From Meiothermus sp. (GTDB lineage Bacteria; Deinococcota; Deinococci; Deinococcales; Thermaceae): 64,000 nt of DNA. The stretch is taken from assembly GCA_026004095.1 (NCBI GenBank), contig BPIL01000010.1, positions 62,001 to 126,000 of the forward strand. Direction: 5' to 3'. Of the stretch, positions 1 to 64,000 are shown piece after piece. The translations under genes and the position numbers were made by a program. The first letter of the stretch is position 1. Each line of letters begins with the position of its first letter. Below the pieces are notes generated by a model. The model searched no databases, had not been told where the DNA came from, and saw only the letters and a program-made list of their open reading frames with translations.

Positions 1-2
1 TT

Positions 3-1619
3 CTCGCCGATGCCTACCGCCAACAGCGCGGGGAAGCTGCCCTGGCCCAGGCCCAGCAGGCGTTTGCCAGCGGGCAGCCAGCCGCCATGCTAAAGGTGCT
101 CGAGGGTTTTCAAGCAGCCCCCCTGTCGCCGCGCGAACGGGCCAAGCGGGCCAACCAAACCCTGCGCTTTTTACAACTGGTGGCTGTGGAATACCGCCGG
201 GGGGTGCGGGGCGCCGAGGGCGAGGTGCGCGTTACCAACGAGCTCGAGATCATCGAGGCACGCAGCTTTTTGCGCAGCGCCCAGAGCGCCTGGAAGGTGC
301 TCGAGCCACTTCTGATCAAAGATCAGGGGGCCCAGGTGGGCCTGGTTAACCAGCGCTTCGCCTGGCTCGAGCAGGCCCTGTACACCCACACCCCCCCCAC
401 AGCCGACAGGCTCTCGGACGAGGTAGACGCGACCGTGCGCCTGCTATCGGATATGTTGCCCGAGTCCTGGCGGCGGGCCGATCCATCCGGCGACCTCGAG
501 GTCATACGTCAGCAGTTGCGATCGCTGGAAAACGCCGTTGCAGCGGGTCGCTACGATCTGGCCGAAACGGCCCGCCTGGATGCCTACGCCATGCTGGAGT
601 CGGGGGCCGAGGCCCGCCTGCGCGCCTTCAACCCCCAGCTTGCGCTGGATCTGGAATCGCTGTTTTGGAATGGGGTGAACCCCCCAGGCCTGGCCCGCCT
701 GATCCGGGATAAAGCCAGCCCCCTCGAGGTGCGCAACACCCGTCGTACGCTGGAGAACAAGCTTAATGAGGCCGCCCGCATACTGGGCCGCGAAACCTCC
801 CCAACCACCATCGGCATCAACGCCGCCATCATCGTATTCCGGGAGGGCCTGGAAGCAGTGCTGATCATTGCGGCGCTGCTGGCCTCTTTTCGTCGCCCAG
901 AAAACCTGCATCTGCGCCGACCGGTCTGGTGGGGGGTTGGTCTGGCCCTGATAGCCAGCCTGCTTACCTGGGCCGCCATGTGGGGAACCATCCAGCAGTT
1001 TGCGCGGTTCGGCGAGCGGGTAGAGGCCGTGGTCTCCTTGCTGGCTATCGGTGTGCTGCTGCTAATCCTGAACTGGTTTTACCATAAGGTGTACTGGACC
1101 GACCGCCTGGCCGACTTTCACCAGCATAAGCAACAGGCGGTGCAAAAAACGGGCTGGGCCGCCATACTCGGGCTGGTTGCGGTGGGCTTTGAAAGCATCT
1201 ACCGCGAGGGCTTTGAAACAGTTTTGTTTTTGCAGTCGCTGGTGCTGCAGGGGGGGTTCCGCGATGTGCTCTGGGGCATCCTGGTAGGCCTGAGCACCGT
1301 GATTCTACTGGGAATCGCCATCTTTCGTTTTCAGATTAAGCTACCCCAAAAAAAGATGCTGATCTTCACCGGGGTGCTGATCCTGATGGTGCTGGTGGTA
1401 ATGGTGGGCCAGACTGCGCACGTCATGCAGGTGGTGGGTTGGCTGCCCATACACGCCTTTCCCCTCGAGATACCCTTCTGGCTAAGTAGCTGGTTCGGCC
1501 TGTACGCGACCTGGGAAGGCATCGTTTTGCAGGTGCTATCCGCGGGCGTGGTGCTTGGAAGCTATTTCTGGGCAGAGCGAATCAAGCGCAATCACCTGGG
1601 CCGCCTGAAAACCGCCTGA
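3..1619 (+). CDS. FTR1-family iron permease, 5' end outside the window
   Basis: An integral membrane permease of the FTR1/EfeU family, which takes up iron in partnership with an oxidase or periplasmic proteins. The reading frame is open from the first bases of the window, before the first ATG at 87, so the true start is probably upstream. A hydrophilic N-terminal part of about 250 residues precedes the membrane domain. That domain carries two REGxE-type iron-binding motifs, REGLEAVLI near residue 250 and REGFETVLF near residue 371 (counted from the ATG at 87), separated by several hydrophobic segments. The two motifs on separate helices are the family hallmark. It ends facing lutC (convergent). 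A haem uptake operon about 1.3 kb away makes this a small iron-acquisition neighbourhood. Family assignment is secure; the transported form of iron and the partners are not visible. Confidence 0.88.
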   Translation, partial: LADAYRQQRGEAALAQAQQAFASGQPAAMLKVLEGFQAAPLSPRERAKRANQTLRFLQLVAVEYRRGVRGAEGEVRVTNELEIIEARSFLRSAQSAWKVLEPLLIKDQGAQVGLVNQRFAWLEQALYTHTPPTADRLSDEVDATVRLLSDMLPESWRRADPSGDLEVIRQQLRSLENAVAAGRYDLAETARLDAYAMLESGAEARLRAFNPQLALDLESLFWNGVNPPGLARLIRDKASPLEVRNTRRTLENKLNEAARILGRETSPTTIGINAAIIVFREGLEAVLIIAALLASFRRPENLHLRRPVWWGVGLALIASLLTWAAMWGTIQQFARFGERVEAVVSLLAIGVLLLILNWFYHKVYWTDRLADFHQHKQQAVQKTGWAAILGLVAVGFESIYREGFETVLFLQSLVLQGGFRDVLWGILVGLSTVILLGIAIFRFQIKLPQKKMLIFTGVLILMVLVVMVGQTAHVMQVVGWLPIHAFPLEIPFWLSSWFGLYATWEGIVLQVLSAGVVLGSYFWAERIKRNHLGRLKTA

Positions 1620-1661
1620 ACTCCGCCCATAGGAGTTGCGCGGCTGTCGCCTGCCCCCAGG

Positions 1662-2246
1662 CTAGAGCCGGCCCGCATCCAGCAGCACCGCCACCACCAG
1701 CCGCCCCGGCCCGTGCACCCCCTTGACCATAATCTGGCCGATGTCGGCGGATTTGCTGGGGCCGGAGTGCAACCCGATGGCCGAGGGCAGCCCGGTTTGC
1801 AGGGCCTGGAGGGCCTGCAAAAGGGTTGGGTAAATTTTCCCCTGCGGTACAAACACCAGGTGTGTGGGTGGCAAAAGCTGGGTGCGGCGCCCCTCCTGGC
1901 TGCTGAGGATGACCGTGCCGGTCTCGGCCACCGCGCCCCAGGCCCAGGAGATGCCCAGGGGGGCTTCCTGGGGGGGCAGAAGGGGCAATTGGGGGCGCAA
2001 CGCCTCTGGAAGTGTCCGGCCGAGGCTGACCCCCGTAAAAGTCTGGGCAAAGCGGCCCAGCCATTCCTGGGCGGCCTGCAAGCTCTCCAGCCGCACCACC
2101 TCGCCCCCGTTCCCCGTCAGGCGCTCGCTAAAAAGGGCCAGGGCCTCCTCGGGTGGAAGCGTCGGCGGAACCAGCGGCTCCGGCAGGGCCGCTTTAGGGC
2201 GGTGCTCGAGGCCCCGGCGGATGCGGGCCAGGATGCGTTCGCGCAT
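1662..2246 (-). CDS. lutC: LutC/YkgG-like LUD-domain protein
   Basis: A 194-residue protein of the LUD (DUF162) family. In LutABC-type lactate oxidation complexes LutC is the small subunit, working with two iron-sulfur proteins. The C-terminal signature GPSKSADIGQIMVKGVHGPG matches the LutC consensus, and WAWGAVAETGTVILSS is the preceding conserved block. The start at MRERILAR is preferred over an upstream frame extension because a TATACT hexamer lies exactly 6 nt before this ATG, the spacing of leaderless promoters. LutA and LutB are not beside it, so it acts alone here or with distant partners. It is divergent from aroQ. Confidence 0.85.
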   Translation of the reverse strand: MRERILARIRRGLEHRPKAALPEPLVPPTLPPEEALALFSERLTGNGGEVVRLESLQAAQEWLGRFAQTFTGVSLGRTLPEALRPQLPLLPPQEAPLGISWAWGAVAETGTVILSSQEGRRTQLLPPTHLVFVPQGKIYPTLLQALQALQTGLPSAIGLHSGPSKSADIGQIMVKGVHGPGRLVVAVLLDAGRL

Positions 2247-2252
2247 GGCTGG

Positions 2253-2258
2253 AGTATA
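2253..2258 (-). promoter_or_regulatory. -10 element of a leaderless lutC promoter
   Basis: TATACT on the minus strand with 6 nt to the ATG of lutC, which places the transcript start at or next to the start codon. No good -35 hexamer is visible. Confidence 0.5.
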
Positions 2259-2269
2259 CCAGGCCCTCG

Positions 2270-2299
2270 TTGCCCAATGGCCCATGGGGCCTTTACCAT
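2270..2299 (+). promoter_or_regulatory. Probable aroQ promoter
   Basis: TTGCCC and TACCAT separated by 18 nt. The -10 ends 8 nt before the aroQ ATG, so the leader is absent or very short. It overlaps the divergent lutC control region. Confidence 0.45.
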
Positions 2300-2307
2300 A
2301 GGGTCAA

Positions 2308-2748
2308 ATGATCCTGATTCTCAACGGCCCCAACCTGAACCTGTTGGGCAGGCGCGAACCCGGAATTTACGGCCATACCACCCTCGAGGAGCTCGAGGAG
2401 CTGTGCGAGGCCTGGGGGGCCGAACTGGGCCTGGGGGTGGCCTGCCGCCAGTCCAACTTCGAGGGGCAACTGGTGGAGTGGATTCAGCAGGCCGCCGACG
2501 AGGGCTTCCGGGCCATCGTGCTGAACCCAGGGGCCCTCACCCATTACTCGATTGCCCTGCTGGACGCGCTGCGGGCGCAGACCTTGCCGGTGGTGGAGGT
2601 GCACCTTTCCAACATCCACGCCCGTGAAGAGTACCGGCGCCACTCGGTCACGGCCATGGGCGCCAGGGGCATCATCTCGGGCTTTGGGCCCATGTCCTAC
2701 AGGATGGCGCTGGTCTACCTGGCCGACCTGCTGGAGGCCCAGCCATGA
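2308..2748 (+). CDS. aroQ: 3-dehydroquinate dehydratase, type II
   Basis: Catalyses the third shikimate-pathway step, trans-dehydration of 3-dehydroquinate to 3-dehydroshikimate, in the cytoplasm as a dodecamer. The 146 residues are the normal type II length. Visible signatures are ILNGPNLNLLGRREPGIYG at the N-terminus (catalytic loop Arg and Tyr), the QSNFEG block, the NPGALTHYS block and the VEVHLSNIHAREEYRRHS block with the catalytic His. The last codons overlap the ATG of a small membrane-protein gene (ATGA), so the two are probably co-translated. Confidence 0.97.
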   Translation: MILILNGPNLNLLGRREPGIYGHTTLEELEELCEAWGAELGLGVACRQSNFEGQLVEWIQQAADEGFRAIVLNPGALTHYSIALLDALRAQTLPVVEVHLSNIHAREEYRRHSVTAMGARGIISGFGPMSYRMALVYLADLLEAQP

Positions 2749-2969
2749 GGGTACACTGGCAGGAAGTCGCCATGGTCGCGGCCATCGCCGGCATCTTCAC
2801 CCTGGTGGCCCAGATTCCACAGGTGGGCTTCGGGACAGCCCTACTGCAAAGCCTTCCAGTGGCCCTGCTGGCCGCGGGGGCCTACAGGCTGCTGATGCCC
2901 TGGATCATTCGCTGGGCGGCCAAAGGGGGCCCGTCCAGCGAGACCCCCTCCGATAACGAAAAGTTATAA
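2745..2969 (+). CDS. Small membrane protein of unknown function
   Basis: A 74-residue protein whose ATG overlaps the aroQ stop in an ATGA junction. Two hydrophobic stretches (about residues 8-30 and 32-50) suggest two membrane passes, followed by a short polar tail. No family is recognised. Translational coupling and membrane-like composition support it as a real gene; no function can be given. Its end overlaps the end of the convergent haem ATPase gene by a few bases. Confidence 0.65.
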   Translation: MRVHWQEVAMVAAIAGIFTLVAQIPQVGFGTALLQSLPVALLAAGAYRLLMPWIIRWAAKGGPSSETPSDNEKL

Positions 2970-3785
2970 AGACACCCTACCTGCGGCAAGCGGCTCTTCG
3001 CTACGGGAAACCACCGCATCCGCCTCAGCCAGGGGCATCACCCAGGGTCTACCGCTGGGGTGCTGGGTCTGGATAAACGGCAGACCATAGACCGCCTGAA
3101 GGCGCGCGGGCTGTAAAACCTCGGCGGGCTGACCCAGCGCCTCCACACGCCCCTGGTGTAGCAGCAAAATGCGGTCGGAGAACAGCCCAGCCAGGTTAAG
3201 ATCGTGCAGCACCGTCAGCACCCCCCAGCCCGCCCGGGCCAGGCGCCTGCACAGGGCCAGCACCTCCACCTGGTGTTTGGGGTCGAGGTGATTGGTGGGC
3301 TCATCCAGCAACAGCAGCCGCGGTTCCTGGGCCAGCACCCGGGCCAGATCCACCCGGCTCTGTTCCCCGCCCGAGAGGGTCTGGTATCGGCGGGTGGCAA
3401 ACTGCAGCGCGCCGGTCTGGCTCAAGGCATGCTCGGTAACCCGGTGATCCTGAGGGTTTTCGGCCCGGCGCTCGAGGTGAGGCAGGCGGCCTAGAAAGGC
3501 CACCTCATAGGCATCAAAAGGGAAATTGATCTCGCGCCGCTGGGTCAGCACCGCGCGTTCGAGGGCCAGCTCGAGGGGCCGGTAGCTGCTCAGGGGCCTG
3601 CCCAGCAGTTCAATCTGACCTGCGTCGGGCTGCACCTCGCCCGACAAAAGCCGCAACAGGGTGGACTTGCCAGCACCGTTGGGCCCGATAATGCTCAGCA
3701 TCTGGCCGGCCTCGAGCCGGAAGGAGATGTTCTCGAGAAGGGTTTTTCCACCTACAGCATAGCTAAGCGAGCGAGCCTCCAGCAT
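2964..3785 (-). CDS. hmuV: Haem ABC transporter ATP-binding protein (HmuV-like)
   Basis: The cytoplasmic ATPase of a FecCD-type importer; with the adjacent permease and binding protein it should energise haem uptake. Visible motifs are Walker A GPNGAGKST, signature LSGGEQ, Walker B LLLLDEPTNHLD and the switch histidine in VLHDLN. At 273 residues it has the usual HmuV length, and the TQRREINFPFDAYEVAFLGR segment is typical of haemin ATPases. The ATG at 3785 (MLEARSLSY) is chosen over an upstream in-frame codon because the ABC fold begins there. It is the last gene of the haem operon. Confidence 0.9.
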   Translation of the reverse strand: MLEARSLSYAVGGKTLLENISFRLEAGQMLSIIGPNGAGKSTLLRLLSGEVQPDAGQIELLGRPLSSYRPLELALERAVLTQRREINFPFDAYEVAFLGRLPHLERRAENPQDHRVTEHALSQTGALQFATRRYQTLSGGEQSRVDLARVLAQEPRLLLLDEPTNHLDPKHQVEVLALCRRLARAGWGVLTVLHDLNLAGLFSDRILLLHQGRVEALGQPAEVLQPARLQAVYGLPFIQTQHPSGRPWVMPLAEADAVVSRSEEPLAAGRVSL

Positions 3786-3810
3786 CACACCACACCCTCC
3801 ACACAAGGCC

Positions 3811-4839
3811 CTAGCGGGCAGCCCCCTGCTTGAAGCGCAGCAGCAGCCAGATGAAGAAAGGAGCCCCCAGCAGGCTGGTCACCACACCCACCGGCAGCTC
3901 GGCGGGCGAGGCCACCGTGCGGGCAATCAGATCGGCCAGCGCGCTCAGACCAGCCCCCAGCAGCACCGAGCCGACCAGCAGGTAGCGGTGATCCGGCCCC
4001 GCCATCAGACGGAAAAGATGGGGGGCCACCAGCCCGATAAAACCCACCCCACCCGCCGCCGCCACCGCGGTGCCCACCGCCAGGGCGGCCAGGGCCACGG
4101 CCTGGCGCTTGAAACGCTCGAGGTGCACCCCCAGATGAAAGGCCTCGCTCTCGCCAAGAACCAGCGCGTTCAGCGGGCGGGCCAGGCGCATCAGCCCCCA
4201 GAAGGCCAGCAGCGCAGTAGGGGCCATGGCGGCCAGCCCCCCCCAGGTGGCCCCGCTGTAGCCACCCAGCGTCCAAAAGGTGAGGCTGCGCAATTGCTCA
4301 TCGGTGGCACGGGTGATCAGCAGGCCAATGAGGGCTCCTGCCAGGGCGTTGATGGCGATCCCCGCCAGCAGCAGGGTCAGGGTCTGCACCCGTCCTCCAC
4401 TGCTAGCCATGAACCAGACCGCCAGGGTAGCCAGCAGCCCGCCCACAAAAGCCGCGAGCGGCAGGGCGTACACTTCCAGGATGCCCGCACCCGGAACCAG
4501 GATGATAAAGATGGCAGCCCCCAGGGCGGCCCCGGCGCTCACGCCGATCAGGCCTGGGTCGGCCAGGGGGTTGCGAAACAACCCTTGCATGACCGCGCCC
4601 GAAAGGGCCAGCAACGCCCCCACCAGCAAAGCCAGCAAAACCCGGGGGAAGCGAACCGATACCAGCACCGCATAGGCCTGCTCCGAGCGCTCCCACAGGA
4701 TGCGGGGAATCTCCTGGGGTGGGATGTAGTAGGCCCCGAGGCCCGCCGAGATGAGCACCACCAGTGGTAGCAGCACCCCCAAGGCCAGCAGCGTCGAGCG
4801 GTAACGGCCGGAGGCTTTATAGAAAGACGAGGGTTGCAT
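3811..4839 (-). CDS. hmuU: Haem ABC transporter permease, FecCD family (HmuU-like)
   Basis: A polytopic membrane protein of 342 residues with the ten-helix FecCD/BtuC pattern. The family blocks are LALSGAVMQGLFRNPLADPG and the ATPase-coupling region GGVGFIGLVAPHLFRLMAG near residue 250. It forms the channel between the binding protein HmuT and the ATPase HmuV, encoded on either side. Substrate specificity cannot be read from the permease itself; haem is inferred from the binding protein type and from the haem-degrading enzyme at the head of the operon. Confidence 0.9.
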   Translation of the reverse strand: MQPSSFYKASGRYRSTLLALGVLLPLVVLISAGLGAYYIPPQEIPRILWERSEQAYAVLVSVRFPRVLLALLVGALLALSGAVMQGLFRNPLADPGLIGVSAGAALGAAIFIILVPGAGILEVYALPLAAFVGGLLATLAVWFMASSGGRVQTLTLLLAGIAINALAGALIGLLITRATDEQLRSLTFWTLGGYSGATWGGLAAMAPTALLAFWGLMRLARPLNALVLGESEAFHLGVHLERFKRQAVALAALAVGTAVAAAGGVGFIGLVAPHLFRLMAGPDHRYLLVGSVLLGAGLSALADLIARTVASPAELPVGVVTSLLGAPFFIWLLLRFKQGAAR

Positions 4840-4854
4840 GGCAATTGATACGCC

Positions 4855-5481
4855 CTAGGTCAGCAGGGCGTGCTGGTCGAGCTGCAACTCGCGCACGGTT
4901 AGGCCATCCTTATCGTGGCGCACCACCTGGCGCCGGCTGGGCAACCAAACCCCTTCCACCTGAACATAGCGATCGTCGAAGGATTCCACCGCCTCGATCG
5001 CACCCTGGGCATCGCGGTAAACGACGGTAAAGTGCCGCGGCAGGTGCTGCGCTCCAGCCGGTACGTGGTTGTGGATGTGAATGCGAAAGGAGTTATCGGG
5101 CAGGTTGCGCTCAACCATTCGGACGTGGTTATCCTGCACCCACAGAACCGAGCGCATGGCGTCCTCGAGGCGCACCCCCACCCCCAGCGGGGTTTCCCCC
5201 TCGAGGTGCATGGGGTACTGGCCCTCGTTCTGCGCGAAAGGCCGGGGGCTGCGGTGGGCCAGCATCGAAGCCAGTTCCCGACGCGGCCAGGCCTGCAGGT
5301 CTTCGGGCAGGTGCAGCTCAATCTCCCTGGGCGAGCGGGCCACCAGGCCGCCCTGGTACCAGCTACCCGCCAGGTATACCCTCAGGCGGGCCCTGAACCC
5401 AGCGAACCCCTCCGGTAGGGTGTAGGCCTGGTTGCGGGCCGCTTCCAGCAGGGCGTAGGCTTTCTCCTGAACCGATGGCAT
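4855..5481 (-). CDS. DUF3386-like protein inside the haem operon
   Basis: About 208 residues, without signal peptide or membrane segment. It resembles proteins I recall under DUF3386, best known from cyanobacteria and of unknown function; that name is tentative. It contains several conserved-looking histidines (one in FRIHIHNHVP) and acidic residues, which could suit haem or metal handling, but no catalytic motif is established. The ATG at 5481 is preferred because GGTGAG lies before it; a GTG at 5490 directly follows the hmuT stop codon. Its position between the binding protein and permease genes implies a role in haem uptake or handling. Confidence 0.7.
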   Translation of the reverse strand: MPSVQEKAYALLEAARNQAYTLPEGFAGFRARLRVYLAGSWYQGGLVARSPREIELHLPEDLQAWPRRELASMLAHRSPRPFAQNEGQYPMHLEGETPLGVGVRLEDAMRSVLWVQDNHVRMVERNLPDNSFRIHIHNHVPAGAQHLPRHFTVVYRDAQGAIEAVESFDDRYVQVEGVWLPSRRQVVRHDKDGLTVRELQLDQHALLT

Positions 5482-5490
5482 ATAGCTCAC

Positions 5491-6405
5491 CTACTCCTGG
5501 GCTCCGGCGATATAAAGTCCGCTGCGTTCGTAAGCCCCCACAAACAAATCCAGCGCAGCCCGCCCCGCCCTGGGCCCAAAACCGCCCAGGTACAGGTCGT
5601 CGATAGCCACCACCCGGCCGTTCTGACCGGCGGGGGTCTGCATTACCCCGGGCAGCTTACGCAAACCTTCCAACCCACCAATGCTCTCCAGACCGGCGGT
5701 GAATACCACAAAAACATCGGGCTGGGCGGCAATCACCGCCTCTGCGGTCATCTGCTGGCAGTTCTGGATACCCTTGGCCGCATTGGCAATACCAGCCAGC
5801 TCCATCATCCCCACCGGGTTGGAACCCTGGCCGCAAACATAGGTGACGTTGGTGCCACGCAGGTACAGGAAGATGCCTTTAAGCTGTTTGCGTGTGGTGG
5901 CCTGGCGTTGCTTGGAACGCAACACCAGCAGGTCGCGCTCGAGACGGCGCACCAGCTCCTCGCCGCGCTCAACCCGACCCACCGCCGCTGCAATCGTGCG
6001 GATTTTCTCCTTGGCCCCCTCGAGGCTGGGCTTGTCCGGCACCCGCACCACCGTGACCCCAGCAGCCGCTAGCTGATCAAAAACGGTTGGGGGGCGCACA
6101 TCCTCCCGGCCCAGCACCAGGGTGGGGCGCAAGGAAAGAATGCCTTCCGTGTTGAGCTGGAACTGGTAGCCCACCGTAGGCAGTTTATTGACGCTGGCCG
6201 GGTAGTAGCTGCTGGTATCACGGCCCACCACCCGATCCCCCACCCCCAGGGCAAAGAGAATCTCGGTGGTAACCCCGTTGAGCGAGACGATCCGCTCGAT
6301 GGAACGCACCGTGATGGTTTGACCCCTTGCATCCTTGACGGTAAAGGGCTGGGCCAGCCCGCAGCCCAACAAGCAAAGCCCCAATCCGATAACGATCTGT
6401 TTCAC
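5491..6405 (-). CDS. hmuT: Haem ABC transporter substrate-binding protein (HmuT-like)
   Basis: A 304-residue exported cluster A-III binding protein. The N-terminus has a signal peptide (MKQIVIGLGLCLLGCGLAQ) with a possible lipobox around LLGC. The mature part begins with VKDARGQTITV and RIVSLNGVTTEILFALG, as in haemin-binding HmuT/PhuT proteins. The C-terminal LGGFGPRAGRAALDLF matches the haemin-family FGPR motif. It should deliver haem to HmuU. The gene abuts the DUF3386-like gene with no gap. Confidence 0.88.
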   Translation of the reverse strand: MKQIVIGLGLCLLGCGLAQPFTVKDARGQTITVRSIERIVSLNGVTTEILFALGVGDRVVGRDTSSYYPASVNKLPTVGYQFQLNTEGILSLRPTLVLGREDVRPPTVFDQLAAAGVTVVRVPDKPSLEGAKEKIRTIAAAVGRVERGEELVRRLERDLLVLRSKQRQATTRKQLKGIFLYLRGTNVTYVCGQGSNPVGMMELAGIANAAKGIQNCQQMTAEAVIAAQPDVFVVFTAGLESIGGLEGLRKLPGVMQTPAGQNGRVVAIDDLYLGGFGPRAGRAALDLFVGAYERSGLYIAGAQE

Positions 6406-6435
6406 AAAACCACCTCTTTTTACACTGCTCCTCAG

Positions 6436-6765
6436 CTAAGAAGTTGTGGCCTCGAGCGCGGCCGAATCAGTAAACACCTCAAAGGTTTCCAGCGAGCTAT
6501 GCCCCTTAAACACTTCGCGGGGCAGGGTTCCACTTCTGGCATGGCCTTGCTTGAACTCAGGGCTTTCCACCCAGTTTTTGAAGTGCTGCTCGCTTTCCCA
6601 GAAGGTCATGACCACATAGGGTTGATCGGGCTTCTGCGGGCGCAAAACCAGGTTGCGGATGAAGCCCGGCATGCGGTCAACCAGGCGGGCCCGCTCACGG
6701 AAATTTTGCTCAAACAGCGCAGCATACTCGGGGTTGACCGGTATGCGGTTCATGGTGACAAACAT
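6436..6765 (-). CDS. IsdG/HmoA-like haem-degrading monooxygenase
   Basis: A 109-residue ABM (antibiotic biosynthesis monooxygenase) ferredoxin-like fold. The block RARLVDRMPGFIRNLVLRP, followed by VVMTFWESEQHFKNWV, matches the IsdG/HmoA type of haem-degrading enzyme, which opens the porphyrin and frees iron. It is first in the haem uptake operon, which supports haem oxygenase function over other ABM roles. AAGGAGGG stands just before the ATG. The specific product chemistry (biliverdin, staphylobilin or mycobilin type) cannot be predicted. Confidence 0.82.
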   Translation of the reverse strand: MFVTMNRIPVNPEYAALFEQNFRERARLVDRMPGFIRNLVLRPQKPDQPYVVMTFWESEQHFKNWVESPEFKQGHARSGTLPREVFKGHSSLETFEVFTDSAALEATTS

Positions 6766-6890
6766 TCTCTTCCCTCCTTAGCTTCGTCGGGCCTCGCCTC
6801 CAGAAGAGGAGCAACCCCATCCCGGCGTCGCTGTGCAAACCCGGGGGACACACTTTCTGCACGGTTCTCTTCCACCATTCTGGCCGCCAG

Positions 6891-6918
6891 TTTATACAGG
6901 CCACAGTTCTAAAGTCAA
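6891..6918 (-). promoter_or_regulatory. Sigma-A-type promoter of the haem operon
   Basis: On the minus strand TTGACT (6918-6913) and TATAAA (6896-6891) are separated by 16 nt. This gives a leader of about 120 nt before the monooxygenase gene, unlike the leaderless promoters common in this window. Confidence 0.65.
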
Positions 6919-6936
6919 GTAATCCGGTCGGAATAC

Positions 6937-6947
6937 ACTAATTTAGT
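6937..6947. promoter_or_regulatory. Palindrome upstream of the haem promoter, possible operator
   Basis: ACTAA-T-TTAGT, an 11-bp perfect palindrome about 18 bp upstream of the -35 hexamer. A metalloregulator or activator site is conceivable, but it matches no known box convincingly. Confidence 0.3.
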
Positions 6948-6971
6948 AAAAAGAACTATTCGCAAAACTAA

Positions 6972-7005
6972 CCCCAAAAACAAACCTCCCCCATAGGGGG
7001 GGAGG
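6972..7005 (-). terminator. Intrinsic terminator of birA-bioY
   Basis: On the minus strand just after bioY: an 8-bp GC stem (CCTCCCCC with GGGGGAGG, loop of 5) followed by TTTGTTTTT. Confidence 0.8.
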
Positions 7006-7020
7006 CGCACAACCTCGAGG

Positions 7021-7617
7021 CTAGCGGCCGATCAGGCGCCAGGCGGTGGGGAGCAGGGCCGCAGCAATGGCGGCCTTGATCAGGTCACCCAGCAGAAAGG
7101 GAATCATCCCAGCCTGCAACACCCCCCAGACCCCGCTGTAGCGCCCTGCGCCCGAGAGCGCAAAGCCCAGCCAGGTCACGCCGATGGCGTAGATCAGCAG
7201 GCTGGCCAGCAGCATGGCCCCAAAGGTCTTGAGCGCGCTGCGGTCGGTGCCGTAGCGCTCAACCAGGTAGCCCACCAGGTAGGCCGCCAGGGGGAAGGCC
7301 AACAGGTAACCGGCGGTAAAGGCGATGCGCGGATGGAACCAGGTGGCCCCCCCCGCAAACACCGGCAGCACCAGGCCCTCGAGCAGGTACGCCACCACCG
7401 CCAGAAAGCCCAGCCGGCTGCCCAGCGCGGCCCCTACCAGGAGCACCCCCAGGGTTTGCAGGGTGATGGGCACCGGCTGCAAGGGGATCACCGCCTGGGA
7501 CAAGAGCGCCAGCAAAAAGCTGCCTCCCAGTACCAGCAGCAGATCGCGCTGCCAGCTCCGGGCCGGAAAAAGCGACTTCGAGAGGGGTAGATAGGGTAGG
7601 CTTTGGGTTGGGTTCAT
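7021..7617 (-). CDS. bioY: Biotin transporter BioY (ECF S component)
   Basis: A 198-residue membrane protein with about six helices and the BioY signature around PLQPVPITLQTLGVLLVGAALG, plus the later WFHPRIAFTAGYLLAFPLAAYLVG block. It is the substrate-specific component for biotin uptake and works with or without an ECF energising module, which is not encoded here. Its ATG overlaps the birA stop codon (4-nt overlap), so the two form an operon controlled by the BirA operator upstream of birA. Confidence 0.93.
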   Translation of the reverse strand: MNPTQSLPYLPLSKSLFPARSWQRDLLLVLGGSFLLALLSQAVIPLQPVPITLQTLGVLLVGAALGSRLGFLAVVAYLLEGLVLPVFAGGATWFHPRIAFTAGYLLAFPLAAYLVGYLVERYGTDRSALKTFGAMLLASLLIYAIGVTWLGFALSGAGRYSGVWGVLQAGMIPFLLGDLIKAAIAAALLPTAWRLIGR

Positions 7618-8537
7618 CTGCTTCCTCCTAAAAAACCGATCAGTTCCACATCACCCGCCCCGATGTGGTGGGTTGTGTCTGCGCTTTGCACCACCAGGGC
7701 CCCATCCGGGGCGATATCGGCGGCCTGGCCCTCGAGCACGCCCCGCGGCGTGGTCACCCGCACCCGCCGGCCCAGGGTGTAGCTATAGGTGCGGTAGTCC
7801 TGCAGCAGCGCCTCTGGGTGGCGGAGCTGGGCGTAGCGGGCCTCGAGGTGCTCCAGCAGGCGTGCCAGAAGCTGAACCCGGCTCACCTCGAGGAACTCCT
7901 CCAGGGCCGCCGCGCCATCCGGGAGCGCGCCCCGGTGCACGTTGAGGCCGATGCCCAGAAGCACCCAGGCCACCTCTTCCCCACTCACCTGGGCTTCCAG
8001 CAGCACCCCCGCCAGCTTGCGCCCATCGGGGCTCAAGAGGTCGTTGGGCCACTTGAGCCCCCCCAGCCCACAGGCCTCGCGCAGGGCCAGGCCCGCGGCC
8101 AGGGGCAGCAGGGGGAGCGCCGATAATGGCAGCGCAGGGCGCAACAAAACCGAAAAGGTGAGGCTCCTGCCCGGCTCGCTGGCCCAGGCCCGCCCGCGGC
8201 GGCCCCGGCCTTTAAGCTGCCGCTCGGCCAGCACCACCGCCCCTTCTTCGGCCCCATCCAAGGCCCAGTTTTTGAGCACCTCCTGGGTGCTGTCCACCGT
8301 GCCCAGGTAGGCGTAAAAAGCGCCGAAGCTCCCCTTTCGCAGGGCCTCGAGGGCGGCTGGGGTGGGGCTTCCGGGGGCCAGGCGGTAGCCCCGGCCTTTC
8401 TGGGTCTCCACCGGATAACCGGCCTTACGGAGCTCCGCTACCTGCTTCCAGACCGCCGTGCGGCTTACTCCCAGCGCCGCGGCCAGGGCCTCGCCGCTCT
8501 GGAAGCGGTCGTGGAGGTAGTCGAGCAAAGCGGACAC
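7614..8537 (-). CDS. birA: Bifunctional biotin-protein ligase / biotin operon repressor
   Basis: About 307 residues. An N-terminal winged helix (SGEALAAALGVSRTAVWKQVAELR, then GRGYRLA) binds DNA. The catalytic domain carries the adenylate loop GRGRRGRAW and KWPNDLL, and a small C-terminal domain follows. It makes biotinyl-AMP, biotinylates carboxylase carrier proteins and represses biotin genes when carboxyl acceptors are saturated. The start is taken as the GTG at 8537 because TATTTT sits 7 nt before it. An in-frame TTG at 8546 would put the start inside the operator half-site. It is cotranscribed with bioY. Confidence 0.9.
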   Translation of the reverse strand: MSALLDYLHDRFQSGEALAAALGVSRTAVWKQVAELRKAGYPVETQKGRGYRLAPGSPTPAALEALRKGSFGAFYAYLGTVDSTQEVLKNWALDGAEEGAVVLAERQLKGRGRRGRAWASEPGRSLTFSVLLRPALPLSALPLLPLAAGLALREACGLGGLKWPNDLLSPDGRKLAGVLLEAQVSGEEVAWVLLGIGLNVHRGALPDGAAALEEFLEVSRVQLLARLLEHLEARYAQLRHPEALLQDYRTYSYTLGRRVRVTTPRGVLEGQAADIAPDGALVVQSADTTHHIGAGDVELIGFLGGSR

Positions 8538-8568
8538 GTCAACCAAAATACCCTGCTCTGGTTGACAA
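8536..8568. promoter_or_regulatory. BirA operator overlapping the birA-bioY promoter
   Basis: Half-sites TTGTCAACC and GGTTGACGT (minus strand) separated by 15 nt match the bacterial BirA consensus TTGTnAACC-N14-16-GGTTnACAA with few mismatches. The spacer contains the -10 hexamer TATTTT, so BirA binding would block RNA polymerase directly. Confidence 0.85.
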
Positions 8569-8698
8569 AGACAAGCCCATACGAAAGCGGTCGGACTCGG
8601 TGCAAAGAGACCTCGAGCGGCGTGTGTCGGCTGGGTTTGTGTGGCTTAAGGCTGGCTTCAGCTTGGGTGGCTATGTTGGAGACATCTGGAGTTTTGCT

Positions 8699-9898
8699 AT
8701 GGCCCGTCCCCTCAGTTTTTCCAACGCCGCCCACCTGCTACGCCGCGCCGCTGCACGGGGGCGCAGGAAAGAAGCCCAGCAACTGGCCGAAATGGGCCTC
8801 GAGCCTGCCGTAGACTTCCTGCTGCGCGACCCGGCCCCGGCCCCCAGCTACCGCACCGCGGCCACCCGCAACGAGCGCGGCCAGCAGCACCGCGAGATCA
8901 GCCAGCTCTGGCTCAACCACTGGCTCACCACCCCCACCCCGGCCGCCGAGCGCCTGGTGCTGTTCTGGCACGGCCACCTGACCTCCGAGTTTCGCGAGAC
9001 TATGGGGGCCCAGGGCATCGATTTCTGGCAGCAGTTCGCCACCTTCCGGCAACTGGGGTATGGCCCCTACGGCGACCTGCTGAAGGCCATCGCCCGCAAC
9101 CCGGTGATGCTGCTCTACCTCAACAACGCCCAGAGCCGCAAGGAACACCCCAACCAGAACTGGGCTCGAGAGCTTCTGGAGCTTTACACCCTGGGGCCCG
9201 GCCACTACACCGAGCAGGACATCCTCGAGGCCGCCCGCGCCTTCACCGGCTGGACGGTGCGCCTCCCCGGCAACCAGCGGCCCCGCGAGGCCAGCGCCAA
9301 CCTGGCTTTCGAGTTCGTCTTCAACCGCAACTGGCACGACCCCGGCGAAAAAACCTTTCTGGGCCGGCGCGTCCGCAGCGGCGAGGAGGTGCTGGAAATT
9401 CTGATCGAGCACCCCCAGACCTACCTTTTTGTGGCCCGCAAGCTGCTGCGCTTTTACCTGTGCCCCGAGCCGCCCGAGGCCCTGGTGCAGGAGGGGGCCC
9501 GGGTCTTCCGCGCCGAGGGTACTCGAGGGTTCCTGCGCTGGCTTTTCACCCACGAGGCGTTTTATAGCCCGGCCTACCGCAACGCCCTCATCAAAAGCCC
9601 CCTGGAATACCTGGTTGGGCTGTGGTACGCCGCCGGCATCGAGCGGGTGAACTTTGAAGAACGCCCTGGACGGGCCCTCTACCTGTCCCTGGCGGCCATG
9701 GGTCAGATTCCCTTCGACCCGCCCAATGTGGCCGGATGGGACGGGGGCCTGGCCTGGCTGGCCGAGTCGCCCTTCCTGACCCGGCTCAACCTGCTGGCCG
9801 GCTTCGCTGGCCGCGAACGCCGCCTCGACCTCGAGGTCTTCATGGACAACGCCGATGGGGCTTTGTCCCTGGTCAAACCAGAAGCACAACTCCTGTAA
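8699..9898 (+). CDS. DUF1800 family protein
   Basis: A 399-residue protein of the DUF1800 family, of unknown function, usually encoded beside DUF1501 as here (21-nt gap). Typical blocks seen are LVLFWHGHLTSEF near residue 80, LLYLNNAQSRKEHPNQNWAR with the family NxNxAR segment near residue 140, LELYTLGPGHYTEQDI, and FDPPNVAGWDGG near the C-terminus. The ATG at 8699 is chosen because homologues begin close to LSFSNAAHLLRRA and because GGAG precedes it. No signal peptide is evident. The pair may act at the cell surface, but no function is established. Confidence 0.85.
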   Translation: MARPLSFSNAAHLLRRAAARGRRKEAQQLAEMGLEPAVDFLLRDPAPAPSYRTAATRNERGQQHREISQLWLNHWLTTPTPAAERLVLFWHGHLTSEFRETMGAQGIDFWQQFATFRQLGYGPYGDLLKAIARNPVMLLYLNNAQSRKEHPNQNWARELLELYTLGPGHYTEQDILEAARAFTGWTVRLPGNQRPREASANLAFEFVFNRNWHDPGEKTFLGRRVRSGEEVLEILIEHPQTYLFVARKLLRFYLCPEPPEALVQEGARVFRAEGTRGFLRWLFTHEAFYSPAYRNALIKSPLEYLVGLWYAAGIERVNFEERPGRALYLSLAAMGQIPFDPPNVAGWDGGLAWLAESPFLTRLNLLAGFAGRERRLDLEVFMDNADGALSLVKPEAQLL

Positions 9899-9919
9899 CC
9901 CTGCTTTTGCGAGGCCGAT

Positions 9920-11092
9920 ATGAACCGACGCGAGTTTATCCAGAAGTCCTTGCTCACGCTGGCCCTGGGCCAGGGGGCCCCTTCGCTGCTCTCGAGAACC
10001 GCCCTGGCTGCCCAGTCCAAAGAAAAAATCCTGGTGGTGGTGAACCTGTTTGGCGGCAACGATCAGCTCAACACCCTGGTGCCCTACCGCAACGAGCTGT
10101 ATTACCGCCTGCGCCCCAACATCGCCATCCGGCGAGAGGAGGTGCTCGACCTGGGCGCCAACGGCGAACGCCTGGGCCTGCACCCGGCCCTGAGACCCCT
10201 GATGCAGATGTGGAACAACGGCGAGCTGGCGGTTATTCCCCAGGTGGGCTACCCCAACCCCAACCGCAGCCACTTTATCTCCACCTCCATCTGGCATACT
10301 GCCGACCCCAGCCGCCGGCTGGAAACCGGCTGGCTGGGCCGCTGGGGCGACCTGCAGGACGACCCCTTCTGCGATACCTTTCTGGGGGGGGCCACCCCCC
10401 AGGCCCAGATGGGCGAACGCCGCAGCGCACCGGCCATCAGCAGCATCGATACCTTCAGCATCCGGCTGCCCCGGCCCTTCGAGGAGGCCTTCGACCGGGA
10501 AGCCCAGCGGGTGCGCAGCGGCACCGCCGAAGAGGTGCGCCGGGCCATGCTCTCGCTGCGCGGCGCCCTGGACAAGGTGGGGCAGCTACGCCTGGTTCGG
10601 AACCAGGCCCAGTACCCCGACAACGCCTTTGGCCGCAGCATGGCCGACATCGCCCGCATGATTGCCGGTGGGCTGGGCAGCAGCGTCTACTACACCACCC
10701 TGGGGGGCTGGGATACCCACGCCGGGCAGCCCCCGCGCCAGGCCGAGCTGCTGGGGTATGTGGCCCAGGCCCTGGCCGCTTTCAGGGCCGACCTGAGGGC
10801 CATTGGCCGGGATAAGGACGTCATGGTGATGGTGTTTAGCGAGTTCGGGCGCCAGGTGGCGGAAAACGCCTCGTTTGGCACCGACCACGGGGAGGGTGGG
10901 CTGATGCTGGTGCTGGGCGGTGGTATTCGGGGCGGGCTGTACGGCAGCGAGCCCAACCTGGAAGACCTCGAGCTCAACGCGCTCAAGTACCAGACCGATT
11001 TCCGCAACGTCTACGCCACCGCCTTGCAGTGGATTGCCGCCAACCCCCAGCAGGTGTTGGGGGGCGATTTCCAGCCCCTGCGCCTGATTTAG
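9920..11092 (+). CDS. DUF1501 family protein, Tat-exported
   Basis: A 390-residue member of the DUF1501 family, related to the alkaline-phosphatase/sulfatase-like fold. The N-terminus MNRREFIQKSLLTLALG is a twin-arginine signal, so it is probably exported folded, likely with a bound metal. Later blocks are VVNLFGGNDQLNTLVPY, GYPNPNRSHFISTSIWHTADP, LGGWDTHAGQPP and FSEFGRQVAENASFGTDHG, where conserved Asp, His and Glu residues could bind metal. It follows the DUF1800 gene closely and is probably in the same transcript. The substrate is unknown. Confidence 0.87.
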   Translation: MNRREFIQKSLLTLALGQGAPSLLSRTALAAQSKEKILVVVNLFGGNDQLNTLVPYRNELYYRLRPNIAIRREEVLDLGANGERLGLHPALRPLMQMWNNGELAVIPQVGYPNPNRSHFISTSIWHTADPSRRLETGWLGRWGDLQDDPFCDTFLGGATPQAQMGERRSAPAISSIDTFSIRLPRPFEEAFDREAQRVRSGTAEEVRRAMLSLRGALDKVGQLRLVRNQAQYPDNAFGRSMADIARMIAGGLGSSVYYTTLGGWDTHAGQPPRQAELLGYVAQALAAFRADLRAIGRDKDVMVMVFSEFGRQVAENASFGTDHGEGGLMLVLGGGIRGGLYGSEPNLEDLELNALKYQTDFRNVYATALQWIAANPQQVLGGDFQPLRLI

Positions 11093-11127
11093 GGTAACAC
11101 CAGCACTGCTCAGTTTTATCCAGTATG

Positions 11128-11150
11128 GGGTCGGGCTCAGCCGACCCTTT
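11128..11150 (+). terminator. Stem-loop terminator after the DUF1501 gene
   Basis: GGGTCGG and CCGACCC form a 7-bp perfect stem with a 6-nt loop, followed by a short TTT run. The weak U-tract lowers confidence. Confidence 0.5.
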
Positions 11151-11223
11151 CCTGTAACGGCTGGTACAGCAAAAAGAGCCGCCCTGTTCAGTTAGACAGG
11201 CCGGGCTGCTATCATTAGTCAGA

Positions 11224-11244
11224 TTTTAGATTTATAATCTAAAA
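11224..11244. promoter_or_regulatory. 21-bp palindrome, predicted GntR operator of the Gfo/Idh/MocA gene
   Basis: Half-sites TTTTAGATT and AATCTAAAA around TAT form a perfect inverted repeat ending 3 bp before the ATG. It contains TATAAT, and a second -10-like TATCAT lies just upstream (11210-11215), so a bound protein would occlude the promoter. A closely related palindrome controls the operon at 34132. Confidence 0.7.
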
Positions 11245-11247
11245 ACT

Positions 11248-12465
11248 ATGAAACGCAACAAGGAGTTTGCCAACCGCCTCCACGCGCTCACACCCAAGTT
11301 TGCCTACATCCCGCAGGAAGACCGCTTCCTGATGAACCCCGGCCCCCTCAAGTACCGCTTCAATGTGATTGGGGTGGGGGTCAACGGACAGGAGCACATC
11401 CGGGTGACGCTGCTCGAGGGCCGCTGCACCGTTCACGGCGTCTACGACCCCAACCCCAGTAGCGTGGAGGCCGCCCGGCGCATCAAGGCCCAGTTCACCG
11501 AGGAACCCCTGGTGGTCTACGAGAGCCTCGAGGCCGCCTGCCACGACCCCGCGGTGGACGGGCTGATCATCTGCACCCCCAACCACACCCACCTGGAGGT
11601 GCTGAAGGTGGCCGCCCAGTCGGGCAAGCACATCCTCCTGGAAAAGCCCATGGCCACCAACCTACCGGACGCCTACGAGATCTGGCAGATTGCACAGAAT
11701 TACCCCAAGGTGCTGCAAATCGGCCTGCAGTACCGCTTCAAGCCCATCTACGTGGAGGCCATCCACGAGGCCAAGGAACGCAAAAGCCTGGGCGAGATCA
11801 AGACCATCACCATCCTCGAGCACCGCGAGCCTTTCCTGGACAAAGTAAAGCAGTGGAACAAGTTTTCCAAGTACTCCGGCGGCACCCTGGTGGAGAAGTG
11901 CTGCCACTACTTCGATTTGTTCAATCTGTTCGCCGAGTCGCGCCCGGTGAGCGTGTACGCCTCGGGCAGCCAGGCGGTGAACTTCCGCGACTTCGAGTAC
12001 GGCGGGGAGAAATCGGACATCCTGGACAACGCCTTTGTGATTGTGGAGTACGCCAACGGCATCCGGGCCAACTTTAATCTGTGCATGTTCGCCCCCATGG
12101 TCTACGAGGAAATTGTCATCTGCGGCGACGAGGGCCGGCTCAAGGCCAGCGAGGGCGTGAACGGGCAGGCCTACTCCAAGTGGGAGAACTACCTCGAGGT
12201 CATCTGCCTCCCCGACCGCACCTCCCGCACCATGACCCCCAGCTACCCCGCCCTGATCGAGGAGAGCGGCCACAGCGGGGCCACCTACTACGAGCACCTG
12301 CGCTGGATCGAGGCCATGGACGGCTTACCCAGCAAGGCCGCCACCGCCGAAGAGGGCTTCTGGAGCGTGGTGGTGGGGGTGGCCGCCGAGGAATCGGTGA
12401 AGCGGGGGGAGAAGGTGTGGGTAAAGGAGCTGCTCGAGGCCAATGGGCTGGGGCATTTGATATAA
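11248..12465 (+). CDS. Gfo/Idh/MocA oxidoreductase, candidate NAD-dependent sulfoquinovosidase
   Basis: A 405-residue Gfo/Idh/MocA-fold protein. The Rossmann N-terminus has NVIGVGVNGQEH, the nucleotide-proximal motif is ILLEKPMATN with the conserved Lys, and the active-site region contains GGTLVEKCCHYFDLFNLF with its His. There is no signal peptide, so it acts in the cytoplasm with NAD(P). The 21-bp operator matches the one at the predicted sulfoquinovose operon. NAD-dependent sulfoquinovosidases (GH188) are known from this fold and use a transient redox step to cut the glycoside, so that role is proposed here. It could instead be a sugar or inositol dehydrogenase. Fold assignment is strong; substrate is inference. 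Confidence 0.8.
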   Translation: MKRNKEFANRLHALTPKFAYIPQEDRFLMNPGPLKYRFNVIGVGVNGQEHIRVTLLEGRCTVHGVYDPNPSSVEAARRIKAQFTEEPLVVYESLEAACHDPAVDGLIICTPNHTHLEVLKVAAQSGKHILLEKPMATNLPDAYEIWQIAQNYPKVLQIGLQYRFKPIYVEAIHEAKERKSLGEIKTITILEHREPFLDKVKQWNKFSKYSGGTLVEKCCHYFDLFNLFAESRPVSVYASGSQAVNFRDFEYGGEKSDILDNAFVIVEYANGIRANFNLCMFAPMVYEEIVICGDEGRLKASEGVNGQAYSKWENYLEVICLPDRTSRTMTPSYPALIEESGHSGATYYEHLRWIEAMDGLPSKAATAEEGFWSVVVGVAAEESVKRGEKVWVKELLEANGLGHLI

Positions 12466-12636
12466 GAACCTGCACACGACAGTAGCACGGCTTGCTCCGG
12501 TACTATCCCCTTAACAGTTTAACAGTCGACATCGGCCATGAACAGCATGAGCAAACCGCAAGTTGGGTGAAGGACCGTAGCCGCGGAATGGTTATTGTCA
12601 AAAGGTTGGATGTAATTACATACTGTACACTATTCC
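12466..12636. other. Intergenic boundary between Gfo/Idh gene and restriction island
   Basis: 171 bp with noticeably lower GC than the resident genes. No convincing gene or strong terminator is visible. It lies between the end of the Gfo/Idh/MocA gene and the end of the res gene (convergent), and is the left edge of the acquired island. Confidence 0.4.
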
Positions 12637-15600
12637 TCAGTGCAGTATACGCTCGATATAGGAATCTTTGTCTTCATCCTGGAATACGATATGCCGTCGG
12701 AGCATCTCCACTTTGTTGATACCCCACTGCTGCTGCATCACGTGCGACGGCGTATTCGAGATAATAAAAGACTCTAGCACGACGTTTGGGTCATTCAGCC
12801 GCTGCTCGATCTCCTTAATGGTCTGATAGAAATAAATCTTTGGGTCTTGTAGCCCCACGTTGCGGATCCCCTTGGGATCCACAAAAGTAATGCGCTGTTG
12901 ATTGCCTTCGATGATCCATAGGATGAAATCGGGATGAAAATTGCCAGCCTCGAAAAACCCTAGGCCACGACCCCTACTCAAATTACGCAGCAAGTACAGC
13001 TCTTTGCCCTCAAAATAGTCGCACCTAGCGTTGTAAAAAGCCCTCAGATCTTCAACGAAGCGGCGCTCGCCCTTGTTAAGGGGCGCCGGAGAAATCTCAA
13101 CCACGCCACTGTCGAGGAAAAGCAAAGGTTGATAAAGATGCTGATCGAACCAGATGGCTTTGATGCCTTGAAACTCCCAGGGCTTTAGATGACCACTCTC
13201 AATGGCTTTCTTAAGCTCGTTCAATTTGGCGACAATCTCTTGCTGCGACTCTTCGATAAGGATGCGGTAGCCATATTCTGTTTTCGTCCCGCGTAGGATG
13301 CTCGGAAAGTTGGGATCGTCTTCGCGGAGATTCTGATATTCCAAGTGCGGCAGCTCCCACTCCCGCTTGCGGAAGCTGTAATAGCGCTCCACGTACTTGC
13401 GCAACAGCGCCTGCGCAATCTCCTGCCAGACACGCACCTTGTCAAATGAGTCGAAGGCCAGCTCCGATTCTGGAATGAGCAGTTGATACCAGCTCGTGTC
13501 GCTCAGCAGCTTCTCGATGGCGGAACGCGGAAGGTTGAGGTTGTGCCAACCACGCTCAGCCTTAAAGCGCTCCAGGTCAAAATAGAGCCTATCCAGGTCG
13601 AGGAATGCAATATGGCGAGGGCTTAGATACGCTTTGTTCGCCGTAGCTTCGCTCGCATCACCCGCAATTCCGGCCGACTTCATTGCCTGAATCTTCGGGT
13701 ACCAGTTGAGCACGACGGGATTTTTTTGTAAGTACGCCGGCGGCGCGTCGATCGTGGGCACGGGGCCGAGAGTGCGGAAGGCATTGCCGAATTCGGTTCG
13801 CACGCCGTTGATCTCTGGCTTGAGACGGATCATCTTGAGCGGGCGCGTTCCCAGATTCTTAATAATGGGCAACACGAATTCGATGCGCTGCTCGTTGGTC
13901 GGCAACCCCTCTTCCTCGAGGAAGTCGCGGAACTGGGCCATGTAGTCGGCGCGGATGCCAAAAATGTGGAGCGTCTCGAGCATCTCAATGTGCTTCGGAC
14001 GTTCCAGACCATCCGGCAAAGGTGTGCAGCTGCTGCGTTTAAGGCTCATACCGTAGCCCTTGAGCCGCACCCCACGCCCAAAAAGTTGAATAATCTGCGC
14101 GCCCTCACTGCGCCCCACGTTCATTAGCCCCATCGTGCTCACGCGCCAACTGCTCCAGCCCTCGGTGAACTTCTTCGAACCGATAAGCACGTTAACGGTT
14201 GAATTGGGCTTTTGCAGCTCGTGGAAGAGCGAGCCGGAGAACTCGCGCTCGGAGACTGTCAGGCCCTTCTCTTCGCAGAGCTTGATCAGCTTGGCATCAT
14301 CGCCCACGTTGATGACGCCGAAGGGCTCGTTCTCACCCACGCGCAGCGCGATCTCGCCACTGACGCCTTTCAGATTCTCGACATGCAGCATCCCGCCGTT
14401 CGGTGCGTTGAAGAGTACAGCGAGTGTTTCGGCAAAGATCTGTTCGGGCGAGAGGCCGCTGGCGTTCAAATAGGTGAAGCGACCGGCAAAGAGGTTCTTG
14501 CCGCCTGCAGTGAGCAAGCCTTCCTCCAGCAAGCGCCGGATGTGCTCAATGCTGGCCGTGCGGTTGGTCACATAGCGGTTCAAAAACCGCAGGATCTCGA
14601 CGATGTCGGAAGCATCGCGGGTGGCCAGCGTCGCGGTGACACTCCCGCCGACGAAAACCCACAGCGGCCGCTCCAGGTTGAAGGGCCGCAGCTCCGCTTC
14701 GCGTTCGCGATAGAGCCGCTGCTGCTGGAAGAAAGCGAGCAGGCAGGCCGTAAGGTAGCGCTGCATCCACTCCACGTCACTGCCATCCTCCAGGTTGAGA
14801 ATTTGGTAGTCCTTGCCGAAGCCATCGCTGTAGAACCAGCGATAGGAATAGTCGAAGAGGATGCTACGCGCGTAGAGATCGGTGAGCTTTTGGCTGCCCT
14901 TGACGGCCTGGCCGAAGGTAGCGGAATACTCGAATGAAAAGCCTTTTTCGCACAAGGCGTTGCGGTATTTCATCCAGGCGCCGTCGCCGCCGGCCGAGGC
15001 ACCGCGGTGCCCTTCGTCCACCAGCACCAGGTTGTTGCCCTCGAAGGCGTCCACGGCGACCGCCTTCTCGCCCATCTCCTCCTTGAGCTTGGTGATCTCC
15101 AGAATCTCGACCGCCTGCCCGGCAAACAGGCTGCGGCCTTCTTTGCTAAAGATCTCGGCATCAATGCCCGATTTTTCGAACTCGCGCAGGTGTTGTTGCG
15201 AAAGCCCCTCGTTGGGTGTGAGCAGAATGACACGGTTTAGCTCACGCATGCGGCCATGGGTTTCCAGGAAGCGCCGGTACTGCCGGATGTGCGCATGCAT
15301 CAGCAGCGTCTTGCCGCTCCCTGTAGCCATCCAGAAGGCGAGTTTGTTGAGCTGAAGGCGCGGGTCTTCGTCGGAGCTCAACTCACCAATCTTTTCGCTG
15401 GGTGGGAGCGTTTCGTTCAGCGCGCGAATCTGCCCATTGAGTGCGTCTCGCAGCGCTTCAGGGTCGCGGAAGTAGCTGTCCAGGTAAATCTCGGTGAAAA
15501 GCAGTGCCAGATACTGGAAGTACTTCCAGACGATGGGGGCTTCCCCATGCACCAGACGCCGTTCGTTGAGTTGTTGAGTTACGGAGACAATGGCCTGGTC

Positions 15601-15878
15601 GTACTCCAGCAGCCGTTCATCGGACAGATGGGGCCGACGTTCTGCCGGTAAATGCAGGCAGAGGGCGTGGTGGAAGCGGTGGATGTTGTTCTCATCCAGC
15701 CCTTCCAGCGCTTCGTCCTTCAGGTGCTCGGCGAGCTGCTTGAAGTTCTGTACCCCAAAGAGTGAAAGCAACCACCGATGCAGCACCAGCTTGTGGTTGA
15801 AAGGCACCGCGGCACCTCCATTGCTGCGGCGGGCACGGGTCGGGGCAGCGGTGGTGGTACGGGGACGTCCGCGCGGCA

Positions 15879-15879
<1 letters not shown>
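12637..15879 (-). CDS. Type III-like restriction enzyme, Res subunit (helicase-nuclease)
   Basis: A 1080-residue superfamily 2 helicase with a C-terminal nuclease. The N-terminal third leads to Walker A MATGSGKT near residue 190, and the DEGH box is in [11 protein letters not shown] helicase C domain contains the arginine-finger region [13 protein letters not shown]. Near the C-terminus HPDFILWI followed by ITFVDPKG fits a PD-(D/E)xK nuclease core. It would translocate and cleave DNA together with Mod. The ATG overlaps the mod stop (TGATG), so translation is coupled. It appears intact, but its partner Mod is interrupted by an IS. Confidence 0.88.
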
Positions 15880-19067
<3,188 letters not shown>

Positions 19068-19079
19068 AGATTCATTCCC

Positions 19080-19640
19080 CTAACATCCCCCCGGCCACCA
19101 GTGAAATAGGGTGTAGCTCTGGATAAGCGCGGGCTGGGTTTGTAGGTAAGCGCACCGGGCTTCCACCTTGGCCCACAGCTCCTCTTCATCCTGCACCTGC
19201 CCATTGGCCACGACCGCGTCAATGAGCCCCCAGGTTCGTTCTACCGGCTGCAACTCGGGCGAGTAGGGTGGCAGATAACACAGCCCCAGGCCCTTGGCTG
19301 GCTCCACCCGCCCCGAGGTGTGCCAGCCAGCCTGATCCAGCACCACCAGTACCAGCTTGCCCGCCCCCGCCCCCCGTAGCCGGGCAAAGGCCTCCAACAC
19401 CAACTGGAACCCCTCCACCGAGACCGAGGGCAGCAGCCAGTACTCGCTTTCCCCCGTACCCGGTCTTATGAAGGCGTACACATACAGCCAGCGATAGCGG
19501 GGCCGCTCCTGCGCTAGCGGCGTCCTCCCTCGCAAGGCCCATACCCGTCGGCGGATGGGCTTCAGCCCTATTCGGTGCTCATCAAAGCCCCACACCTCCA
19601 ACTCCAGTTCAGGAAAGAGCAACCTGAACAGGAAAACCAT
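19080..19640 (-). CDS. IS630 transposase, DDE catalytic part (second frame)
   Basis: 186 codons encoding the DDE domain. The acidic residues are in VWGFDEHR, in VLDQAGWH and in YLPPYSPELQPVERTWG, the last being the hallmark of IS630/Tc1 elements. It lies in the -1 frame relative to the helix-turn-helix part and is probably produced only as a fusion by frameshifting at an A7 run (minus strand) just upstream. The element looks potentially active. Confidence 0.88.
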   Translation of the reverse strand: MVFLFRLLFPELELEVWGFDEHRIGLKPIRRRVWALRGRTPLAQERPRYRWLYVYAFIRPGTGESEYWLLPSVSVEGFQLVLEAFARLRGAGAGKLVLVVLDQAGWHTSGRVEPAKGLGLCYLPPYSPELQPVERTWGLIDAVVANGQVQDEEELWAKVEARCAYLQTQPALIQSYTLFHWWPGGC

Positions 19641-20152
19641 CAGAAAGAGCTTTTTTTGAAAGCCTCCTGCCGCTTCGCATCCGCCTCCCGGTGGCGCGGC
19701 CGGGGGCGCAGCGGGGCCAGGCCCAGGCGACGCATCCAGTACCAGGCCCGCCGCCCATCCACCGGACGTCCCAGCCTTTCAGCCAGCCACTCCGCAGCGT
19801 TGCGAATGCTCCAAAGCCCGTCCCTGGGATGGGGCTGGAGGAGGGCCTGGCGGAAGCCCTCCTGGAGTTCGGGCGGTACGAGGGGGGCCCGGCCTTTGTT
19901 CTCGTGCCGCAGATTCTTCATGGGCAGGCCCTGATTGTAGCGGTGGATTACCTGACGCACCCAGCGATCGGTATAGCCCAGATTCCTGGCTACCTCGGGG
20001 ATGCTCTGACCCCTGGCCAGCAGCCAGAGAGCGTGCCAGCGGGCGCGTTCGGTGTGGTCTTGGGACTCCCGGTAGAGGGCGTGGAGGTTATCCGGATGGT
20101 GTCGCAGTTGGAGTTCCAACCGGGGGCGGCGCTGATGTTGGGCCAGTTGCAT
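19640..20152 (-). CDS. IS630 transposase, N-terminal helix-turn-helix part (first frame)
   Basis: 170 codons with a helix-turn-helix region (ARGQSIPEVARNLGYTDRWVRQVIHRYNQ), then a winged-helix segment DGLWSIRNAAEWLAERLG typical of IS630 transposases. It stops shortly after an A7 tract (T7 at 19651-19657 on the plus strand). A -1 shift there reads through into the DDE frame (…FKKKLFLMVFL…). Programmed frameshifting is common in this family; a plain inactivating frameshift is the alternative. Confidence 0.87.
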   Translation of the reverse strand: MQLAQHQRRPRLELQLRHHPDNLHALYRESQDHTERARWHALWLLARGQSIPEVARNLGYTDRWVRQVIHRYNQGLPMKNLRHENKGRAPLVPPELQEGFRQALLQPHPRDGLWSIRNAAEWLAERLGRPVDGRRAWYWMRRLGLAPLRPRPRHREADAKRQEAFKKSSF

Positions 20153-20177
20153 GGCTCCATTTTAGTGGAAAGAGTCT

Positions 20178-20305
20178 TGAAGATTTCTTATTACTTCCGT
20201 GTCGCGGGCGCGCAGAATGCGATATATGCCAAAGTCCAGATCAGGCTGGTCGAGTTGAAAGAGTTCGCGTAGCAGGTTTTTGAGTTTTTCGTAGTTTCGG
20301 CTCAT
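20178..20305 (-). pseudogene. Type III-like Mod, 5' fragment upstream of the IS
   Basis: Encodes MSRNYEKLKNLLRELFQ and then LDFGIYRILRARDTEVIR, the characteristic N-terminus of large type III-like Mod proteins. AAGGA precedes the ATG. The frame stops shortly after entering the IS. It starts 31 bp after the helicase gene, indicating that helicase, mod and res were one operon. Confidence 0.82.
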
Positions 20306-20336
20306 GGTTGTTTCCTTCTTAATAGCTAGGTCTGGC

Positions 20337-23225
20337 TCACACCAACGTCCAGCGAATTGTGAACAATGCTTCCTGGGTAACGTGCTGTACCAGACGCTGC
20401 TCGAGCTGGGCGATCAATTGGTCGCGCTTTTCCATGATTTCATCCTCCACCTGAAAGATCACCTGACGTTGTCGGCGCAATTGGCGCTCGAGCTCACGAA
20501 TGCGCTCTTGAATAACGTGCTGTTCGGCAAGGGTTGCTGCTTGCGCAGCCTGGCGGCGCTGCTCCTTGAGCTGGGCCTTGGTCTGCTGGAGCGCTTGCTC
20601 TGCAAGCCTTACTTGATCGTCGGCCCAGGCGTCCAGTTTATCGCGCTCGGCGGCAAACTGACGCCGGTTGCGAGCTTCGATTTGAGCGAGCAGATTCCGC
20701 TCTGAAGAGGCCAACGCTGCCTCGAGACGCATGGCGACGGACTCTGGCACAGGACAAGGCTCCACCATCTCGGCGGCCAGATCAAAAAACCGCCGGCACT
20801 GAGTATCGTCCAGCTCCATACCACCGTCCGTAAAGCCAGCCAGCAGAAGGTGATCCTCATCTTCGATAGCCTGCACGCTCACTCGACGGCAGACGAGCCA
20901 ACCACTTTGACCCACTAGCGGCGTCAGCACGGCGATGTTTTTGCCGCTCCCACCGTAGTCGAAGCGCAAGACGGCGGGCGGAGTGTCGAGGCCACGAGCC
21001 TGTTCGATCAACCGCTGTGCCAACGGGTGACCGATGCGGTAGATGTTAGCGTCCGCCACGTTGCGCCCTATGCGGTAGGGGCCAGGATGGATCGCTTCAC
21101 CTGGGAAGGGATTAGTGTGCAGTGTGAAGCTGTAGCCGTCGCCATCGAAGTGGGCGTAGTCCTGCAAGAGGTAGCGGGTGAGTGCCCAAAGCTGCTGATG
21201 ATAGCGATTAAGTAGGTTGTGGGTGTCGATGCGCACACGTTCGACCACCTCTTGGTCGAAGTTTTCCAGGAGCTTGTCGCGGGCATCGCGCCGAGCTGAG
21301 GCGATCTGTTCTTCAAGCTCGCGCTGGAGTTGGTCGAACTCGAATTGGATCTGCTCAGGCGTGCGGCACTTCTGGTATATCTCAGCGATGCGCTTTTCGA
21401 AATCCACGCCCGATTCGATAGCACCCAGCACCTCATCGCTCGCACCGAATACGCCGTTGAACAGGCGAAACTTTTGGTCGAGCAGCTCATAGACGCGCCG
21501 GTCAGCAGCATTGGCCTTATTTAGGAAGTTGACCACCACCACGTCGAACTGCTGGCCATAGCGGTGACAACGGCCAATACGCTGTTCGATGCGCTGCGGG
21601 TTCCAGGGCAAATCGTAATTGACCACCAGGTTGCAAAACTGGAGGTTGATCCCTTCGGCGGCGGCCTCGGTTGCGATCATTATGGCGGCCTCGTCGCGGA
21701 AGTGCTCCACGATGGCTGCGCGCATATCGGCACTGGGGGAACCGCTCACGCGATCTGTACCGCGGTGGCGCTCGAGCCAGCGCTGATAGATTTCGCGTGA
21801 GAGCGGATCGTTGTTCGCACCGTTAAAAAGCACTACACGACCGCTGAATTCGGTCTGCTGTAAGAGATCAAACAGATATTGCTGCGTGCGGCGCGACTCG
21901 GTAAAAATTACAGCTTTGGGCTGCATCGCTGAGCCGCCCTGGGCTTCTCGTGCCTGGGCAGCGACCTCGAAGCCGCGTCGCAACGCGGTAAGTAGTACCT
22001 CGCCCTTGGCGTTCTTGACGATGGACTTAGCAAGCCGCAGGAAGCCAGCGAGCTCCTCCTTCTCGCGTTGCAGCTCGGCCAGTTGCTCAGGCGTGAGCCT
22101 AGTGGGGGTCTGGCCCAGCTCTTCGTCGTCTTCCTCCCATTCGTCGGCGAGTTCATCGTAATCCTCGTAATCCTCGGCGATCTGGTCAGTCGGCGGGGTG
22201 GGTATCTCGGCCTGCCGGGCAACGGCTTCCAGGCGATTGACCAGTGTCTCGAGCGTGCCGGCAATGGCATAGGTCGAAGATGCCAAGAGCTTGCGGAGAA
22301 TCAGTGTGACCAGCTGGCGCTGGCTTGCCGGAAGTGCATACAATTTGTCGCGTTGGAGGTAAGCCGAAACCCGCTCATAAAGCTGCTGCTCATCGGGCGT
22401 AGGTACGAATTCCTGAACCAGCGCGTGGCGGTTAGTATAGCGCACGTACTCGAGTACCTGCTTACGCAGCGTGCGTTTGCAGATCGGCGCGAGGCGTGCC
22501 TTGAGCTCGGCGTATGCTTCGCCCTCACCGTCTCCCAAGCGGGCATAGCGGGCACGGAAGCTGTCGAGGCTGCCAAAAGCATAGTCGTCGATGATGCTGA
22601 CCAGCCCATAAAGTTCCAGCAGCGAGTTCTGCAACGGTGTCGCCGTAAGCAGCAGCTTTGGGTAGGGCGCGACGGCCTGTTTAATGGCGAGCGCAATCTT
22701 GCTGGAGTTCTTATAAACATTACGTAGGCGGTGGGCTTCGTCAATTACAACCAAATCCCAAGTCGTTTGTCGTAAGTAGGGCTCCTTAGCACGAGCGAAC
22801 TGATAGGAGCAAATGACCACCGCGTCCTGCTGGAAGGGATTTAGGTTACCAGACCTGATCTGCTCATTGAAAGTACGCAGCTCCAGAATGGCTGTAGGCA
22901 AGTAAAACTTGTCCTCCAGCTCCTGGCTCCATTGTTTGCGCAGATTAGCAGGGACGATAACCAATAGCCGCCGGCGGCGCTCCGCCCACTTTTGAGCGAG
23001 CAGCAGGCCCGCTTCGATGGTTTTACCCAACCCCACCTCGTCCGCGAGGATAGCGCCTTTGGAAAACGGATTACGGAAGGCGAAAAGCGCTGCGTCCACC
23101 TGGTGGGGATTGAGATCTACCTGGGCATCGGCGAGGGCAGATCCCAGCTTTTCCACGCTGTCAGAGGCATGGCGGCGGGTCAAGTCATAAGCCAGGTAGC
23201 GTGCGTGATAGTTCGTGATCGTCAT
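20337..23225 (-). CDS. SNF2/RapA-like helicase of the restriction island
   Basis: A 962-residue SF2 ATPase. The N-terminal part shows the Q-motif region LNPHQVDAALFA, Walker A ADEVGLGKTIEAG, DEAH in LVVIDEAHRLRN, and TATPLQNS. The helicase C domain has IATEAAAEGINLQFCN and RIEQRIGRCHRYGQ. The last 150 residues are charged and coiled-coil-like. DISARM DrmD and related defence helicases have this architecture, but no DISARM DrmA/DrmB partner is present. It precedes mod and res in what was one operon. The start at MTITNYHARYLAY overlaps the stop of the HsdM remnant. Confidence 0.85.
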   Translation of the reverse strand: MTITNYHARYLAYDLTRRHASDSVEKLGSALADAQVDLNPHQVDAALFAFRNPFSKGAILADEVGLGKTIEAGLLLAQKWAERRRRLLVIVPANLRKQWSQELEDKFYLPTAILELRTFNEQIRSGNLNPFQQDAVVICSYQFARAKEPYLRQTTWDLVVIDEAHRLRNVYKNSSKIALAIKQAVAPYPKLLLTATPLQNSLLELYGLVSIIDDYAFGSLDSFRARYARLGDGEGEAYAELKARLAPICKRTLRKQVLEYVRYTNRHALVQEFVPTPDEQQLYERVSAYLQRDKLYALPASQRQLVTLILRKLLASSTYAIAGTLETLVNRLEAVARQAEIPTPPTDQIAEDYEDYDELADEWEEDDEELGQTPTRLTPEQLAELQREKEELAGFLRLAKSIVKNAKGEVLLTALRRGFEVAAQAREAQGGSAMQPKAVIFTESRRTQQYLFDLLQQTEFSGRVVLFNGANNDPLSREIYQRWLERHRGTDRVSGSPSADMRAAIVEHFRDEAAIMIATEAAAEGINLQFCNLVVNYDLPWNPQRIEQRIGRCHRYGQQFDVVVVNFLNKANAADRRVYELLDQKFRLFNGVFGASDEVLGAIESGVDFEKRIAEIYQKCRTPEQIQFEFDQLQRELEEQIASARRDARDKLLENFDQEVVERVRIDTHNLLNRYHQQLWALTRYLLQDYAHFDGDGYSFTLHTNPFPGEAIHPGPYRIGRNVADANIYRIGHPLAQRLIEQARGLDTPPAVLRFDYGGSGKNIAVLTPLVGQSGWLVCRRVSVQAIEDEDHLLLAGFTDGGMELDDTQCRRFFDLAAEMVEPCPVPESVAMRLEAALASSERNLLAQIEARNRRQFAAERDKLDAWADDQVRLAEQALQQTKAQLKEQRRQAAQAATLAEQHVIQERIRELERQLRRQRQVIFQVEDEIMEKRDQLIAQLEQRLVQHVTQEALFTIRWTLV

Positions 23226-23659
23226 GGGCCCAAAACCGTCATTACGCAAAACAAGGTGTGCTCGCGTTCGATCTCCTTCTGCTGCTTCTTCCAGTCCACG
23301 CCAAAGGGCGGGTTGGTGAGGAAGTAGTCGAAGGTCTCATCCGAGAAATGATCCTCAGTAAACGTATCACCGAAGCGGATTTTATCGCTATCGTCGTTGT
23401 GGTCTACCTGCTTGATGAGCATGTCGGACGCGGCGGTGGCGAAGGCGCGCTTGTTGTAGTCCTGCCCAAGTTCGTTGAAGCAGCGGATCAGGTCGTATTC
23501 CGCGAGCACTTTGGCCTTGGTGAGCGCAAGCACGCAATCGAAGCGGCGCATCACGGTCATGGGCAGCATCACGCGGTCGTACTGCGGCGGGCGATACGGC
23601 CCGCGCAGCGGGTCGGCGATCTGCCAGATCAGGTTGGCAAAATAGTTGTGGTCAGGCAT
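23222..23659 (-). pseudogene. HsdM remnant with internal deletion (type I methylase)
   Basis: A 145-codon frame beginning as a type I DNA methylase ([35 protein letters not shown]) and then jumping to ASDMLIKQVD… and TNPPFGVDWKKQQKEIER, i.e. motif IV. The intervening region with SAM motif I is missing, and the protein ends soon after motif IV. It cannot methylate DNA. Its stop codon overlaps the helicase ATG, so translation through it may still couple helicase expression. Confidence 0.8.
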
Positions 23660-24039
23660 AGATCCGGTCTCACTCCCGCTGTCTTGTACCCTTTACTATA
23701 GTAACTTCGCTGGTGATCAAGTTTCTCGCGTAGAGCGCACCCACTCCAACCGAAATTATTGCTGCCGACCGGCGGCACCCAGAAAATGTTCTGGGCGCGG
23801 TATTCGTCGGGGTCTTCGGGGTCGGCGCCTTGCGCGCGTTCGGCCTCGAGCTTCCTGTGCAGCTCTTCGAAGGCGTCGGAGATGTACTTGAGGAAGATCA
23901 GGCCCAGCACCACGTGCTTGTACTCGGCGGCGTCCATGCTGCCGCGCAGAGTATCGGCCATCTTCCAGAGTTCGGCCTCGTAGCCGACGTTGGCGGCGGT
24001 GGTTGGGGTGGATTGCGGGTTGGATTTTCGCCTCGGCAT
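23629..24039 (-). pseudogene. Second HsdM remnant, N-terminal piece
   Basis: The first about 85 codons match the HsdM N-terminal domain ([39 protein letters not shown], ending NIFWVPP). The frame then runs into unrelated sequence before stopping, and its tail overlaps the next remnant. It belongs to a different HsdM lineage from the neighbouring fragment, so two methylase genes have decayed here. GAGGT precedes the ATG. Confidence 0.75.
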
Positions 24040-24205
24040 GGTTTACCTCGTGGGATGTAAGCCCGGAGCGCCAGAAGTTCGCTCGGAGAGCACGTTGTGC
24101 TCTTTATGCTACGCAATCCCAAAAGCACACGCCAAGTCATTTGCACTGAAATAGCACCGGTCTATGCCCGCCCGCCGTGCGCGGGCGCTGGTGCGGGAAT
24201 AATTT
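24040..24205. other. Intergenic region, right edge of the restriction island
   Basis: 166 bp between the HsdM remnant start and the aldolase stop. It contains a GC-rich inverted repeat (GCCCGC and GCGGGC around 24168-24184) without a U-tract. Any promoter of the island operon should lie here, but no clear -35/-10 pair was found. Confidence 0.35.
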
Positions 24206-25195
24206 TCAGCCTGCGACGCCCTCGAGCCGCCAGTCCACCTCGGGGTAGATGGGCCGGATGCCGTGCAGGAGTTCGTTGAGGCGGTGGAGGGTCTCGAGGC
24301 CCTCCTCGCGCAGGGCCTCGCGCAGCCGGGAGCGGTCGGGGTAGAAGCGCAGGGGGTGCTGCCAGACCGCGCGGCCCGCCAGGTAGCCCCGCGCACCGGC
24401 CCGCAGGGCTGCTTCCAGCACCTGCACGAACTGGTCGGCGTTCAGGCCGCCCGAGAGCAGCAGCCAGGGGGCCGGGAGCTTGCTGTACTCCTTCATGTCG
24501 GCCTCGAGGTCGTCCAGCGAGTAGCCCTTGCCGCCCCACTCCTTCACCAGCCCCGCCGCGCCGGGGAAGGCCAGCTTGTAAAGGTCAATGTGAAAACCGG
24601 GGTCGGCGAAGGCCGCGGCGATTTCCAGCGACATCTCGCGCAGCTTGGCGTTGTAGGTAGGGGCATCCTCGCCGGGGAGGGGGTAGGGCAGCACCTCAAA
24701 GATGAAGAGGCGGTCGGCCTTTCGGCAGGCCTCGCCCACGCTTCGCACAAAGTTCAGTTGGTGCTCGGTTATTTCGGGCGGGGCATCGGGGCGGTGCCAG
24801 GCCAGAAGCTTCAGGCCATCGGCCCCCATGCGCACCGCCTGCTCCACGCTCCAGCCGGGAATCATCGCACTTTTGCGCCAGCCGCCCTCTACGGTCTCGA
24901 AGCGGTGGTGCTCGAGGGTCAGCATCAGGCCGGTCTCGCGCGGCAGAACGGGCATGGCGGCAGGAAAAGCGTAGTGCGGGTCTATCAGGATTCCGGTCAC
25001 GGCCCGGGCCAGGATCTCGGCCAGCAGGCCCTTGAGTTCGGTCACTTCGGGCCCCACACTCTCCGGGTCGCGGCCCAGGGCCTGGGCGACGATCTGCATC
25101 AGGGGCGGGCGCTGGTCAATGGCCAGGGTGCCAAAGCGCATGGCCCCATCGCCAATGCGGGCATAGGCACGGGCTTTTGCTGGGGTGGTTTTCAT
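24206..25195 (-). CDS. LacD/YihT-like class I aldolase, predicted sulfofructose-phosphate aldolase
   Basis: A 329-residue TIM-barrel aldolase of the LacD/YihT family. The N-terminal TLAIDQRPPL matches the family VDQR block, and ILIDPHYAF follows. The Schiff-base lysine is in DLYKLAFP, and the C-terminal PWLLLSGGL and GYLAGRAVW blocks resemble YihT. In LacD the substrate is tagatose 1,6-bisphosphate; in YihT it is 6-deoxy-6-sulfofructose 1-phosphate, cleaved to DHAP and sulfolactaldehyde. The neighbouring YihV-like kinase and sulfolactate genes favour the second. GAGGAG precedes the ATG. It is the last gene of the operon. Family firm, substrate inferred. Confidence 0.85.
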   Translation of the reverse strand: MKTTPAKARAYARIGDGAMRFGTLAIDQRPPLMQIVAQALGRDPESVGPEVTELKGLLAEILARAVTGILIDPHYAFPAAMPVLPRETGLMLTLEHHRFETVEGGWRKSAMIPGWSVEQAVRMGADGLKLLAWHRPDAPPEITEHQLNFVRSVGEACRKADRLFIFEVLPYPLPGEDAPTYNAKLREMSLEIAAAFADPGFHIDLYKLAFPGAAGLVKEWGGKGYSLDDLEADMKEYSKLPAPWLLLSGGLNADQFVQVLEAALRAGARGYLAGRAVWQHPLRFYPDRSRLREALREEGLETLHRLNELLHGIRPIYPEVDWRLEGVAG

Positions 25196-25235
25196 GCTTC
25201 TCCTCGTGTATCTAGCTTGCTTAGGGTTTTGGGGT

Positions 25236-26084
25236 TCAGGGCAAGGAAGCCAGCAAGGCCCGCACCTCGTCCCGGCGCGGGGGGCTGGCCTGGGCGCAGT
25301 GCAGGGCGGCGGTCGCCGCGGCAAACCGCAGCGCCGACACCTCGTCCTGCCCTTCGGCAAGGGCCAGGGTAAAGGCCCCGTGGAAGACGTCCCCCGCCCC
25401 GGTGGTGTCGCGCACCTGCACCGGGTAGGCCGGCAGGTGTCCGCCCGCGTAGGCCACCCCCTGGGCCCCCAGGGTCACCGCGGCGAACACCCCCAGGGCT
25501 TGCAGTTGGGCCAGCAGCGCGTCCACGCCGCCTTTCTGCACGGCCAGCTCCTCCGAGGCCACCACGTGCGTGGCCACCTGGGTGAGCATCCAGTCCTCGT
25601 CGCGGTCGCGATCCAGATCCAGCACCACCGGGAGGCCCCGCGCGCGGGCGGCCCGGCCCAGGCCATACCCCGCCGAGGCCCAGCGCCCGTCCAGCAGCAA
25701 CGCACCGGTGCCTTCGAGCAGGCCTTCCTCGCCCAGCACCAGCCCGTCGGGCAGCTCGGGCCGGTAGGGGAAGATGTAGCGCTCGCCCTCCGGCGTGACC
25801 AGCACCGCCGAGACCGGGGTGGCCGCGCCAAGCTGGAAGTGGGCCTTAACCCCTTCGGCCTCGAGCATCTCCTGCAGGCGTGCTCCCGTGGCATCGTGGC
25901 CCCGGCGGCTCACCAGATGGGCCTCGGCCCCCAGCCGGGCCGCTGCCACCGCGGCCACCGCCGCCGGCCCCCCGACGGTCTCGCGGTAGCCCAGCACCCC
26001 GGTGCGGCTGGCGCGGGGTGGGAAGGTCTCGATGTAGTAGCGCTGGTCCAGGTTGGCCCAGCCCACGCTCAGGATCTTCACCAT
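25236..26084 (-). CDS. PfkB/YihV-like sugar kinase, predicted sulfofructose kinase
   Basis: A 282-residue ribokinase-family kinase. The first signature is ETVGGPAAVAAVAAARLGA near residue 35, and the second, with the catalytic Asp and anion hole, is VRDTTGAGDVFHGAFTLAL near residue 230. The wording of both blocks, and DGRW near residue 125, resembles YihV, the 6-deoxy-6-sulfofructose kinase. It should phosphorylate C1 of the isomerised sugar for the adjacent aldolase. The ATG lies inside the last codons of the isomerase gene, so translation is coupled. Another ketohexose remains possible. Confidence 0.85.
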   Translation of the reverse strand: MVKILSVGWANLDQRYYIETFPPRASRTGVLGYRETVGGPAAVAAVAAARLGAEAHLVSRRGHDATGARLQEMLEAEGVKAHFQLGAATPVSAVLVTPEGERYIFPYRPELPDGLVLGEEGLLEGTGALLLDGRWASAGYGLGRAARARGLPVVLDLDRDRDEDWMLTQVATHVVASEELAVQKGGVDALLAQLQALGVFAAVTLGAQGVAYAGGHLPAYPVQVRDTTGAGDVFHGAFTLALAEGQDEVSALRFAAATAALHCAQASPPRRDEVRALLASLP

Positions 26085-27400
26085 ACCAGTCGGTTTTCCT
26101 CGGGCCGGGCGGGCAGCACCTCCAGGCCCAGCCAGGCGCACATCTCCAGCAGGGCCTCATCATGCGCACCCATCCCTACGGCCAGGTGGTGGGGGATGCG
26201 GTGGTTGAACCAGCTCGCCAAAAACTGCCGGGGGGTGAGGGGTTCGGCGGCCCAGGTGGGGCGGGTGAGGTAGCCAGAGTCCCCGTCGTAGCCTTTCTCA
26301 CCGCTCAACACGCCCCCGTGCACCACGGCTTTGCGGCCCGGCAGCAGGCGCAGGCCGCTGATGGGCCCTGCCCGCAGCGCCATGTCGCGCACGGCGGGCA
26401 GGTGGCGGTTGAAGTGCGGCACCAGCCGGGTGGGGCCCGCGGCCCAGGCCTGGGGTGCTTCGCCCCCGTGCCAAAGCATCACCCCTTTGGCCGAAAAGTG
26501 CGAGATGTCCAGCAGAATGGCCGGCCGGCCCGAGATGGCCTTCAGGGCTAGCTGGCTGGCCAGGCCCATCACGTCGCCCTCGGGGGCCAGGGTGTAGCCC
26601 GCATCGGCCAGGCGGGCCATGGCCGCGTAGGCCATCACCCCTGTTCGGTCGGGGATCTCCGGCCACTCCCGCAGGGCCACCCCGTCGTAGGGCCGGGCCA
26701 GTTGCTCTAAGGCCAGCTCGAGGCGGAAGCTTTCGCGCAACTGCTCCAGCGGGTACTCGGAAAGCTCGCGGAACTCTGCAATCCGCGCCTCCAGCTCGGC
26801 CTCTGAGACCGCTGCCAGGGCCTCCCACAGCTCGGCCAGCTCGGCTTTCTCCACGGTAAGGCCGGTCTCGGGCAGCGACCCAAAGGCAAAAAAACCGGGC
26901 GCGTGGCCGCCCAGCCAGAGCACCCGGCCTTCGCGCAGCACCTTCACACCCCGCAGGGCCTGCAGGGTGAGCTTGAGGCGGGCCTGAAACCAGGCATCCT
27001 CCACCGAGCCGTAGAACCACTTGGTGGGTTTCGGGGCCAGCGAGACCCCCAGGTTGAGGCCGCAGACCGCGTTCTGCGGCAGCGGGCCGCTGTCCCACAC
27101 CTCGGGCAGGGCCCACAGCCCCACCGGGATGGGCAGTTCCAGGAGCGGCAAAAAGGCATCGCCGGTGGCAAAGGTCACGTGCTGCACCATCAGCAGATCC
27201 AGCCTGGCGTCCTGGGCCGCGCGGGCCGCCGCCTCGGCCTGGGCGGCGTCGGCCACCGGCTCGGCCACATAGGCCAGCTCGAAGCCCAGCTTGGGGCCCA
27301 GGGCCTCCAGGGCCTGGCGGGTGGTGGGCTCGAGGCCCAGCCTGGAACCCCTAAACAGGGGCCGCACAATGGGAACAAGACCGATTCGGAGGTTTTGCAT
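26078..27400 (-). CDS. L-fucose isomerase-like protein, predicted sulfoquinovose isomerase
   Basis: A 440-residue member of the L-fucose/L-arabinose isomerase-like superfamily. The N-terminal half is a Rossmann-like domain (LMVQHVTFATGD, PIPVGLWALPE). The C-terminal part has LLDISHFSAKGVMLWHGGE and NHRIPHHLAVGMGAHDEALLEM, with His and acidic residues placed as in the metal site. Such enzymes convert an aldose to a ketose. Upstream of a ketose kinase and aldolase it should supply the ketose. YihS, the classical sulfoquinovose isomerase, is absent. I recall fucose-isomerase-like enzymes taking this role in alternative sulfoglycolytic pathways, which should be verified. Confidence 0.82.
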   Translation of the reverse strand: MQNLRIGLVPIVRPLFRGSRLGLEPTTRQALEALGPKLGFELAYVAEPVADAAQAEAAARAAQDARLDLLMVQHVTFATGDAFLPLLELPIPVGLWALPEVWDSGPLPQNAVCGLNLGVSLAPKPTKWFYGSVEDAWFQARLKLTLQALRGVKVLREGRVLWLGGHAPGFFAFGSLPETGLTVEKAELAELWEALAAVSEAELEARIAEFRELSEYPLEQLRESFRLELALEQLARPYDGVALREWPEIPDRTGVMAYAAMARLADAGYTLAPEGDVMGLASQLALKAISGRPAILLDISHFSAKGVMLWHGGEAPQAWAAGPTRLVPHFNRHLPAVRDMALRAGPISGLRLLPGRKAVVHGGVLSGEKGYDGDSGYLTRPTWAAEPLTPRQFLASWFNHRIPHHLAVGMGAHDEALLEMCAWLGLEVLPARPEENRLVW

Positions 27401-27419
27401 AATCTCGCTCGAGGCCAGC

Positions 27420-28250
27420 CTATCCTTTCACGCCCCCCTGGGTCAGGCCGCCCACCACCCGCTCCTGGAAAATCGCAATCACCAGGGCCACCGGCACCAG
27501 CGCGATGATCAGCGCCGCCGAGATCAGCGGCCAGGGAAAGGTATACTCACCCTGCAGGAACTGGATGCCCACTGGCAGGGTGCGCATGGCCTGCGAGGGC
27601 AGCAGGGTCAGCGACAGGAGGAACTCATCCCAACTGTTGACAAAAGCCAGAATGCTGGCAGTAAAAACCCCCGGCGCGGAAAGCGGCACCACAATGCGCC
27701 ACAGCGCGCCCAGGCGGGAGCAGCCATCCACCATGGCGGCCGACTCCAGATCCTTGGGGATGCCCTGAAAAAAACTCACCAGCACCAGCGTGGCTACCGG
27801 GATGGACAGCGCGGCATGGGGCAGAATCAGGGCAATATAGGTGTTGCGCAAGCCCAGCGCCAGCACCATCTCGAACAGCGGCAGCAACAGGGTCACGGTA
27901 GGGAACATCGAAACCCCCACCAGCAGAGAAAAAATCAGGGTTTTGTAGGGGATGCGCAGACGGGCCAGGGCGTAGGCCGCCAGCGCCGATACGAACACAC
28001 ACAGCAGGGTTGCGCCCACGGCCACAACCAGGCTGTTGAGGAAGTAGCGCCCGATGGGGGCCCTAGTAAGGGCCTGCACGTAGTTTTGCAGGGTCGGGTT
28101 CTCAGGCAGCCAGGTAATGGGAATGCGGGTGAGTTCTGCCTCGGTTTTGAACGAGGTCAGGAGAATCCAGACCGCCGGAAAAAAACCGTTGATAACAACG
28201 ATACCTGCCGCAATCCAGAGCCATATACGGGGACTGTTGAGTTTCACCAT
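27420..28250 (-). CDS. ABC sugar transporter permease, MalG type
   Basis: A 276-residue inner-membrane permease with about six helices and the MalG-type EAA loop (ESAAMVDGCSRLGALWRIVVPLSAPGV). It starts at MVKLNSPRIW. It pairs with the MalF-type permease and the exported binding protein of the operon to import a carbohydrate, predicted to be sulfoquinovose or a sulfoquinovosyl glycoside. No ATPase gene is present, so a shared MsmX/MalK-type ATPase encoded elsewhere is expected. It ends 19 bp before the isomerase gene. Confidence 0.9.
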   Translation of the reverse strand: MVKLNSPRIWLWIAAGIVVINGFFPAVWILLTSFKTEAELTRIPITWLPENPTLQNYVQALTRAPIGRYFLNSLVVAVGATLLCVFVSALAAYALARLRIPYKTLIFSLLVGVSMFPTVTLLLPLFEMVLALGLRNTYIALILPHAALSIPVATLVLVSFFQGIPKDLESAAMVDGCSRLGALWRIVVPLSAPGVFTASILAFVNSWDEFLLSLTLLPSQAMRTLPVGIQFLQGEYTFPWPLISAALIIALVPVALVIAIFQERVVGGLTQGGVKG

Positions 28251-28328
28251 ACCCTCCCGGCTCGAGCAAAGGCACCCAGGGGCCGGCCGGACTCCTCCCA
28301 CCCATACCCCAGACGGCGGGACTCTAGC

Positions 28329-29228
28329 TTAATCATCGGCCCCCCTCACATACCGCAGGTAGATCAGCGTGACCGCCAGGCTGATCAGGAACATCAGCAC
28401 CGCCAGGGCCGAACCATAGCCAAAGTTGAGGTTCTCGATGCTCATGGTACGCACATACATAGCCAGGGTTTCGAAGGAACTACCCCCATTCTGCATAGCA
28501 AAGGGGATGTCGAAGGTCTGGAAAGCCGTGATGGTGCGGAAAATCGCCGCTACCAGGATGGCCGGGGTCAGGAGCGGCAGGGTGATCCGCCAGAAGCTCT
28601 GCCAGCGGTTGGCCCCGTCCACCGAGGCCGATTCGTAGAGTTCCTTGGGAATCACCTGCAAGCCCGCCAGCAAGATAAGGGCCACAAAAGAACTGCTTTT
28701 CCAGATAATGCTGATGCAAACGGCCCAGAACAGCAGCTCCGGCGTGGTTACCCACAGCAGCCGCTCACCTCCTAAGCGCACGATCACATCGTTGACCACC
28801 CCATACTGGCTGTCAAAAAACCATCTAAAAATCAATCCGGCAAATACCAGCGGCAAAGCCCAGGGTAGCAGCAGACCCAGGCGCACCGGCCACTTAACGC
28901 GAAAAGGCAGGTTGGCCAGCAAGGCCAGCAAAAGCCCCACCACCAATGCCCCCGGCACCGTCACCAGTACAATCAAAAGCGTGTTCCACAATGCCGTCCA
29001 GAAGCGCTCATCGGAGAGGGCCTGGGCAAAGTTGGCGAAACCAACGAACACCGGGTTGCTTCCGGTTTCATCGGTCAAGCGGCGCTGGAACAGGCTGGTA
29101 TAGATTAAGCGTGCAACCGGATACAGCGCCACCGCCCCCAGCAGCAAGGCCGCCGGAAGCAGCAGCCAGAAGGCCAGGGCGCGCTCGCTCAGGTCGCCAA
29201 AGCTGCGGCGGTATTTGGGCTGAATCAT
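28329..29228 (-). CDS. ABC sugar transporter permease, MalF type
   Basis: A 299-residue permease with six hydrophobic helices. The conserved EAA loop, which contacts the ATPase, reads ESASVDGANRWQSFWRITLPLLTPAI near residue 200. GGGAGGT stands 7 nt before the ATG at 29228, which is therefore preferred over a GTG two codons upstream. It forms the heterodimeric channel with the next gene product. A 187-bp gap with a strong hairpin separates it from the binding-protein gene. Confidence 0.9.
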   Translation of the reverse strand: MIQPKYRRSFGDLSERALAFWLLLPAALLLGAVALYPVARLIYTSLFQRRLTDETGSNPVFVGFANFAQALSDERFWTALWNTLLIVLVTVPGALVVGLLLALLANLPFRVKWPVRLGLLLPWALPLVFAGLIFRWFFDSQYGVVNDVIVRLGGERLLWVTTPELLFWAVCISIIWKSSSFVALILLAGLQVIPKELYESASVDGANRWQSFWRITLPLLTPAILVAAIFRTITAFQTFDIPFAMQNGGSSFETLAMYVRTMSIENLNFGYGSALAVLMFLISLAVTLIYLRYVRGADD

Positions 29229-29378
29229 GCGCACCTCCCGGTAAGTTCTTGGCCCAGCCCTTCGGTCGTCAGCATCCCGCTATGCCTGGAGATGGTTGGG
29301 TCGGTTCTGGGCCGCTTTTGCATGGCTGGTTCCAAAAAAAGTTGTTCTTGTGTTGTGCAGACAAAAAACATGGGTTGA

Positions 29379-29405
29379 GGGGTAGGAGCACCCGGCCCCT
29401 ACCCC
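29379..29405 (-). other. Intra-operon hairpin between binding protein and permease genes
   Basis: GGGGTAGG and CCTACCCC form an 8-bp perfect stem with an 11-nt loop just after the binding-protein stop. A TGTTTTTTG run follows at some distance. Such elements often stabilise or partly terminate the message, keeping binding protein in excess over permeases. Confidence 0.55.
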
Positions 29406-29415
29406 TATCAGCTAT

Positions 29416-30675
29416 TTATCGGCCGCTGTAGATGGCCTGCAAGCGGTTCACGATGTCGCGGGCACCCTGCTCGGGGGTTTTCTGGCGGGCCAGCACCTGG
29501 TTGGTGTTAACCCGGATGGCCTCAGAGATCTCAGCATAGCGCGGGTGTTGGGGGCGGGCGCGGGCCGCCTGCACCACGGGCAGGGCCTGGGCAAACCAGG
29601 GGTTCACCCGCAGAATGTCGGCATCGCGGTACAGCGAGGGGAAGACCGGCAGGTTGGAAGCATCAATGGCCAGTATCTTGGAGACCTCCGGGCTGCTCAG
29701 GAAGCGCACCAGCCGGTGGGCCTGTGCTTTGTTGCGGCTGAAGTCGGAGACGGCCCACTGCCAGCCACCCAGGCAGCTCGCCTGGCGGCCCCCAGGGAAG
29801 GCAGGCAGGGGCACCACGCCAATCTTGCCCTTGACCTGGCTGTCGGGGTCGTTCTGGAACCTATTCCAGGCGTAGGCAAACAGGGTGCCGAAGATCCAGC
29901 GCCCGGCCTGCATCTCCTGGCGGATGGTGTCTTGGGGTTTTTCGGCCATGTTGGGCGGCGAGACCCGCCGATCCATCAGGCTGACCCAGAACTGCAAGGA
30001 GCGCTGGGCCTGTTCCACGGTGAGGCTGAACTGGCCCTGGGCATTGGTCACATCGCCGCCGGCAGCCCAGATGGGCAGCAAGAAGGTACAGACCGTTCCC
30101 TCGATGGGTGCGCCGATATAGCCGATGCCGTTGAGGTTGGGGTTGTTCTCGCGCTGCAGGATGGTCTGGGCCTGCTGGATGACCTCATCCCAGGTGGTGG
30201 GGGGCTTGAAGTTGTACTTCTCCAGCAGGTCGGCGCGGTAGTACAGGAACATCGCGTCGGCAAAGGCCGGCAGGGCCACCAGTTGCCCGTTGATCACGTT
30301 GGCCTGCGAGTAAGCCGGCAGGTACTGCCGCAGCAGGTTCTGGCGCGAGGCGGCGGGCAGATACTTGTCCAGGGTATCGGCCCAGCGGCTGGCCAGGTAC
30401 TGGGCGGGGCGGATAACGTCGATCAGGATCACATCGATGCTGGGGTCGCGCGAGGCCAGCACGGTGGTGAGGTACTGCTGCTGCTGATCGGAGGTGGCCC
30501 CACCCACCTCGATCTCCACCCGCACCCCTGGGTTGCGCTGCTGGTAGATGTCCAGAATTTTGCGCATTACATCCGGGCGCTGCTGCCCCCCCACAAACAC
30601 CCGCAAGCGGGTTTGCTGCGCCAGCGCAGTAGACATCACCAGCACAGCGACCAGTAGCCAGAACAGCTTCTTCAT
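29416..30675 (-). CDS. ABC sugar transporter substrate-binding protein
   Basis: A 419-residue family 1 extracellular binding protein. The signal peptide MKKLFWLLVAVLVMSTALAQ ends at an Ala-Gln junction and has no lipobox. The mature protein begins TRLRVFVGGQQRPDVM, with the DIYQQRNPGVRVEIEVGG block typical of sugar binders. It would capture the substrate outside the membrane and deliver it to the two permeases downstream. Its ATG overlaps the ComC-like stop (ATGA). Substrate is inferred from context. Agrobacterium uses a comparable binding protein for sulfoquinovosyl glycerol, but similarity cannot be judged by eye. Confidence 0.88.
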   Translation of the reverse strand: MKKLFWLLVAVLVMSTALAQQTRLRVFVGGQQRPDVMRKILDIYQQRNPGVRVEIEVGGATSDQQQQYLTTVLASRDPSIDVILIDVIRPAQYLASRWADTLDKYLPAASRQNLLRQYLPAYSQANVINGQLVALPAFADAMFLYYRADLLEKYNFKPPTTWDEVIQQAQTILQRENNPNLNGIGYIGAPIEGTVCTFLLPIWAAGGDVTNAQGQFSLTVEQAQRSLQFWVSLMDRRVSPPNMAEKPQDTIRQEMQAGRWIFGTLFAYAWNRFQNDPDSQVKGKIGVVPLPAFPGGRQASCLGGWQWAVSDFSRNKAQAHRLVRFLSSPEVSKILAIDASNLPVFPSLYRDADILRVNPWFAQALPVVQAARARPQHPRYAEISEAIRVNTNQVLARQKTPEQGARDIVNRLQAIYSGR

Positions 30676-31670
30676 CTTGTCCCTCCTTCTCGTAGATGCA
30701 CGCCTAGTTTACCGAGTTCAGCTTCTAGTGTCTCGTTGACCTCCACTCCTTCTGCTAGGGATTTCTCTCGTAAAGCGGCGCGGCGCGCTCCAGGAATCCG
30801 GCCTCCGGCCGCTTCAAGAGCCTGGATGAGCTGGACCACCCGGCCCCTGTAGCCCGTGCCAAACGCGTTCGGATCGAAAGCCAGCAGCAGCAGCCCCGGC
30901 TTGGCGGCCTGCTCGGGGGGCATCCAGGGCAGGGGCAGCTCGGGCGAAAGCACGTCGCCCGCCAGGGCCCCGGCCAGAATCTCCACCAGCACCGCCAGGG
31001 CGAATCCCTTGCCCTCGCCAATGGGCAGCAGCGAGCCTTCCAGGGCAGCCTTGGCATCGGTGGTGGGCTGGCCCTCCCTGTCGAGCGCCCAGCCCGGTGG
31101 GATGGGCTCGCCCTTTTTGGCCGCGGCGATGATCTTGCCGCGCGCCACCACCGAGATAGAGGTATCGATGATGACCGGCTGGGGCTCGGCCGGCGCGCCC
31201 AGGGCGATGGGGTTGGTACCCAGCACCGGCCCTGGGGCGATGGCCGGGGGGGTGTTGGCAAAGGCCAGGGCCACCAGGCCCTGCCGGGCCAGCCGGCCCA
31301 CGTACGCCGAGAGCACCCCGGAATGCCCCGCACCCCGTACGGCCAGGGCGGCGCTCCCCTGTTCCCTGACCATCGGGGCCAGCGCCTGCACTGCAAAAAG
31401 CCCGGCCACCGGCCCCGGCGCGCCGTCGGCATGGAGAACTGCAACCCCGGGTTTGGTTCGTTCCAAACGCATCTGCGGCCGGGGGTTGAGCCCACCGGCT
31501 TGTAGCTGGGCGGTGTACTGGGCAATCCGGGTCAGGCCGTGACCCAGGTTGCCCTCGAGCTCGGCCTCGAGGATCACCTCGGTGAAGGCCTCGGCCTGAT
31601 CCGGGGCCAGCCCCAGGCCCTGGAAGTGGCTCGAGACCGCCTGCTTGAGCACGGGATAGGGAACCCTCAT
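30672..31670 (-). CDS. ComC-like malate/L-lactate dehydrogenase family, predicted (R)-sulfolactate dehydrogenase
   Basis: A 332-residue member of the Ldh/Mdh2 (ComC) family, NAD(P)-dependent 2-hydroxyacid dehydrogenases without a classical Rossmann fold. Visible blocks are the active-site region AVRGAGHSGVLSAYV, FANTPPAIAP, LGTNPIALGAPA and GEGKGFALAVLVEILAGAL. In sulfolactate degraders ComC reduces sulfopyruvate to (R)-sulfolactate. Its gene lies directly after an SlcC-like gene (ATGA overlap) and beside SuyAB-like genes, exactly the set required for sulfolactate inversion. Malate or lactate dehydrogenase activity is the alternative. Confidence 0.82.
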   Translation of the reverse strand: MRVPYPVLKQAVSSHFQGLGLAPDQAEAFTEVILEAELEGNLGHGLTRIAQYTAQLQAGGLNPRPQMRLERTKPGVAVLHADGAPGPVAGLFAVQALAPMVREQGSAALAVRGAGHSGVLSAYVGRLARQGLVALAFANTPPAIAPGPVLGTNPIALGAPAEPQPVIIDTSISVVARGKIIAAAKKGEPIPPGWALDREGQPTTDAKAALEGSLLPIGEGKGFALAVLVEILAGALAGDVLSPELPLPWMPPEQAAKPGLLLLAFDPNAFGTGYRGRVVQLIQALEAAGGRIPGARRAALREKSLAEGVEVNETLEAELGKLGVHLREGGTR

Positions 31671-32593
31671 GCCACCCCCAGGATGTTCAGAACCCCCTCG
31701 GCCACCCGCAACCCCACCGCTTCCTGGGCCTCGGCGGTCAGGCCGGCCACATGGGGGGTTATCCACAGGTTCTCCACACCCCGCAGCAGGTGTTCAGGGG
31801 GCAGGGGCTCGGGGTCTACCACGTCCAGCACCGCCCCGGCCAGGTGGCCCGAGCGCAGGGCCGCCACCAGGTCGGCCTGGTGCACCAGCTCGCCGCGGGC
31901 GGTGTTGATGAGAAAGCTGCCCCGGGGCATGGTGGCCAGGGTCTCGGCCCGGATCAGTTCTTTGGTCTCGGGGGTCAGCGGGGCGTGCAGCGAGAGGAAC
32001 TGGGCCCGCCGCAGCACCTCCGGGGTCGAGAGCAGCTCGATCCCCAGGTCTTCCACCGCGCTCTCCCAGGGCAGGCGCATGGGGTCGGAGGCCACCACCC
32101 GCATGCCGAAGGCCCGGGCCCGCCGGGCAACCCGGAGCCCCACCTCGCCCAGGCCCACCAGGCCCAGGGTCTTGCCCAAGAGCTCGAACCCCCCAAAGGC
32201 CGTGCGGTTCCAGCCGCCCTCCGCCACATGGGCCGCTGCCCCGGCGATGTTGCGGGCCAGGTGCAGCATGGCGGCCATTACATACTCGGCGACGCCATTG
32301 GCGTTGATGCCCCGGGCAAAGTAGAGCTGAACCCCGGCGGCCTTCAGGTCGGGCTGGTTGATGTTGTCCAGGCCCACCCCCAGCCGCCCCACCACCCGCA
32401 GCCGGGGCGCGGCGGCCAGCAGCTCGGCGTTGACCTGGGTCTGGTTGCGCACGATCAGCGCGGTGGCCCCGGCCAGCCGGGCCTTGAGGGCTTCGCGGTC
32501 TTTCCAGAGGTGGGGGTCGTAGTGCACCTCGAGGCCGCTTTGCTGCAGGCGCTGCAGGCCGCTGGGTGTGATGAACTCGCAAACCACAATCAT
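31667..32593 (-). CDS. SlcC-like D-2-hydroxyacid dehydrogenase, predicted (S)-sulfolactate dehydrogenase
   Basis: A 308-residue protein of the D-3-phosphoglycerate dehydrogenase family. The NAD-binding motif is LGLVGLGEVGLRVARRA, the substrate Arg is in INTARGELV, and the catalytic Glu and His fall in DVVDPEPLPPEH and LWITPHVAG. A short VGRLGVGLDNIN segment is typical of this family. In sulfolactate degraders SlcC oxidises (S)-sulfolactate to sulfopyruvate. The product of sulfoglycolysis is the (S) form and SuyAB acts on the (R) form, so this enzyme with ComC would invert the configuration. Phosphoglycerate dehydrogenase is less likely here. Confidence 0.83.
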   Translation of the reverse strand: MIVVCEFITPSGLQRLQQSGLEVHYDPHLWKDREALKARLAGATALIVRNQTQVNAELLAAAPRLRVVGRLGVGLDNINQPDLKAAGVQLYFARGINANGVAEYVMAAMLHLARNIAGAAAHVAEGGWNRTAFGGFELLGKTLGLVGLGEVGLRVARRARAFGMRVVASDPMRLPWESAVEDLGIELLSTPEVLRRAQFLSLHAPLTPETKELIRAETLATMPRGSFLINTARGELVHQADLVAALRSGHLAGAVLDVVDPEPLPPEHLLRGVENLWITPHVAGLTAEAQEAVGLRVAEGVLNILGVA

Positions 32594-32596
32594 GGT

Positions 32597-33775
32597 TCAG
32601 GCGCTGGGGTACAGCTTGGTAATCACGAACTCGTTGTGCCGCAGAAGCTCGGCCGCGGTCAGACGGCCGTTGACGGTGCGGGCGAAGACCTCGAGGATGC
32701 GGTCGGCGGCCTGGTCGAGGTCGATATCGCCCACCAGCAGATCCGGCAGTTTGACGTCGATGTGCTCGCTCATGGTGCTGCAGGTGATGGGGTTGGGCGA
32801 GATCTTGATGACCGGAATCAGGGGGTGTCCCACGATGTTGCCCTGCCCGGTGGTGAAGAAGTGCAGCACGCTGCCCCCTGCCGCGCAGAGCGTCACCTGC
32901 TCGGCCCCGGCCGAAGAGCTGTTCATGAAGACCAGGCCCTGGCCCGGCTTGACCGGCTCGGCGTAGTCGAGCACCGCCTGGATGGGGCGGGTGCCGGTTT
33001 TCTGGATGTTGCCCAGGGCTTTTTCCTCGATGGTGGAAAGGCCGCCGCGGATGTTGCCCTCGGTGGGCTGGGAGCCCAGCAGGTCGACGCCCTGGGCCTC
33101 AATCATGCGGATGTAGTCGTTGTAGATCTGCATGAACTTGCGCCTGAGGGCGGGCGTGGCGCAGCGGTTGGCGATCAGGTGCTCGCCACCGGTGAGCTCG
33201 GAGGTCTCGCCGAAGATGACCGAGGCCCCCATATCCACCAGCCGATCCACCACCCGGCCCTGGGCCTTGTTGCCGGCCAGCCCTAAGGTGGGGTCGGACT
33301 CGCCGCACTTGATGGAGAGCACCAGCTCCGAGACCTGGATGGGCTCGCGTTTGAGCTCGGAGGCGTCCTGTGCCATCCGGTAGGCCACCCGGCTGGCCGC
33401 GTTGATCACGTTGAGGTCGCCATGGCGCTCGATAGAGAAGGTCTCCACCGGTTTGCCGGTCTTGGCGATGGCCGAGGCCACCCGGTCGGTCCATTTGGGC
33501 TCGATGCCAATCACCACCACCCCGTGCACGTTGGGGTTGGCCCCGTGGCCCGAGAGGGTGCGGAAGGTGAGCTCGAGGTCGGCGCCAAACTGCAAGCGCC
33601 CATAAGGGTGGGGCAGGGCGGTGGTACCGTGGATGAGCCGGGCCACCCCCTCGGCAGCGGCGTTGGAAAGGTCGTCCACCGGCAGGATGAGCACGTGGTT
33701 GCGCACCCCCACCGCCCCGTTCGGTCGGCGGTAGCCGGTCAGTTGCGGGCCTTTGGAAGCTGCTTTCCTAGGCAT
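32597..33775 (-). CDS. SuyB-like UxaA-family lyase, large subunit, predicted sulfolactate sulfo-lyase
   Basis: A 392-residue protein of the UxaA/SuyB family, the large part of altronate dehydratase or of (R)-sulfolactate sulfo-lyase. Seen motifs are GYRRPNGAVGVRNHVLILP at the N-terminus, SIKCGESDPT, GASVIFGETSELTGGEH and FMNSSSAGAEQVTLCAAGG near residue 270. The small SAF-domain subunit is a separate gene immediately upstream, as with SuyA. Coupling to SlcC- and ComC-like genes favours release of sulfite from sulfolactate to give pyruvate. The ATG overlaps the SuyA stop (TGATG); a GTG one codon earlier is an alternative start. Confidence 0.83.
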   Translation of the reverse strand: MPRKAASKGPQLTGYRRPNGAVGVRNHVLILPVDDLSNAAAEGVARLIHGTTALPHPYGRLQFGADLELTFRTLSGHGANPNVHGVVVIGIEPKWTDRVASAIAKTGKPVETFSIERHGDLNVINAASRVAYRMAQDASELKREPIQVSELVLSIKCGESDPTLGLAGNKAQGRVVDRLVDMGASVIFGETSELTGGEHLIANRCATPALRRKFMQIYNDYIRMIEAQGVDLLGSQPTEGNIRGGLSTIEEKALGNIQKTGTRPIQAVLDYAEPVKPGQGLVFMNSSSAGAEQVTLCAAGGSVLHFFTTGQGNIVGHPLIPVIKISPNPITCSTMSEHIDVKLPDLLVGDIDLDQAADRILEVFARTVNGRLTAAELLRHNEFVITKLYPSA

Positions 33776-34107
33776 CACTGCCCCCCTTTGGCCCTGGGCT
33801 TTTGGCCCTTGCCCTTGCTGCCGTAATCCCAGCGCAGGGTGCGGATGTTGTGCACGTGTACATAGCCACCTTTTTTGACGGGCTGGGTCATGCGGCCCAC
33901 CTTTTCGCCGTACTCGATAACCACATGGCCCTCGGGCATATCCCTGAGGGCGATTTTGTGCCCCAGCGGAATATCCTCCAGCAGTTTGACCCTGTGGACT
34001 TTGCCGCCCTCGAGGCTGTGAATGACCAGCTCCTCGCCAGCTTTCAAGTCGGCCACTGCAACCGCCACGTCATCGGTGCTTTTATGCGCTAAGGCCCTAT
34101 GTGCCAC
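33775..34107 (-). CDS. SuyA-like SAF-domain small subunit
   Basis: A 110-residue SAF-domain protein, the small subunit of UxaA/SuyA-type lyases. Visible features are VAVADLKAGEELVIHSLEGG, the conserved DIPLGHKIALRDM block with His, and the VIEYGEKVGR motif. It is completed by the SuyB-like protein encoded next. The GTG at 34107 is chosen because AGGAGGG lies just upstream. It is the first gene of the ten-gene operon and sits behind the predicted GntR operator. Confidence 0.83.
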   Translation of the reverse strand: MAHRALAHKSTDDVAVAVADLKAGEELVIHSLEGGKVHRVKLLEDIPLGHKIALRDMPEGHVVIEYGEKVGRMTQPVKKGGYVHVHNIRTLRWDYGSKGKGQKPRAKGGQ

Positions 34108-34131
34108 CAGACCCTCCTTTGGTTTCTGCAG

Positions 34132-34150
34132 GATTTTATATCTAAAATCT
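34132..34150. promoter_or_regulatory. Operator palindrome in the divergent gntR-suyA control region
   Basis: GATTTTA and TAAAATC flank TATC, a perfect inverted repeat. The 19-bp minus-strand sequence shares an AGATTTTAGAT core with the palindrome at 11224 and agrees at about 16 of 19 aligned positions. It covers the spacer and -10 of the operon promoter, as expected for a repressor site. It is the likely autoregulatory and operon site of the adjacent GntR protein. Confidence 0.72.
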
Positions 34151-34161
34151 TTTATGGTCAA
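34133..34161 (-). promoter_or_regulatory. Promoter of the predicted sulfoquinovose operon
   Basis: Minus-strand TTGACC (34161-34156) and TAAAAT (34138-34133) with a 17-nt spacer. The -10 and most of the spacer lie within the palindromic operator. Confidence 0.68.
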
Positions 34162-34184
34162 TGTGCTAAACTGGGTGGCTAAGA

Positions 34185-34844
34185 ATGACCCTGAACCGCA
34201 CCACCCTGAACCGCGAAGCCTACAAGGCACTCAGGCAGGCCATTCTGGGGCGCAAAATTCCCCCCGGCCAGAAACTGGTGGTGCGGGTGCTGGCCGAGGA
34301 GCTGGGCCTCTCCCCCACCCCGGTCAAGGAGGCCTTAGCCGCGCTGGAGCGGGAGGGGCTGGTGGTGGCGGTGCCCCACCGGGGCTACTTTGTGCTGGAG
34401 CCGAGCCTCGAGGACGTGCGCGAAATCTACAGCCTACGCGAGGTGCTGGAAGGGCTGGCGGCCCGGCTGGCCGTGGAAAACGACGGAAGGGCGCTGTTGC
34501 GGAAGCTCGAGCGGCTGTTTGAAAAACAGCACGAAGCGGCGGAGCGGGGCGACATAGACACCTATGGCGACCTCGACCTGGCCTTCCACCGCACCTTCTG
34601 GGAAGCCGCTGGCAGCAAACGCCTGCTGGCCACCGCCGAGACCATAGACGGCCAGATTCGCATGCTCATCAACAGCTCGGCGGCCATTCCCGGGCGCTTG
34701 CCGCAGTCGCGGACCGAGCACCAGGCCATTTTGCAGGCGGTGCGCGACAAAGACCCTCAGGCCGCCGAGGCCGCCATGCGCACCCACGTGCGCAACGCCG
34801 GGCAGGCCCTGGAGCAATTCCTGCTACGCCAGGCGAAGCGCTAA
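34185..34844 (+). CDS. GntR-family FCD transcriptional regulator of the operon
   Basis: A 219-residue GntR regulator. The N-terminal winged helix contains AYKALRQAILGRKIPPGQ and VLAEELGLSPTPVKEALAALEREGLV. The C-terminal FCD domain has the metal/ligand residues in DLAFHRTF, EHQAI and HVRNA. Such proteins usually repress catabolic genes and release DNA on binding the substrate or an intermediate. It is transcribed away from the operon and has a palindrome between them. The effector may be a sulfosugar or sulfolactate, but the sequence cannot say. Its end overlaps murQ by 4 bp, tail to tail. Confidence 0.9.
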   Translation: MTLNRTTLNREAYKALRQAILGRKIPPGQKLVVRVLAEELGLSPTPVKEALAALEREGLVVAVPHRGYFVLEPSLEDVREIYSLREVLEGLAARLAVENDGRALLRKLERLFEKQHEAAERGDIDTYGDLDLAFHRTFWEAAGSKRLLATAETIDGQIRMLINSSAAIPGRLPQSRTEHQAILQAVRDKDPQAAEAAMRTHVRNAGQALEQFLLRQAKR

Positions 34845-35740
34845 AATCGCGCCGCCAGGGCCCGCCGCACATTCCCCTCTACACGCTCGAGCAGGGCCTG
34901 GGCCGCCGGGGCATCCAGGCCTTTTTCGATCATCACAATGGCGGTCTTGACGCGGTAGTCGCAGGCTTCCAGCGCCGCTTTAGCCTGGGCTTCGGAGGCC
35001 CCTGTGGCCGCCACGGTCAGGCGCACCGCCCGCGCCAGCAGCTTGGCGTTGGTGGCCTGCACATCCACCATCAGGTTGCCATACACCTTGCCCAGTCGCA
35101 CCATCAGAGCGCTGGAAAAGGCGTTGAGGGCGATTTTTTGCGCGGTACCGGCCTTGAGGCGGGTCGAGCCCGAGATCACCTCAGGGCCGGTCTCGAGCAC
35201 AATTCCTATCTGGCTCTGTTGCACCAGCGGCGTCTGGGGGTTGTTGGCCAGGCCGATGGTCAGGGCCTCCACCTCTTTGGCAGCCGCTACCGCCCCCAGC
35301 GGGTAGGGGGTGGTGCCGGAGGCCGCAATCACGATCACCACATCGTGGCGCGTGGGTTGCAGGGCCAGCAGGTCGCGCTTTCCGGCCTCGAAATCGTCCT
35401 CCGCGCCCTCCACCGCCCGCCACAGGGCTTCCCGACCCCCTGCGATACAGGCCACCGCCCGCTCCCTTGGCCAGGAAAAGGTGGGGGGCAGTTCGGAGGC
35501 ATCGAGCTGCCCCAGGCGTCCGCTGGTACCGGCCCCCACGTAAATCAGGCGCCCGCCCGCTTTCATGCGTTCGGCCGCCTGTTCAACTGCGTCCACCAAC
35601 TGGGGTAGGGCCCGCTGCACGGCCTCCACCGCCCGGAGCTGATCCTCCACCAGGGCCTGCAGGATCGCTGGGGTAGGGCGGGTCTCGAGGTCGCGAAAGG
35701 CCTCGCTGATCTGCTCGGTGGTCAGGTGCGGTTTACTCAT
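34841..35740 (-). CDS. murQ: N-acetylmuramic acid 6-phosphate etherase
   Basis: A 299-residue SIS-domain lyase that splits MurNAc-6-phosphate into GlcNAc-6-phosphate and lactate during cell-wall recycling. Motifs are YVGAGTSGRLGQLDASELPP near residue 70 with the catalytic Glu, VIVIAASGTTPYPLGA, and STRLKAGTAQKIALNAFS near residue 190. It is last in a three-gene operon with a NagK-like kinase (17 bp upstream) and an amidohydrolase. Confidence 0.96.
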   Translation of the reverse strand: MSKPHLTTEQISEAFRDLETRPTPAILQALVEDQLRAVEAVQRALPQLVDAVEQAAERMKAGGRLIYVGAGTSGRLGQLDASELPPTFSWPRERAVACIAGGREALWRAVEGAEDDFEAGKRDLLALQPTRHDVVIVIAASGTTPYPLGAVAAAKEVEALTIGLANNPQTPLVQQSQIGIVLETGPEVISGSTRLKAGTAQKIALNAFSSALMVRLGKVYGNLMVDVQATNAKLLARAVRLTVAATGASEAQAKAALEACDYRVKTAIVMIEKGLDAPAAQALLERVEGNVRRALAARF

Positions 35741-35756
35741 GACTGCTCCTGCGATT

Positions 35757-36659
35757 CTAATGGGAAACCTCTGTCCTGAGCAGCTCCAGGGCCAGGCGGG
35801 CCGCGGCCTCGGCGCTCGAGGCGTGCTGAACGGTCAGTTCCAGTAATTCCCGGGCTCCTTGCTCGATGAGCGGGCTCACCTGCAAGGCCCCCCCGCACAG
35901 CACCACCGGCAGGGGCCCCAGCCGCTGGCGCAGGGTCAGGGCCAGGTCGGCCAGCGCACGCCCGGCCTGAAGCAAGATCTGGGTTGCGGCCCGGTCGCCC
36001 TCGAGGGCCGCCCGGCCCACCGCCGGGGCCAGCGCGGCCACGGCCTGCCGCCCACCCCCGTACACGTGCGCGCGAATGTGCGGCCAGTCGCGCCCCCCCA
36101 GCGCCCTGTACAGATGCTGGGCCAGCGGGTACGGAGCCGTGTCCAATCCCGTATCGTGCCAGCGCAGCACCTGGCGCAAAGCGGTTTTCCCTATCCAGAA
36201 CCCGGCCCCCTCGTCGCCAATCAGAAAACCGTGCCCGCCCGCGCGGTAGACCGCACCGTCCTGGGCGATGCTGTAGGCCATCGAGCCGGTTCCGGCGTAG
36301 ACCACAATTCCCTCCCCTGGGGCAAAGTGGGCCCGGTAGACCAGTTCCATATCGTTGAGGACGCACACCCGCTTCTCTGGAAGCCCCAGGGCTTGCTGGA
36401 TATATGCACCGAGCTGCCGGGCCTCGAGGCTGCCCGCATCCAGGCCGGTGATGCCCGCCACCACCGCCACCGGCGCGTAGGGCCGGCTCTGACAAAACAG
36501 CGCGTCCAGCGAGGCCAGCGTCTGGGCCTTTACTTTTTCGTCCAGCAGGTGGCCCACGATGGGGGCCGTCCGGCCCTGGGCCACCAGCCGGCCCGCCTCA
36601 TCCAGCACCGCCCATTTACCGCTGCTGGCCCCGCCGTCGATACCCAGGACGTAGCGCAC
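35757..36659 (-). CDS. BadF/BcrA ATPase-fold sugar kinase, NagK-like
   Basis: A 300-residue ASKHA-fold kinase. The phosphate-1 motif YVLGIDGGASSGKWAVLDE is at the N-terminus, and VVYAGTGSMAYSI and GHGFLIGDEGAGFWIGK follow as in N-acetylglucosamine and N-acetylmuramic acid kinases. LPVVLCGGAL near residue 240 is the adenosine region. With MurQ next to it, it probably phosphorylates MurNAc or GlcNAc released from peptidoglycan. The gap to murQ is only 17 bp. Confidence 0.87.
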   Translation of the reverse strand: MRYVLGIDGGASSGKWAVLDEAGRLVAQGRTAPIVGHLLDEKVKAQTLASLDALFCQSRPYAPVAVVAGITGLDAGSLEARQLGAYIQQALGLPEKRVCVLNDMELVYRAHFAPGEGIVVYAGTGSMAYSIAQDGAVYRAGGHGFLIGDEGAGFWIGKTALRQVLRWHDTGLDTAPYPLAQHLYRALGGRDWPHIRAHVYGGGRQAVAALAPAVGRAALEGDRAATQILLQAGRALADLALTLRQRLGPLPVVLCGGALQVSPLIEQGARELLELTVQHASSAEAAARLALELLRTEVSH

Positions 36660-36669
36660 GGGCCTTCTC

Positions 36670-38097
36670 CTAAAGCTCGAGGCCGCCCCGAAACACCCGC
36701 CCTACGGGACGCCCGTTCTCCCACAGGGTCAGGTCGGCGGGGGCCTCCGGGCGAATCTGGCCGTGCTGGGGCCAGCCCGCCGCCAGCGCCGCCCCCCTGG
36801 TGTGGGCCCACAAAACCTCGGCCGGGGTCAGGCTCTGGGCCGGGTTCAGGGGGTGCTGGGTGGCGGCCTGGAGGTTCAGTTCGTAAAGCGGCTTCATCAC
36901 CGGGGCATCCGAGCCAAAGGCCATGGGCAGGCCGGTGTTCCAGAGGTCGCGCAGGCGGAAGGCCTCGCGTTCCTGGCCCTTCAGGTGAAACCGCACCAGC
37001 TCGGCATCACCCAACAGGTGCATGGGCTGCATAGAGAGGGCCAGCTTGAGGCCGGCCAGCCGGGCCAGCTCGGCATCCCGCACGTGCTGGGCGTGCTCGA
37101 GCCGAAAGATGCGCCTGGAGACAGGTTGCAGTTGGTGGAACACCTCCAAGACCCCCTGCACCGCCCGGGTTCCAATGGCGTGCACCACCAGGCCCAGGCC
37201 GGCCTCCAGGACGGCCCGCCCTTCGCTCAGGATGAGCTCGAGGGCATCGAGCGCCAGCCCGTGCGAGCCGTCGGGGTAGGGCTCGATCATCCAGGCCGTG
37301 CGGCTGCCCAGGGCCCCATCGGCAAAAAACTTAACCGCGGCAATCTCCAGGCTGTCGCCCCGCCAGCCGGGCCGGGCTTCCCGCCAGTGGTCGCGATCCA
37401 GGGCCCACCACAGCCGCACCGGCAGGCGGCCCGATTCGGCCAGTTGTTCGGCCAGGCTAAAGTGGCACCAGCCCATATGGTGCACGGCGGTGTAGCCCCG
37501 ACGGGCCAGGTCATGGAGGCCGCGCTCGAGTTCGGCCAGGCCGGGTTTTGGCATCACCCGCTGCACAAGCTCCTGGGCGGCTTCCAGCAGGTAGCCGGTG
37601 GGCTGGCCCTGGGCATCGCGCACCAGCACCCCACCGGGCGGGTCGGGGGTCTGGGCGGTGATGCCGGCCTGCTCGAGGGCCCTGGTGTTGGCCCAGGCCG
37701 AGTGCCGGTCGCGGCTTTGCAGGAAGACGGGGTGGTGGGGGGCTGCTGCATCCAGCAGTTCGCGGGTGGGATAGGCCCGAAAAAGATAGCCGCCCCCGCG
37801 AATCCAGCCGCCGGGGGGCAGGGTGCGGGCCTTCCCGGCCACCTGCTGCGCCACCGCCTGGGGGTCGGTCAGTCCCTCCAGATCCAGGCTGTCGAGTTGC
37901 AGGCCCCACATCTGCGGGTGGGCGTGGGCTTCGTGCAGACCGGGGGTGATCTGCTCAAAAAATTGCTTTTTAGCACCGGGATACCGCGCGCTCAGGTCTT
38001 GCAGACTACCCACATCGGCAATGCGGTCGCCCTCCAGGTACACCGCTTCGGCCCGGCCGGCCTCGGTCATGGTTTCAACGCGCCCGTATAGCAGCAT
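36670..38097 (-). CDS. YtcJ-like amidohydrolase
   Basis: A 475-residue metal-dependent amidohydrolase of the YtcJ/AepA type. It has the N-terminal metal motif GLHEAHAHPQ, LDSLDLEGL after it, KFFADGALGSRTAW and VVHAIGTRAV in the barrel, and the C-terminal AFGSDAPVM. The substrate is unknown. The ATG at 38097 (MLLYGRVETM) is preferred because TAGGAT lies 7 nt before it, the leaderless spacing; an in-frame ATG at 38106 would overlap that hexamer. It heads the operon with nagK-like and murQ, so it may act on cell-wall-derived amides. Confidence 0.86.
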   Translation of the reverse strand: MLLYGRVETMTEAGRAEAVYLEGDRIADVGSLQDLSARYPGAKKQFFEQITPGLHEAHAHPQMWGLQLDSLDLEGLTDPQAVAQQVAGKARTLPPGGWIRGGGYLFRAYPTRELLDAAAPHHPVFLQSRDRHSAWANTRALEQAGITAQTPDPPGGVLVRDAQGQPTGYLLEAAQELVQRVMPKPGLAELERGLHDLARRGYTAVHHMGWCHFSLAEQLAESGRLPVRLWWALDRDHWREARPGWRGDSLEIAAVKFFADGALGSRTAWMIEPYPDGSHGLALDALELILSEGRAVLEAGLGLVVHAIGTRAVQGVLEVFHQLQPVSRRIFRLEHAQHVRDAELARLAGLKLALSMQPMHLLGDAELVRFHLKGQEREAFRLRDLWNTGLPMAFGSDAPVMKPLYELNLQAATQHPLNPAQSLTPAEVLWAHTRGAALAAGWPQHGQIRPEAPADLTLWENGRPVGRVFRGGLEL

Positions 38098-38216
38098 AGA
38101 AGGCATCCTATCCCGCCGATGCCCCTGCCTCAAGCCCGCGGTGGAGGTTCTGTACAGCCCGATTGGGCATTCGGCCCCAAATCCAGGTTATAGCGGGCGG
38201 CTATACTCGGAGTCCG

Positions 38217-39956
38217 ATGAGACGCAGCGTGGTGGTCGGGCTGGGTCTGGCAACCGGTCTAGCATTGGGCTGGGCAGCCTTTGAGCATTACCACCGCAAC
38301 CGCATCTATGCGGGCGTCAAGGCCGCTGGGGTTTTGGTGGGAAGCCTGACCCTGGAAGAGGCCGAGGCCCGCATTGCCGCCGCCACACAAAACACACCCC
38401 CGCCCCGGCTTACCCTCAAAGCAGGGAATCAAACCCTCGAGGTCTCCGCGGCCGAGCTGGGCTGGAGGCCCGATGCCAGGGCCACCGCCCTTCGCGCTTT
38501 TGCGGTAGGGCGGAGGAGCCTGGGTGAGCGTCTGGCAGCCCTGCGCGGACAGGTCAAAATTCCTTTGGTTCCCAGTGTAGACCCGGTCGCGCTGGAAAAG
38601 CGGTTGCAAGCAATCGCCCAGTCCCTCGAGTACCCCCCCATCAACGCCAGGGTGGTGTTCAAGGACGGGCAGTACACCGTCACACCCGAAAAGGCCGGTT
38701 TGAAGCTGGACATTCAGACTGCCATCGAGACCTATATCAAATATCCCGAGCAGAGCGTGCTCGAGTTTTTCCCCAAAACTATCACCCCCCGCGTTACCGC
38801 CGCCATGCTCGAGCCGGTAGCCCGCCGGGCCAACGAGCTTCTACGCCCCCTCGAGCTGATCTACACCGAACCCCCTCCCAGCGGCAGCGGAAAACGCCAC
38901 CGGTACAGCCTGGGCGCGGCCCAGGTGGCCTCGCTCTTAAGCGTGCAGGAGGAGGTCGGGATCAACACCCAGGCCCTGCGCAGGCTCCTGGCCCAGATAG
39001 CCGCCCGCCACGACCGCTTACCCAAAGATGCCCGCTATACCCTGACCCCCGAGGGCCAGCTTACGGTGCAGCCCGAGGTCAATGGCTGGAAGATGAACCA
39101 GATCGAAAGCCGCAAGCGTCTCGAGCTGGCCCTCCTACGACCCGACCTGAGCGAGTTTCACCTGACCGTGCTGCCCAAAACCGCCCAGGTGCGGGCCGCC
39201 GACCTGCCCAAGGCCGAGAACCTTCGGCTCCTGGCCGAAGCTACCACACACTACGGCGGCTCGAGCCCCGAGCGGATCGCCAACGTCCACGCCGCTGCCC
39301 GCAACCTGGACGGCTACGTGGTGCCCGCGGGAGGTGTCTTCAATTTCAACGAGGCCATCGGCAGCATCAGCCCCGAGAACGGTTTCAAGGAAGCTTTGAT
39401 CATCTCCGAAGGGCGCACGGTCATGGGGGTGGGGGGCGGGGTCTGCCAGGTTTCTACCACAGCCTTCCGGGCGCTGTACCAGGCCGGGCTTCCCATCCTC
39501 GAGCGCAACCAGCACGCCTACCGGGTGCGCTGGTACGACCCCATCGTGGGCTACGACGCCGCGGTGTACCAGCCTTACCTCAATCTGCGGGCCAGCAACG
39601 ACACCCCAGGCCCCATTGTCGTGCGCACCAGCTTTACCCGATCCAGCCTCACGGTGCGGCTGTACGGCCTCCCCGATGGCCGCAAGGTAGCGGTCTCCAA
39701 GCCCGTCATCCTGGCCCGCACCCCCCACCCGCCCCCGCAGTACATCGTAGATCCCAGCCTGCGCCCCGGGCAGATTAAGCAGGTGGACTGGGCCGTGGAT
39801 GGCTTCCGCACCCGCATCACCCGCACCATCACCCGCCCCGATGGGCGGGTGGAGGTGGACGTGCTCAACTCCAACTTCCGCCCCTGGCGGGCGGTGTATC
39901 TGGTGGGGCCTCAGACCCCCATTCCAGGGGATGCGGTGGCCTCGAGGAACCCTTAG
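38217..39956 (+). CDS. VanW family protein with peptidoglycan-binding domains
   Basis: A 579-residue protein with an N-terminal membrane anchor (VVVGLGLATGLALGWAAF), two PG_binding_4-like domains over about residues 30-300, and a VanW domain. The VanW domain shows GYVVPAGGVFNFNEAIG, VMGVGGGVCQVSTTAFRA and ERNQHAYRVRWYDP. A G5-like tail ends the protein. VanW is found in some vancomycin resistance clusters, but its biochemical role is unknown; a cell-envelope role is likely. GGAG precedes the ATG. The gene overlaps the end of the diguanylate cyclase gene by 4 bp. Confidence 0.88.
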   Translation: MRRSVVVGLGLATGLALGWAAFEHYHRNRIYAGVKAAGVLVGSLTLEEAEARIAAATQNTPPPRLTLKAGNQTLEVSAAELGWRPDARATALRAFAVGRRSLGERLAALRGQVKIPLVPSVDPVALEKRLQAIAQSLEYPPINARVVFKDGQYTVTPEKAGLKLDIQTAIETYIKYPEQSVLEFFPKTITPRVTAAMLEPVARRANELLRPLELIYTEPPPSGSGKRHRYSLGAAQVASLLSVQEEVGINTQALRRLLAQIAARHDRLPKDARYTLTPEGQLTVQPEVNGWKMNQIESRKRLELALLRPDLSEFHLTVLPKTAQVRAADLPKAENLRLLAEATTHYGGSSPERIANVHAAARNLDGYVVPAGGVFNFNEAIGSISPENGFKEALIISEGRTVMGVGGGVCQVSTTAFRALYQAGLPILERNQHAYRVRWYDPIVGYDAAVYQPYLNLRASNDTPGPIVVRTSFTRSSLTVRLYGLPDGRKVAVSKPVILARTPHPPPQYIVDPSLRPGQIKQVDWAVDGFRTRITRTITRPDGRVEVDVLNSNFRPWRAVYLVGPQTPIPGDAVASRNP

Positions 39957-41008
39957 GCCGGGCTCATCTCCACCCGGTTGCGGCCCAGGCGCTTGGCCTC
40001 ATACAAGGCCCTATCGGCCCGCTCTACCAAAGCATGAATGCTGTCGCCTATATGCCCTTCGGCCACCCCAAAGCTCGCCGAAACCGGGCCCACCAGCTTA
40101 AACGGCCAGAAGGCGATGTCTTCCCGTAAGCGCTCCACCGCTGCCAGCACATCCTGCTGGCTCTCACCGCGCATCAAGATCATGAACTCCTCGCCCCCCC
40201 AACGCCCCAACACATCCTCCTTGCGCATGGAAACCCGCAGGCGGCGGGCCACCTCCCTGAGCACCTCGTCGCCGGCTGCGTGACCAAAGCGGTCGTTGAT
40301 CTGCTTGAAGCGGTCGATATCCAGCAGCACCAAATACAAACCATGCATATGCTGCGAGGCTTCTTCCAGCAGCTCGCTCAGGGCCAGGCGGTTGGGCAGC
40401 CCGGTCAGGGGGTCGGTGCGGGCCAGGGCGTGCATCTCTTCCACCTGCCGGTTGGCCAGGGCAAGCTGATCCTTGACGATGGCTAGAGCGTACAGCAAAC
40501 CCGCCATCGCAAAAAGCCGCATCTCCGAGCGCACAAAGGCCAGAAACTCGGTTCTGTACAGGCCCTGGGCCACCTCGCCTCCCAGGCGCAACAGACCCAG
40601 GATCAGGGTCACCACCGCCAGGGCCAGGCTGTATGTCAGACCCTTGCGGGCATCGAATACGATGTAAAGCAGAACCATGACAAACGCCATGACCCAGTAG
40701 GTGCTCTCGATCTCGACCCAGTTCTGCTCGAGGTTGCCCCAGAACAGGTAATAGGCCAGCTTGATGGTAAAGAAAAGCGTGACCGTACCGATGGTCTCGC
40801 GCTCTATACGACCCAGATGGGCCCCTCGATACAACCGCCAGGCCCAGCTCACGCTCATCAGGATAAAAGCCGGGTACAACCAGCGGATAAAACCTTCCTC
40901 GGGCCGCATCAACCAGATGAAAAGCAACACCGGTATAGCCAGCAGAATAGCCCAAAAGTAAACGGCCCGTCTTTTGCTTTTAGAAATAGCCGCGAAAAAC
41001 CCCTGCAC
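39953..41008 (-). CDS. Membrane-bound diguanylate cyclase (GGDEF protein)
   Basis: A 351-residue protein with about six hydrophobic helices in the first 180 residues, then a GGDEF domain (DPLTGLPNRLALSELL, LLDIDRFKQINDRFGHAAGDEVL, GRWGGEEFMILMRG). The active-site motif is GGEEF, as in active cyclases that make cyclic di-GMP. The membrane part is not a recognised sensor domain. The start is GTG at 41008, 6 nt after a TAGACT hexamer, consistent with a leaderless message. Confidence 0.9.
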   Translation of the reverse strand: MQGFFAAISKSKRRAVYFWAILLAIPVLLFIWLMRPEEGFIRWLYPAFILMSVSWAWRLYRGAHLGRIERETIGTVTLFFTIKLAYYLFWGNLEQNWVEIESTYWVMAFVMVLLYIVFDARKGLTYSLALAVVTLILGLLRLGGEVAQGLYRTEFLAFVRSEMRLFAMAGLLYALAIVKDQLALANRQVEEMHALARTDPLTGLPNRLALSELLEEASQHMHGLYLVLLDIDRFKQINDRFGHAAGDEVLREVARRLRVSMRKEDVLGRWGGEEFMILMRGESQQDVLAAVERLREDIAFWPFKLVGPVSASFGVAEGHIGDSIHALVERADRALYEAKRLGRNRVEMSPA

Positions 41009-41065
41009 CCCATCAGTCTAGGGGAAGCTCGAGGGCCCCGTACGAATTTTGAGCATCACAAGCCT

Positions 41066-41683
41066 TTAGCGCGTAACGGCATCGGATATCTTGGCCTTCT
41101 CCCCCAGACGGCGCTCGTTGCCTGCTTGCAGGCGCTTGATGTTTTCGCGGTGTGTCCAGAAGACCAGCGCCGCCAGCAGTACCACCGTCAGAATCTCCCA
41201 CATAGGCCGGCCCAGGGCTATAGCGACCACCGCTGCGGTAAGGGCCCCGATCATGCTACCCGCCGAGACAAAGCGGGTAAGTCCCATGGTCGCCACGCCC
41301 ACCGGAAAGGTGAGGAGGGCCAGTACGGGATCCAGGAACAGCAGGGTACCAAAGCTGGTCGCCACCCCCTTACCCCCAGTGAAGCGCAGAAAAACCGAGT
41401 AGTTGTGGCCCAGCACCGCCGCCAGGGCCACCCCGCCCAGCAAATAGCCCTCGATGCCCACCAGCCGGGCCAGCCACACCGCAATACCACCTTTGAGCAC
41501 GTCAAAGACCGCCACCACCAGTGCCGGGCCCGCCCCCAGGGTGCGCAGGATGTTGGTGGCGCCGGTATTCCCGGAACCCACCTTCTGGATGTCGACCCCG
41601 TGGTAGCGGGCCACCCAGGCGCCCGCGGGGATTGCACCAAACAAGTAAGCCAGTGGTAAAACAAGCCAGGTTGTCCAGTCCAC
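41066..41683 (-). CDS. plsY: Glycerol-3-phosphate acyltransferase PlsY
   Basis: A 205-residue five-helix membrane enzyme that transfers an acyl group from acyl phosphate to glycerol 3-phosphate, the first step of phospholipid synthesis. Motifs are [35 protein letters not shown] (motif 1) and [21 protein letters not shown] (motif 2). The start is GTG at 41683, 6 nt after TAAAAT, a leaderless arrangement. Confidence 0.95.
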
Positions 41684-41768
41684 TGGGGCATTTTATACCC
41701 AGCGGCCCCTGGCTTAAAGGCCCACCCGACATCTCGAATTGCAACCGGCGTGAGCTTGTGTGGGGTGC

Positions 41769-42362
41769 TTAATCGCTAAAGCGTTCCTCTTTCCAGGGGT
41801 CACCCCGGCGGTGGTAGCCGTTGACCTCCCAGAACCCCAGCTCCTCCCTGTCCAAAAACTCCAAACCCCGCACCCACTTGGCGCTCTTCCAGGCGTACAG
41901 GTGCGGCACCACCAGGCGCAAAGGGCCGCCGTGGTCCCGCGGGAGGGGCTGGCCGAACAGGGTGTGGGCCAGGATGTTCTCCGCGCGCAAAAAGTCCTCG
42001 AGGCTGAGGTTGGTGGTGTAGCCCCCGTAGCAGTGCACCAGCACCGCCCTGGCCTGCGGCTTAAGCTGAACCTGCTGCATTAGGTCGGTCACCCGGATGC
42101 CGCTCCACTGCACATCCAGCTTGCTCCAGCGGGTCACGCAGTGGAAGTCGGCGGTCAGGTTGGACTGGGGCAGGGCCATTAGGTCGGCCCAGCCCAGGGT
42201 TCTGGACTCCTCCACCTGGCCTTTGATTTCAAACTTTAGCTCCTCTGGGCGCACGGTGGGGGTGGGGCCGTAGGTGAGCACCGGGAATTTTTCGGTGACC
42301 ACCTGGCCGGGGGGCACCCGATGCTGATCCACTACCTTGGGCTTGAAAAAGTTACCGAACAT
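41769..42362 (-). CDS. Sulfite-oxidase-like molybdopterin protein
   Basis: A 197-residue single-domain member of the sulfite oxidase / YedY molybdopterin family. The Mo-coordinating cysteine lies in DFHCVTRWSKLDVQWSG near residue 95, and later blocks are HCYGGYTTNLSLEDFL and HGGPLRLVVPHLYAWKSAKWV. No signal peptide is visible, so it appears cytoplasmic. Its reaction is unknown for this subfamily. The ATG lies 6 nt after TAGGCT, so the message may be leaderless. A link to sulfite from the operon at 24-34 kb is speculative. Confidence 0.85.
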   Translation of the reverse strand: MFGNFFKPKVVDQHRVPPGQVVTEKFPVLTYGPTPTVRPEELKFEIKGQVEESRTLGWADLMALPQSNLTADFHCVTRWSKLDVQWSGIRVTDLMQQVQLKPQARAVLVHCYGGYTTNLSLEDFLRAENILAHTLFGQPLPRDHGGPLRLVVPHLYAWKSAKWVRGLEFLDREELGFWEVNGYHRRGDPWKEERFSD

Positions 42363-42415
42363 GGCTTTAGCCTAGCCGGGCTCGAGCCCCAAGCCCGTAA
42401 GCAAAGGTACAATGC

Positions 42416-42748
42416 CTAACGGGAGCGGTACTGTATTACCTCTACTTTTTCCATGGTGATCAGGCCTTCTTTCACCATCTGGTCGAGGATAGGCAAAAAA
42501 GCCTGGATCTTTTCTTCACTGTCGACAATTTCGATGCAGATGGGCAGGTCTTCGGATAGCTGGAGGATTTTGGCGGTGTGGACGCGGGAGTGCGCCCCAA
42601 AGCCCATAAAACCCCTGAAGGCGGTGGCACCGGCCAGGCCGGCTTTTTTAGCCTCGAGCACAATCGCTTCGTAGAGGGGCTGCCCCTGCCACTTGTCCGA
42701 CTCACCCAGAAAAATGCGTACCAGTTTGGCTTCGCCCTGTAGCTTCAT
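42416..42748 (-). CDS. DUF190 family protein beside crcB
   Basis: A 110-residue DUF190 protein with a PII-like ferredoxin fold (AKLVRIFLGESDKWQGQPLY, VLEAKKAGLAGATAFRGFMGFG, LPICIEIVDSEEKIQAFL). DUF190 often accompanies CrcB fluoride channels, as here: its ATG overlaps the crcB stop (ATGA). A regulatory or sensing role is likely but unproven. GGGAGGT precedes the ATG. Confidence 0.88.
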   Translation of the reverse strand: MKLQGEAKLVRIFLGESDKWQGQPLYEAIVLEAKKAGLAGATAFRGFMGFGAHSRVHTAKILQLSEDLPICIEIVDSEEKIQAFLPILDQMVKEGLITMEKVEVIQYRSR

Positions 42749-43119
42749 ACCCACCTCCCGGCCCAGCGGTAGGCCAGCCAGACCAAGACAAACCCCAGCA
42801 CCACGCTGCCGGCCACGTACAGAAAGGCTTTGAACCACTCCCCCTGCTGTACCAGGGTCAGGGTCTCCCAGCTAAAGGTGGAGAAGGTGGTGTAGCCGCC
42901 CAGCATCCCCACTGCCAGAAAAAGCCGCCACTCCGGACTCAGGGCCCCCTCGAGGCTCAGGCGCAGCACCAGCCCAATCAAAAAGCTGCCGGTGATGTTG
43001 ATCAAAAAAGTGCTCCAGGGAAACCCCGGCCCCAAGAGGCCCTGCACCCAGGCCCCCAGCCCATAGCGCAGCATGGCCCCGATGGCCCCGCCCAGCATGA
43101 CCAGCAGATAGCGCTCCAC
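42745..43119 (-). CDS. crcB: Fluoride channel CrcB/Fluc
   Basis: A 124-residue four-helix membrane protein that exports fluoride as a dual-topology dimer. It has GGAIGAMLRYGLG, FLINITGSFLIGLV (with the conserved Asn) and VGMLGGYTTFSTFSWET (the Phe-box region). The start is taken as GTG at 43119: GATACT lies 7 nt before it, and the helix core follows directly. No fluoride riboswitch was recognised upstream. Confidence 0.92.
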   Translation of the reverse strand: MERYLLVMLGGAIGAMLRYGLGAWVQGLLGPGFPWSTFLINITGSFLIGLVLRLSLEGALSPEWRLFLAVGMLGGYTTFSTFSWETLTLVQQGEWFKAFLYVAGSVVLGFVLVWLAYRWAGRWV

Positions 43120-43199
43120 CCTGCACAGTATCTTCCCTAAAGCCCGTCTTAATCCAGCCCTCTGTGGTGCTCTCAGGAAGTAAGGGGTAGACTTTTGGG

Positions 43200-43709
43200 A
43201 TGAGATTCCTGAGCCTTTCATTGGTTTTATTGCTGCTGGCAGGCTGTGCGCCCCAGCCTGGAATTGGCGAAAAAGAACGCCGGGAATGGGGCTTGCAGCC
43301 CATCATTGGCGAGTTTGCCCCCGACCGGGGCGAGGGCGGCAAGTACAAACTGCGCGAGCGGGTGTTTTTTGGCTTTACCCTGAGCCAGCCGGGCTACGTG
43401 ACCCTGGTGACCATGGACAGCGACGGAACGACGGTGGTGCTCGAGCGCAACGTGCAGTTGCCGGCAGGCCGCCACACCTTCCCCCTGGCCACCGACCGCA
43501 ACGCCCAGGGCCAGGCCACCTACCTGGTGGTGCCGCCCCTGGGGCCTTCGCGCTTCCGGCTCTTGTATACCAATACGCCCGCCACCAACCGGGAGTTGTT
43601 TAGGGGCAAACTCAGCAATGATGAGTTCAACCGGCACACCCAGGCCTACCTGAGCGGTGCTACGGTGCGCGATGTGGCCGAGACCTGGATGGAGGCGGTA
43701 CCCCAATGA
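43200..43709 (+). CDS. DUF4384-like lipoprotein
   Basis: A 169-residue lipoprotein. MRFLSLSLVLLLLAGC ends in a classical lipobox. The mature part has a DUF4384-like region (YKLRERVFFGFTLSQPGYVTLVTMDSDG) of beta-sandwich character. It is probably exposed on the outer face of the membrane. Function unknown. The ATG lies 6 nt after TAGACT, and the gene overlaps the next one by 4 bp, so they form an operon. It is divergent from crcB. Confidence 0.85.
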   Translation: MRFLSLSLVLLLLAGCAPQPGIGEKERREWGLQPIIGEFAPDRGEGGKYKLRERVFFGFTLSQPGYVTLVTMDSDGTTVVLERNVQLPAGRHTFPLATDRNAQGQATYLVVPPLGPSRFRLLYTNTPATNRELFRGKLSNDEFNRHTQAYLSGATVRDVAETWMEAVPQ

Positions 43710-44872
43710 AAGCGCTCTTTTTGCTACCCCTGGCCGTGCCCCTGCTGGTGGCTTGCGGCCCTGCTGCACCCAAAAACAGCCTGGACTTGAAGCCCAATGC
43801 GGTGGTGCTTTCGGATGATGAGGTGGATTCCGCGACCGCTACGGATATGAGTGTGCAAACCGATAAAGATCTGACCGCTGGTCAAATTGTTATCAGTGAC
43901 GAGGGCGAGGGCTTGGTGCGCAAAATCACCGAGGTAACGCAGACAGCCACAGGTCAGGTCAATGGTCAGGCGGTGCGAAAGTTCTATCTCAAAACCGAGG
44001 AAGCGAGCCTCGAGGATGCCATTGCTTCGGGCGAAGTAACCCTCGAGACCGACCTGACCATCGGCGAGGCCAACATGGTGCAGGCCCTGGATGGCGTGAG
44101 CGTGCAGGACTTCACCGGGCGCATCAACCTGACCAATGTCAAGTTCGATATTCCGGGCGTGCCCGGCGGGAGCATCACCCTCAACGGCTTTATCGAGCAG
44201 ACCCTCAAACCCAGCTTCAACCTCAAAATTAGCAGCGGCAGCGTGGAGGTGTTTAAGGCCGGCCTGAACGGCACGCTCAAGTCCTCCATTACCGCCACCA
44301 TCCAGGCCAACGCCAGCTACAACCCCTTTAGCCTGAACAAGGAGCTGGCCTCCTGGAACATCAAACGGGCCTTTCTGGTGGGCAGCGTGCCGGTGGTGGT
44401 GGTCTTGCAGCCCAAGCTGATCGCCGGGGTGAGCAGCAACGCCGGGGGCAAGGTGACGGTATCGGTGGGCATTGCCCCTACCTTCACCACCAACCTGCAG
44501 CTCGATTACAACCGCAACCGCACCACCAACGGCGGATGGAACAACGCCTTTACCGCCAGCTTTGCCCTCAACCCCACCTTCAACTACTCGGTTCCGGTGC
44601 AGGGCACGGGCAATGCCTTCGCGGGGCTGGCGATGGACATCAAGTTTTATGGGGTGGCCGGGCCCAGCCTCGAGGCCAAGCCCTTCATCAACCTGACCCT
44701 GAACGGCAACAACGGCACCGCTGGGCTCAAAACCGGCATCAACGGCCAGAGCAAGGTCGAGGCCGGGTTCAAGGTGCTGGGGAAAGGGCTCGAGACCAGC
44801 TACAACGGGCCCAGCATCGAACAGGCCCGCACCTTTAGCTGCCAGGCCCCCAGCACCTGCACCGCCAACTGA
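43706..44872 (+). CDS. Beta-rich lipoprotein of unknown function
   Basis: A 388-residue protein with a lipobox signal (MKALFLLPLAVPLLVACGPA). The mature part is rich in Thr, Asn, Val and alternating hydrophobic residues, typical of long beta structure, e.g. KLIAGVSSNAGGKVTVSVG. Two cysteines near the C-terminus (SCQAPSTC) could form a disulfide. No family is recognised. The overlap with the upstream lipoprotein gene suggests the two products work together at the envelope. Confidence 0.75.
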   Translation: MKALFLLPLAVPLLVACGPAAPKNSLDLKPNAVVLSDDEVDSATATDMSVQTDKDLTAGQIVISDEGEGLVRKITEVTQTATGQVNGQAVRKFYLKTEEASLEDAIASGEVTLETDLTIGEANMVQALDGVSVQDFTGRINLTNVKFDIPGVPGGSITLNGFIEQTLKPSFNLKISSGSVEVFKAGLNGTLKSSITATIQANASYNPFSLNKELASWNIKRAFLVGSVPVVVVLQPKLIAGVSSNAGGKVTVSVGIAPTFTTNLQLDYNRNRTTNGGWNNAFTASFALNPTFNYSVPVQGTGNAFAGLAMDIKFYGVAGPSLEAKPFINLTLNGNNGTAGLKTGINGQSKVEAGFKVLGKGLETSYNGPSIEQARTFSCQAPSTCTAN

Positions 44873-44917
44873 AGATAAAAGCCTCCCCCCGCGGCCATGG
44901 GTGGGGGGTGGGCGCGC

Positions 44918-44946
44918 TTGCACTTTGCGCCTTTAGACCGCAAAAT
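44918..44946 (+). promoter_or_regulatory. Promoter of tgt, leaderless
   Basis: TTGCAC and CAAAAT with exactly 17 nt between. The -10 ends 6 nt before the GTG, which supports a leaderless start there. Confidence 0.68.
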
Positions 44947-44952
44947 ACCCAG

Positions 44953-46107
44953 GTGTTCGAGTTTGCCATTACCGCCCAGTCCGGCCGGGCCCGCACTGGG
45001 CTTTTTCACACCCCCCACGGCGTGGTGCAAACCCCTTTGTTCATGCCGGTCGGCACCCAGGGCAGCGTGAAGGGCCTCAGCCCCCGCGAGCTTAGGGAAA
45101 TCGGCTCGCAGATTATTCTGGGCAACACCTACCACCTGCTGCTGCGGCCCGGCCCCGAGCGGGTGCGGGCCCTGGGTGGGCTGCACAGGTTTGCCGCCTA
45201 CGACGGCCCCTGGCTCACCGACTCGGGCGGTTTTCAGGTAATGAGCCTGGGCGACCTGCGCCAGATTAGCGAGCAGGGCGTGACCTTTCGCAGCCACCTC
45301 AACGGCGACCTGATCGAGCTAACCCCCGAGTACAGCATCCAGGTGCAGGAAGCCCTGGGGGCCGATATCATCATGGCCTTCGACGAGTGCCCCCCCTACC
45401 CGGCCAGCCCGGAGTACCTCAAGACCTCCATCGAGCGCACCCTGCGCTGGCTCGAGCGCTGCCTTGGGGCCAAAACCCGGCCCGACCAGGCCCTGTTTGG
45501 CATTGCCCAGGGCGGGGTTGACCTGGCCCTGCGTAAAGCCAGCGCCGAGGCCACGGTAGCCTTCGACACCCCCGGTTTTGCCATTGGCGGCCTGGCCGTA
45601 GGGGAACCCAAGGAGGGGATGTACCCGGCGGTGGAGCTTTCCACCCGGCTGCTGCCCGAGCACAAACCCCGCTACCTGATGGGGGTGGGCCACCCCGAGG
45701 ATCTGGTGGCCTCGGTGGCCCTGGGGGTGGATATGTTCGACTGCGTCTACCCCACCCGCACCGGGCGCTTTGGCTATGCCCTGGTGCCCGAGGGGCGGCT
45801 CAACCTCAAGCTCTCGCGCTACCTCGACGACCCCCGCCCCATTGACCCCGCGTGCGACTGCTACGCCTGCACCCACTACAGCCGGGCCTACCTGGCCCAC
45901 CTGGTGCGGGCCGAGGAGATGCTGGCCCCCCGCATGATCTCGCTGCACAACCTGCGCTACCTGCACCGCCTGATGGAAAGCGCCCGCACGGCCATCCAGG
46001 CCGGTAACTACGGCGAGTTCGCCCAGGACTTTGCCGGCCAGCGCTTTGGGCAGCAGATCCCAGCATGGTTTACCCGGGCCCTCCAGGAGGGTGGGCACTG
46101 GCGATAA
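44953..46107 (+). CDS. tgt: Queuine tRNA-ribosyltransferase
   Basis: Exchanges guanine 34 of GUN-anticodon tRNAs for preQ1, the first committed base exchange of queuosine formation. With GTG at 44953 as start it has 384 residues, a normal Tgt length. Seen are the nucleophile region LTDSGGFQVMSLG (Asp) and GVDMFDCVYPTRTGRFG (second Asp). The zinc site CDCYACTHY…H is near residue 310. A longer version from 44908 is possible but would ignore the well-placed promoter. Confidence 0.96.
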   Translation: MFEFAITAQSGRARTGLFHTPHGVVQTPLFMPVGTQGSVKGLSPRELREIGSQIILGNTYHLLLRPGPERVRALGGLHRFAAYDGPWLTDSGGFQVMSLGDLRQISEQGVTFRSHLNGDLIELTPEYSIQVQEALGADIIMAFDECPPYPASPEYLKTSIERTLRWLERCLGAKTRPDQALFGIAQGGVDLALRKASAEATVAFDTPGFAIGGLAVGEPKEGMYPAVELSTRLLPEHKPRYLMGVGHPEDLVASVALGVDMFDCVYPTRTGRFGYALVPEGRLNLKLSRYLDDPRPIDPACDCYACTHYSRAYLAHLVRAEEMLAPRMISLHNLRYLHRLMESARTAIQAGNYGEFAQDFAGQRFGQQIPAWFTRALQEGGHWR

Positions 46108-46109
46108 TC

Positions 46110-47246
46110 TCAGCCTTCCCGATAAAAACGACTGTTCAGGTAATAGTCGGTGTACAGGATTTTGCAGAAGGCCACCAGGGGCACGGCCAGCAAAGCCCCG
46201 GCCACCCCAAAAAGCGAGCCCCCGATCAGCACCGCGACAATGCCGGTCACCGGGTGCAGGCTGGTGGTACGGCCCATAATGATCGGCCAGACCACCCCTT
46301 GAATCTGGTTGCAGACCCACAGCACCAGGGCCACCACCACAACGGCCCACCAGCCCAGCGGTAAAGCCAGCAGCAGGGCTGGTATCGCCGAGATAATCAC
46401 CCCCAGCACCGGTACAAAGCTAAAAATAAAGGCCAGAAAACCCAGCGACATAGCCTGGGTGAGCACCCCCACCCCAAACCCCTGAAAAGCCCCGAACGAC
46501 AGGTACATCGCCAGGCTGACCAGCACCCCGTTGAACAAGGCGCCCAGCAGGGTGCCCCGCACATACCCGCCAAAGGCCGCATCGGCTTTTTGAGCCAGCT
46601 CCTGCATCCTGGGCTGGTAGGGTAGTGGAATGGCCCGGAACAGCGCCGCCCCCACGCGGGGCAGGTCATAGAGCAGGTAAATCGAGATGGTAATGACCGT
46701 CAAAAGCTGGAAGACACCGCCCAAAAGCCCTGTGAAAAAACCCAGCAGATTACCCCCCTGCGCCAGCAGGCTTTGCAGGCCGCGCAACAGGGTCTGGGCG
46801 AAGGCCTGTAGCAGGGTTTGCAGGTTGAGGGTGGCCTGGTTGAGGGCCTCGAGCAGAACCGGTGGCAGCTCAATCTGTCCAATCTGCTCGGGCAGGCCCC
46901 GCGCCCAGCCCACCAGGGGCTCCAATAGACCGGGCAGGTTGTTGACAAAACGGGCGAGTTGCGCGGTCATACCGGCCAGCAGCACTGTGGCCAGCCCCAG
47001 GAAAAAGAGCATACCCACGAACACCACCGCCACACCCAAAGCCCGCGTCAGGCGCCGTTGCTCAAACCAGCGCACCACCGGGCTTGTCAAATACGAAAAC
47101 ACAAACGCCGCCAGAACAATCCCGATGGCGGTGCGTGCTCCATTCAGCACCCAGCTCAGCAGCCAAAAAACCAGCCCCGCCAGCAGCAAATACACTGCGA
47201 GGCGTATCCAAGGGTTCTGCCAGGCCCAGCTCAGCGTTGCGCTCAT
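46110..47246 (-). CDS. AI-2E family transporter, copy 1
   Basis: A 378-residue polytopic membrane protein of the AI-2E (PerM/TqsA) family with about eight helices. It has the C-terminal FIFSFVPVLGVIISAIPALLLAL, VVVVALVLWVCNQIQG and LIGGSLFGVAGALLAVPLVAF blocks. It shares clear similarity, including an identical C-terminal YLNSRFYREG, with the next gene product. Family members move diverse solutes; the substrate is unknown. It starts 5 bp after the end of copy 2. Confidence 0.87.
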   Translation of the reverse strand: MSATLSWAWQNPWIRLAVYLLLAGLVFWLLSWVLNGARTAIGIVLAAFVFSYLTSPVVRWFEQRRLTRALGVAVVFVGMLFFLGLATVLLAGMTAQLARFVNNLPGLLEPLVGWARGLPEQIGQIELPPVLLEALNQATLNLQTLLQAFAQTLLRGLQSLLAQGGNLLGFFTGLLGGVFQLLTVITISIYLLYDLPRVGAALFRAIPLPYQPRMQELAQKADAAFGGYVRGTLLGALFNGVLVSLAMYLSFGAFQGFGVGVLTQAMSLGFLAFIFSFVPVLGVIISAIPALLLALPLGWWAVVVVALVLWVCNQIQGVVWPIIMGRTTSLHPVTGIVAVLIGGSLFGVAGALLAVPLVAFCKILYTDYYLNSRFYREG

Positions 47247-47251
47247 ACCCC

Positions 47252-48361
47252 TTACCCCTCGCGGTAGAACCGGCTGTTCAAGTAAAACTCGACATAGAGC
47301 ACCTTGAAAAAGGCCAGCAGCGGAACCGCCACCAGCGCACCTACCAGCCCGTAGAGGCTCGAGCCCACCAGAATGGCTGCAATCACACTCACCGGGTGCA
47401 GGCTGGTGGCCTGGCCCAGGATGCGCGGGCTCAGGACATGGGCCTCCACCTGGTTGGCTACCACCACCACCCCCAAGACCGCCAGCACCTGCGGCCAGCC
47501 CACGGTAAGGGCCAGGAGCAGGGCCGGCACCGTTGAAACAATCACCCCCACAAATGGAATTAAGTTGAACACCGCCGCCAGAAACCCCAGCGAACCCGCC
47601 AGCGGCACCCCACATATCCAAAAGCCCACCGTCACGATCAGGCCTACGCTGATGGCTACCAGAAGCTGCCCCCGGATGTAACCTCCCACCGCCCGATCCA
47701 GCTTGGCGGCAATATCGGCAACAAAGGGTTGATACGGCAAGGGAACCGCCTGGAAAAGGGTTTTGGATATCTGGGGTAGGTCGTAGAGCAGATAAATCGA
47801 GATGATCAGCGCGGCAAAAAGCTGCAGCACCCCTCCCACCAGCGAGGCAAAGAAGCCCACCAGGCTCCCCCCCTGAGCCAGCAGCGCACGCAGGCCCTGC
47901 AAAAGGGTCTGGGTAAAACCCTCGAGCAAGGTCTGCAACCCCTGGGCTGCCTGGGCAAAGGCCCCTTCTAAGGCCGGAGGAATTTCAATCTGTCCCACCT
48001 GCGAAGGCAGGTTTTCAATCCAGGTTAATAGTGGTGTCAGAATGCGGGGAAGCTCGGTCGCATAACGGGCCAGCACATTCACCATCTCGGCAATCAGAAA
48101 CGAGGCCAGCCCCAAAAACAGCCCCAGCCCCAGGTACACCAGAAACACCCCCACAAAGCGCGGCACCCGGCGCCTTTCCAAAGCCCGCACGATGGGGGAG
48201 GTTAGATAGGCAAAAATAAAGGCCAGCGCCAGCGTACCCAGCGCCCCCCGGGCCCCTCCCAGCACCATCCCCAAAAGCTGGAGCAGCAGGTATATCAAAA
48301 CCGCATAGACGGCAATTCGCACCCACAATAGCTTCCAAATCTCGGCGAGGTCACGGCGCAT
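47252..48361 (-). CDS. AI-2E family transporter, copy 2
   Basis: A 369-residue paralogue of the following gene product with the same layout: N-terminal helices, ALAFIFAYLTSPIVRALERRR near residue 45, and VFNLIPFVGVIVSTVPALLLAL followed by the family C-terminus. The head-to-tail pair is probably a local duplication. TATTGT lies 7 nt before the ATG, suggesting a leaderless transcript for the pair. Substrate unknown. Confidence 0.87.
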   Translation of the reverse strand: MRRDLAEIWKLLWVRIAVYAVLIYLLLQLLGMVLGGARGALGTLALAFIFAYLTSPIVRALERRRVPRFVGVFLVYLGLGLFLGLASFLIAEMVNVLARYATELPRILTPLLTWIENLPSQVGQIEIPPALEGAFAQAAQGLQTLLEGFTQTLLQGLRALLAQGGSLVGFFASLVGGVLQLFAALIISIYLLYDLPQISKTLFQAVPLPYQPFVADIAAKLDRAVGGYIRGQLLVAISVGLIVTVGFWICGVPLAGSLGFLAAVFNLIPFVGVIVSTVPALLLALTVGWPQVLAVLGVVVVANQVEAHVLSPRILGQATSLHPVSVIAAILVGSSLYGLVGALVAVPLLAFFKVLYVEFYLNSRFYREG

Positions 48362-48379
48362 GGGGATTACAATACCGCA

Positions 48380-49093
48380 TCAGGGAAGGGCGAACTCGAG
48401 CCGGGCCCTGGCCCGCAGCGCCTCAGGTGTGAGCCCCTGGCCGAAGTAGCTGTCCCGATCGGGCTCACCATCCCACAATTCAAACAGCAGCCGCGCACCT
48501 TCACGGGTGCCTCGCAAGGCGGCCTCGGTTCCGCTGTTGCCCACCCGGCCAATCCACTGCCCCTTGTGCACCCTACTACCCACCTTTAGCCCCGGCGCGA
48601 TCTCAGAAAGGTGGGCGTACACAGTGGTAAAACCACCTGGATGGCGAATCCAGACCTCGCGTCCCCGCAGTTTGTCCATCTGCTCAGGCCCGGCTCCGTT
48701 AGCCACCGCCCGCACCAGGGCCTCAAACTCGGCACGGGTCAACTCTTTGTAGCCAGTCTCGGCTTTAATCACCTCGCCCCCAGCGGCGGCCACCACCCCC
48801 ATGCCATAGCGCACCGGAATACAGGCATCATCACCAGTAAAAACAAAACCCGGGTTGGTGCCCTTGCGGTATTCGCGGGGCGCACCGGGTAGGTTGCTAT
48901 TGGTTCTGGGTAGGCAAGCACCGGGCAGGGGCAGCATAAAGCCCCCTGGGCCTTGCTCGAGGCGCTCTTTGAGCTGGGAAATTTCTGCTTGCAGAGCCGC
49001 AATCTGCCGACGCGCACCGGATAGTTGTACACTCTGCCACAAGGCCAGCAGGGTTACCAGGGCGAGCACAATCCAGCCGGGCTTGATCGGCAT
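48380..49093 (-). CDS. M23-like peptidase-fold protein, probably inactive
   Basis: A 237-residue protein with an N-terminal membrane anchor, a short coiled coil (ARRQIAALQAEISQLKERLEQ), then a LysM-free M23 fold. VVAAAGGEVIKA and REVWIRHPGGFTTVYAHLSEI plus VHKGQWIGRVGNSG are family blocks. The zinc ligands are damaged: the usual HxxxD position has no visible His, and the HxH site reads RLLFELWDG. It is therefore probably a non-catalytic relative, for instance an EnvC-like activator. TAAAAT lies 6 nt before the ATG (leaderless). Its start is next to the rpmB terminator. Confidence 0.78.
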   Translation of the reverse strand: MPIKPGWIVLALVTLLALWQSVQLSGARRQIAALQAEISQLKERLEQGPGGFMLPLPGACLPRTNSNLPGAPREYRKGTNPGFVFTGDDACIPVRYGMGVVAAAGGEVIKAETGYKELTRAEFEALVRAVANGAGPEQMDKLRGREVWIRHPGGFTTVYAHLSEIAPGLKVGSRVHKGQWIGRVGNSGTEAALRGTREGARLLFELWDGEPDRDSYFGQGLTPEALRARARLEFALP

Positions 49094-49109
49094 GGGCCTA
49101 TTTTATGCC

Positions 49110-49140
49110 AAAAGTAAAGAGGCACAGCGGGCTGTGCCTC
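49110..49140 (-). terminator. Intrinsic terminator of rpmB
   Basis: A perfect 10-bp stem, GAGGCACAGC with GCTGTGCCTC, separated by 2 nt and followed on the minus strand by TTTACTTTT. Confidence 0.85.
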
Positions 49141-49157
49141 GGCCTGTGGTAGGTTGC

Positions 49158-49454
49158 CTAGAGCAGGCTTAGCAGACGGGCCTTGATCTGCTTGGCGGTG
49201 AGGCCCTCGAGCTTCATTCCTTTGGCGCGCTCCACCAACTCGTACACCTTGTGAACGTGGCTGTTGGCTACGCGAAAGGTAATGGCCTGTCCGGCAACGG
49301 TAACGGTCACCTTGCGTAGGTTGGGCTCCTGCCAGCGCTTGGTATAGCCGGTAATCTTCTTACCCACCCCACCTTCGCGTTTGGCCTTACCACGGGTAAT
49401 GATACTGTAGGCCACTACGGGGCGCTTGCCGCTAATTTCGCAAATCTTCGACAT
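49158..49454 (-). CDS. rpmB: 50S ribosomal protein L28
   Basis: 98 residues, starting MSKICEISGKRPVVAYSI, with the Arg/Lys-rich NLRKVTV region and the C-terminal helix. It is a component of the large ribosomal subunit near the E site. AGGAG precedes the ATG at 49454; the frame upstream is not conserved. Followed by a strong terminator. Confidence 0.95.
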   Translation of the reverse strand: MSKICEISGKRPVVAYSIITRGKAKREGGVGKKITGYTKRWQEPNLRKVTVTVAGQAITFRVANSHVHKVYELVERAKGMKLEGLTAKQIKARLLSLL

Positions 49455-49557
49455 TGCAGGACTCCTAACTGCCAATGCAAGGGGCTGCCCCCTTGCCTCA
49501 GGGCAACAGCAAGGAGTATAGCATACCCTCATGGGAGCGTGCTAGACTTCCAGCGGT

Positions 49558-50046
49558 ATGAATATCGCCACCTGGCTGGTTCCTGCCCTGCTGGTTGCCG
49601 ATCAGGCCATCAAACTTGCGGTGCTATGGGCGGTTGGGCCACGTGTGTTCGAAGGCGAGGTGGGCGCGGTTTTTTTGAGCAATTTGTTCTGGGTCGTGGA
49701 TGCCACCTTTGTGAAAAATACCGGTGCAGCCTTTGGGATATTCCAGGGTGGGGCCCGCATTTTGGTCTGGATAAGCTTGCTAATAGGCCTCGGCATCCTC
49801 GTATACCTGAGCCTGCATCACCGCCGAACCCCGCTGTGGCAACAGTTGGCCCTATCCCTGATTGCCGCAGGTGCCCTGGGCAACGCAATAGATCGACTGG
49901 GCCACGGCTGGGTGGTCGACTACGTGGACATCAACCGCACGGGGCTGTCTATTCTGGACAACTTCCCCATCTGGAACCTGGCCGACGCTTGTGTGGTGGT
50001 AGGCACATTGCTGCTACTACTGGCCCAACGTAAGCGGCGGTACTAG
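49558..50046 (+). CDS. lspA: Lipoprotein signal peptidase (signal peptidase II)
   Basis: A 162-residue, four-helix membrane aspartyl protease that removes lipoprotein signal peptides. Motifs are NTGAAFGIF, AGALGNAIDRL (first catalytic Asp) and VDYVD, then IWNLADACVVVG (second Asp), as in the LspA C and D boxes. It would mature the lipoproteins encoded at 43-45 kb and elsewhere. Confidence 0.95.
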   Translation: MNIATWLVPALLVADQAIKLAVLWAVGPRVFEGEVGAVFLSNLFWVVDATFVKNTGAAFGIFQGGARILVWISLLIGLGILVYLSLHHRRTPLWQQLALSLIAAGALGNAIDRLGHGWVVDYVDINRTGLSILDNFPIWNLADACVVVGTLLLLLAQRKRRY

Positions 50047-50091
50047 CCGAGCGCAGGCGCTCCGGTTGCGCCGCGGCGGTGTGACTGCGGT

Positions 50092-51960
50092 TCAGGCCTC
50101 GGGCTTGAAAGCGGTGGGGACAACAGCCTCGGGCTGCTTGCTCTGAGCAATAATTTCCCGCACGCGCTCGCCCTGCACAATTTCGGTATCCAGCAGCTCC
50201 GCAGCCAGTTGATGCACGGCCTTGGCATTTTCCGACAGAACCTGTTTAGCCCGCTCGTAGGCCCGATCCAGGATGGCCCGGATATCCGCATCGATCAGGC
50301 GGCTGGTCTCCTCGGAGTGGTCTTGCTTTTTGGCGATCTCCTCGCCCAGGAAGATGGGGCCGGTGTTGGAGCCCCAGGCCACGTTTTTGAAGTGGTCGCC
50401 CATCCCCCAGTCCAGCACCATCTGTTTAGCCAGGCTGGTGGCCTGCTTGAAATCGTTGGCAGCCCCGGTGGTGATGGTGCCCACAAAAAGCTCTTCAGCA
50501 GCCCGACCCGCCAGGGTCATGGCCAGGGTGTCCTCGAGGTGCTCCTTGCTCATCAGGATGCGCTCCTCGGGCTTGCTCCAACGCACCCCCAGGGCCATAC
50601 CACGCGGCACAATCGAAACCTTTTCGGTTTTGTCGGCATAAGGTAGCTCCTCACCCACAATGGCATGGCCGGCCTCGTGGTAGGCCACAGCGCGCTTCTC
50701 CTGTTCGTTGAGCTTCAGGGTTCCACGCTCCAGGCCCAGCATGATTTTGTCGAGCGCAGCCTGGAAGTGGGCGTTGGTGATTTCGCTGGCATTCTCGCGG
50801 GCCGCCTGCAAGGCTGCCTCGTTGACCAGGTTTTTCAGGTCGGCTCCGCTGAACTGCGGGGTCAGGCGGGCCAGGTTGTTTATGTCAACATCCGGGGCAA
50901 ATTTCTTACCCCGCATATGCACCTGCAGGATTTCCTTGCGCTCCTCCAGGGTAGGCAGCCCGATTACCACCTGCCGGTCGAAACGCCCTGGGCGCAAAAG
51001 GGCGGGGTCGAGGATATCCGGGCGGTTGGTCGCAGCCAGCACAATGACGCTGGTATCCTTCTCAAAACCGTCCATCTCGGAGAGGATCTGGTTAAGGGTC
51101 TGTTCCCGCTCATCGTGGCCGCCCCCAATGCCGGCCCCACGTTTGCGGCCAATCGAGTCGAGCTCGTCTATAAAGATAATGGCCGGCGCGTTGCGGCGGG
51201 CCTCGTCAAACAGGGTGCGTACCCGGCTGGCCCCCACCCCCACAAACATCTCCATAAACTCCGAGGCCGACACCGAGAAGAACGGCACCCCGGCCTCCCC
51301 GGCCACCGCGCGGGTCAGCAGGGTTTTACCGGTACCGGGCGGCCCCACCAGAAGCACCCCCTTAGGAATCTCAGCCCCGATGGCGATGTATTTTTGTGGG
51401 TTCTTAAGGAAGTCCACCACTTCCATCAGCTCGCGTTTGGCCTCGTGGTGGCCGGCCACATCCTTGAAAGTGGTATTGACCCGGCGCTCCTTGCCATACT
51501 GGCGCGCCCGGCTCTGGCCGAACTGCATAACCTGCCCCGCCCCCCCCTGCGAGCGCATGAAAAAAAACCACCAGAATCCAATCAGGGCCGCAATGGGCAG
51601 CAGGGTGTAGAGGAGTTGGGGCCAGATACTGGGCAGCCGGTTTTCGATAACCACGCCGTTCTGACGGAGGAGGTTGGTAAACTGCGGATCGCTGTACCCC
51701 GCCGGAAGGGCAATCACGGTAAAGCGATCGGTGGTCTCGGTGTTGTTGCCCACCCGGATGCGCTCAGGCGCCTTGAAAAAACCAGTAATCCGGCCTTCCT
51801 GCAAAATAACCCGGGCCACCTTGCCCTGTTCAATGTAGGTGATGAAGTCGCTGTACGGAATGCTGGTGCGGGCGTTGTTACCGCCCCCAAATAGGGTGAA
51901 AAGCCAGTAGGCCAGGATGAAGATAACAAGCAAGCTCCAAGGATTGATACGTGTAGGCAA
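50092..51960 (-). CDS. ftsH: ATP-dependent zinc metalloprotease FtsH
   Basis: A 622-residue AAA+ membrane protease with two N-terminal helices (residues about 8-25 and 105-125). It has Walker [10 protein letters not shown] near residue 200, Walker [12 protein letters not shown], the second region of homology [20 protein letters not shown], and the zinc site HEAGH near residue 425 with a later Asp. It degrades misfolded membrane proteins. The start codon is TTG at 51960, with GGAGG 7 nt upstream, so it is not leaderless. Confidence 0.97.
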
Positions 51961-52123
51961 ACCAGAACCTCCATTTGAGTGCCTGTGGTGCAGGCAGCAC
52001 GCATTCCGCCGATTATATAACGGCAGCGCAGCGCACTAAATTATGGTACTCAATCCTGGCGCAATGAATGAGTCCTAGGGTCGAAAGCTCAAGGCCCGCC
52101 TGTCAGCAAAACCAACCTGGTTC

Positions 52124-52152
52124 TTATCGGTCTAAGCTTTGGGCTTTATGAT
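52124..52152 (+). promoter_or_regulatory. Promoter of the TPR gene
   Basis: TTATCG and TATGAT with 17 nt between; the -10 ends 8 nt before the ATG. Confidence 0.5.
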
Positions 52153-52160
52153 GGGGGGTA

Positions 52161-53525
52161 ATGCAAGTGGTACTCGAGGCCCTCCACCAAGGCGACTACG
52201 ATACGGCGTTCGAAACGCTGATACGCACCTTGGCATTGGCGCAAGGACAGGAAGCGGCAGAGGCCGCCCTGCTACTGGCCGAGGCCTATTCACTGTACGG
52301 TGAGGGGGGCATTGAGGGGGCCAACCGGGCCCTGGAAGAGGGGCTGAGCAGCGTGCCCTCCCTCGAGGCCCACCCGCGCTATCGCTCCATCCTGGGCGAG
52401 ATGCGCGCGCTGGAAGGCGCTTCGGAAGACGAGGTGCGCCAGATACTGCCCCGCACCAACGACCCTCGAGCCCTCTACCACCAGGCCCAGGCGCTGATGT
52501 ACCTGGGCCTGCCGGAAGAGGCCCTGGAAATCTTAGACCGCCCCCTCGAGCTACCCGCTTTTCTGGCTTGGCGAGCGCACACCTTACGCGGCAAGGCCCT
52601 GGAACGCCTCGGACAACCCGCCGAGGCCGCCGCGGCCTACAAAGAAGCTTCGCGGCTGGCGGTGGGTATGGAGCATTACTGGAACCTGATCGACGCCGCG
52701 GCGATGTTTGTAGAAGCGGGCATGGGCCTCGAGGCCCTGCAAACCCTGCAAGAAGCCGAGCTCGAGGCCCCGGAGCCGGAAGACCCCGAGGAGGCAGCCA
52801 CCCGTTACTATCTGATCGCACGCAGCCACCTTCTGCTCGGCAACCCCAACCTGGCCCTCGAGGCCATCCAGCGGGCTTTGAAGATCGAACGTGAAGGCGC
52901 AGAGCCGGCCCACGGCACACCCCTGGTACAGGGGCAGGCGCTTATGCAGCTCGGCCAGCCCCACGAGGCCATCGAGGCCTTCCGGGAGGCTGTGCGGCGG
53001 GCTGAAGAACAGGACAGAAGCTACGCTTTGCATGAGCTGGCCGTTGCCTACCTCGAGGCCGGTGAGCTGGCCGAGGCCGAGGCCACCCTGCGGGAGGTGC
53101 TGCGCGACCCCGAGTACGGCCACCTGGGCGACGCCTACGGCGACCTGGCCGAGGTGCTCTACCGCCTGGGCCGCTACGATGAGGCCGAGCTGGCCGCCCG
53201 CGAGGCCATCCGCCAGGGAAGCCCAAGCGCCGGATATCTGATCCTGGGCAACCTGGCCTACGACCTGCTACACCTGGAAGAGGCCCTCGAACACTACACC
53301 CAGGCCTGCGAGACCGCCGCCGAAGGCAGCCGCGACTGGGTCACAGCCCAGCAAATGGTGGTGGATACCCTAGCCCAGCTAGGCTTTCGCCGCCCCCACG
53401 AGATCATCCACCGCAGCGAGGCTGTGCTACCCTACCTGCACCCTGCCGACGAATGGCACCACACCCTGAGCAGCTACCTCGAGCGCGCCCGCAACCTGAT
53501 GGATGGTAGCCGGACACTCAACTAG
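52161..53525 (+). CDS. Tetratricopeptide-repeat protein
   Basis: A 454-residue, mostly helical protein with about ten degenerate TPR units spread over the whole length, e.g. [58 protein letters not shown] and [22 protein letters not shown]. There is no signal peptide or catalytic domain, so it is a cytoplasmic scaffold or adaptor. Partner unknown. It has its own promoter close to the start. Confidence 0.85.
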
Positions 53526-53578
53526 CACCCGCCGCAGCGCCTGACAACGGCTGGACGGGGCAGGCTAATATAAGGCCG

Positions 53579-53980
53579 ATGAAAGCACTGGCCCTCATTG
53601 CACACGACGGCAAGAAAGCCGATATGGTCTCGTTTGCCAAGGATCACAAAGACCTCCTGGCGCGCTTTCCGCTGGTAGCCACCGGCACCACCGGGCGAAT
53701 GCTGGAGGAAAAAGCCGGCCTGACCGTAACCCGCCTGCTTTCAGGGCCCCTGGGCGGCGACCAGCAGATCGGGGCCATGGTGGCGGAGGACAAGGTGCTG
53801 GCGGTGGTTTTCCTGCGCGACCCCTTGCAGGCCCAGCCGCACGAACCCGATGTGCAAGCCCTGATGCGGGTATGCGACGTGCATAACGTACCCCTCGCCA
53901 CCAACCTTACCGCTGCTGAAGCCGTGCTAGCCTGGCTGCAGAGCGAGCTATCCGCCAACGAGCGGCAGCAAAACCGCTAG
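53579..53980 (+). CDS. mgsA: Methylglyoxal synthase
   Basis: A 133-residue enzyme converting dihydroxyacetone phosphate to methylglyoxal, bypassing lower glycolysis when phosphate is short. The motifs [22 protein letters not shown] and [14 protein letters not shown] (catalytic Asp), then [18 protein letters not shown], are typical. The ATG lies 7 nt after TAATAT, a leaderless arrangement. Confidence 0.96.
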
Positions 53981-54048
53981 GCCCGGGCCGCAGATAGTGT
54001 CAAAAGACCGAATGTTAGAAAAGTTGAGTGCTATATTAGCAAGTAGGT

Positions 54049-54273
54049 ATGACACCGGTTGAGTGGATTCAACAAATGGTCGAAGCCAACCGCGAAGCCC
54101 TTCGGCAGATGCCCTTTCCGCCCGGGATGGCCGAGTACGTAGAGGAGCTGGTGCGCACAGGCCAGACCGAGCAAATTATCGCCATCATAAAGATGGGCTT
54201 CTTGATCGGTGTGCAGCAGGGCGCTCGCAGCGAGCCGATACCAGCCGCACCCCCTGTGCGCATCCAGGCCTAG
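54049..54273 (+). CDS. Small hypothetical protein, 74 residues
   Basis: Encodes a short amphipathic helical protein (VEWIQQMVEANREALRQM, then PGMAEYVEELVRTGQTEQIIAIIKMG). AGTAGGT lies directly before the ATG and a TATATT hexamer sits further upstream. No family is recognised and the frame is short, so it may not be expressed. Confidence 0.5.
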   Translation: MTPVEWIQQMVEANREALRQMPFPPGMAEYVEELVRTGQTEQIIAIIKMGFLIGVQQGARSEPIPAAPPVRIQA

Positions 54274-54384
54274 GCCCGGGTTATCGACGGCCGGGAGGGC
54301 TCCTGGCGGTAGACGCGCTTTCTCAACCCAAGGGGTCGGCATTCCTGACCAATGGCGACTATGCTATTGGTTAGGACGGTTGCT

Positions 54385-56700
54385 ATGCCGCAGCGCTACA
54401 TCCCACCCCCTACCCCGCAGTACGCCCTCGAGTCCGGCCCCATTCTCCTTAAGGACGGCCGAACCGCCACCCTGCGCCCGGCCCAGCCCGAGGATCGGGC
54501 CCTGTTTGTGGAGTTTCTCCAACGCCTATCCCCGCAAGCCCGCACCTTCCGGTTTTTCTCCGAGGTCGACCCCGAAACCGCCGCCGATCTGCTTTTACGC
54601 AAACCCCCCGACGAAGACAAAGTAACCCTGGTGGTGCTCACCGGCGACCCCGAACGCATCATCGCCACCGGGGAGTACGTGCAGGAGGGGCCCGGCTCGA
54701 CCTCGGCCGAGGTGGCTTTTTTGGTGGATGACTGGTATCAGGGGCGGGGTCTGGGCTCGCTGCTGCTCGAGCGGCTGGCCCTGATCGGGGTTCAGCGGGG
54801 CATCCGGCGGTTCCATGCCTTCACCCTGGCCGAAAACAAGCAGATGCTGGACGTGTTCAAGGCCAGCGGCTTCCAGGTCGAGTCGCACGCGGAATCCGGC
54901 GAGGTAGAGGTCAGCTTTGATATCGAGCCCAACCCTGAGATGGTAGCCCGGTTCGAGTTGCGCGAGCGTGTGGCTACGGTGGCCTCGCTGCTGCCGGTTC
55001 TGCGTCCCCGGGGGGTGGCCGTGGTAGGTGCTTCCAGAGACCCTAGCAGCGTGGGCTACCAAATTCTGGAACACCTGGTGCTCAACCGCTTCCAGGGCCC
55101 GGTCTATCCGGTCAACACCGCCGCCACCCCCGCTGTGGGCGAGGTGCCGGTGGTGGGCTCGATGCTGGCTTATACCTCGGTTAAGGCTGTGCCAGGCCCG
55201 ATCGACCTGGCGATCATCACCACCCCCCGCGACAAGGTGCTGGAAGCCGCCGAAGCCTGTGGGCAGCGGGGGGTTAGGGCCCTGATGGTGGTTACCACCG
55301 ACATGGAAGACCCGCAAATCAAAGCCCTGGTGAAAACCTGCCGCCACTACGGCATGCGCTTGTTGGGGCCGGGTTCGCTGGCCCTGATGAGCACCAGCCC
55401 CGAGGTGCAGCTCTGCGCCGGCCTGGCCCCACGGCTCCCCTTGCGGGGGCGGATCGCCATGTCCAGTCAGAGCGGGGCCGTGGGACTGGCGGTGCTGGAG
55501 TACGCCCGGGAGATGGGCATGGGGTTTTCCAACTTTGTTTCACTGGGGGCGAAGGTCGACATCTCCTCCAACGATCTGATTCAGTACTGGGAAGAAGATC
55601 CCGAGACCGGCCTGATCCTGCTTTACGTAGAGTCGTTTGGCAACCCCCGGCGCTTTGCCCGGCTGGCCCGGCGGGTGGGTCGTAAAAAACCCATCCTGGC
55701 CGTCCGACCGGGGCGCGATCCGGTGGTGGAGGCGCTCTTCAAACAAACCGGGGTGGTGCGGGCCGAAAACCTGGAGGAAATGTTCGATATCGCAGCCATT
55801 CTGGCCCACCAGCCCCTACCCGAAGGCCCCCGTGTGGCCTTGCTAACCAATGCCTCGGGGCCCGCAGACCTAGCCAAGGACGCCCTCGAGGCCGAGGGGT
55901 TACAGGCCGAGATCCGCGACCTGGGCTCGAGGGCTTCCGCCGAAGAGTATCTGGCGGCCGCGCGGGCGCTCCTTTCGGGCAGCTACCATGCCTTTATCGC
56001 GCTCTTCGTACCGCTGGGCTATGCCACCCTGGAGGAGGTCGCCGAAGCCCTGCAAACCGCCTTTCATGAAGCTCGAGCCCAGGGCATCCAGATTCCGCTG
56101 CTCACCTGTTTTATGGCCGCCGGGCGGCCACGGGTGCGGCTGGGAAGTGAGCTGGTGCCCTCGTACCGCTTCCCCGAGTCGGCCGGTCATGCCCTGGCCG
56201 CGGCCTATGCGTACGCCCAGTGGCGCACCACCCCCCCCGGGGAGATCCCCGACCACGGGGTGCAGGAAGATGCGGCCCGGGCCCTGGTCGGGAAAGCCCG
56301 GGGCCAGCTCAGCCCGCAACAAACCCAGGAACTGCTGGGGTACTTCGGCATCGCCCTACAAGCAGCCTCCGGCCCGGGCATCAGCATGATCGTGCGCATC
56401 CGGCACGATGCCCTGTTTGGGCCGGTGCTGAGCCTGTCCCTTAGCGGGCTGCCCCTTGGAGAGCAGCGGCTGGGGCTGCGCATCACCCCCCTCACCGACC
56501 GGGAGGCCCTCGAGATGCTGCAACCGCTGGCAGGCAAAGCCCACCTCGAGAGCCTTCAGGATCTGCTGCTGCGGGTTTCGCGGCTGGTTGAGGAGCTGCC
56601 CGAGGTGGAGGAGCTCGAGCTTGCCTTGCACAGCCAACCAGCCACCACGGCTGTAACCCAGGCCCAGATCCGGCTGCGCAACCACCCAGCCAAGCGGTAG
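54385..56700 (+). CDS. GNAT acetyltransferase fused to a degenerate NDP-forming acyl-CoA synthetase
   Basis: A 771-residue fusion. Residues about 20-180 form a GNAT N-acetyltransferase (VAFLVDDWYQGRGLGSLLLERL is the acetyl-CoA loop). Residues about 200-320 are a CoA-binding domain (VAVVGASRDPSSVGYQI), followed by succinyl-CoA-ligase-like domains (RIAMSSQSGAVGLAVLEYA). The order resembles Pat-type protein acetyltransferases. The phosphohistidine loop is missing: after ILAVRPGRDP the chain goes straight to VVEALFKQTG, where homologues carry a SHTG segment, and the ATP-grasp tail is shortened. It is thus more likely a CoA- or acyl-CoA-sensing acetyltransferase than a synthetase. An ATG at 54352 is an alternative start. 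Confidence 0.83.
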   Translation: MPQRYIPPPTPQYALESGPILLKDGRTATLRPAQPEDRALFVEFLQRLSPQARTFRFFSEVDPETAADLLLRKPPDEDKVTLVVLTGDPERIIATGEYVQEGPGSTSAEVAFLVDDWYQGRGLGSLLLERLALIGVQRGIRRFHAFTLAENKQMLDVFKASGFQVESHAESGEVEVSFDIEPNPEMVARFELRERVATVASLLPVLRPRGVAVVGASRDPSSVGYQILEHLVLNRFQGPVYPVNTAATPAVGEVPVVGSMLAYTSVKAVPGPIDLAIITTPRDKVLEAAEACGQRGVRALMVVTTDMEDPQIKALVKTCRHYGMRLLGPGSLALMSTSPEVQLCAGLAPRLPLRGRIAMSSQSGAVGLAVLEYAREMGMGFSNFVSLGAKVDISSNDLIQYWEEDPETGLILLYVESFGNPRRFARLARRVGRKKPILAVRPGRDPVVEALFKQTGVVRAENLEEMFDIAAILAHQPLPEGPRVALLTNASGPADLAKDALEAEGLQAEIRDLGSRASAEEYLAAARALLSGSYHAFIALFVPLGYATLEEVAEALQTAFHEARAQGIQIPLLTCFMAAGRPRVRLGSELVPSYRFPESAGHALAAAYAYAQWRTTPPGEIPDHGVQEDAARALVGKARGQLSPQQTQELLGYFGIALQAASGPGISMIVRIRHDALFGPVLSLSLSGLPLGEQRLGLRITPLTDREALEMLQPLAGKAHLESLQDLLLRVSRLVEELPEVEELELALHSQPATTAVTQAQIRLRNHPAKR

Positions 56701-56720
56701 TTTTTCCAGCCCCCGGCGGC

Positions 56721-57707
56721 TCAGGGCTTCAGACCCACAAAAATGCTCCAGTCCTCTTCCCCGTCCTCCGATACAGCCAGGTGATAGTGCAGGGGCTCGA
56801 GATCCTGTTCGCTCAGCAAAAGCTCCAGCGGCGCCACAAAGGCCCAGCGCACCAGCCCTTCATGCCGGATGAACCGCTGGGGCTTATGCTCAGGCCGCAC
56901 GATCAGCACCAAGCGACCGCGCGGTTTGAGCACCGGCAGGGCGCGCTCCAGGTGCCTCGAGAGCCAGTTGGTGTAATCCGTCTCGGGGTGCTCGTGGATG
57001 CTGGGGTCGAAGACGTTGCGCGCAAACCAGGAAAAGGTAGGGGGATGCAGCACCAACAGGTCGGCCACCTCCTCCCCCAACACATCCACCAGGCCGGCGA
57101 TGTCCATCTTGCGCACCAGCCGACCATCCCCGGCAATATCGCTACCCCAGGCTTTACGCCCCAGCTCCAGGGCCTTCTGCACCACCGTTCCCTTGCCCGC
57201 CATAGGATCCACCACCAGGCCCCCTGGCTCGCTGTAGCGCTGGATCAGCACCTCAGCGATCGCTGGATTGAGGCCCTCGAGCCGACGGCTCCGCTTATCG
57301 GCAGGAAATATCCAGACCGGCCGATGGGCCCAGTCCACCGGGGCCCGGCGCGTTGTTAACAGCGCCCGCCAGGAGCATTCCTGGGCGGCTTTTTGCAGTT
57401 GAGCAAGCTCCAGTCGCTTTCTTCGATAAAGGCTCAAAAGCTTGTGAACCTCCACAAAACTAGCCCCCGCCGCCAGCAGTTCCCGCAACAGCGGGCCCAC
57501 CGGCGGCTCCAGGCAGGCCAGCGCCAGCACCGTGTAGCGCAGGTGCTTGGTGCTGGTCATCCCTACCTGGTGGGTAAAAATCTTAAACCTGGCCTCGTCC
57601 AGCTCCAGCAGGCTCGAGGCGATCTGTTGGTCGTCGGCTTCTGGCTGGTTCAGGAACGCCCGGCCCACTTGCAGTACCCGTTGATAAACCTGGTGTGCGT
57701 TTGGCAT
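56721..57707 (-). CDS. DNA-methylase-like SAM-dependent methyltransferase
   Basis: A 328-residue protein. The C-terminal half is a Rossmann methyltransferase with motif I DPMAGKGTVVQKALELG near residue 170 and a motif IV variant LHPPTFSWFA, where DNA methylases have (D/N/S)PPY. The N-terminal half is helical and not recognised. It may methylate nucleic acid, but the HPPT motif is unusual and the target unknown. TAAAGT lies 6 nt before the ATG (leaderless). It is not linked to a restriction gene. Confidence 0.8.
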   Translation of the reverse strand: MPNAHQVYQRVLQVGRAFLNQPEADDQQIASSLLELDEARFKIFTHQVGMTSTKHLRYTVLALACLEPPVGPLLRELLAAGASFVEVHKLLSLYRRKRLELAQLQKAAQECSWRALLTTRRAPVDWAHRPVWIFPADKRSRRLEGLNPAIAEVLIQRYSEPGGLVVDPMAGKGTVVQKALELGRKAWGSDIAGDGRLVRKMDIAGLVDVLGEEVADLLVLHPPTFSWFARNVFDPSIHEHPETDYTNWLSRHLERALPVLKPRGRLVLIVRPEHKPQRFIRHEGLVRWAFVAPLELLLSEQDLEPLHYHLAVSEDGEEDWSIFVGLKP

Positions 57708-57800
57708 GGCTTCACTTTACGGTTGAAAAGATTTCTGTTCAGCAGAAAATACCAAGGGACAATGCCTGGACTGTTCATCCTTGGGCCCCACTCCCTCCGG

Positions 57801-57806
57801 TAGTCT
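57801..57806 (+). promoter_or_regulatory. -10 element of the leaderless WD40 gene
   Basis: TAGTCT, 6 nt before the GTG at 57813. Confidence 0.45.
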
Positions 57807-57812
57807 AGGAGG

Positions 57813-59579
57813 GTGCACAGGTGGATTGGCTGGATTATATGTTTGTCGCTGGCAGCAGCCCAGCAACCGGTGCAGCTTCTGGCAGGTCACCGGGCCCCGG
57901 TGGGGGCTGTGGCTATCGGCCCTGGGGGCACCCTGGCCCTGGGCGCGGACGCCTATATTCAACTCTACCAAGCCGATGGGCGTTTTTTGCGTACCCTGAG
58001 CGGACACACCGACACGGTGCGGGCGCTGGATTTCGCAGCGGATGGCACCCTGCTCAGCGCATCCTCCGACACCACCCTCAGGCTCTGGAATCCCCGGAAC
58101 GGTCTGCTGCAAGGCGTGCTGCAAGGCCACCGCGATCAGGTCTGGTCGGCCCGCATTAGCCCGGATGCGCGCCAGGTGCTTAGCGGCGGTGCCGACGGCG
58201 AGCTGCACCTTTGGGACGTGGCGGATCTGGGCTCATCTCGATCTATTTATGCGGGGCGCGGCTGGGTGTACAGCATCGGGCTCTCACCTGCGGGCCGTGT
58301 CTGGGCGGTGGGGGGCCAGGATGGGGCGCTGTTATGGAACCCCCAGCGCGACCACCGGCTGCCCCTTCTGGGCCCCTTCTCGGTGCGGGCGCTGGCCTGG
58401 GGGCCCGACGGCCTCCTATCCACGGGTGATCGGGACGGGCAGATACAACTCTGGAGCCCAGAGGGGCGTTATGTGCGGCAATGGAAGGCCCACCGTCTCG
58501 CAGTAGGCGCCCTGGCCTGGCCTCGCCAGGAACAGCTCATCAGCGGGGGGCAGGACGGTCAGATTATCTTCTGGGACGCAGGCCGGCCCCAAAAAACCCT
58601 CCAGACCGCCTCGGTGCTGGCCCTGGCAGCGAATGAAAACCGGCTCCTGAGCGGCCACGACGACGGGCGGGCCCGGCTATGGAGCCTGCAAGGGGCGCTG
58701 CTGCGCACCCTCGAGCCCCCCGCGGCCTCGGTGAGCGCCCTGGCCTACAGCCCCGATGGACGCCTGCTCGCCAGCGGGGGCTGGGACGGCGAGGTCTGGC
58801 TGTGGAACCGCCAGGGGCAACCCATCCACAGGCTGGGCGAGGCCGCCCTGGAAATTACCGCCCTGGCCTTCAGCCCGGACGGGCGGCACCTGGCCGCGGG
58901 CAGCCGCGACGGCCTGACCCGCATCTACCAAACCACCAGCGGACGCCTGGTGCGGAGCCTCGAGGCCCACGGCAACGGGGTGGGGGCCCTGGCCTTCGCC
59001 CCCAACGGACGGGCCCTGGCCACCGGCGGGCGCGACCGCTTGATCCGGGTCTGGGACTGGCAGGGTGGCCGGAAGGTGCTCGAGTTCCGCGCCCACGAGT
59101 CGCACGTAACGGGCCTGGCTTTTAGCCCCGACGGACGCACCCTATACAGCAGCAGCAGCGATGAAAGCCTGGCCTGGTGGCGCCTGCACCCCGAGGGGGT
59201 GGGGCTCCTGCGCCGGGTCATGGCCCACACCCGGGGCCTCTACGGCCTGGCCCTGAGCCCCAATGGACGCCTCCTGGCCACTGCCAGCCACGACCAGACC
59301 CTCAAACTCTGGGATGCCCAATCGGGGAAGCTGCTCCGGGTGCTGGAAGGGCACACCGAGGCCGCCCAGGCCCTGGCCTTCTCGCCCGACGGCCGGCGGC
59401 TGGCCAGCGTGGGCTGGGACAAGACCCTGCGCCTGTGGAGCGTGCAGGGGCAGCTTCTACAGACCACCTCGGGGTTTGTGCGGCCCCTCTACGCGGTGGC
59501 CTGGGCCCCTGATGGCCGGCTGGCGGTGGGCAGCGGCACCCTGCGGCAGGCCGGCACCGTGGCTTTATTCAGACCGTAG
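57813..59579 (+). CDS. Exported 14-repeat WD40 protein
   Basis: A 588-residue protein with a short signal-like N-terminus (RWIGWIICLSLAAAQQ). Fourteen WD40-type units follow, each about 40 residues, e.g. GHTDTVRALDFAADG, SADGELHLWDV-type strands and ALAFSPDGRRLASVG. Fourteen units would make two seven-bladed propellers. Such proteins act as binding platforms; no enzyme domain is present. The start is GTG, 6 nt after TAGTCT. Its end overlaps the convergent gene by about 15 bp. Confidence 0.87.
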   Translation: MHRWIGWIICLSLAAAQQPVQLLAGHRAPVGAVAIGPGGTLALGADAYIQLYQADGRFLRTLSGHTDTVRALDFAADGTLLSASSDTTLRLWNPRNGLLQGVLQGHRDQVWSARISPDARQVLSGGADGELHLWDVADLGSSRSIYAGRGWVYSIGLSPAGRVWAVGGQDGALLWNPQRDHRLPLLGPFSVRALAWGPDGLLSTGDRDGQIQLWSPEGRYVRQWKAHRLAVGALAWPRQEQLISGGQDGQIIFWDAGRPQKTLQTASVLALAANENRLLSGHDDGRARLWSLQGALLRTLEPPAASVSALAYSPDGRLLASGGWDGEVWLWNRQGQPIHRLGEAALEITALAFSPDGRHLAAGSRDGLTRIYQTTSGRLVRSLEAHGNGVGALAFAPNGRALATGGRDRLIRVWDWQGGRKVLEFRAHESHVTGLAFSPDGRTLYSSSSDESLAWWRLHPEGVGLLRRVMAHTRGLYGLALSPNGRLLATASHDQTLKLWDAQSGKLLRVLEGHTEAAQALAFSPDGRRLASVGWDKTLRLWSVQGQLLQTTSGFVRPLYAVAWAPDGRLAVGSGTLRQAGTVALFRP

Positions 59580-59870
59580 CTCAGGCCAGACCCGCCCATA
59601 GGGACGCACCTCGCCCTGGGGGAAGGCCTGCTGCAAGAGTTCCTGTAAGAACCGCCCCGCCATGGGCAGCAGGCCGGTGCAGCCCTGGTTCACATAGACA
59701 AACACATAGCCGGGCGGGCGGGGCGACTGGCTGAAGGTGAGCACCCCGGCGTATTCCGGAAAAGCCTCGTAAAAAATAGCCAGAAGGCCCTCCAGCAAGG
59801 CCCTGGCCTCGGGCAGGGGCTCACCCTCCAGCGGGCGCACCCAGAAGGTGACCACCTTGAGGGGGGTCAT
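59565..59870 (-). CDS. Small conserved-looking protein in the cobalamin operon
   Basis: A 101-residue protein with a mixed alpha/beta pattern (LKVVTFWVRPLEGEPLP, YVFVYVNQGCTGLLPMAGRFL) and a single Cys. No family recognised. Its ATG overlaps the stop of the upstream binding-protein-like gene (4 bp), so it belongs to that operon. The 3' end overlaps the WD40 gene, tail to tail. Confidence 0.68.
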   Translation of the reverse strand: MTPLKVVTFWVRPLEGEPLPEARALLEGLLAIFYEAFPEYAGVLTFSQSPRPPGYVFVYVNQGCTGLLPMAGRFLQELLQQAFPQGEVRPYGRVWPELRSE

Positions 59871-60652
59871 GGCCGGACTCCGTGCTGCCAGACCGGCACC
59901 TGCCGCAGTAGATCGGCGAGTTTTTTCGCCCCCTCGGCCAGGCGCGGCCCCGGACGGCCCAGGTAGGCCTCCTCGAGGGCGAACACCTGCTTATGCTTCA
60001 GGGCGGGGATATCCAGCTTACGGCGCAGAACCACCTCTGGGCGCAGTTTTTTTGCCCCGCACCACGAGACCGTAATCAAGTCGGGCTGGGCCTCCTCCAC
60101 CAGGGCGGGGGTGAGGGGCTGGGAGCGCGCCGGCAGGTGGGCAAAGGCGTTTTCTGCCCCCAGCGCCTCCAGCATCTGCGTTACCCAACTGTGTTGCCCG
60201 GCGGCAATCATGGGCCGGGGCCACCACTCCACCATCACCCTGGGGGGACGCACCCAGTTGGGCAGCGAGCCCCGGGCCTGGGCGATCATCCACTGCATGG
60301 CCCGCACCACATGCCGGCCCTGCGAGGCCACCCCCAGGAGACCCGCCACCCGCACAATATCGTCGTAGACGTCTTGCAGGCTTTGCGGGTCGAGCACCAC
60401 ATGGGGGATTTGCCGCGCCTGCAAACCCTCCACCACCCGCTCCATGCCCGGCACGCTCAGGCTGGCCAGCACCAGGTCGGGCTTCAGGGCCTCGACCCTG
60501 TCCAGGTCAATCTGGAGGTCGGGCCCCACCCGGGGCAGGCGGGCCACTTCGGGGGGAAAGTCGGAGTTGCTGTCCACCCCCACCAGCCTGTCCAGGCAGC
60601 CCAGGGCCCAGACGATCTCGGTGTTGGAGCAGGTCAGGCTTACCAGGCGCAT
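59867..60652 (-). CDS. BtuF-like cobalamin-binding protein without signal peptide
   Basis: A 261-residue protein of the helical-backbone metal/cobalamin binding fold. MRLVSLTCSNTEIVWALG corresponds to the start of mature BtuF, then LVGVDSNSDFPPEV, PDLQIDLDRVEALKPDLVL and the C-terminal EEAYLGRPGPRLAEGAKKL. No export signal precedes it, so it appears cytoplasmic. The gene follows a cobalamin adenosyltransferase gene, which suggests corrinoid binding, but transport is unlikely in this form. Confidence 0.83.
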   Translation of the reverse strand: MRLVSLTCSNTEIVWALGCLDRLVGVDSNSDFPPEVARLPRVGPDLQIDLDRVEALKPDLVLASLSVPGMERVVEGLQARQIPHVVLDPQSLQDVYDDIVRVAGLLGVASQGRHVVRAMQWMIAQARGSLPNWVRPPRVMVEWWPRPMIAAGQHSWVTQMLEALGAENAFAHLPARSQPLTPALVEEAQPDLITVSWCGAKKLRPEVVLRRKLDIPALKHKQVFALEEAYLGRPGPRLAEGAKKLADLLRQVPVWQHGVRP

Positions 60653-60664
60653 ACCAGCCCTCCT

Positions 60665-61228
60665 TTATCGGCGTTTTTTGACCAGCCACTTCTCCTCGGC
60701 GAAGCCTTCGCGTTTATTGACCACTCGAGCCAGCGTAAAAAGCAGATCCGAGAGCCGGTTGAGGTAGCGCAGGGCCTCCGGGTTCACCGCCTCGTGGCGC
60801 ATCAGCTCCACCACCCGGCGCTCGGCCCGCCGCACAATGGTGCGGGCCAGGTGCAGGGCCGCCGCCGCGGGGTGGCCGCCGGGGTGGATAAAGCCGGTGA
60901 AGCGGGGGGCTTCCTCCTGGTAGCGGTCAATCAGGGCCTCGAGCTTCTCCACGTCCGAGGCGTCCATGCGGGCCAGGTTGCGCTCGTAAGGGCCGCCGGC
61001 GCGGGTGGCGAGGTCGGCCCCCAGGTCGAAGAGGGCGTTCTGGAGGTACTCGAGGTCGGCCTCGATATCGGCGTGGGCCGCGCCCAGGGCTGCGCGGGCC
61101 AGCCCGATGGCGCTGTTGGCCTCGTCCACCGTGCCGTAGGCCTCCACCCGGGGGTGGTCCTTGCCCACCCGGTCGGCCCCGTACAGGCCGGTCTCCCCTG
61201 CGTCGCCGGTTTTGGTGTAGATTTTCAT
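60665..61228 (-). CDS. Cob(I)yrinic acid a,c-diamide / cob(I)alamin adenosyltransferase, PduO type
   Basis: A 187-residue trimeric enzyme that adds the adenosyl group to reduced corrinoid. MKIYTKTGDAGETGLYGADRV with the ATP-binding TKTGD block is followed by VDEANSAIGLARAAL, and the C-terminal PGGHPAAAALHLARTIVRRAERR and LNRLSDLLFTLAR segments match PduO-type enzymes. It starts at MKIYTK; 12 bp downstream begins the BtuF-like gene. Confidence 0.94.
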   Translation of the reverse strand: MKIYTKTGDAGETGLYGADRVGKDHPRVEAYGTVDEANSAIGLARAALGAAHADIEADLEYLQNALFDLGADLATRAGGPYERNLARMDASDVEKLEALIDRYQEEAPRFTGFIHPGGHPAAAALHLARTIVRRAERRVVELMRHEAVNPEALRYLNRLSDLLFTLARVVNKREGFAEEKWLVKKRR

Positions 61229-61338
61229 GCCTCCATTTAACCGCACATTTGCCGGAAGCAATTGGGTTCAGCAAGACACCCCGGATCAGAAACCGTTACC
61301 TGAAGCGGCAGCCGCGCCCAGCCAGGGCCTGGGTGTGT

Positions 61339-61737
61339 TCAGGTGCCCTCCGAAATGAGGATGAGATCGTCCAAAAACTCGAAATCGCGGCGGTTGTGGG
61401 TTACCAGGGGAATCTCCAGGGCCCTGGCGGTAGCGGCAATCCAGGCGTCGCCCGCGCCCATGGGGCGGCCCTTGGCCAGGGCTTCGCTGCGAACCCGGGC
61501 CCAGGCGGTGCAGATCTCATCGTCGGTGTGCACCACCGTACAGCTCGAAAGCAAAACCTCGAGGCGGCGTCGCTTGCGCTCACCCCAGTTTCTGACCAGA
61601 GCCCCAAAGCGCAGCTCGGCCACGGTCTGAGCAGCCACCAGCAGTTGGTGGCCCTCCAGAATCGGCTGGTAGACCCCCCACAGGCTGTGCTCGTTGTAGG
61701 CGTAGCTGATGATGTCGGTATCCACCAGCAGGTTCAT
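61339..61737 (-). CDS. vapC: PIN-domain toxin, VapC type
   Basis: A 132-residue PIN-domain ribonuclease. The acidic residues are LVDTDIISYAY (first Asp), TVAELRFGAL (Glu), and MGAGDAWIAATARALEIPLVTHNRRDFEFL (two Asp). Such toxins cleave RNA, usually tRNA or rRNA, and are held inactive by a partner antitoxin. The ATG overlaps the stop of the upstream helix-turn-helix gene, forming a pair. Confidence 0.9.
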   Translation of the reverse strand: MNLLVDTDIISYAYNEHSLWGVYQPILEGHQLLVAAQTVAELRFGALVRNWGERKRRRLEVLLSSCTVVHTDDEICTAWARVRSEALAKGRPMGAGDAWIAATARALEIPLVTHNRRDFEFLDDLILISEGT

Positions 61738-62204
61738 CGGGTCACCGAGTTCCTCTTGCGGGGTATTTTGGGCCGGGGCTCCTCAAACAGCTCTAGCAGC
61801 CGCCGATCGCGCGCCTGGCTCTGCTCGAGGTCGGTCTGGCGGGCCTCCTCGAGCACCCGCAAGAACGCTTCGTCCTCGGCTTTTTCTTCGGGGGTCAGGG
61901 GCGGCAGGGCTTTTTGTACCTCCTCCCAGCAAAAGGGTTTGGCATCTTTTAGCAGCCGGGCCAGCCGCGCCTCTTTGGGGGTCGGGCGCTTCTCGAGAAT
62001 CTCGTCGAAGCGCACCGGCCGGCCCAGGAGCTGCTCGAGGCCCGCCATCAGCTTGTCGAGGGTCTCGAGTTCCACCGCCTTGGCCTTGTTGTTGACCAGG
62101 TTGTAGACGGTGGTTTTGGACAGCCCGCTGGCCTCGGCCAGCGCCAGGGGGGTTTTCTTGTGCTGGCGTAAAAGGGGCTCCAGTTTAAAGTAGGTGTTTA
62201 CCAC
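61734..62204 (-). CDS. Helix-turn-helix antitoxin-like protein paired with VapC
   Basis: A 156-residue protein. The N-terminal XRE-type helix-turn-helix (LAEASGLSKTTVYNLVNNKA) would bind the promoter, and the charged C-terminal half, rich in Arg and Glu, could bind and neutralise the PIN toxin. This is longer than classical VapB antitoxins, so the pair is an unusual combination. The start is GTG, 6 nt after TAAAAT (leaderless). It overlaps vapC by 4 bp. Confidence 0.78.
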   Translation of the reverse strand: MVNTYFKLEPLLRQHKKTPLALAEASGLSKTTVYNLVNNKAKAVELETLDKLMAGLEQLLGRPVRFDEILEKRPTPKEARLARLLKDAKPFCWEEVQKALPPLTPEEKAEDEAFLRVLEEARQTDLEQSQARDRRLLELFEEPRPKIPRKRNSVTR

Positions 62205-62274
62205 TGGTCAATTTTACCATAGCTCTAGGAAATCCCTCGGAGTTGAACCAGCCTTCACGCAAGGAAGCAGGTTG

Positions 62275-62280
62275 TACTAT
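62275..62280 (+). promoter_or_regulatory. -10 element of mntA, leaderless
   Basis: TACTAT, 6 nt before the ATG. The -35 region is weak. Confidence 0.45.
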
Positions 62281-62286
62281 GGTCTC

Positions 62287-62577
62287 ATGCGCAGGGGAAG
62301 CGTGCTGGCCATTCTGGAAGAGCGATTACCGGGTCTGGCCGAGCGCTACGGCATTAAGAGCCTGTACCTGTTCGGCTCCACCGCCCGCGACGATGCCCAT
62401 GCGAGCAGCGACGTGGATTTTCTGGTGCGCTTCGAGGAGCCTACCTTCGAGCACTACATCGGCCTCAAGCACGCGCTCGAGGACCTGTTGGGCAGCAAGG
62501 TAGACCTGGTCAGCGCCAGGAAGGTGCCCCCAGCCCTGCGCCCCCACCTCGAGGCCGATGCTTTGCAGCTAATTTGA
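62287..62577 (+). CDS. MntA-like minimal nucleotidyltransferase
   Basis: A 96-residue minimal nucleotidyltransferase with the core motif LYLFGSTARDDAHASSDVDFLVRF, i.e. GSxxR and SDxD-type metal residues. In MntA/HepT pairs it transfers AMP groups to the HEPN protein and so controls it. The partner gene lies 8 bp downstream. The ATG is supported by the leaderless-type hexamer just upstream. Confidence 0.88.
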   Translation: MRRGSVLAILEERLPGLAERYGIKSLYLFGSTARDDAHASSDVDFLVRFEEPTFEHYIGLKHALEDLLGSKVDLVSARKVPPALRPHLEADALQLI

Positions 62578-62585
62578 AGGGGCCC

Positions 62586-62951
62586 ATGCGCCATACCGAG
62601 AGCCCCAACCCCCACCTGCTCAAGCGGGTCTACCTCGAGCAGATGCAAGAAGCCGCCCGGCAGGTTTTGCGCTACACCGCCGGGATGGACTTTGCCGCAT
62701 TTACTGCCGATACACGCACCCAGGACGCGGTAAAACACAATCTGCACCGCCTGGGCACGCTGGCTGCTGCCATGCACCCGAGCCTGCGCGAGGAGCTGCC
62801 CGAGCTGGACTGGAGGAGCATCCTGGATCTGCCCGACCTGGTCGGCCGCCTTCACTTTGGCATTCAGGACGAAATTCTCTGGGACTTAATCCAGCGCACC
62901 CTGCCCTACTGGCTGGTGGTGCTGGAGGAGGCCCTCGAGCAGCCGTCATAA
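62586..62951 (+). CDS. HepT-like HEPN protein with altered motif
   Basis: A 121-residue all-helical protein (DUF86/HepT-like). The C-terminal DLVGRLHFGIQDEILWDLIQ resembles the HepT region that normally reads RNxxxHxYF. Here Arg-Asn and the His-x-Tyr tail are replaced, so RNase activity and the AMP-accepting Tyr are probably absent. AAGGGG precedes the ATG. Paired with the minimal nucleotidyltransferase upstream. Confidence 0.72.
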   Translation: MRHTESPNPHLLKRVYLEQMQEAARQVLRYTAGMDFAAFTADTRTQDAVKHNLHRLGTLAAAMHPSLREELPELDWRSILDLPDLVGRLHFGIQDEILWDLIQRTLPYWLVVLEEALEQPS

Positions 62952-63005
62952 CATCCATCCAGTGGGAGAAAATCGGTGTTTAACGCCAGCACCTCATCAA
63001 AGCGA

Positions 63006-63011
63006 TAAACT
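63006..63011 (+). promoter_or_regulatory. -10 element of the M23 gene, leaderless
   Basis: TAAACT, 6 nt before the ATG at 63018. Confidence 0.45.
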
Positions 63012-63017
63012 GGCCCT

Positions 63018-64000
63018 ATGCGCCGCGCGCTTTCTGCATTCCTTGTGCTGTGTTCCCTCGCCCTGGCCCAGACCACCCACACCGTGCAGCCCGGTGAGAC
63101 CCTCTACCGCATCGCCAGGCAGTACAACACCAGCGTGGAAGCCCTGCAGGCGCTGAATAACATCACAGACCCCACCCGGCTGCGGGTGGGGCAGGTCTTG
63201 CGGATAACCGGACAGCCCAGCCCTGCCCTGCACCGCCTCACCCAGGCCCCGGCCCCCATCGAGGCCCTCGAGTGGCCCCGCGAGACCATCCAGGGCCACC
63301 TGGCGGTGATCCGCCTCACGGCCCCCACACTGGTGCGGGGCGAGGTGCGCTTCCTGGGCAACACCTACCCCATCCAGCAGAACCGCGTGCTGCTGCCCGT
63401 ACCGGCCCTGCAAGCCCCTGGGGTCTACCCCGCCCGGCTGCGGGTGGGTGGCGCGGAGGTGGGGCTCGAGGTGCGGGTGGTGGCCGGAAGCTTTGGGCGC
63501 TTTGTGCTGCAACTGCCCCCCGACCGCCGGGCCCTGCTGGTGCCCGAGCGACTGCGGGCCGAGCGGCTCAAGGTGGTGGGCTCCTGCGACTTCGACCGGC
63601 CCCAGCAGTGGCGGGGCCCCTTCCGGAAACCCGTCCAGACCAACCGCATCACCGACCCCTTCGGCACCCGCCGCAGCTACGACGGTGGACGCTCTTACTC
63701 CTACCACGAAGGGCTCGACTACGGCGTGCCCGAAGGCACCCCGGTCTATGCCCCGGCCCCCGGCGTGGTGGGCCTGGCCGAACGGCTTGAGGTACGGGGG
63801 AACGCCGTCACCCTCGACCACGGGCTGGGGGTGTGCAGCGGCTACTGGCACCTCTCGCGCATTGCGGTAAAGCCGGGCCAGGCCGTGCAGGCCGGCGACC
63901 TGCTCGGCTACTCGGGCAACACCGGCCTGTCCAACGGGCCCCACCTGCACTTCGAGATCCGGGTGCGGGGCATCCCCACCAACCCCGCCCCCTGGTTCCT
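63018..64000 (+). CDS. LysM and M23 peptidase, 3' end beyond the window
   Basis: An exported cell-wall peptidase. The signal peptide MRRALSAFLVLCSLALAQ is followed by a LysM domain (HTVQPGETLYRIARQYN) that binds peptidoglycan, and a linker with an immunoglobulin-like region. The M23 domain has complete zinc ligands, in HEGLDYG (His and Asp) and GPHLHFEIR (His-x-His). It should cut peptide cross-links of the murein. The frame is still open at the window end, about 328 codons in. TAAACT lies 6 nt before the ATG. Confidence 0.92.
   Translation, partial: MRRALSAFLVLCSLALAQTTHTVQPGETLYRIARQYNTSVEALQALNNITDPTRLRVGQVLRITGQPSPALHRLTQAPAPIEALEWPRETIQGHLAVIRLTAPTLVRGEVRFLGNTYPIQQNRVLLPVPALQAPGVYPARLRVGGAEVGLEVRVVAGSFGRFVLQLPPDRRALLVPERLRAERLKVVGSCDFDRPQQWRGPFRKPVQTNRITDPFGTRRSYDGGRSYSYHEGLDYGVPEGTPVYAPAPGVVGLAERLEVRGNAVTLDHGLGVCSGYWHLSRIAVKPGQAVQAGDLLGYSGNTGLSNGPHLHFEIRVRGIPTNPAPWF

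Follow-up and report, generated by a model that had tools for sequence, protein, structure and literature searches.

What is the function of a Gfo/Idh/MocA-type gene (sqgA, 11248-12465, plus strand) that is encoded near a putative sulfonate operon (24206-34107, minus strand) in Meiothermus sp.? The stretch of 64,000 nucleotides that we analyzed (hereafter the window) belongs to a 137-kb contig from a draft genome of 2.77 Mb. Sulfoquinovose (SQ) ranks among the largest pools of organic sulfur, and the majority of its known degraders go no further than a C3 or C2 sulfonate. A sequence-only reading of the window had proposed that sqgA encodes a NAD-dependent sulfoquinovosidase of GH188, a family published in 2023. 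Other traits by which GH188 is recognized are a homodimer formed via the C-terminal domain and a hydrolysis of SQ glycosides that depends on NAD and incorporates deuterium at C2.

Family placement and predicted substrate contacts of the sqgA protein

The sqgA gene is a complete open reading frame with an ATG start and encodes 405 amino acids. Its product carries the Pfam domains PF01408 and PF02894 (GFO_IDH_MocA), which represent the two-domain Gfo/Idh/MocA fold with an N-terminal Rossmann domain. The AlphaFold2 model (monomer, built on 47 sequences, mean pLDDT of 90.1) and its Foldseek matches agree with the Pfam domains, so the fold named in the sequence-only reading stands. In a sequence search against the whole PDB, the best matches all belong to GH188 (8qc2 with 218 bits, 8zn9 with 217 bits and 8qc3 with 212 bits), while the highest-scoring superfamily member outside GH188 reached 68 bits. 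Foldseek comparison of the model with the PDB returned GH188 chains exclusively at ranks 1 to 12 (E-values of 1e-40 to 1e-34, TM of 0.76-0.82 by query length, 32-35% identity), followed by other Gfo/Idh/MocA enzymes with E-values of 4e-27 or weaker. Together with the contact residues described below, these scores bear out the proposed membership in GH188. A quick tree, a check that had been suggested earlier, groups the protein with SqgA and gave no placement outside GH188. As its outgroup branches are very long, the bit scores and not the tree carry the weight of the family placement, and the tree was relied on solely for placement within the sqgA subclade.

Using the published contacts of ArSqgA, which binds SQ via K107, Y136, E189, H193 and H321 and the sulfonate group via R166, the L170 backbone and K172 (PMC10755693), we transferred the positions to the sqgA protein through an alignment and scored their conservation in 109 homologs. 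The counterparts of Lys107, Tyr136, Glu189, His193 and His321 are K133, Y162, E216, H220 and H342, which are invariant in the 109 homologs. The sulfonate residues Arg166, Leu170 and Lys172 correspond to R193, L197 and K199, so the sulfonate-binding residues for which the sequence-only reading had proposed a search are present when mapped by alignment. They are invariant in the 109 homologs except for one replacement of Leu by Ile, and are missing in three other Gfo/Idh/MocA paralogs of the same genome. Two residues ahead of the sulfonate Arg, E191 is also invariant in these homologs. GH188 has Glu163 where GH109 has its catalytic Tyr (PMC10755693 numbering); the counterpart of E191 is counted as residue 164 in ArSqgA, and equating the two assumes a shift in numbering.

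The protein is 32-35% identical to the characterized GH188 enzymes and falls in a distinct deep subclade that is set apart by a conserved N-terminal extension. To our knowledge, no member of this subclade has been assayed. Closer inspection of the segment (11248-11352) showed the motif F-x-Y-[IL]-P-x-x-D-R-[FY]. It comprises about 24 residues as counted from PDB numbering and by that count is lacking in the Arthrobacter enzyme. Residues 1-30 of the model have low to moderate confidence (block pLDDT of 48-70). As a speculation, this arm may lock the cofactor, as in glucose-fructose oxidoreductase.

The closest characterized systems are SqgA of Arthrobacter sp. U41 (8QC3/8QC6) and of Flavobacterium sp. 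K172 (8QC2/8QC8), which resemble the sqgA protein in fold, NAD site, and SQ and sulfonate contacts (PMC10755693). They differ from the Meiothermus protein in sequence (about 34% identity), in subclade, in the N-terminal extension and in host, which is here a thermophilic member of the Deinococcota. A marine sulfoquinovosidase (8ZN9; 217 bits and about 33% identity), whose entry is titled 'A vast marine sulfonate-based carbon cycle fueled by novel sulfoquinovosidases', is likewise similar in GH188 fold and contacts and belongs to a different subclade.

We also considered a GH31 sulfoquinovosidase in place of sqgA. The one full-length GH31 protein in the genome is alpha-glucosidase-like (360-549 bits to alpha-glucosidases compared with about 100 bits to YihQ), and four genomes of the genus that lack any GH31 still keep sqgA. 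As this GH31 protein resembles an ordinary alpha-glucosidase, no sulfoquinovosidase candidate other than sqgA was recognized in the genome. The same situation, an SQ catabolic cluster in a genome without a recognizable GH31 sulfoquinovosidase, was described for the two SqgA enzymes above (PMC10755693).

The putative sulfoquinovose operon and its operators

The operon is encoded on the minus strand, beginning with homologs of the small (SuyA, SAF domain, PF08666; 33775-34107) and large (SuyB, PF04295 and PF20629; 32597-33778) subunits of (R)-sulfolactate sulfo-lyase, a pair also found beside sqgA in Chloroflexota and Salibacterium. These are followed by two candidate sulfolactate dehydrogenases. 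The first is an SlcC-like D-2-hydroxyacid dehydrogenase (PF02826; 31667-32593), a candidate (S)-sulfolactate dehydrogenase. The second is a ComC-like member of the Ldh_2 family (PF02615, 296 bits; 30672-31766), whose top NCBIfam model is L-sulfolactate dehydrogenase (NF040650, 194 bits, under the cut-off of 500). An ABC transporter is represented by a sugar-binding protein (PF01547; 29416-30675) and two permeases (PF00528; 28329-29234 and 27420-28301). The next gene encodes a candidate, distantly SftI/SqvD-like sulfoquinovose isomerase (26078-27400), and its sole NCBIfam match is the sulfoquinovose isomerase model NF048012 (E-value of 6.9e-16, 58 bits against a cut-off of 700). The last two genes encode a PfkB kinase (PF00294; 25236-26141), a candidate sulfofructose kinase, and a LacD/DeoC-type class I aldolase (PF01791; 24206-25213), a candidate sulfofructose-1-phosphate aldolase that matches NF009498 with 228 bits, over the cut-off of 184. 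The start of the aldolase was set by family alignment inside a longer open reading frame (24206-25360).

At the family level, the operon therefore contains the kinase (PF00294) and SFP aldolase (PF01791) families of sulfo-EMP, and separate SuyA (SAF) and SuyB (GD_AH) proteins together with two sulfolactate dehydrogenases. We detected no sulfolactaldehyde dehydrogenase or reductase in the operon, and the operator matches in 18 genomes of the genus point to no fourth recurrent target. The best aldehyde dehydrogenase encoded elsewhere in the genome is 38% identical to the enzyme of an Oceanobacillus cluster described below, and the others are unremarkable. As no sulfolactaldehyde dehydrogenase was recognized, we name the front end sulfo-EMP-like and not a complete member of that pathway.

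In this genome, sqgA is convergent with the operon and separated from it by an island of about 11.4 kb (12637-24039). The sequence-only reading had placed the two side by side apart from this island. This arrangement holds here and in several other Meiothermus genomes, where sqgA directly adjoins the operon and no island is present (L031, L032, L035, L036, L037 and L041). It is not universal, as sqgA and the operon are found on different contigs in 7 of 22 genomes; some of these contigs are short, so that a physical distance can be taken as certain only where the contigs are larger. The island encodes a type III restriction enzyme and methyltransferase and a DrmD-like SNF2 helicase, as well as transposase-like pieces (19080-20152) and short type I methyltransferase fragments (23222-24039); relatives lack it or carry a different one.

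Two operators were identified in the window. The first, AGATTTTAGATTTATAATC (11221-11239, plus strand), lies upstream of sqgA and is part of the palindrome TTTTAGATT-TAT-AATCTAAAA. The second, AGATTTTAGATATAAAATC (34132-34150, minus strand), lies between suyA (minus strand) and a gene for a GntR/FCD-family regulator (gntR, PF00392 and PF07729; 34185-34844, plus strand), the probable repressor of the regulon. They are identical at 17 of 19 positions and have the common core AGATTTTAGATWTAWAATC. The operator pattern has five overlapping matches in the window, compared with a mean of 0.00 in 100 shuffles, and the only mismatch-free places in the whole 2.77-Mb genome are those at sqgA and suyA/gntR (none for the reversed-pattern control). 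That sqgA and the operon have an operator in common, as first read from the window, is thus well founded. A third place with two mismatches (L051:5865-5882 in G000:C4, outside the window) is located just upstream of a gene for a TauE/SafE sulfite exporter (PF01925; L051:5907-6674), which makes the case for a regulon stronger than it was in the sequence-only reading.

When the core pattern was searched in 18 genomes of the genus, it gave 70 matches compared with one for the reversed control, and most of them fall in three recurrent places, upstream of sqgA, between suyA and gntR, and upstream of tauE. The tauE operator was confirmed in 16 of these 18 Meiothermus-like genomes, including this one, and was not found in the other two (G011 and G019). 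In most cases it reads ATTTTGAATCTAAAATC and is followed shortly downstream by a GTGGTATAA box. All 21 relatives that we examined have retained the operator ahead of sqgA, the two sister genera in a variant form, and it is present in each of the seven genomes that have sqgA and the operon on separate contigs. In a divergent genome, a stretch without matches to sqgA, the operon or tauE contains a palindromic operator-like sequence, GATTTTAAATCTAAAAT (L217, G012:C217:2603-2620).

The sqgA operator contains a TATAAT -10-like box (11233-11238), and the 9 nt between this box and the ATG suggest a leaderless transcript. The second operator overlaps the spacer and the -10 element of the TTGACC-17-TAAAAT promoter of the operon. 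This overlap of operators and promoters suggests repression, and the three transcription units are probably all repressed by a single GntR/FCD regulator via the common operator. Behind the regulator gene, a group of genes that is syntenic in several relatives (34841-38133) encodes a MurQ-like SIS protein, a BadF/BadG-type kinase and an amidohydrolase. These possibly function in amino-sugar recycling and are not obviously members of the regulon.

Relatives, known gene sets and rival explanations

We found sqgA in all 22 genomes of three Meiothermus-like genera (that of the window and two sister genera; 81-100% identity), but in none of 27 genomes of a Thermus-like genus nor in the one genome of a fifth genus of the same family. 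The protein of M. taiwanensis is 97% identical, and that of one complete genome (3,097,457 bp) is 100% identical. The operon isomerase and suyB are present in the same 22 genomes and in two others from other genera of the family (G040 and G049), which encode homologs of both without sqgA. Identities at these loci (L074/L099 in G049 and L075/L100 in G040) are 50% for the isomerase and 76% and 61% for suyB; the suyB frame of G040 holds two stops and looks decayed.

Outside the family, orthologs with 56-70% identity are encoded in Chloroflexota, Bacillaceae, Marinomonas, SAR324, Spirochaetes, Trueperaceae and some archaeal MAGs. The Thermaceae group branches within the Chloroflexota sequences of the tree, closest to hot-spring Roseilinea and related lineages, a position that suggests horizontal transfer. 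The suyA and suyB genes lie beside sqgA in many Chloroflexota, and SAR324-type loci carry the set of isomerase, LacD, PfkB, SuyAB, SlcC and ComC. In Oceanobacillus (L157), the ortholog (61%) directly precedes an isomerase that scores 756 bits with the curated SQ isomerase model, over its cut-off of 700, and the cluster continues with a phosphofructokinase, a class II aldolase and an aldehyde dehydrogenase. The corresponding isomerase in Salibacterium (L182) scores 798 bits with the same model. These neighbors tie the sqgA subclade itself, and not just the distant characterized enzymes, to sulfoquinovose. The published GH188 set has representatives in Salibacterium, Marinomonas and Chloroflexi (PMC10755693), which we infer to belong to the sqgA subclade.

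Among known gene sets, the GH188 'Y160' cluster of Actinobacteria bacterium IMCC26103 is nearly the same as that of the window, with a fucose-isomerase-like protein, SF kinase, SFP aldolase, SuyAB, a D-3-phosphoglycerate dehydrogenase-like protein and an ABC transporter (PMC11465081). It also lists an SLA dehydrogenase, whereas none was recognized in the operon studied here, and its enzyme has a Tyr at the Leu170 position where the window protein has the common Leu. The Tyr-variant group of GH188, considered for its matching gene set, was ruled out by this Leu (L197). The tandem sulfofucolytic-sulfolactate sulfolyase pathway of Paracoccus wurundjeri shares the SlcC/ComC/SuyAB back end and a TauE homolog in one organism, and there too no SLA dehydrogenase was identified, but it has an Entner-Doudoroff front end for sulfofucose and no identified sulfo-glycosidase (PMC12421959). 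The sulfo-EMP2 clusters of Bacillaceae (PMC12890257; loci L157 and L182) share the orthologous sqgA and an isomerase of the SftI/SqvD family. Their kinase belongs to the PFK family and they encode a class II aldolase and an aldehyde dehydrogenase, compared with the PfkB kinase and LacD-type aldolase of the window.

As a rival explanation, the sqgA protein could be a GH188-type NAD-dependent glycosidase that prefers the glycoside of another sulfo-sugar (a sulfofucoside or another sulfonated hexose), which the operon would then degrade. The LacD (tagatose-bisphosphate aldolase) group of the aldolase and the only distant resemblance of the isomerase to SQ isomerases would fit, as would the use of the same back end for sulfofucose by P. 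wurundjeri (PMC12421959). However, the contact to the C4 hydroxyl group (E189 in ArSqgA) and all remaining SQ contacts are kept, the SFP aldolase of sulfo-EMP is likewise a PF01791 protein, and the sulfofucose route is an Entner-Doudoroff pathway with different enzymes (PMC12421959). Moreover, sqgA orthologs adjoin curated SQ isomerases, and the documented abundance of SQ far exceeds that of sulfofucose. We consider this explanation unlikely, and rated sulfofucose below SQ as the substrate.

An ordinary Gfo/Idh/MocA dehydrogenase for inositol, levoglucosan or another polyol, placed under the same regulator by chance, would have the same fold, and the top NCBIfam model of the protein is indeed inositol 2-dehydrogenase. 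That match reaches 115 bits against a cut-off of 355, though, GH188 structures outscore every dehydrogenase, with a sequence lead of about 150 bits and fold E-values lower by about 13 orders of magnitude, and the sulfonate-binding triad is kept, so that we regard this as very improbable. Least credible of all is that the operon serves altronate/galactarate-type sugar-acid catabolism and the resemblance to GH188 is misleading: SuyB does belong to the galactarate/altronate dehydratase family, with galactarate dehydratase as its sole NCBIfam match (135 bits against a cut-off of 731), but a sulfite exporter lies under the same operator in 16 genomes, the Ldh_2 protein best matches L-sulfolactate dehydrogenase, and separate SuyA and SuyB with SlcC and ComC are the known sulfolactate arrangement (PMC12421959).

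We therefore predict with high confidence that sqgA encodes a GH188 NAD+-dependent sulfoquinovosidase (SqgA), the entry step of a sulfoquinovose regulon. Its placement in GH188 is supported by the agreement of sequence, predicted fold, catalytic and sulfonate residues, and genome context across phyla. The catalysis, the identity of the substrate (sulfoquinovosyl glycerol) and the direction of regulation are what we infer.

Predicted pathway and significance

By analogy with characterized GH188 members, the bound NAD+ would oxidize C3 of the sulfoquinovoside, the aglycone (glycerol) would be eliminated across C1-C2 and water added, and the ketone would then be reduced back with regeneration of NAD+, giving hydrolysis to sulfoquinovose as the net reaction. 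The operon isomerase would convert sulfoquinovose to sulfofructose, which the PfkB kinase would phosphorylate and the LacD aldolase cleave to DHAP and sulfolactaldehyde. After oxidation of sulfolactaldehyde to sulfolactate, SlcC and ComC would invert the sulfolactate through sulfopyruvate, SuyAB would cleave it to pyruvate and sulfite, and TauE would export the sulfite. We think it likely that Meiothermus and its sister genera are thermophiles in which a single cell mineralizes sulfoquinovosyl glycerol in this way, with pyruvate, DHAP, glycerol and exported sulfite as the products, using one GntR regulon of three transcription units and, for entry, a heat-stable member of a GH188 subclade nested among Chloroflexota sequences.

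GH188 and a near-identical actinobacterial gene set (PMC11465081) were already known, so that neither the family nor the gene set is new. The presence of front and back ends in one bacterium has been described as unusual (PMC12421959). Our literature search found no report of sulfoquinovose or sulfolactate catabolism in Meiothermus. As far as this search shows, two points are new: the host is a thermophilic member of the Deinococcota, and a conserved regulon of three parts joins the glycosidase to a sulfite exporter. Since the predicted sqgA shares its operator with the breakdown genes and the sulfite exporter, one hot-spring bacterium may take sulfoquinovose to sulfite. The regulon also offers a route to the enzyme that oxidizes sulfolactaldehyde in such pathways. 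If the prediction is true, the sqgA protein would be a thermostable enzyme of its GH188 subclade, and Meiothermus would feed on the headgroups of sulfolipids in hot springs rich in phototrophs.
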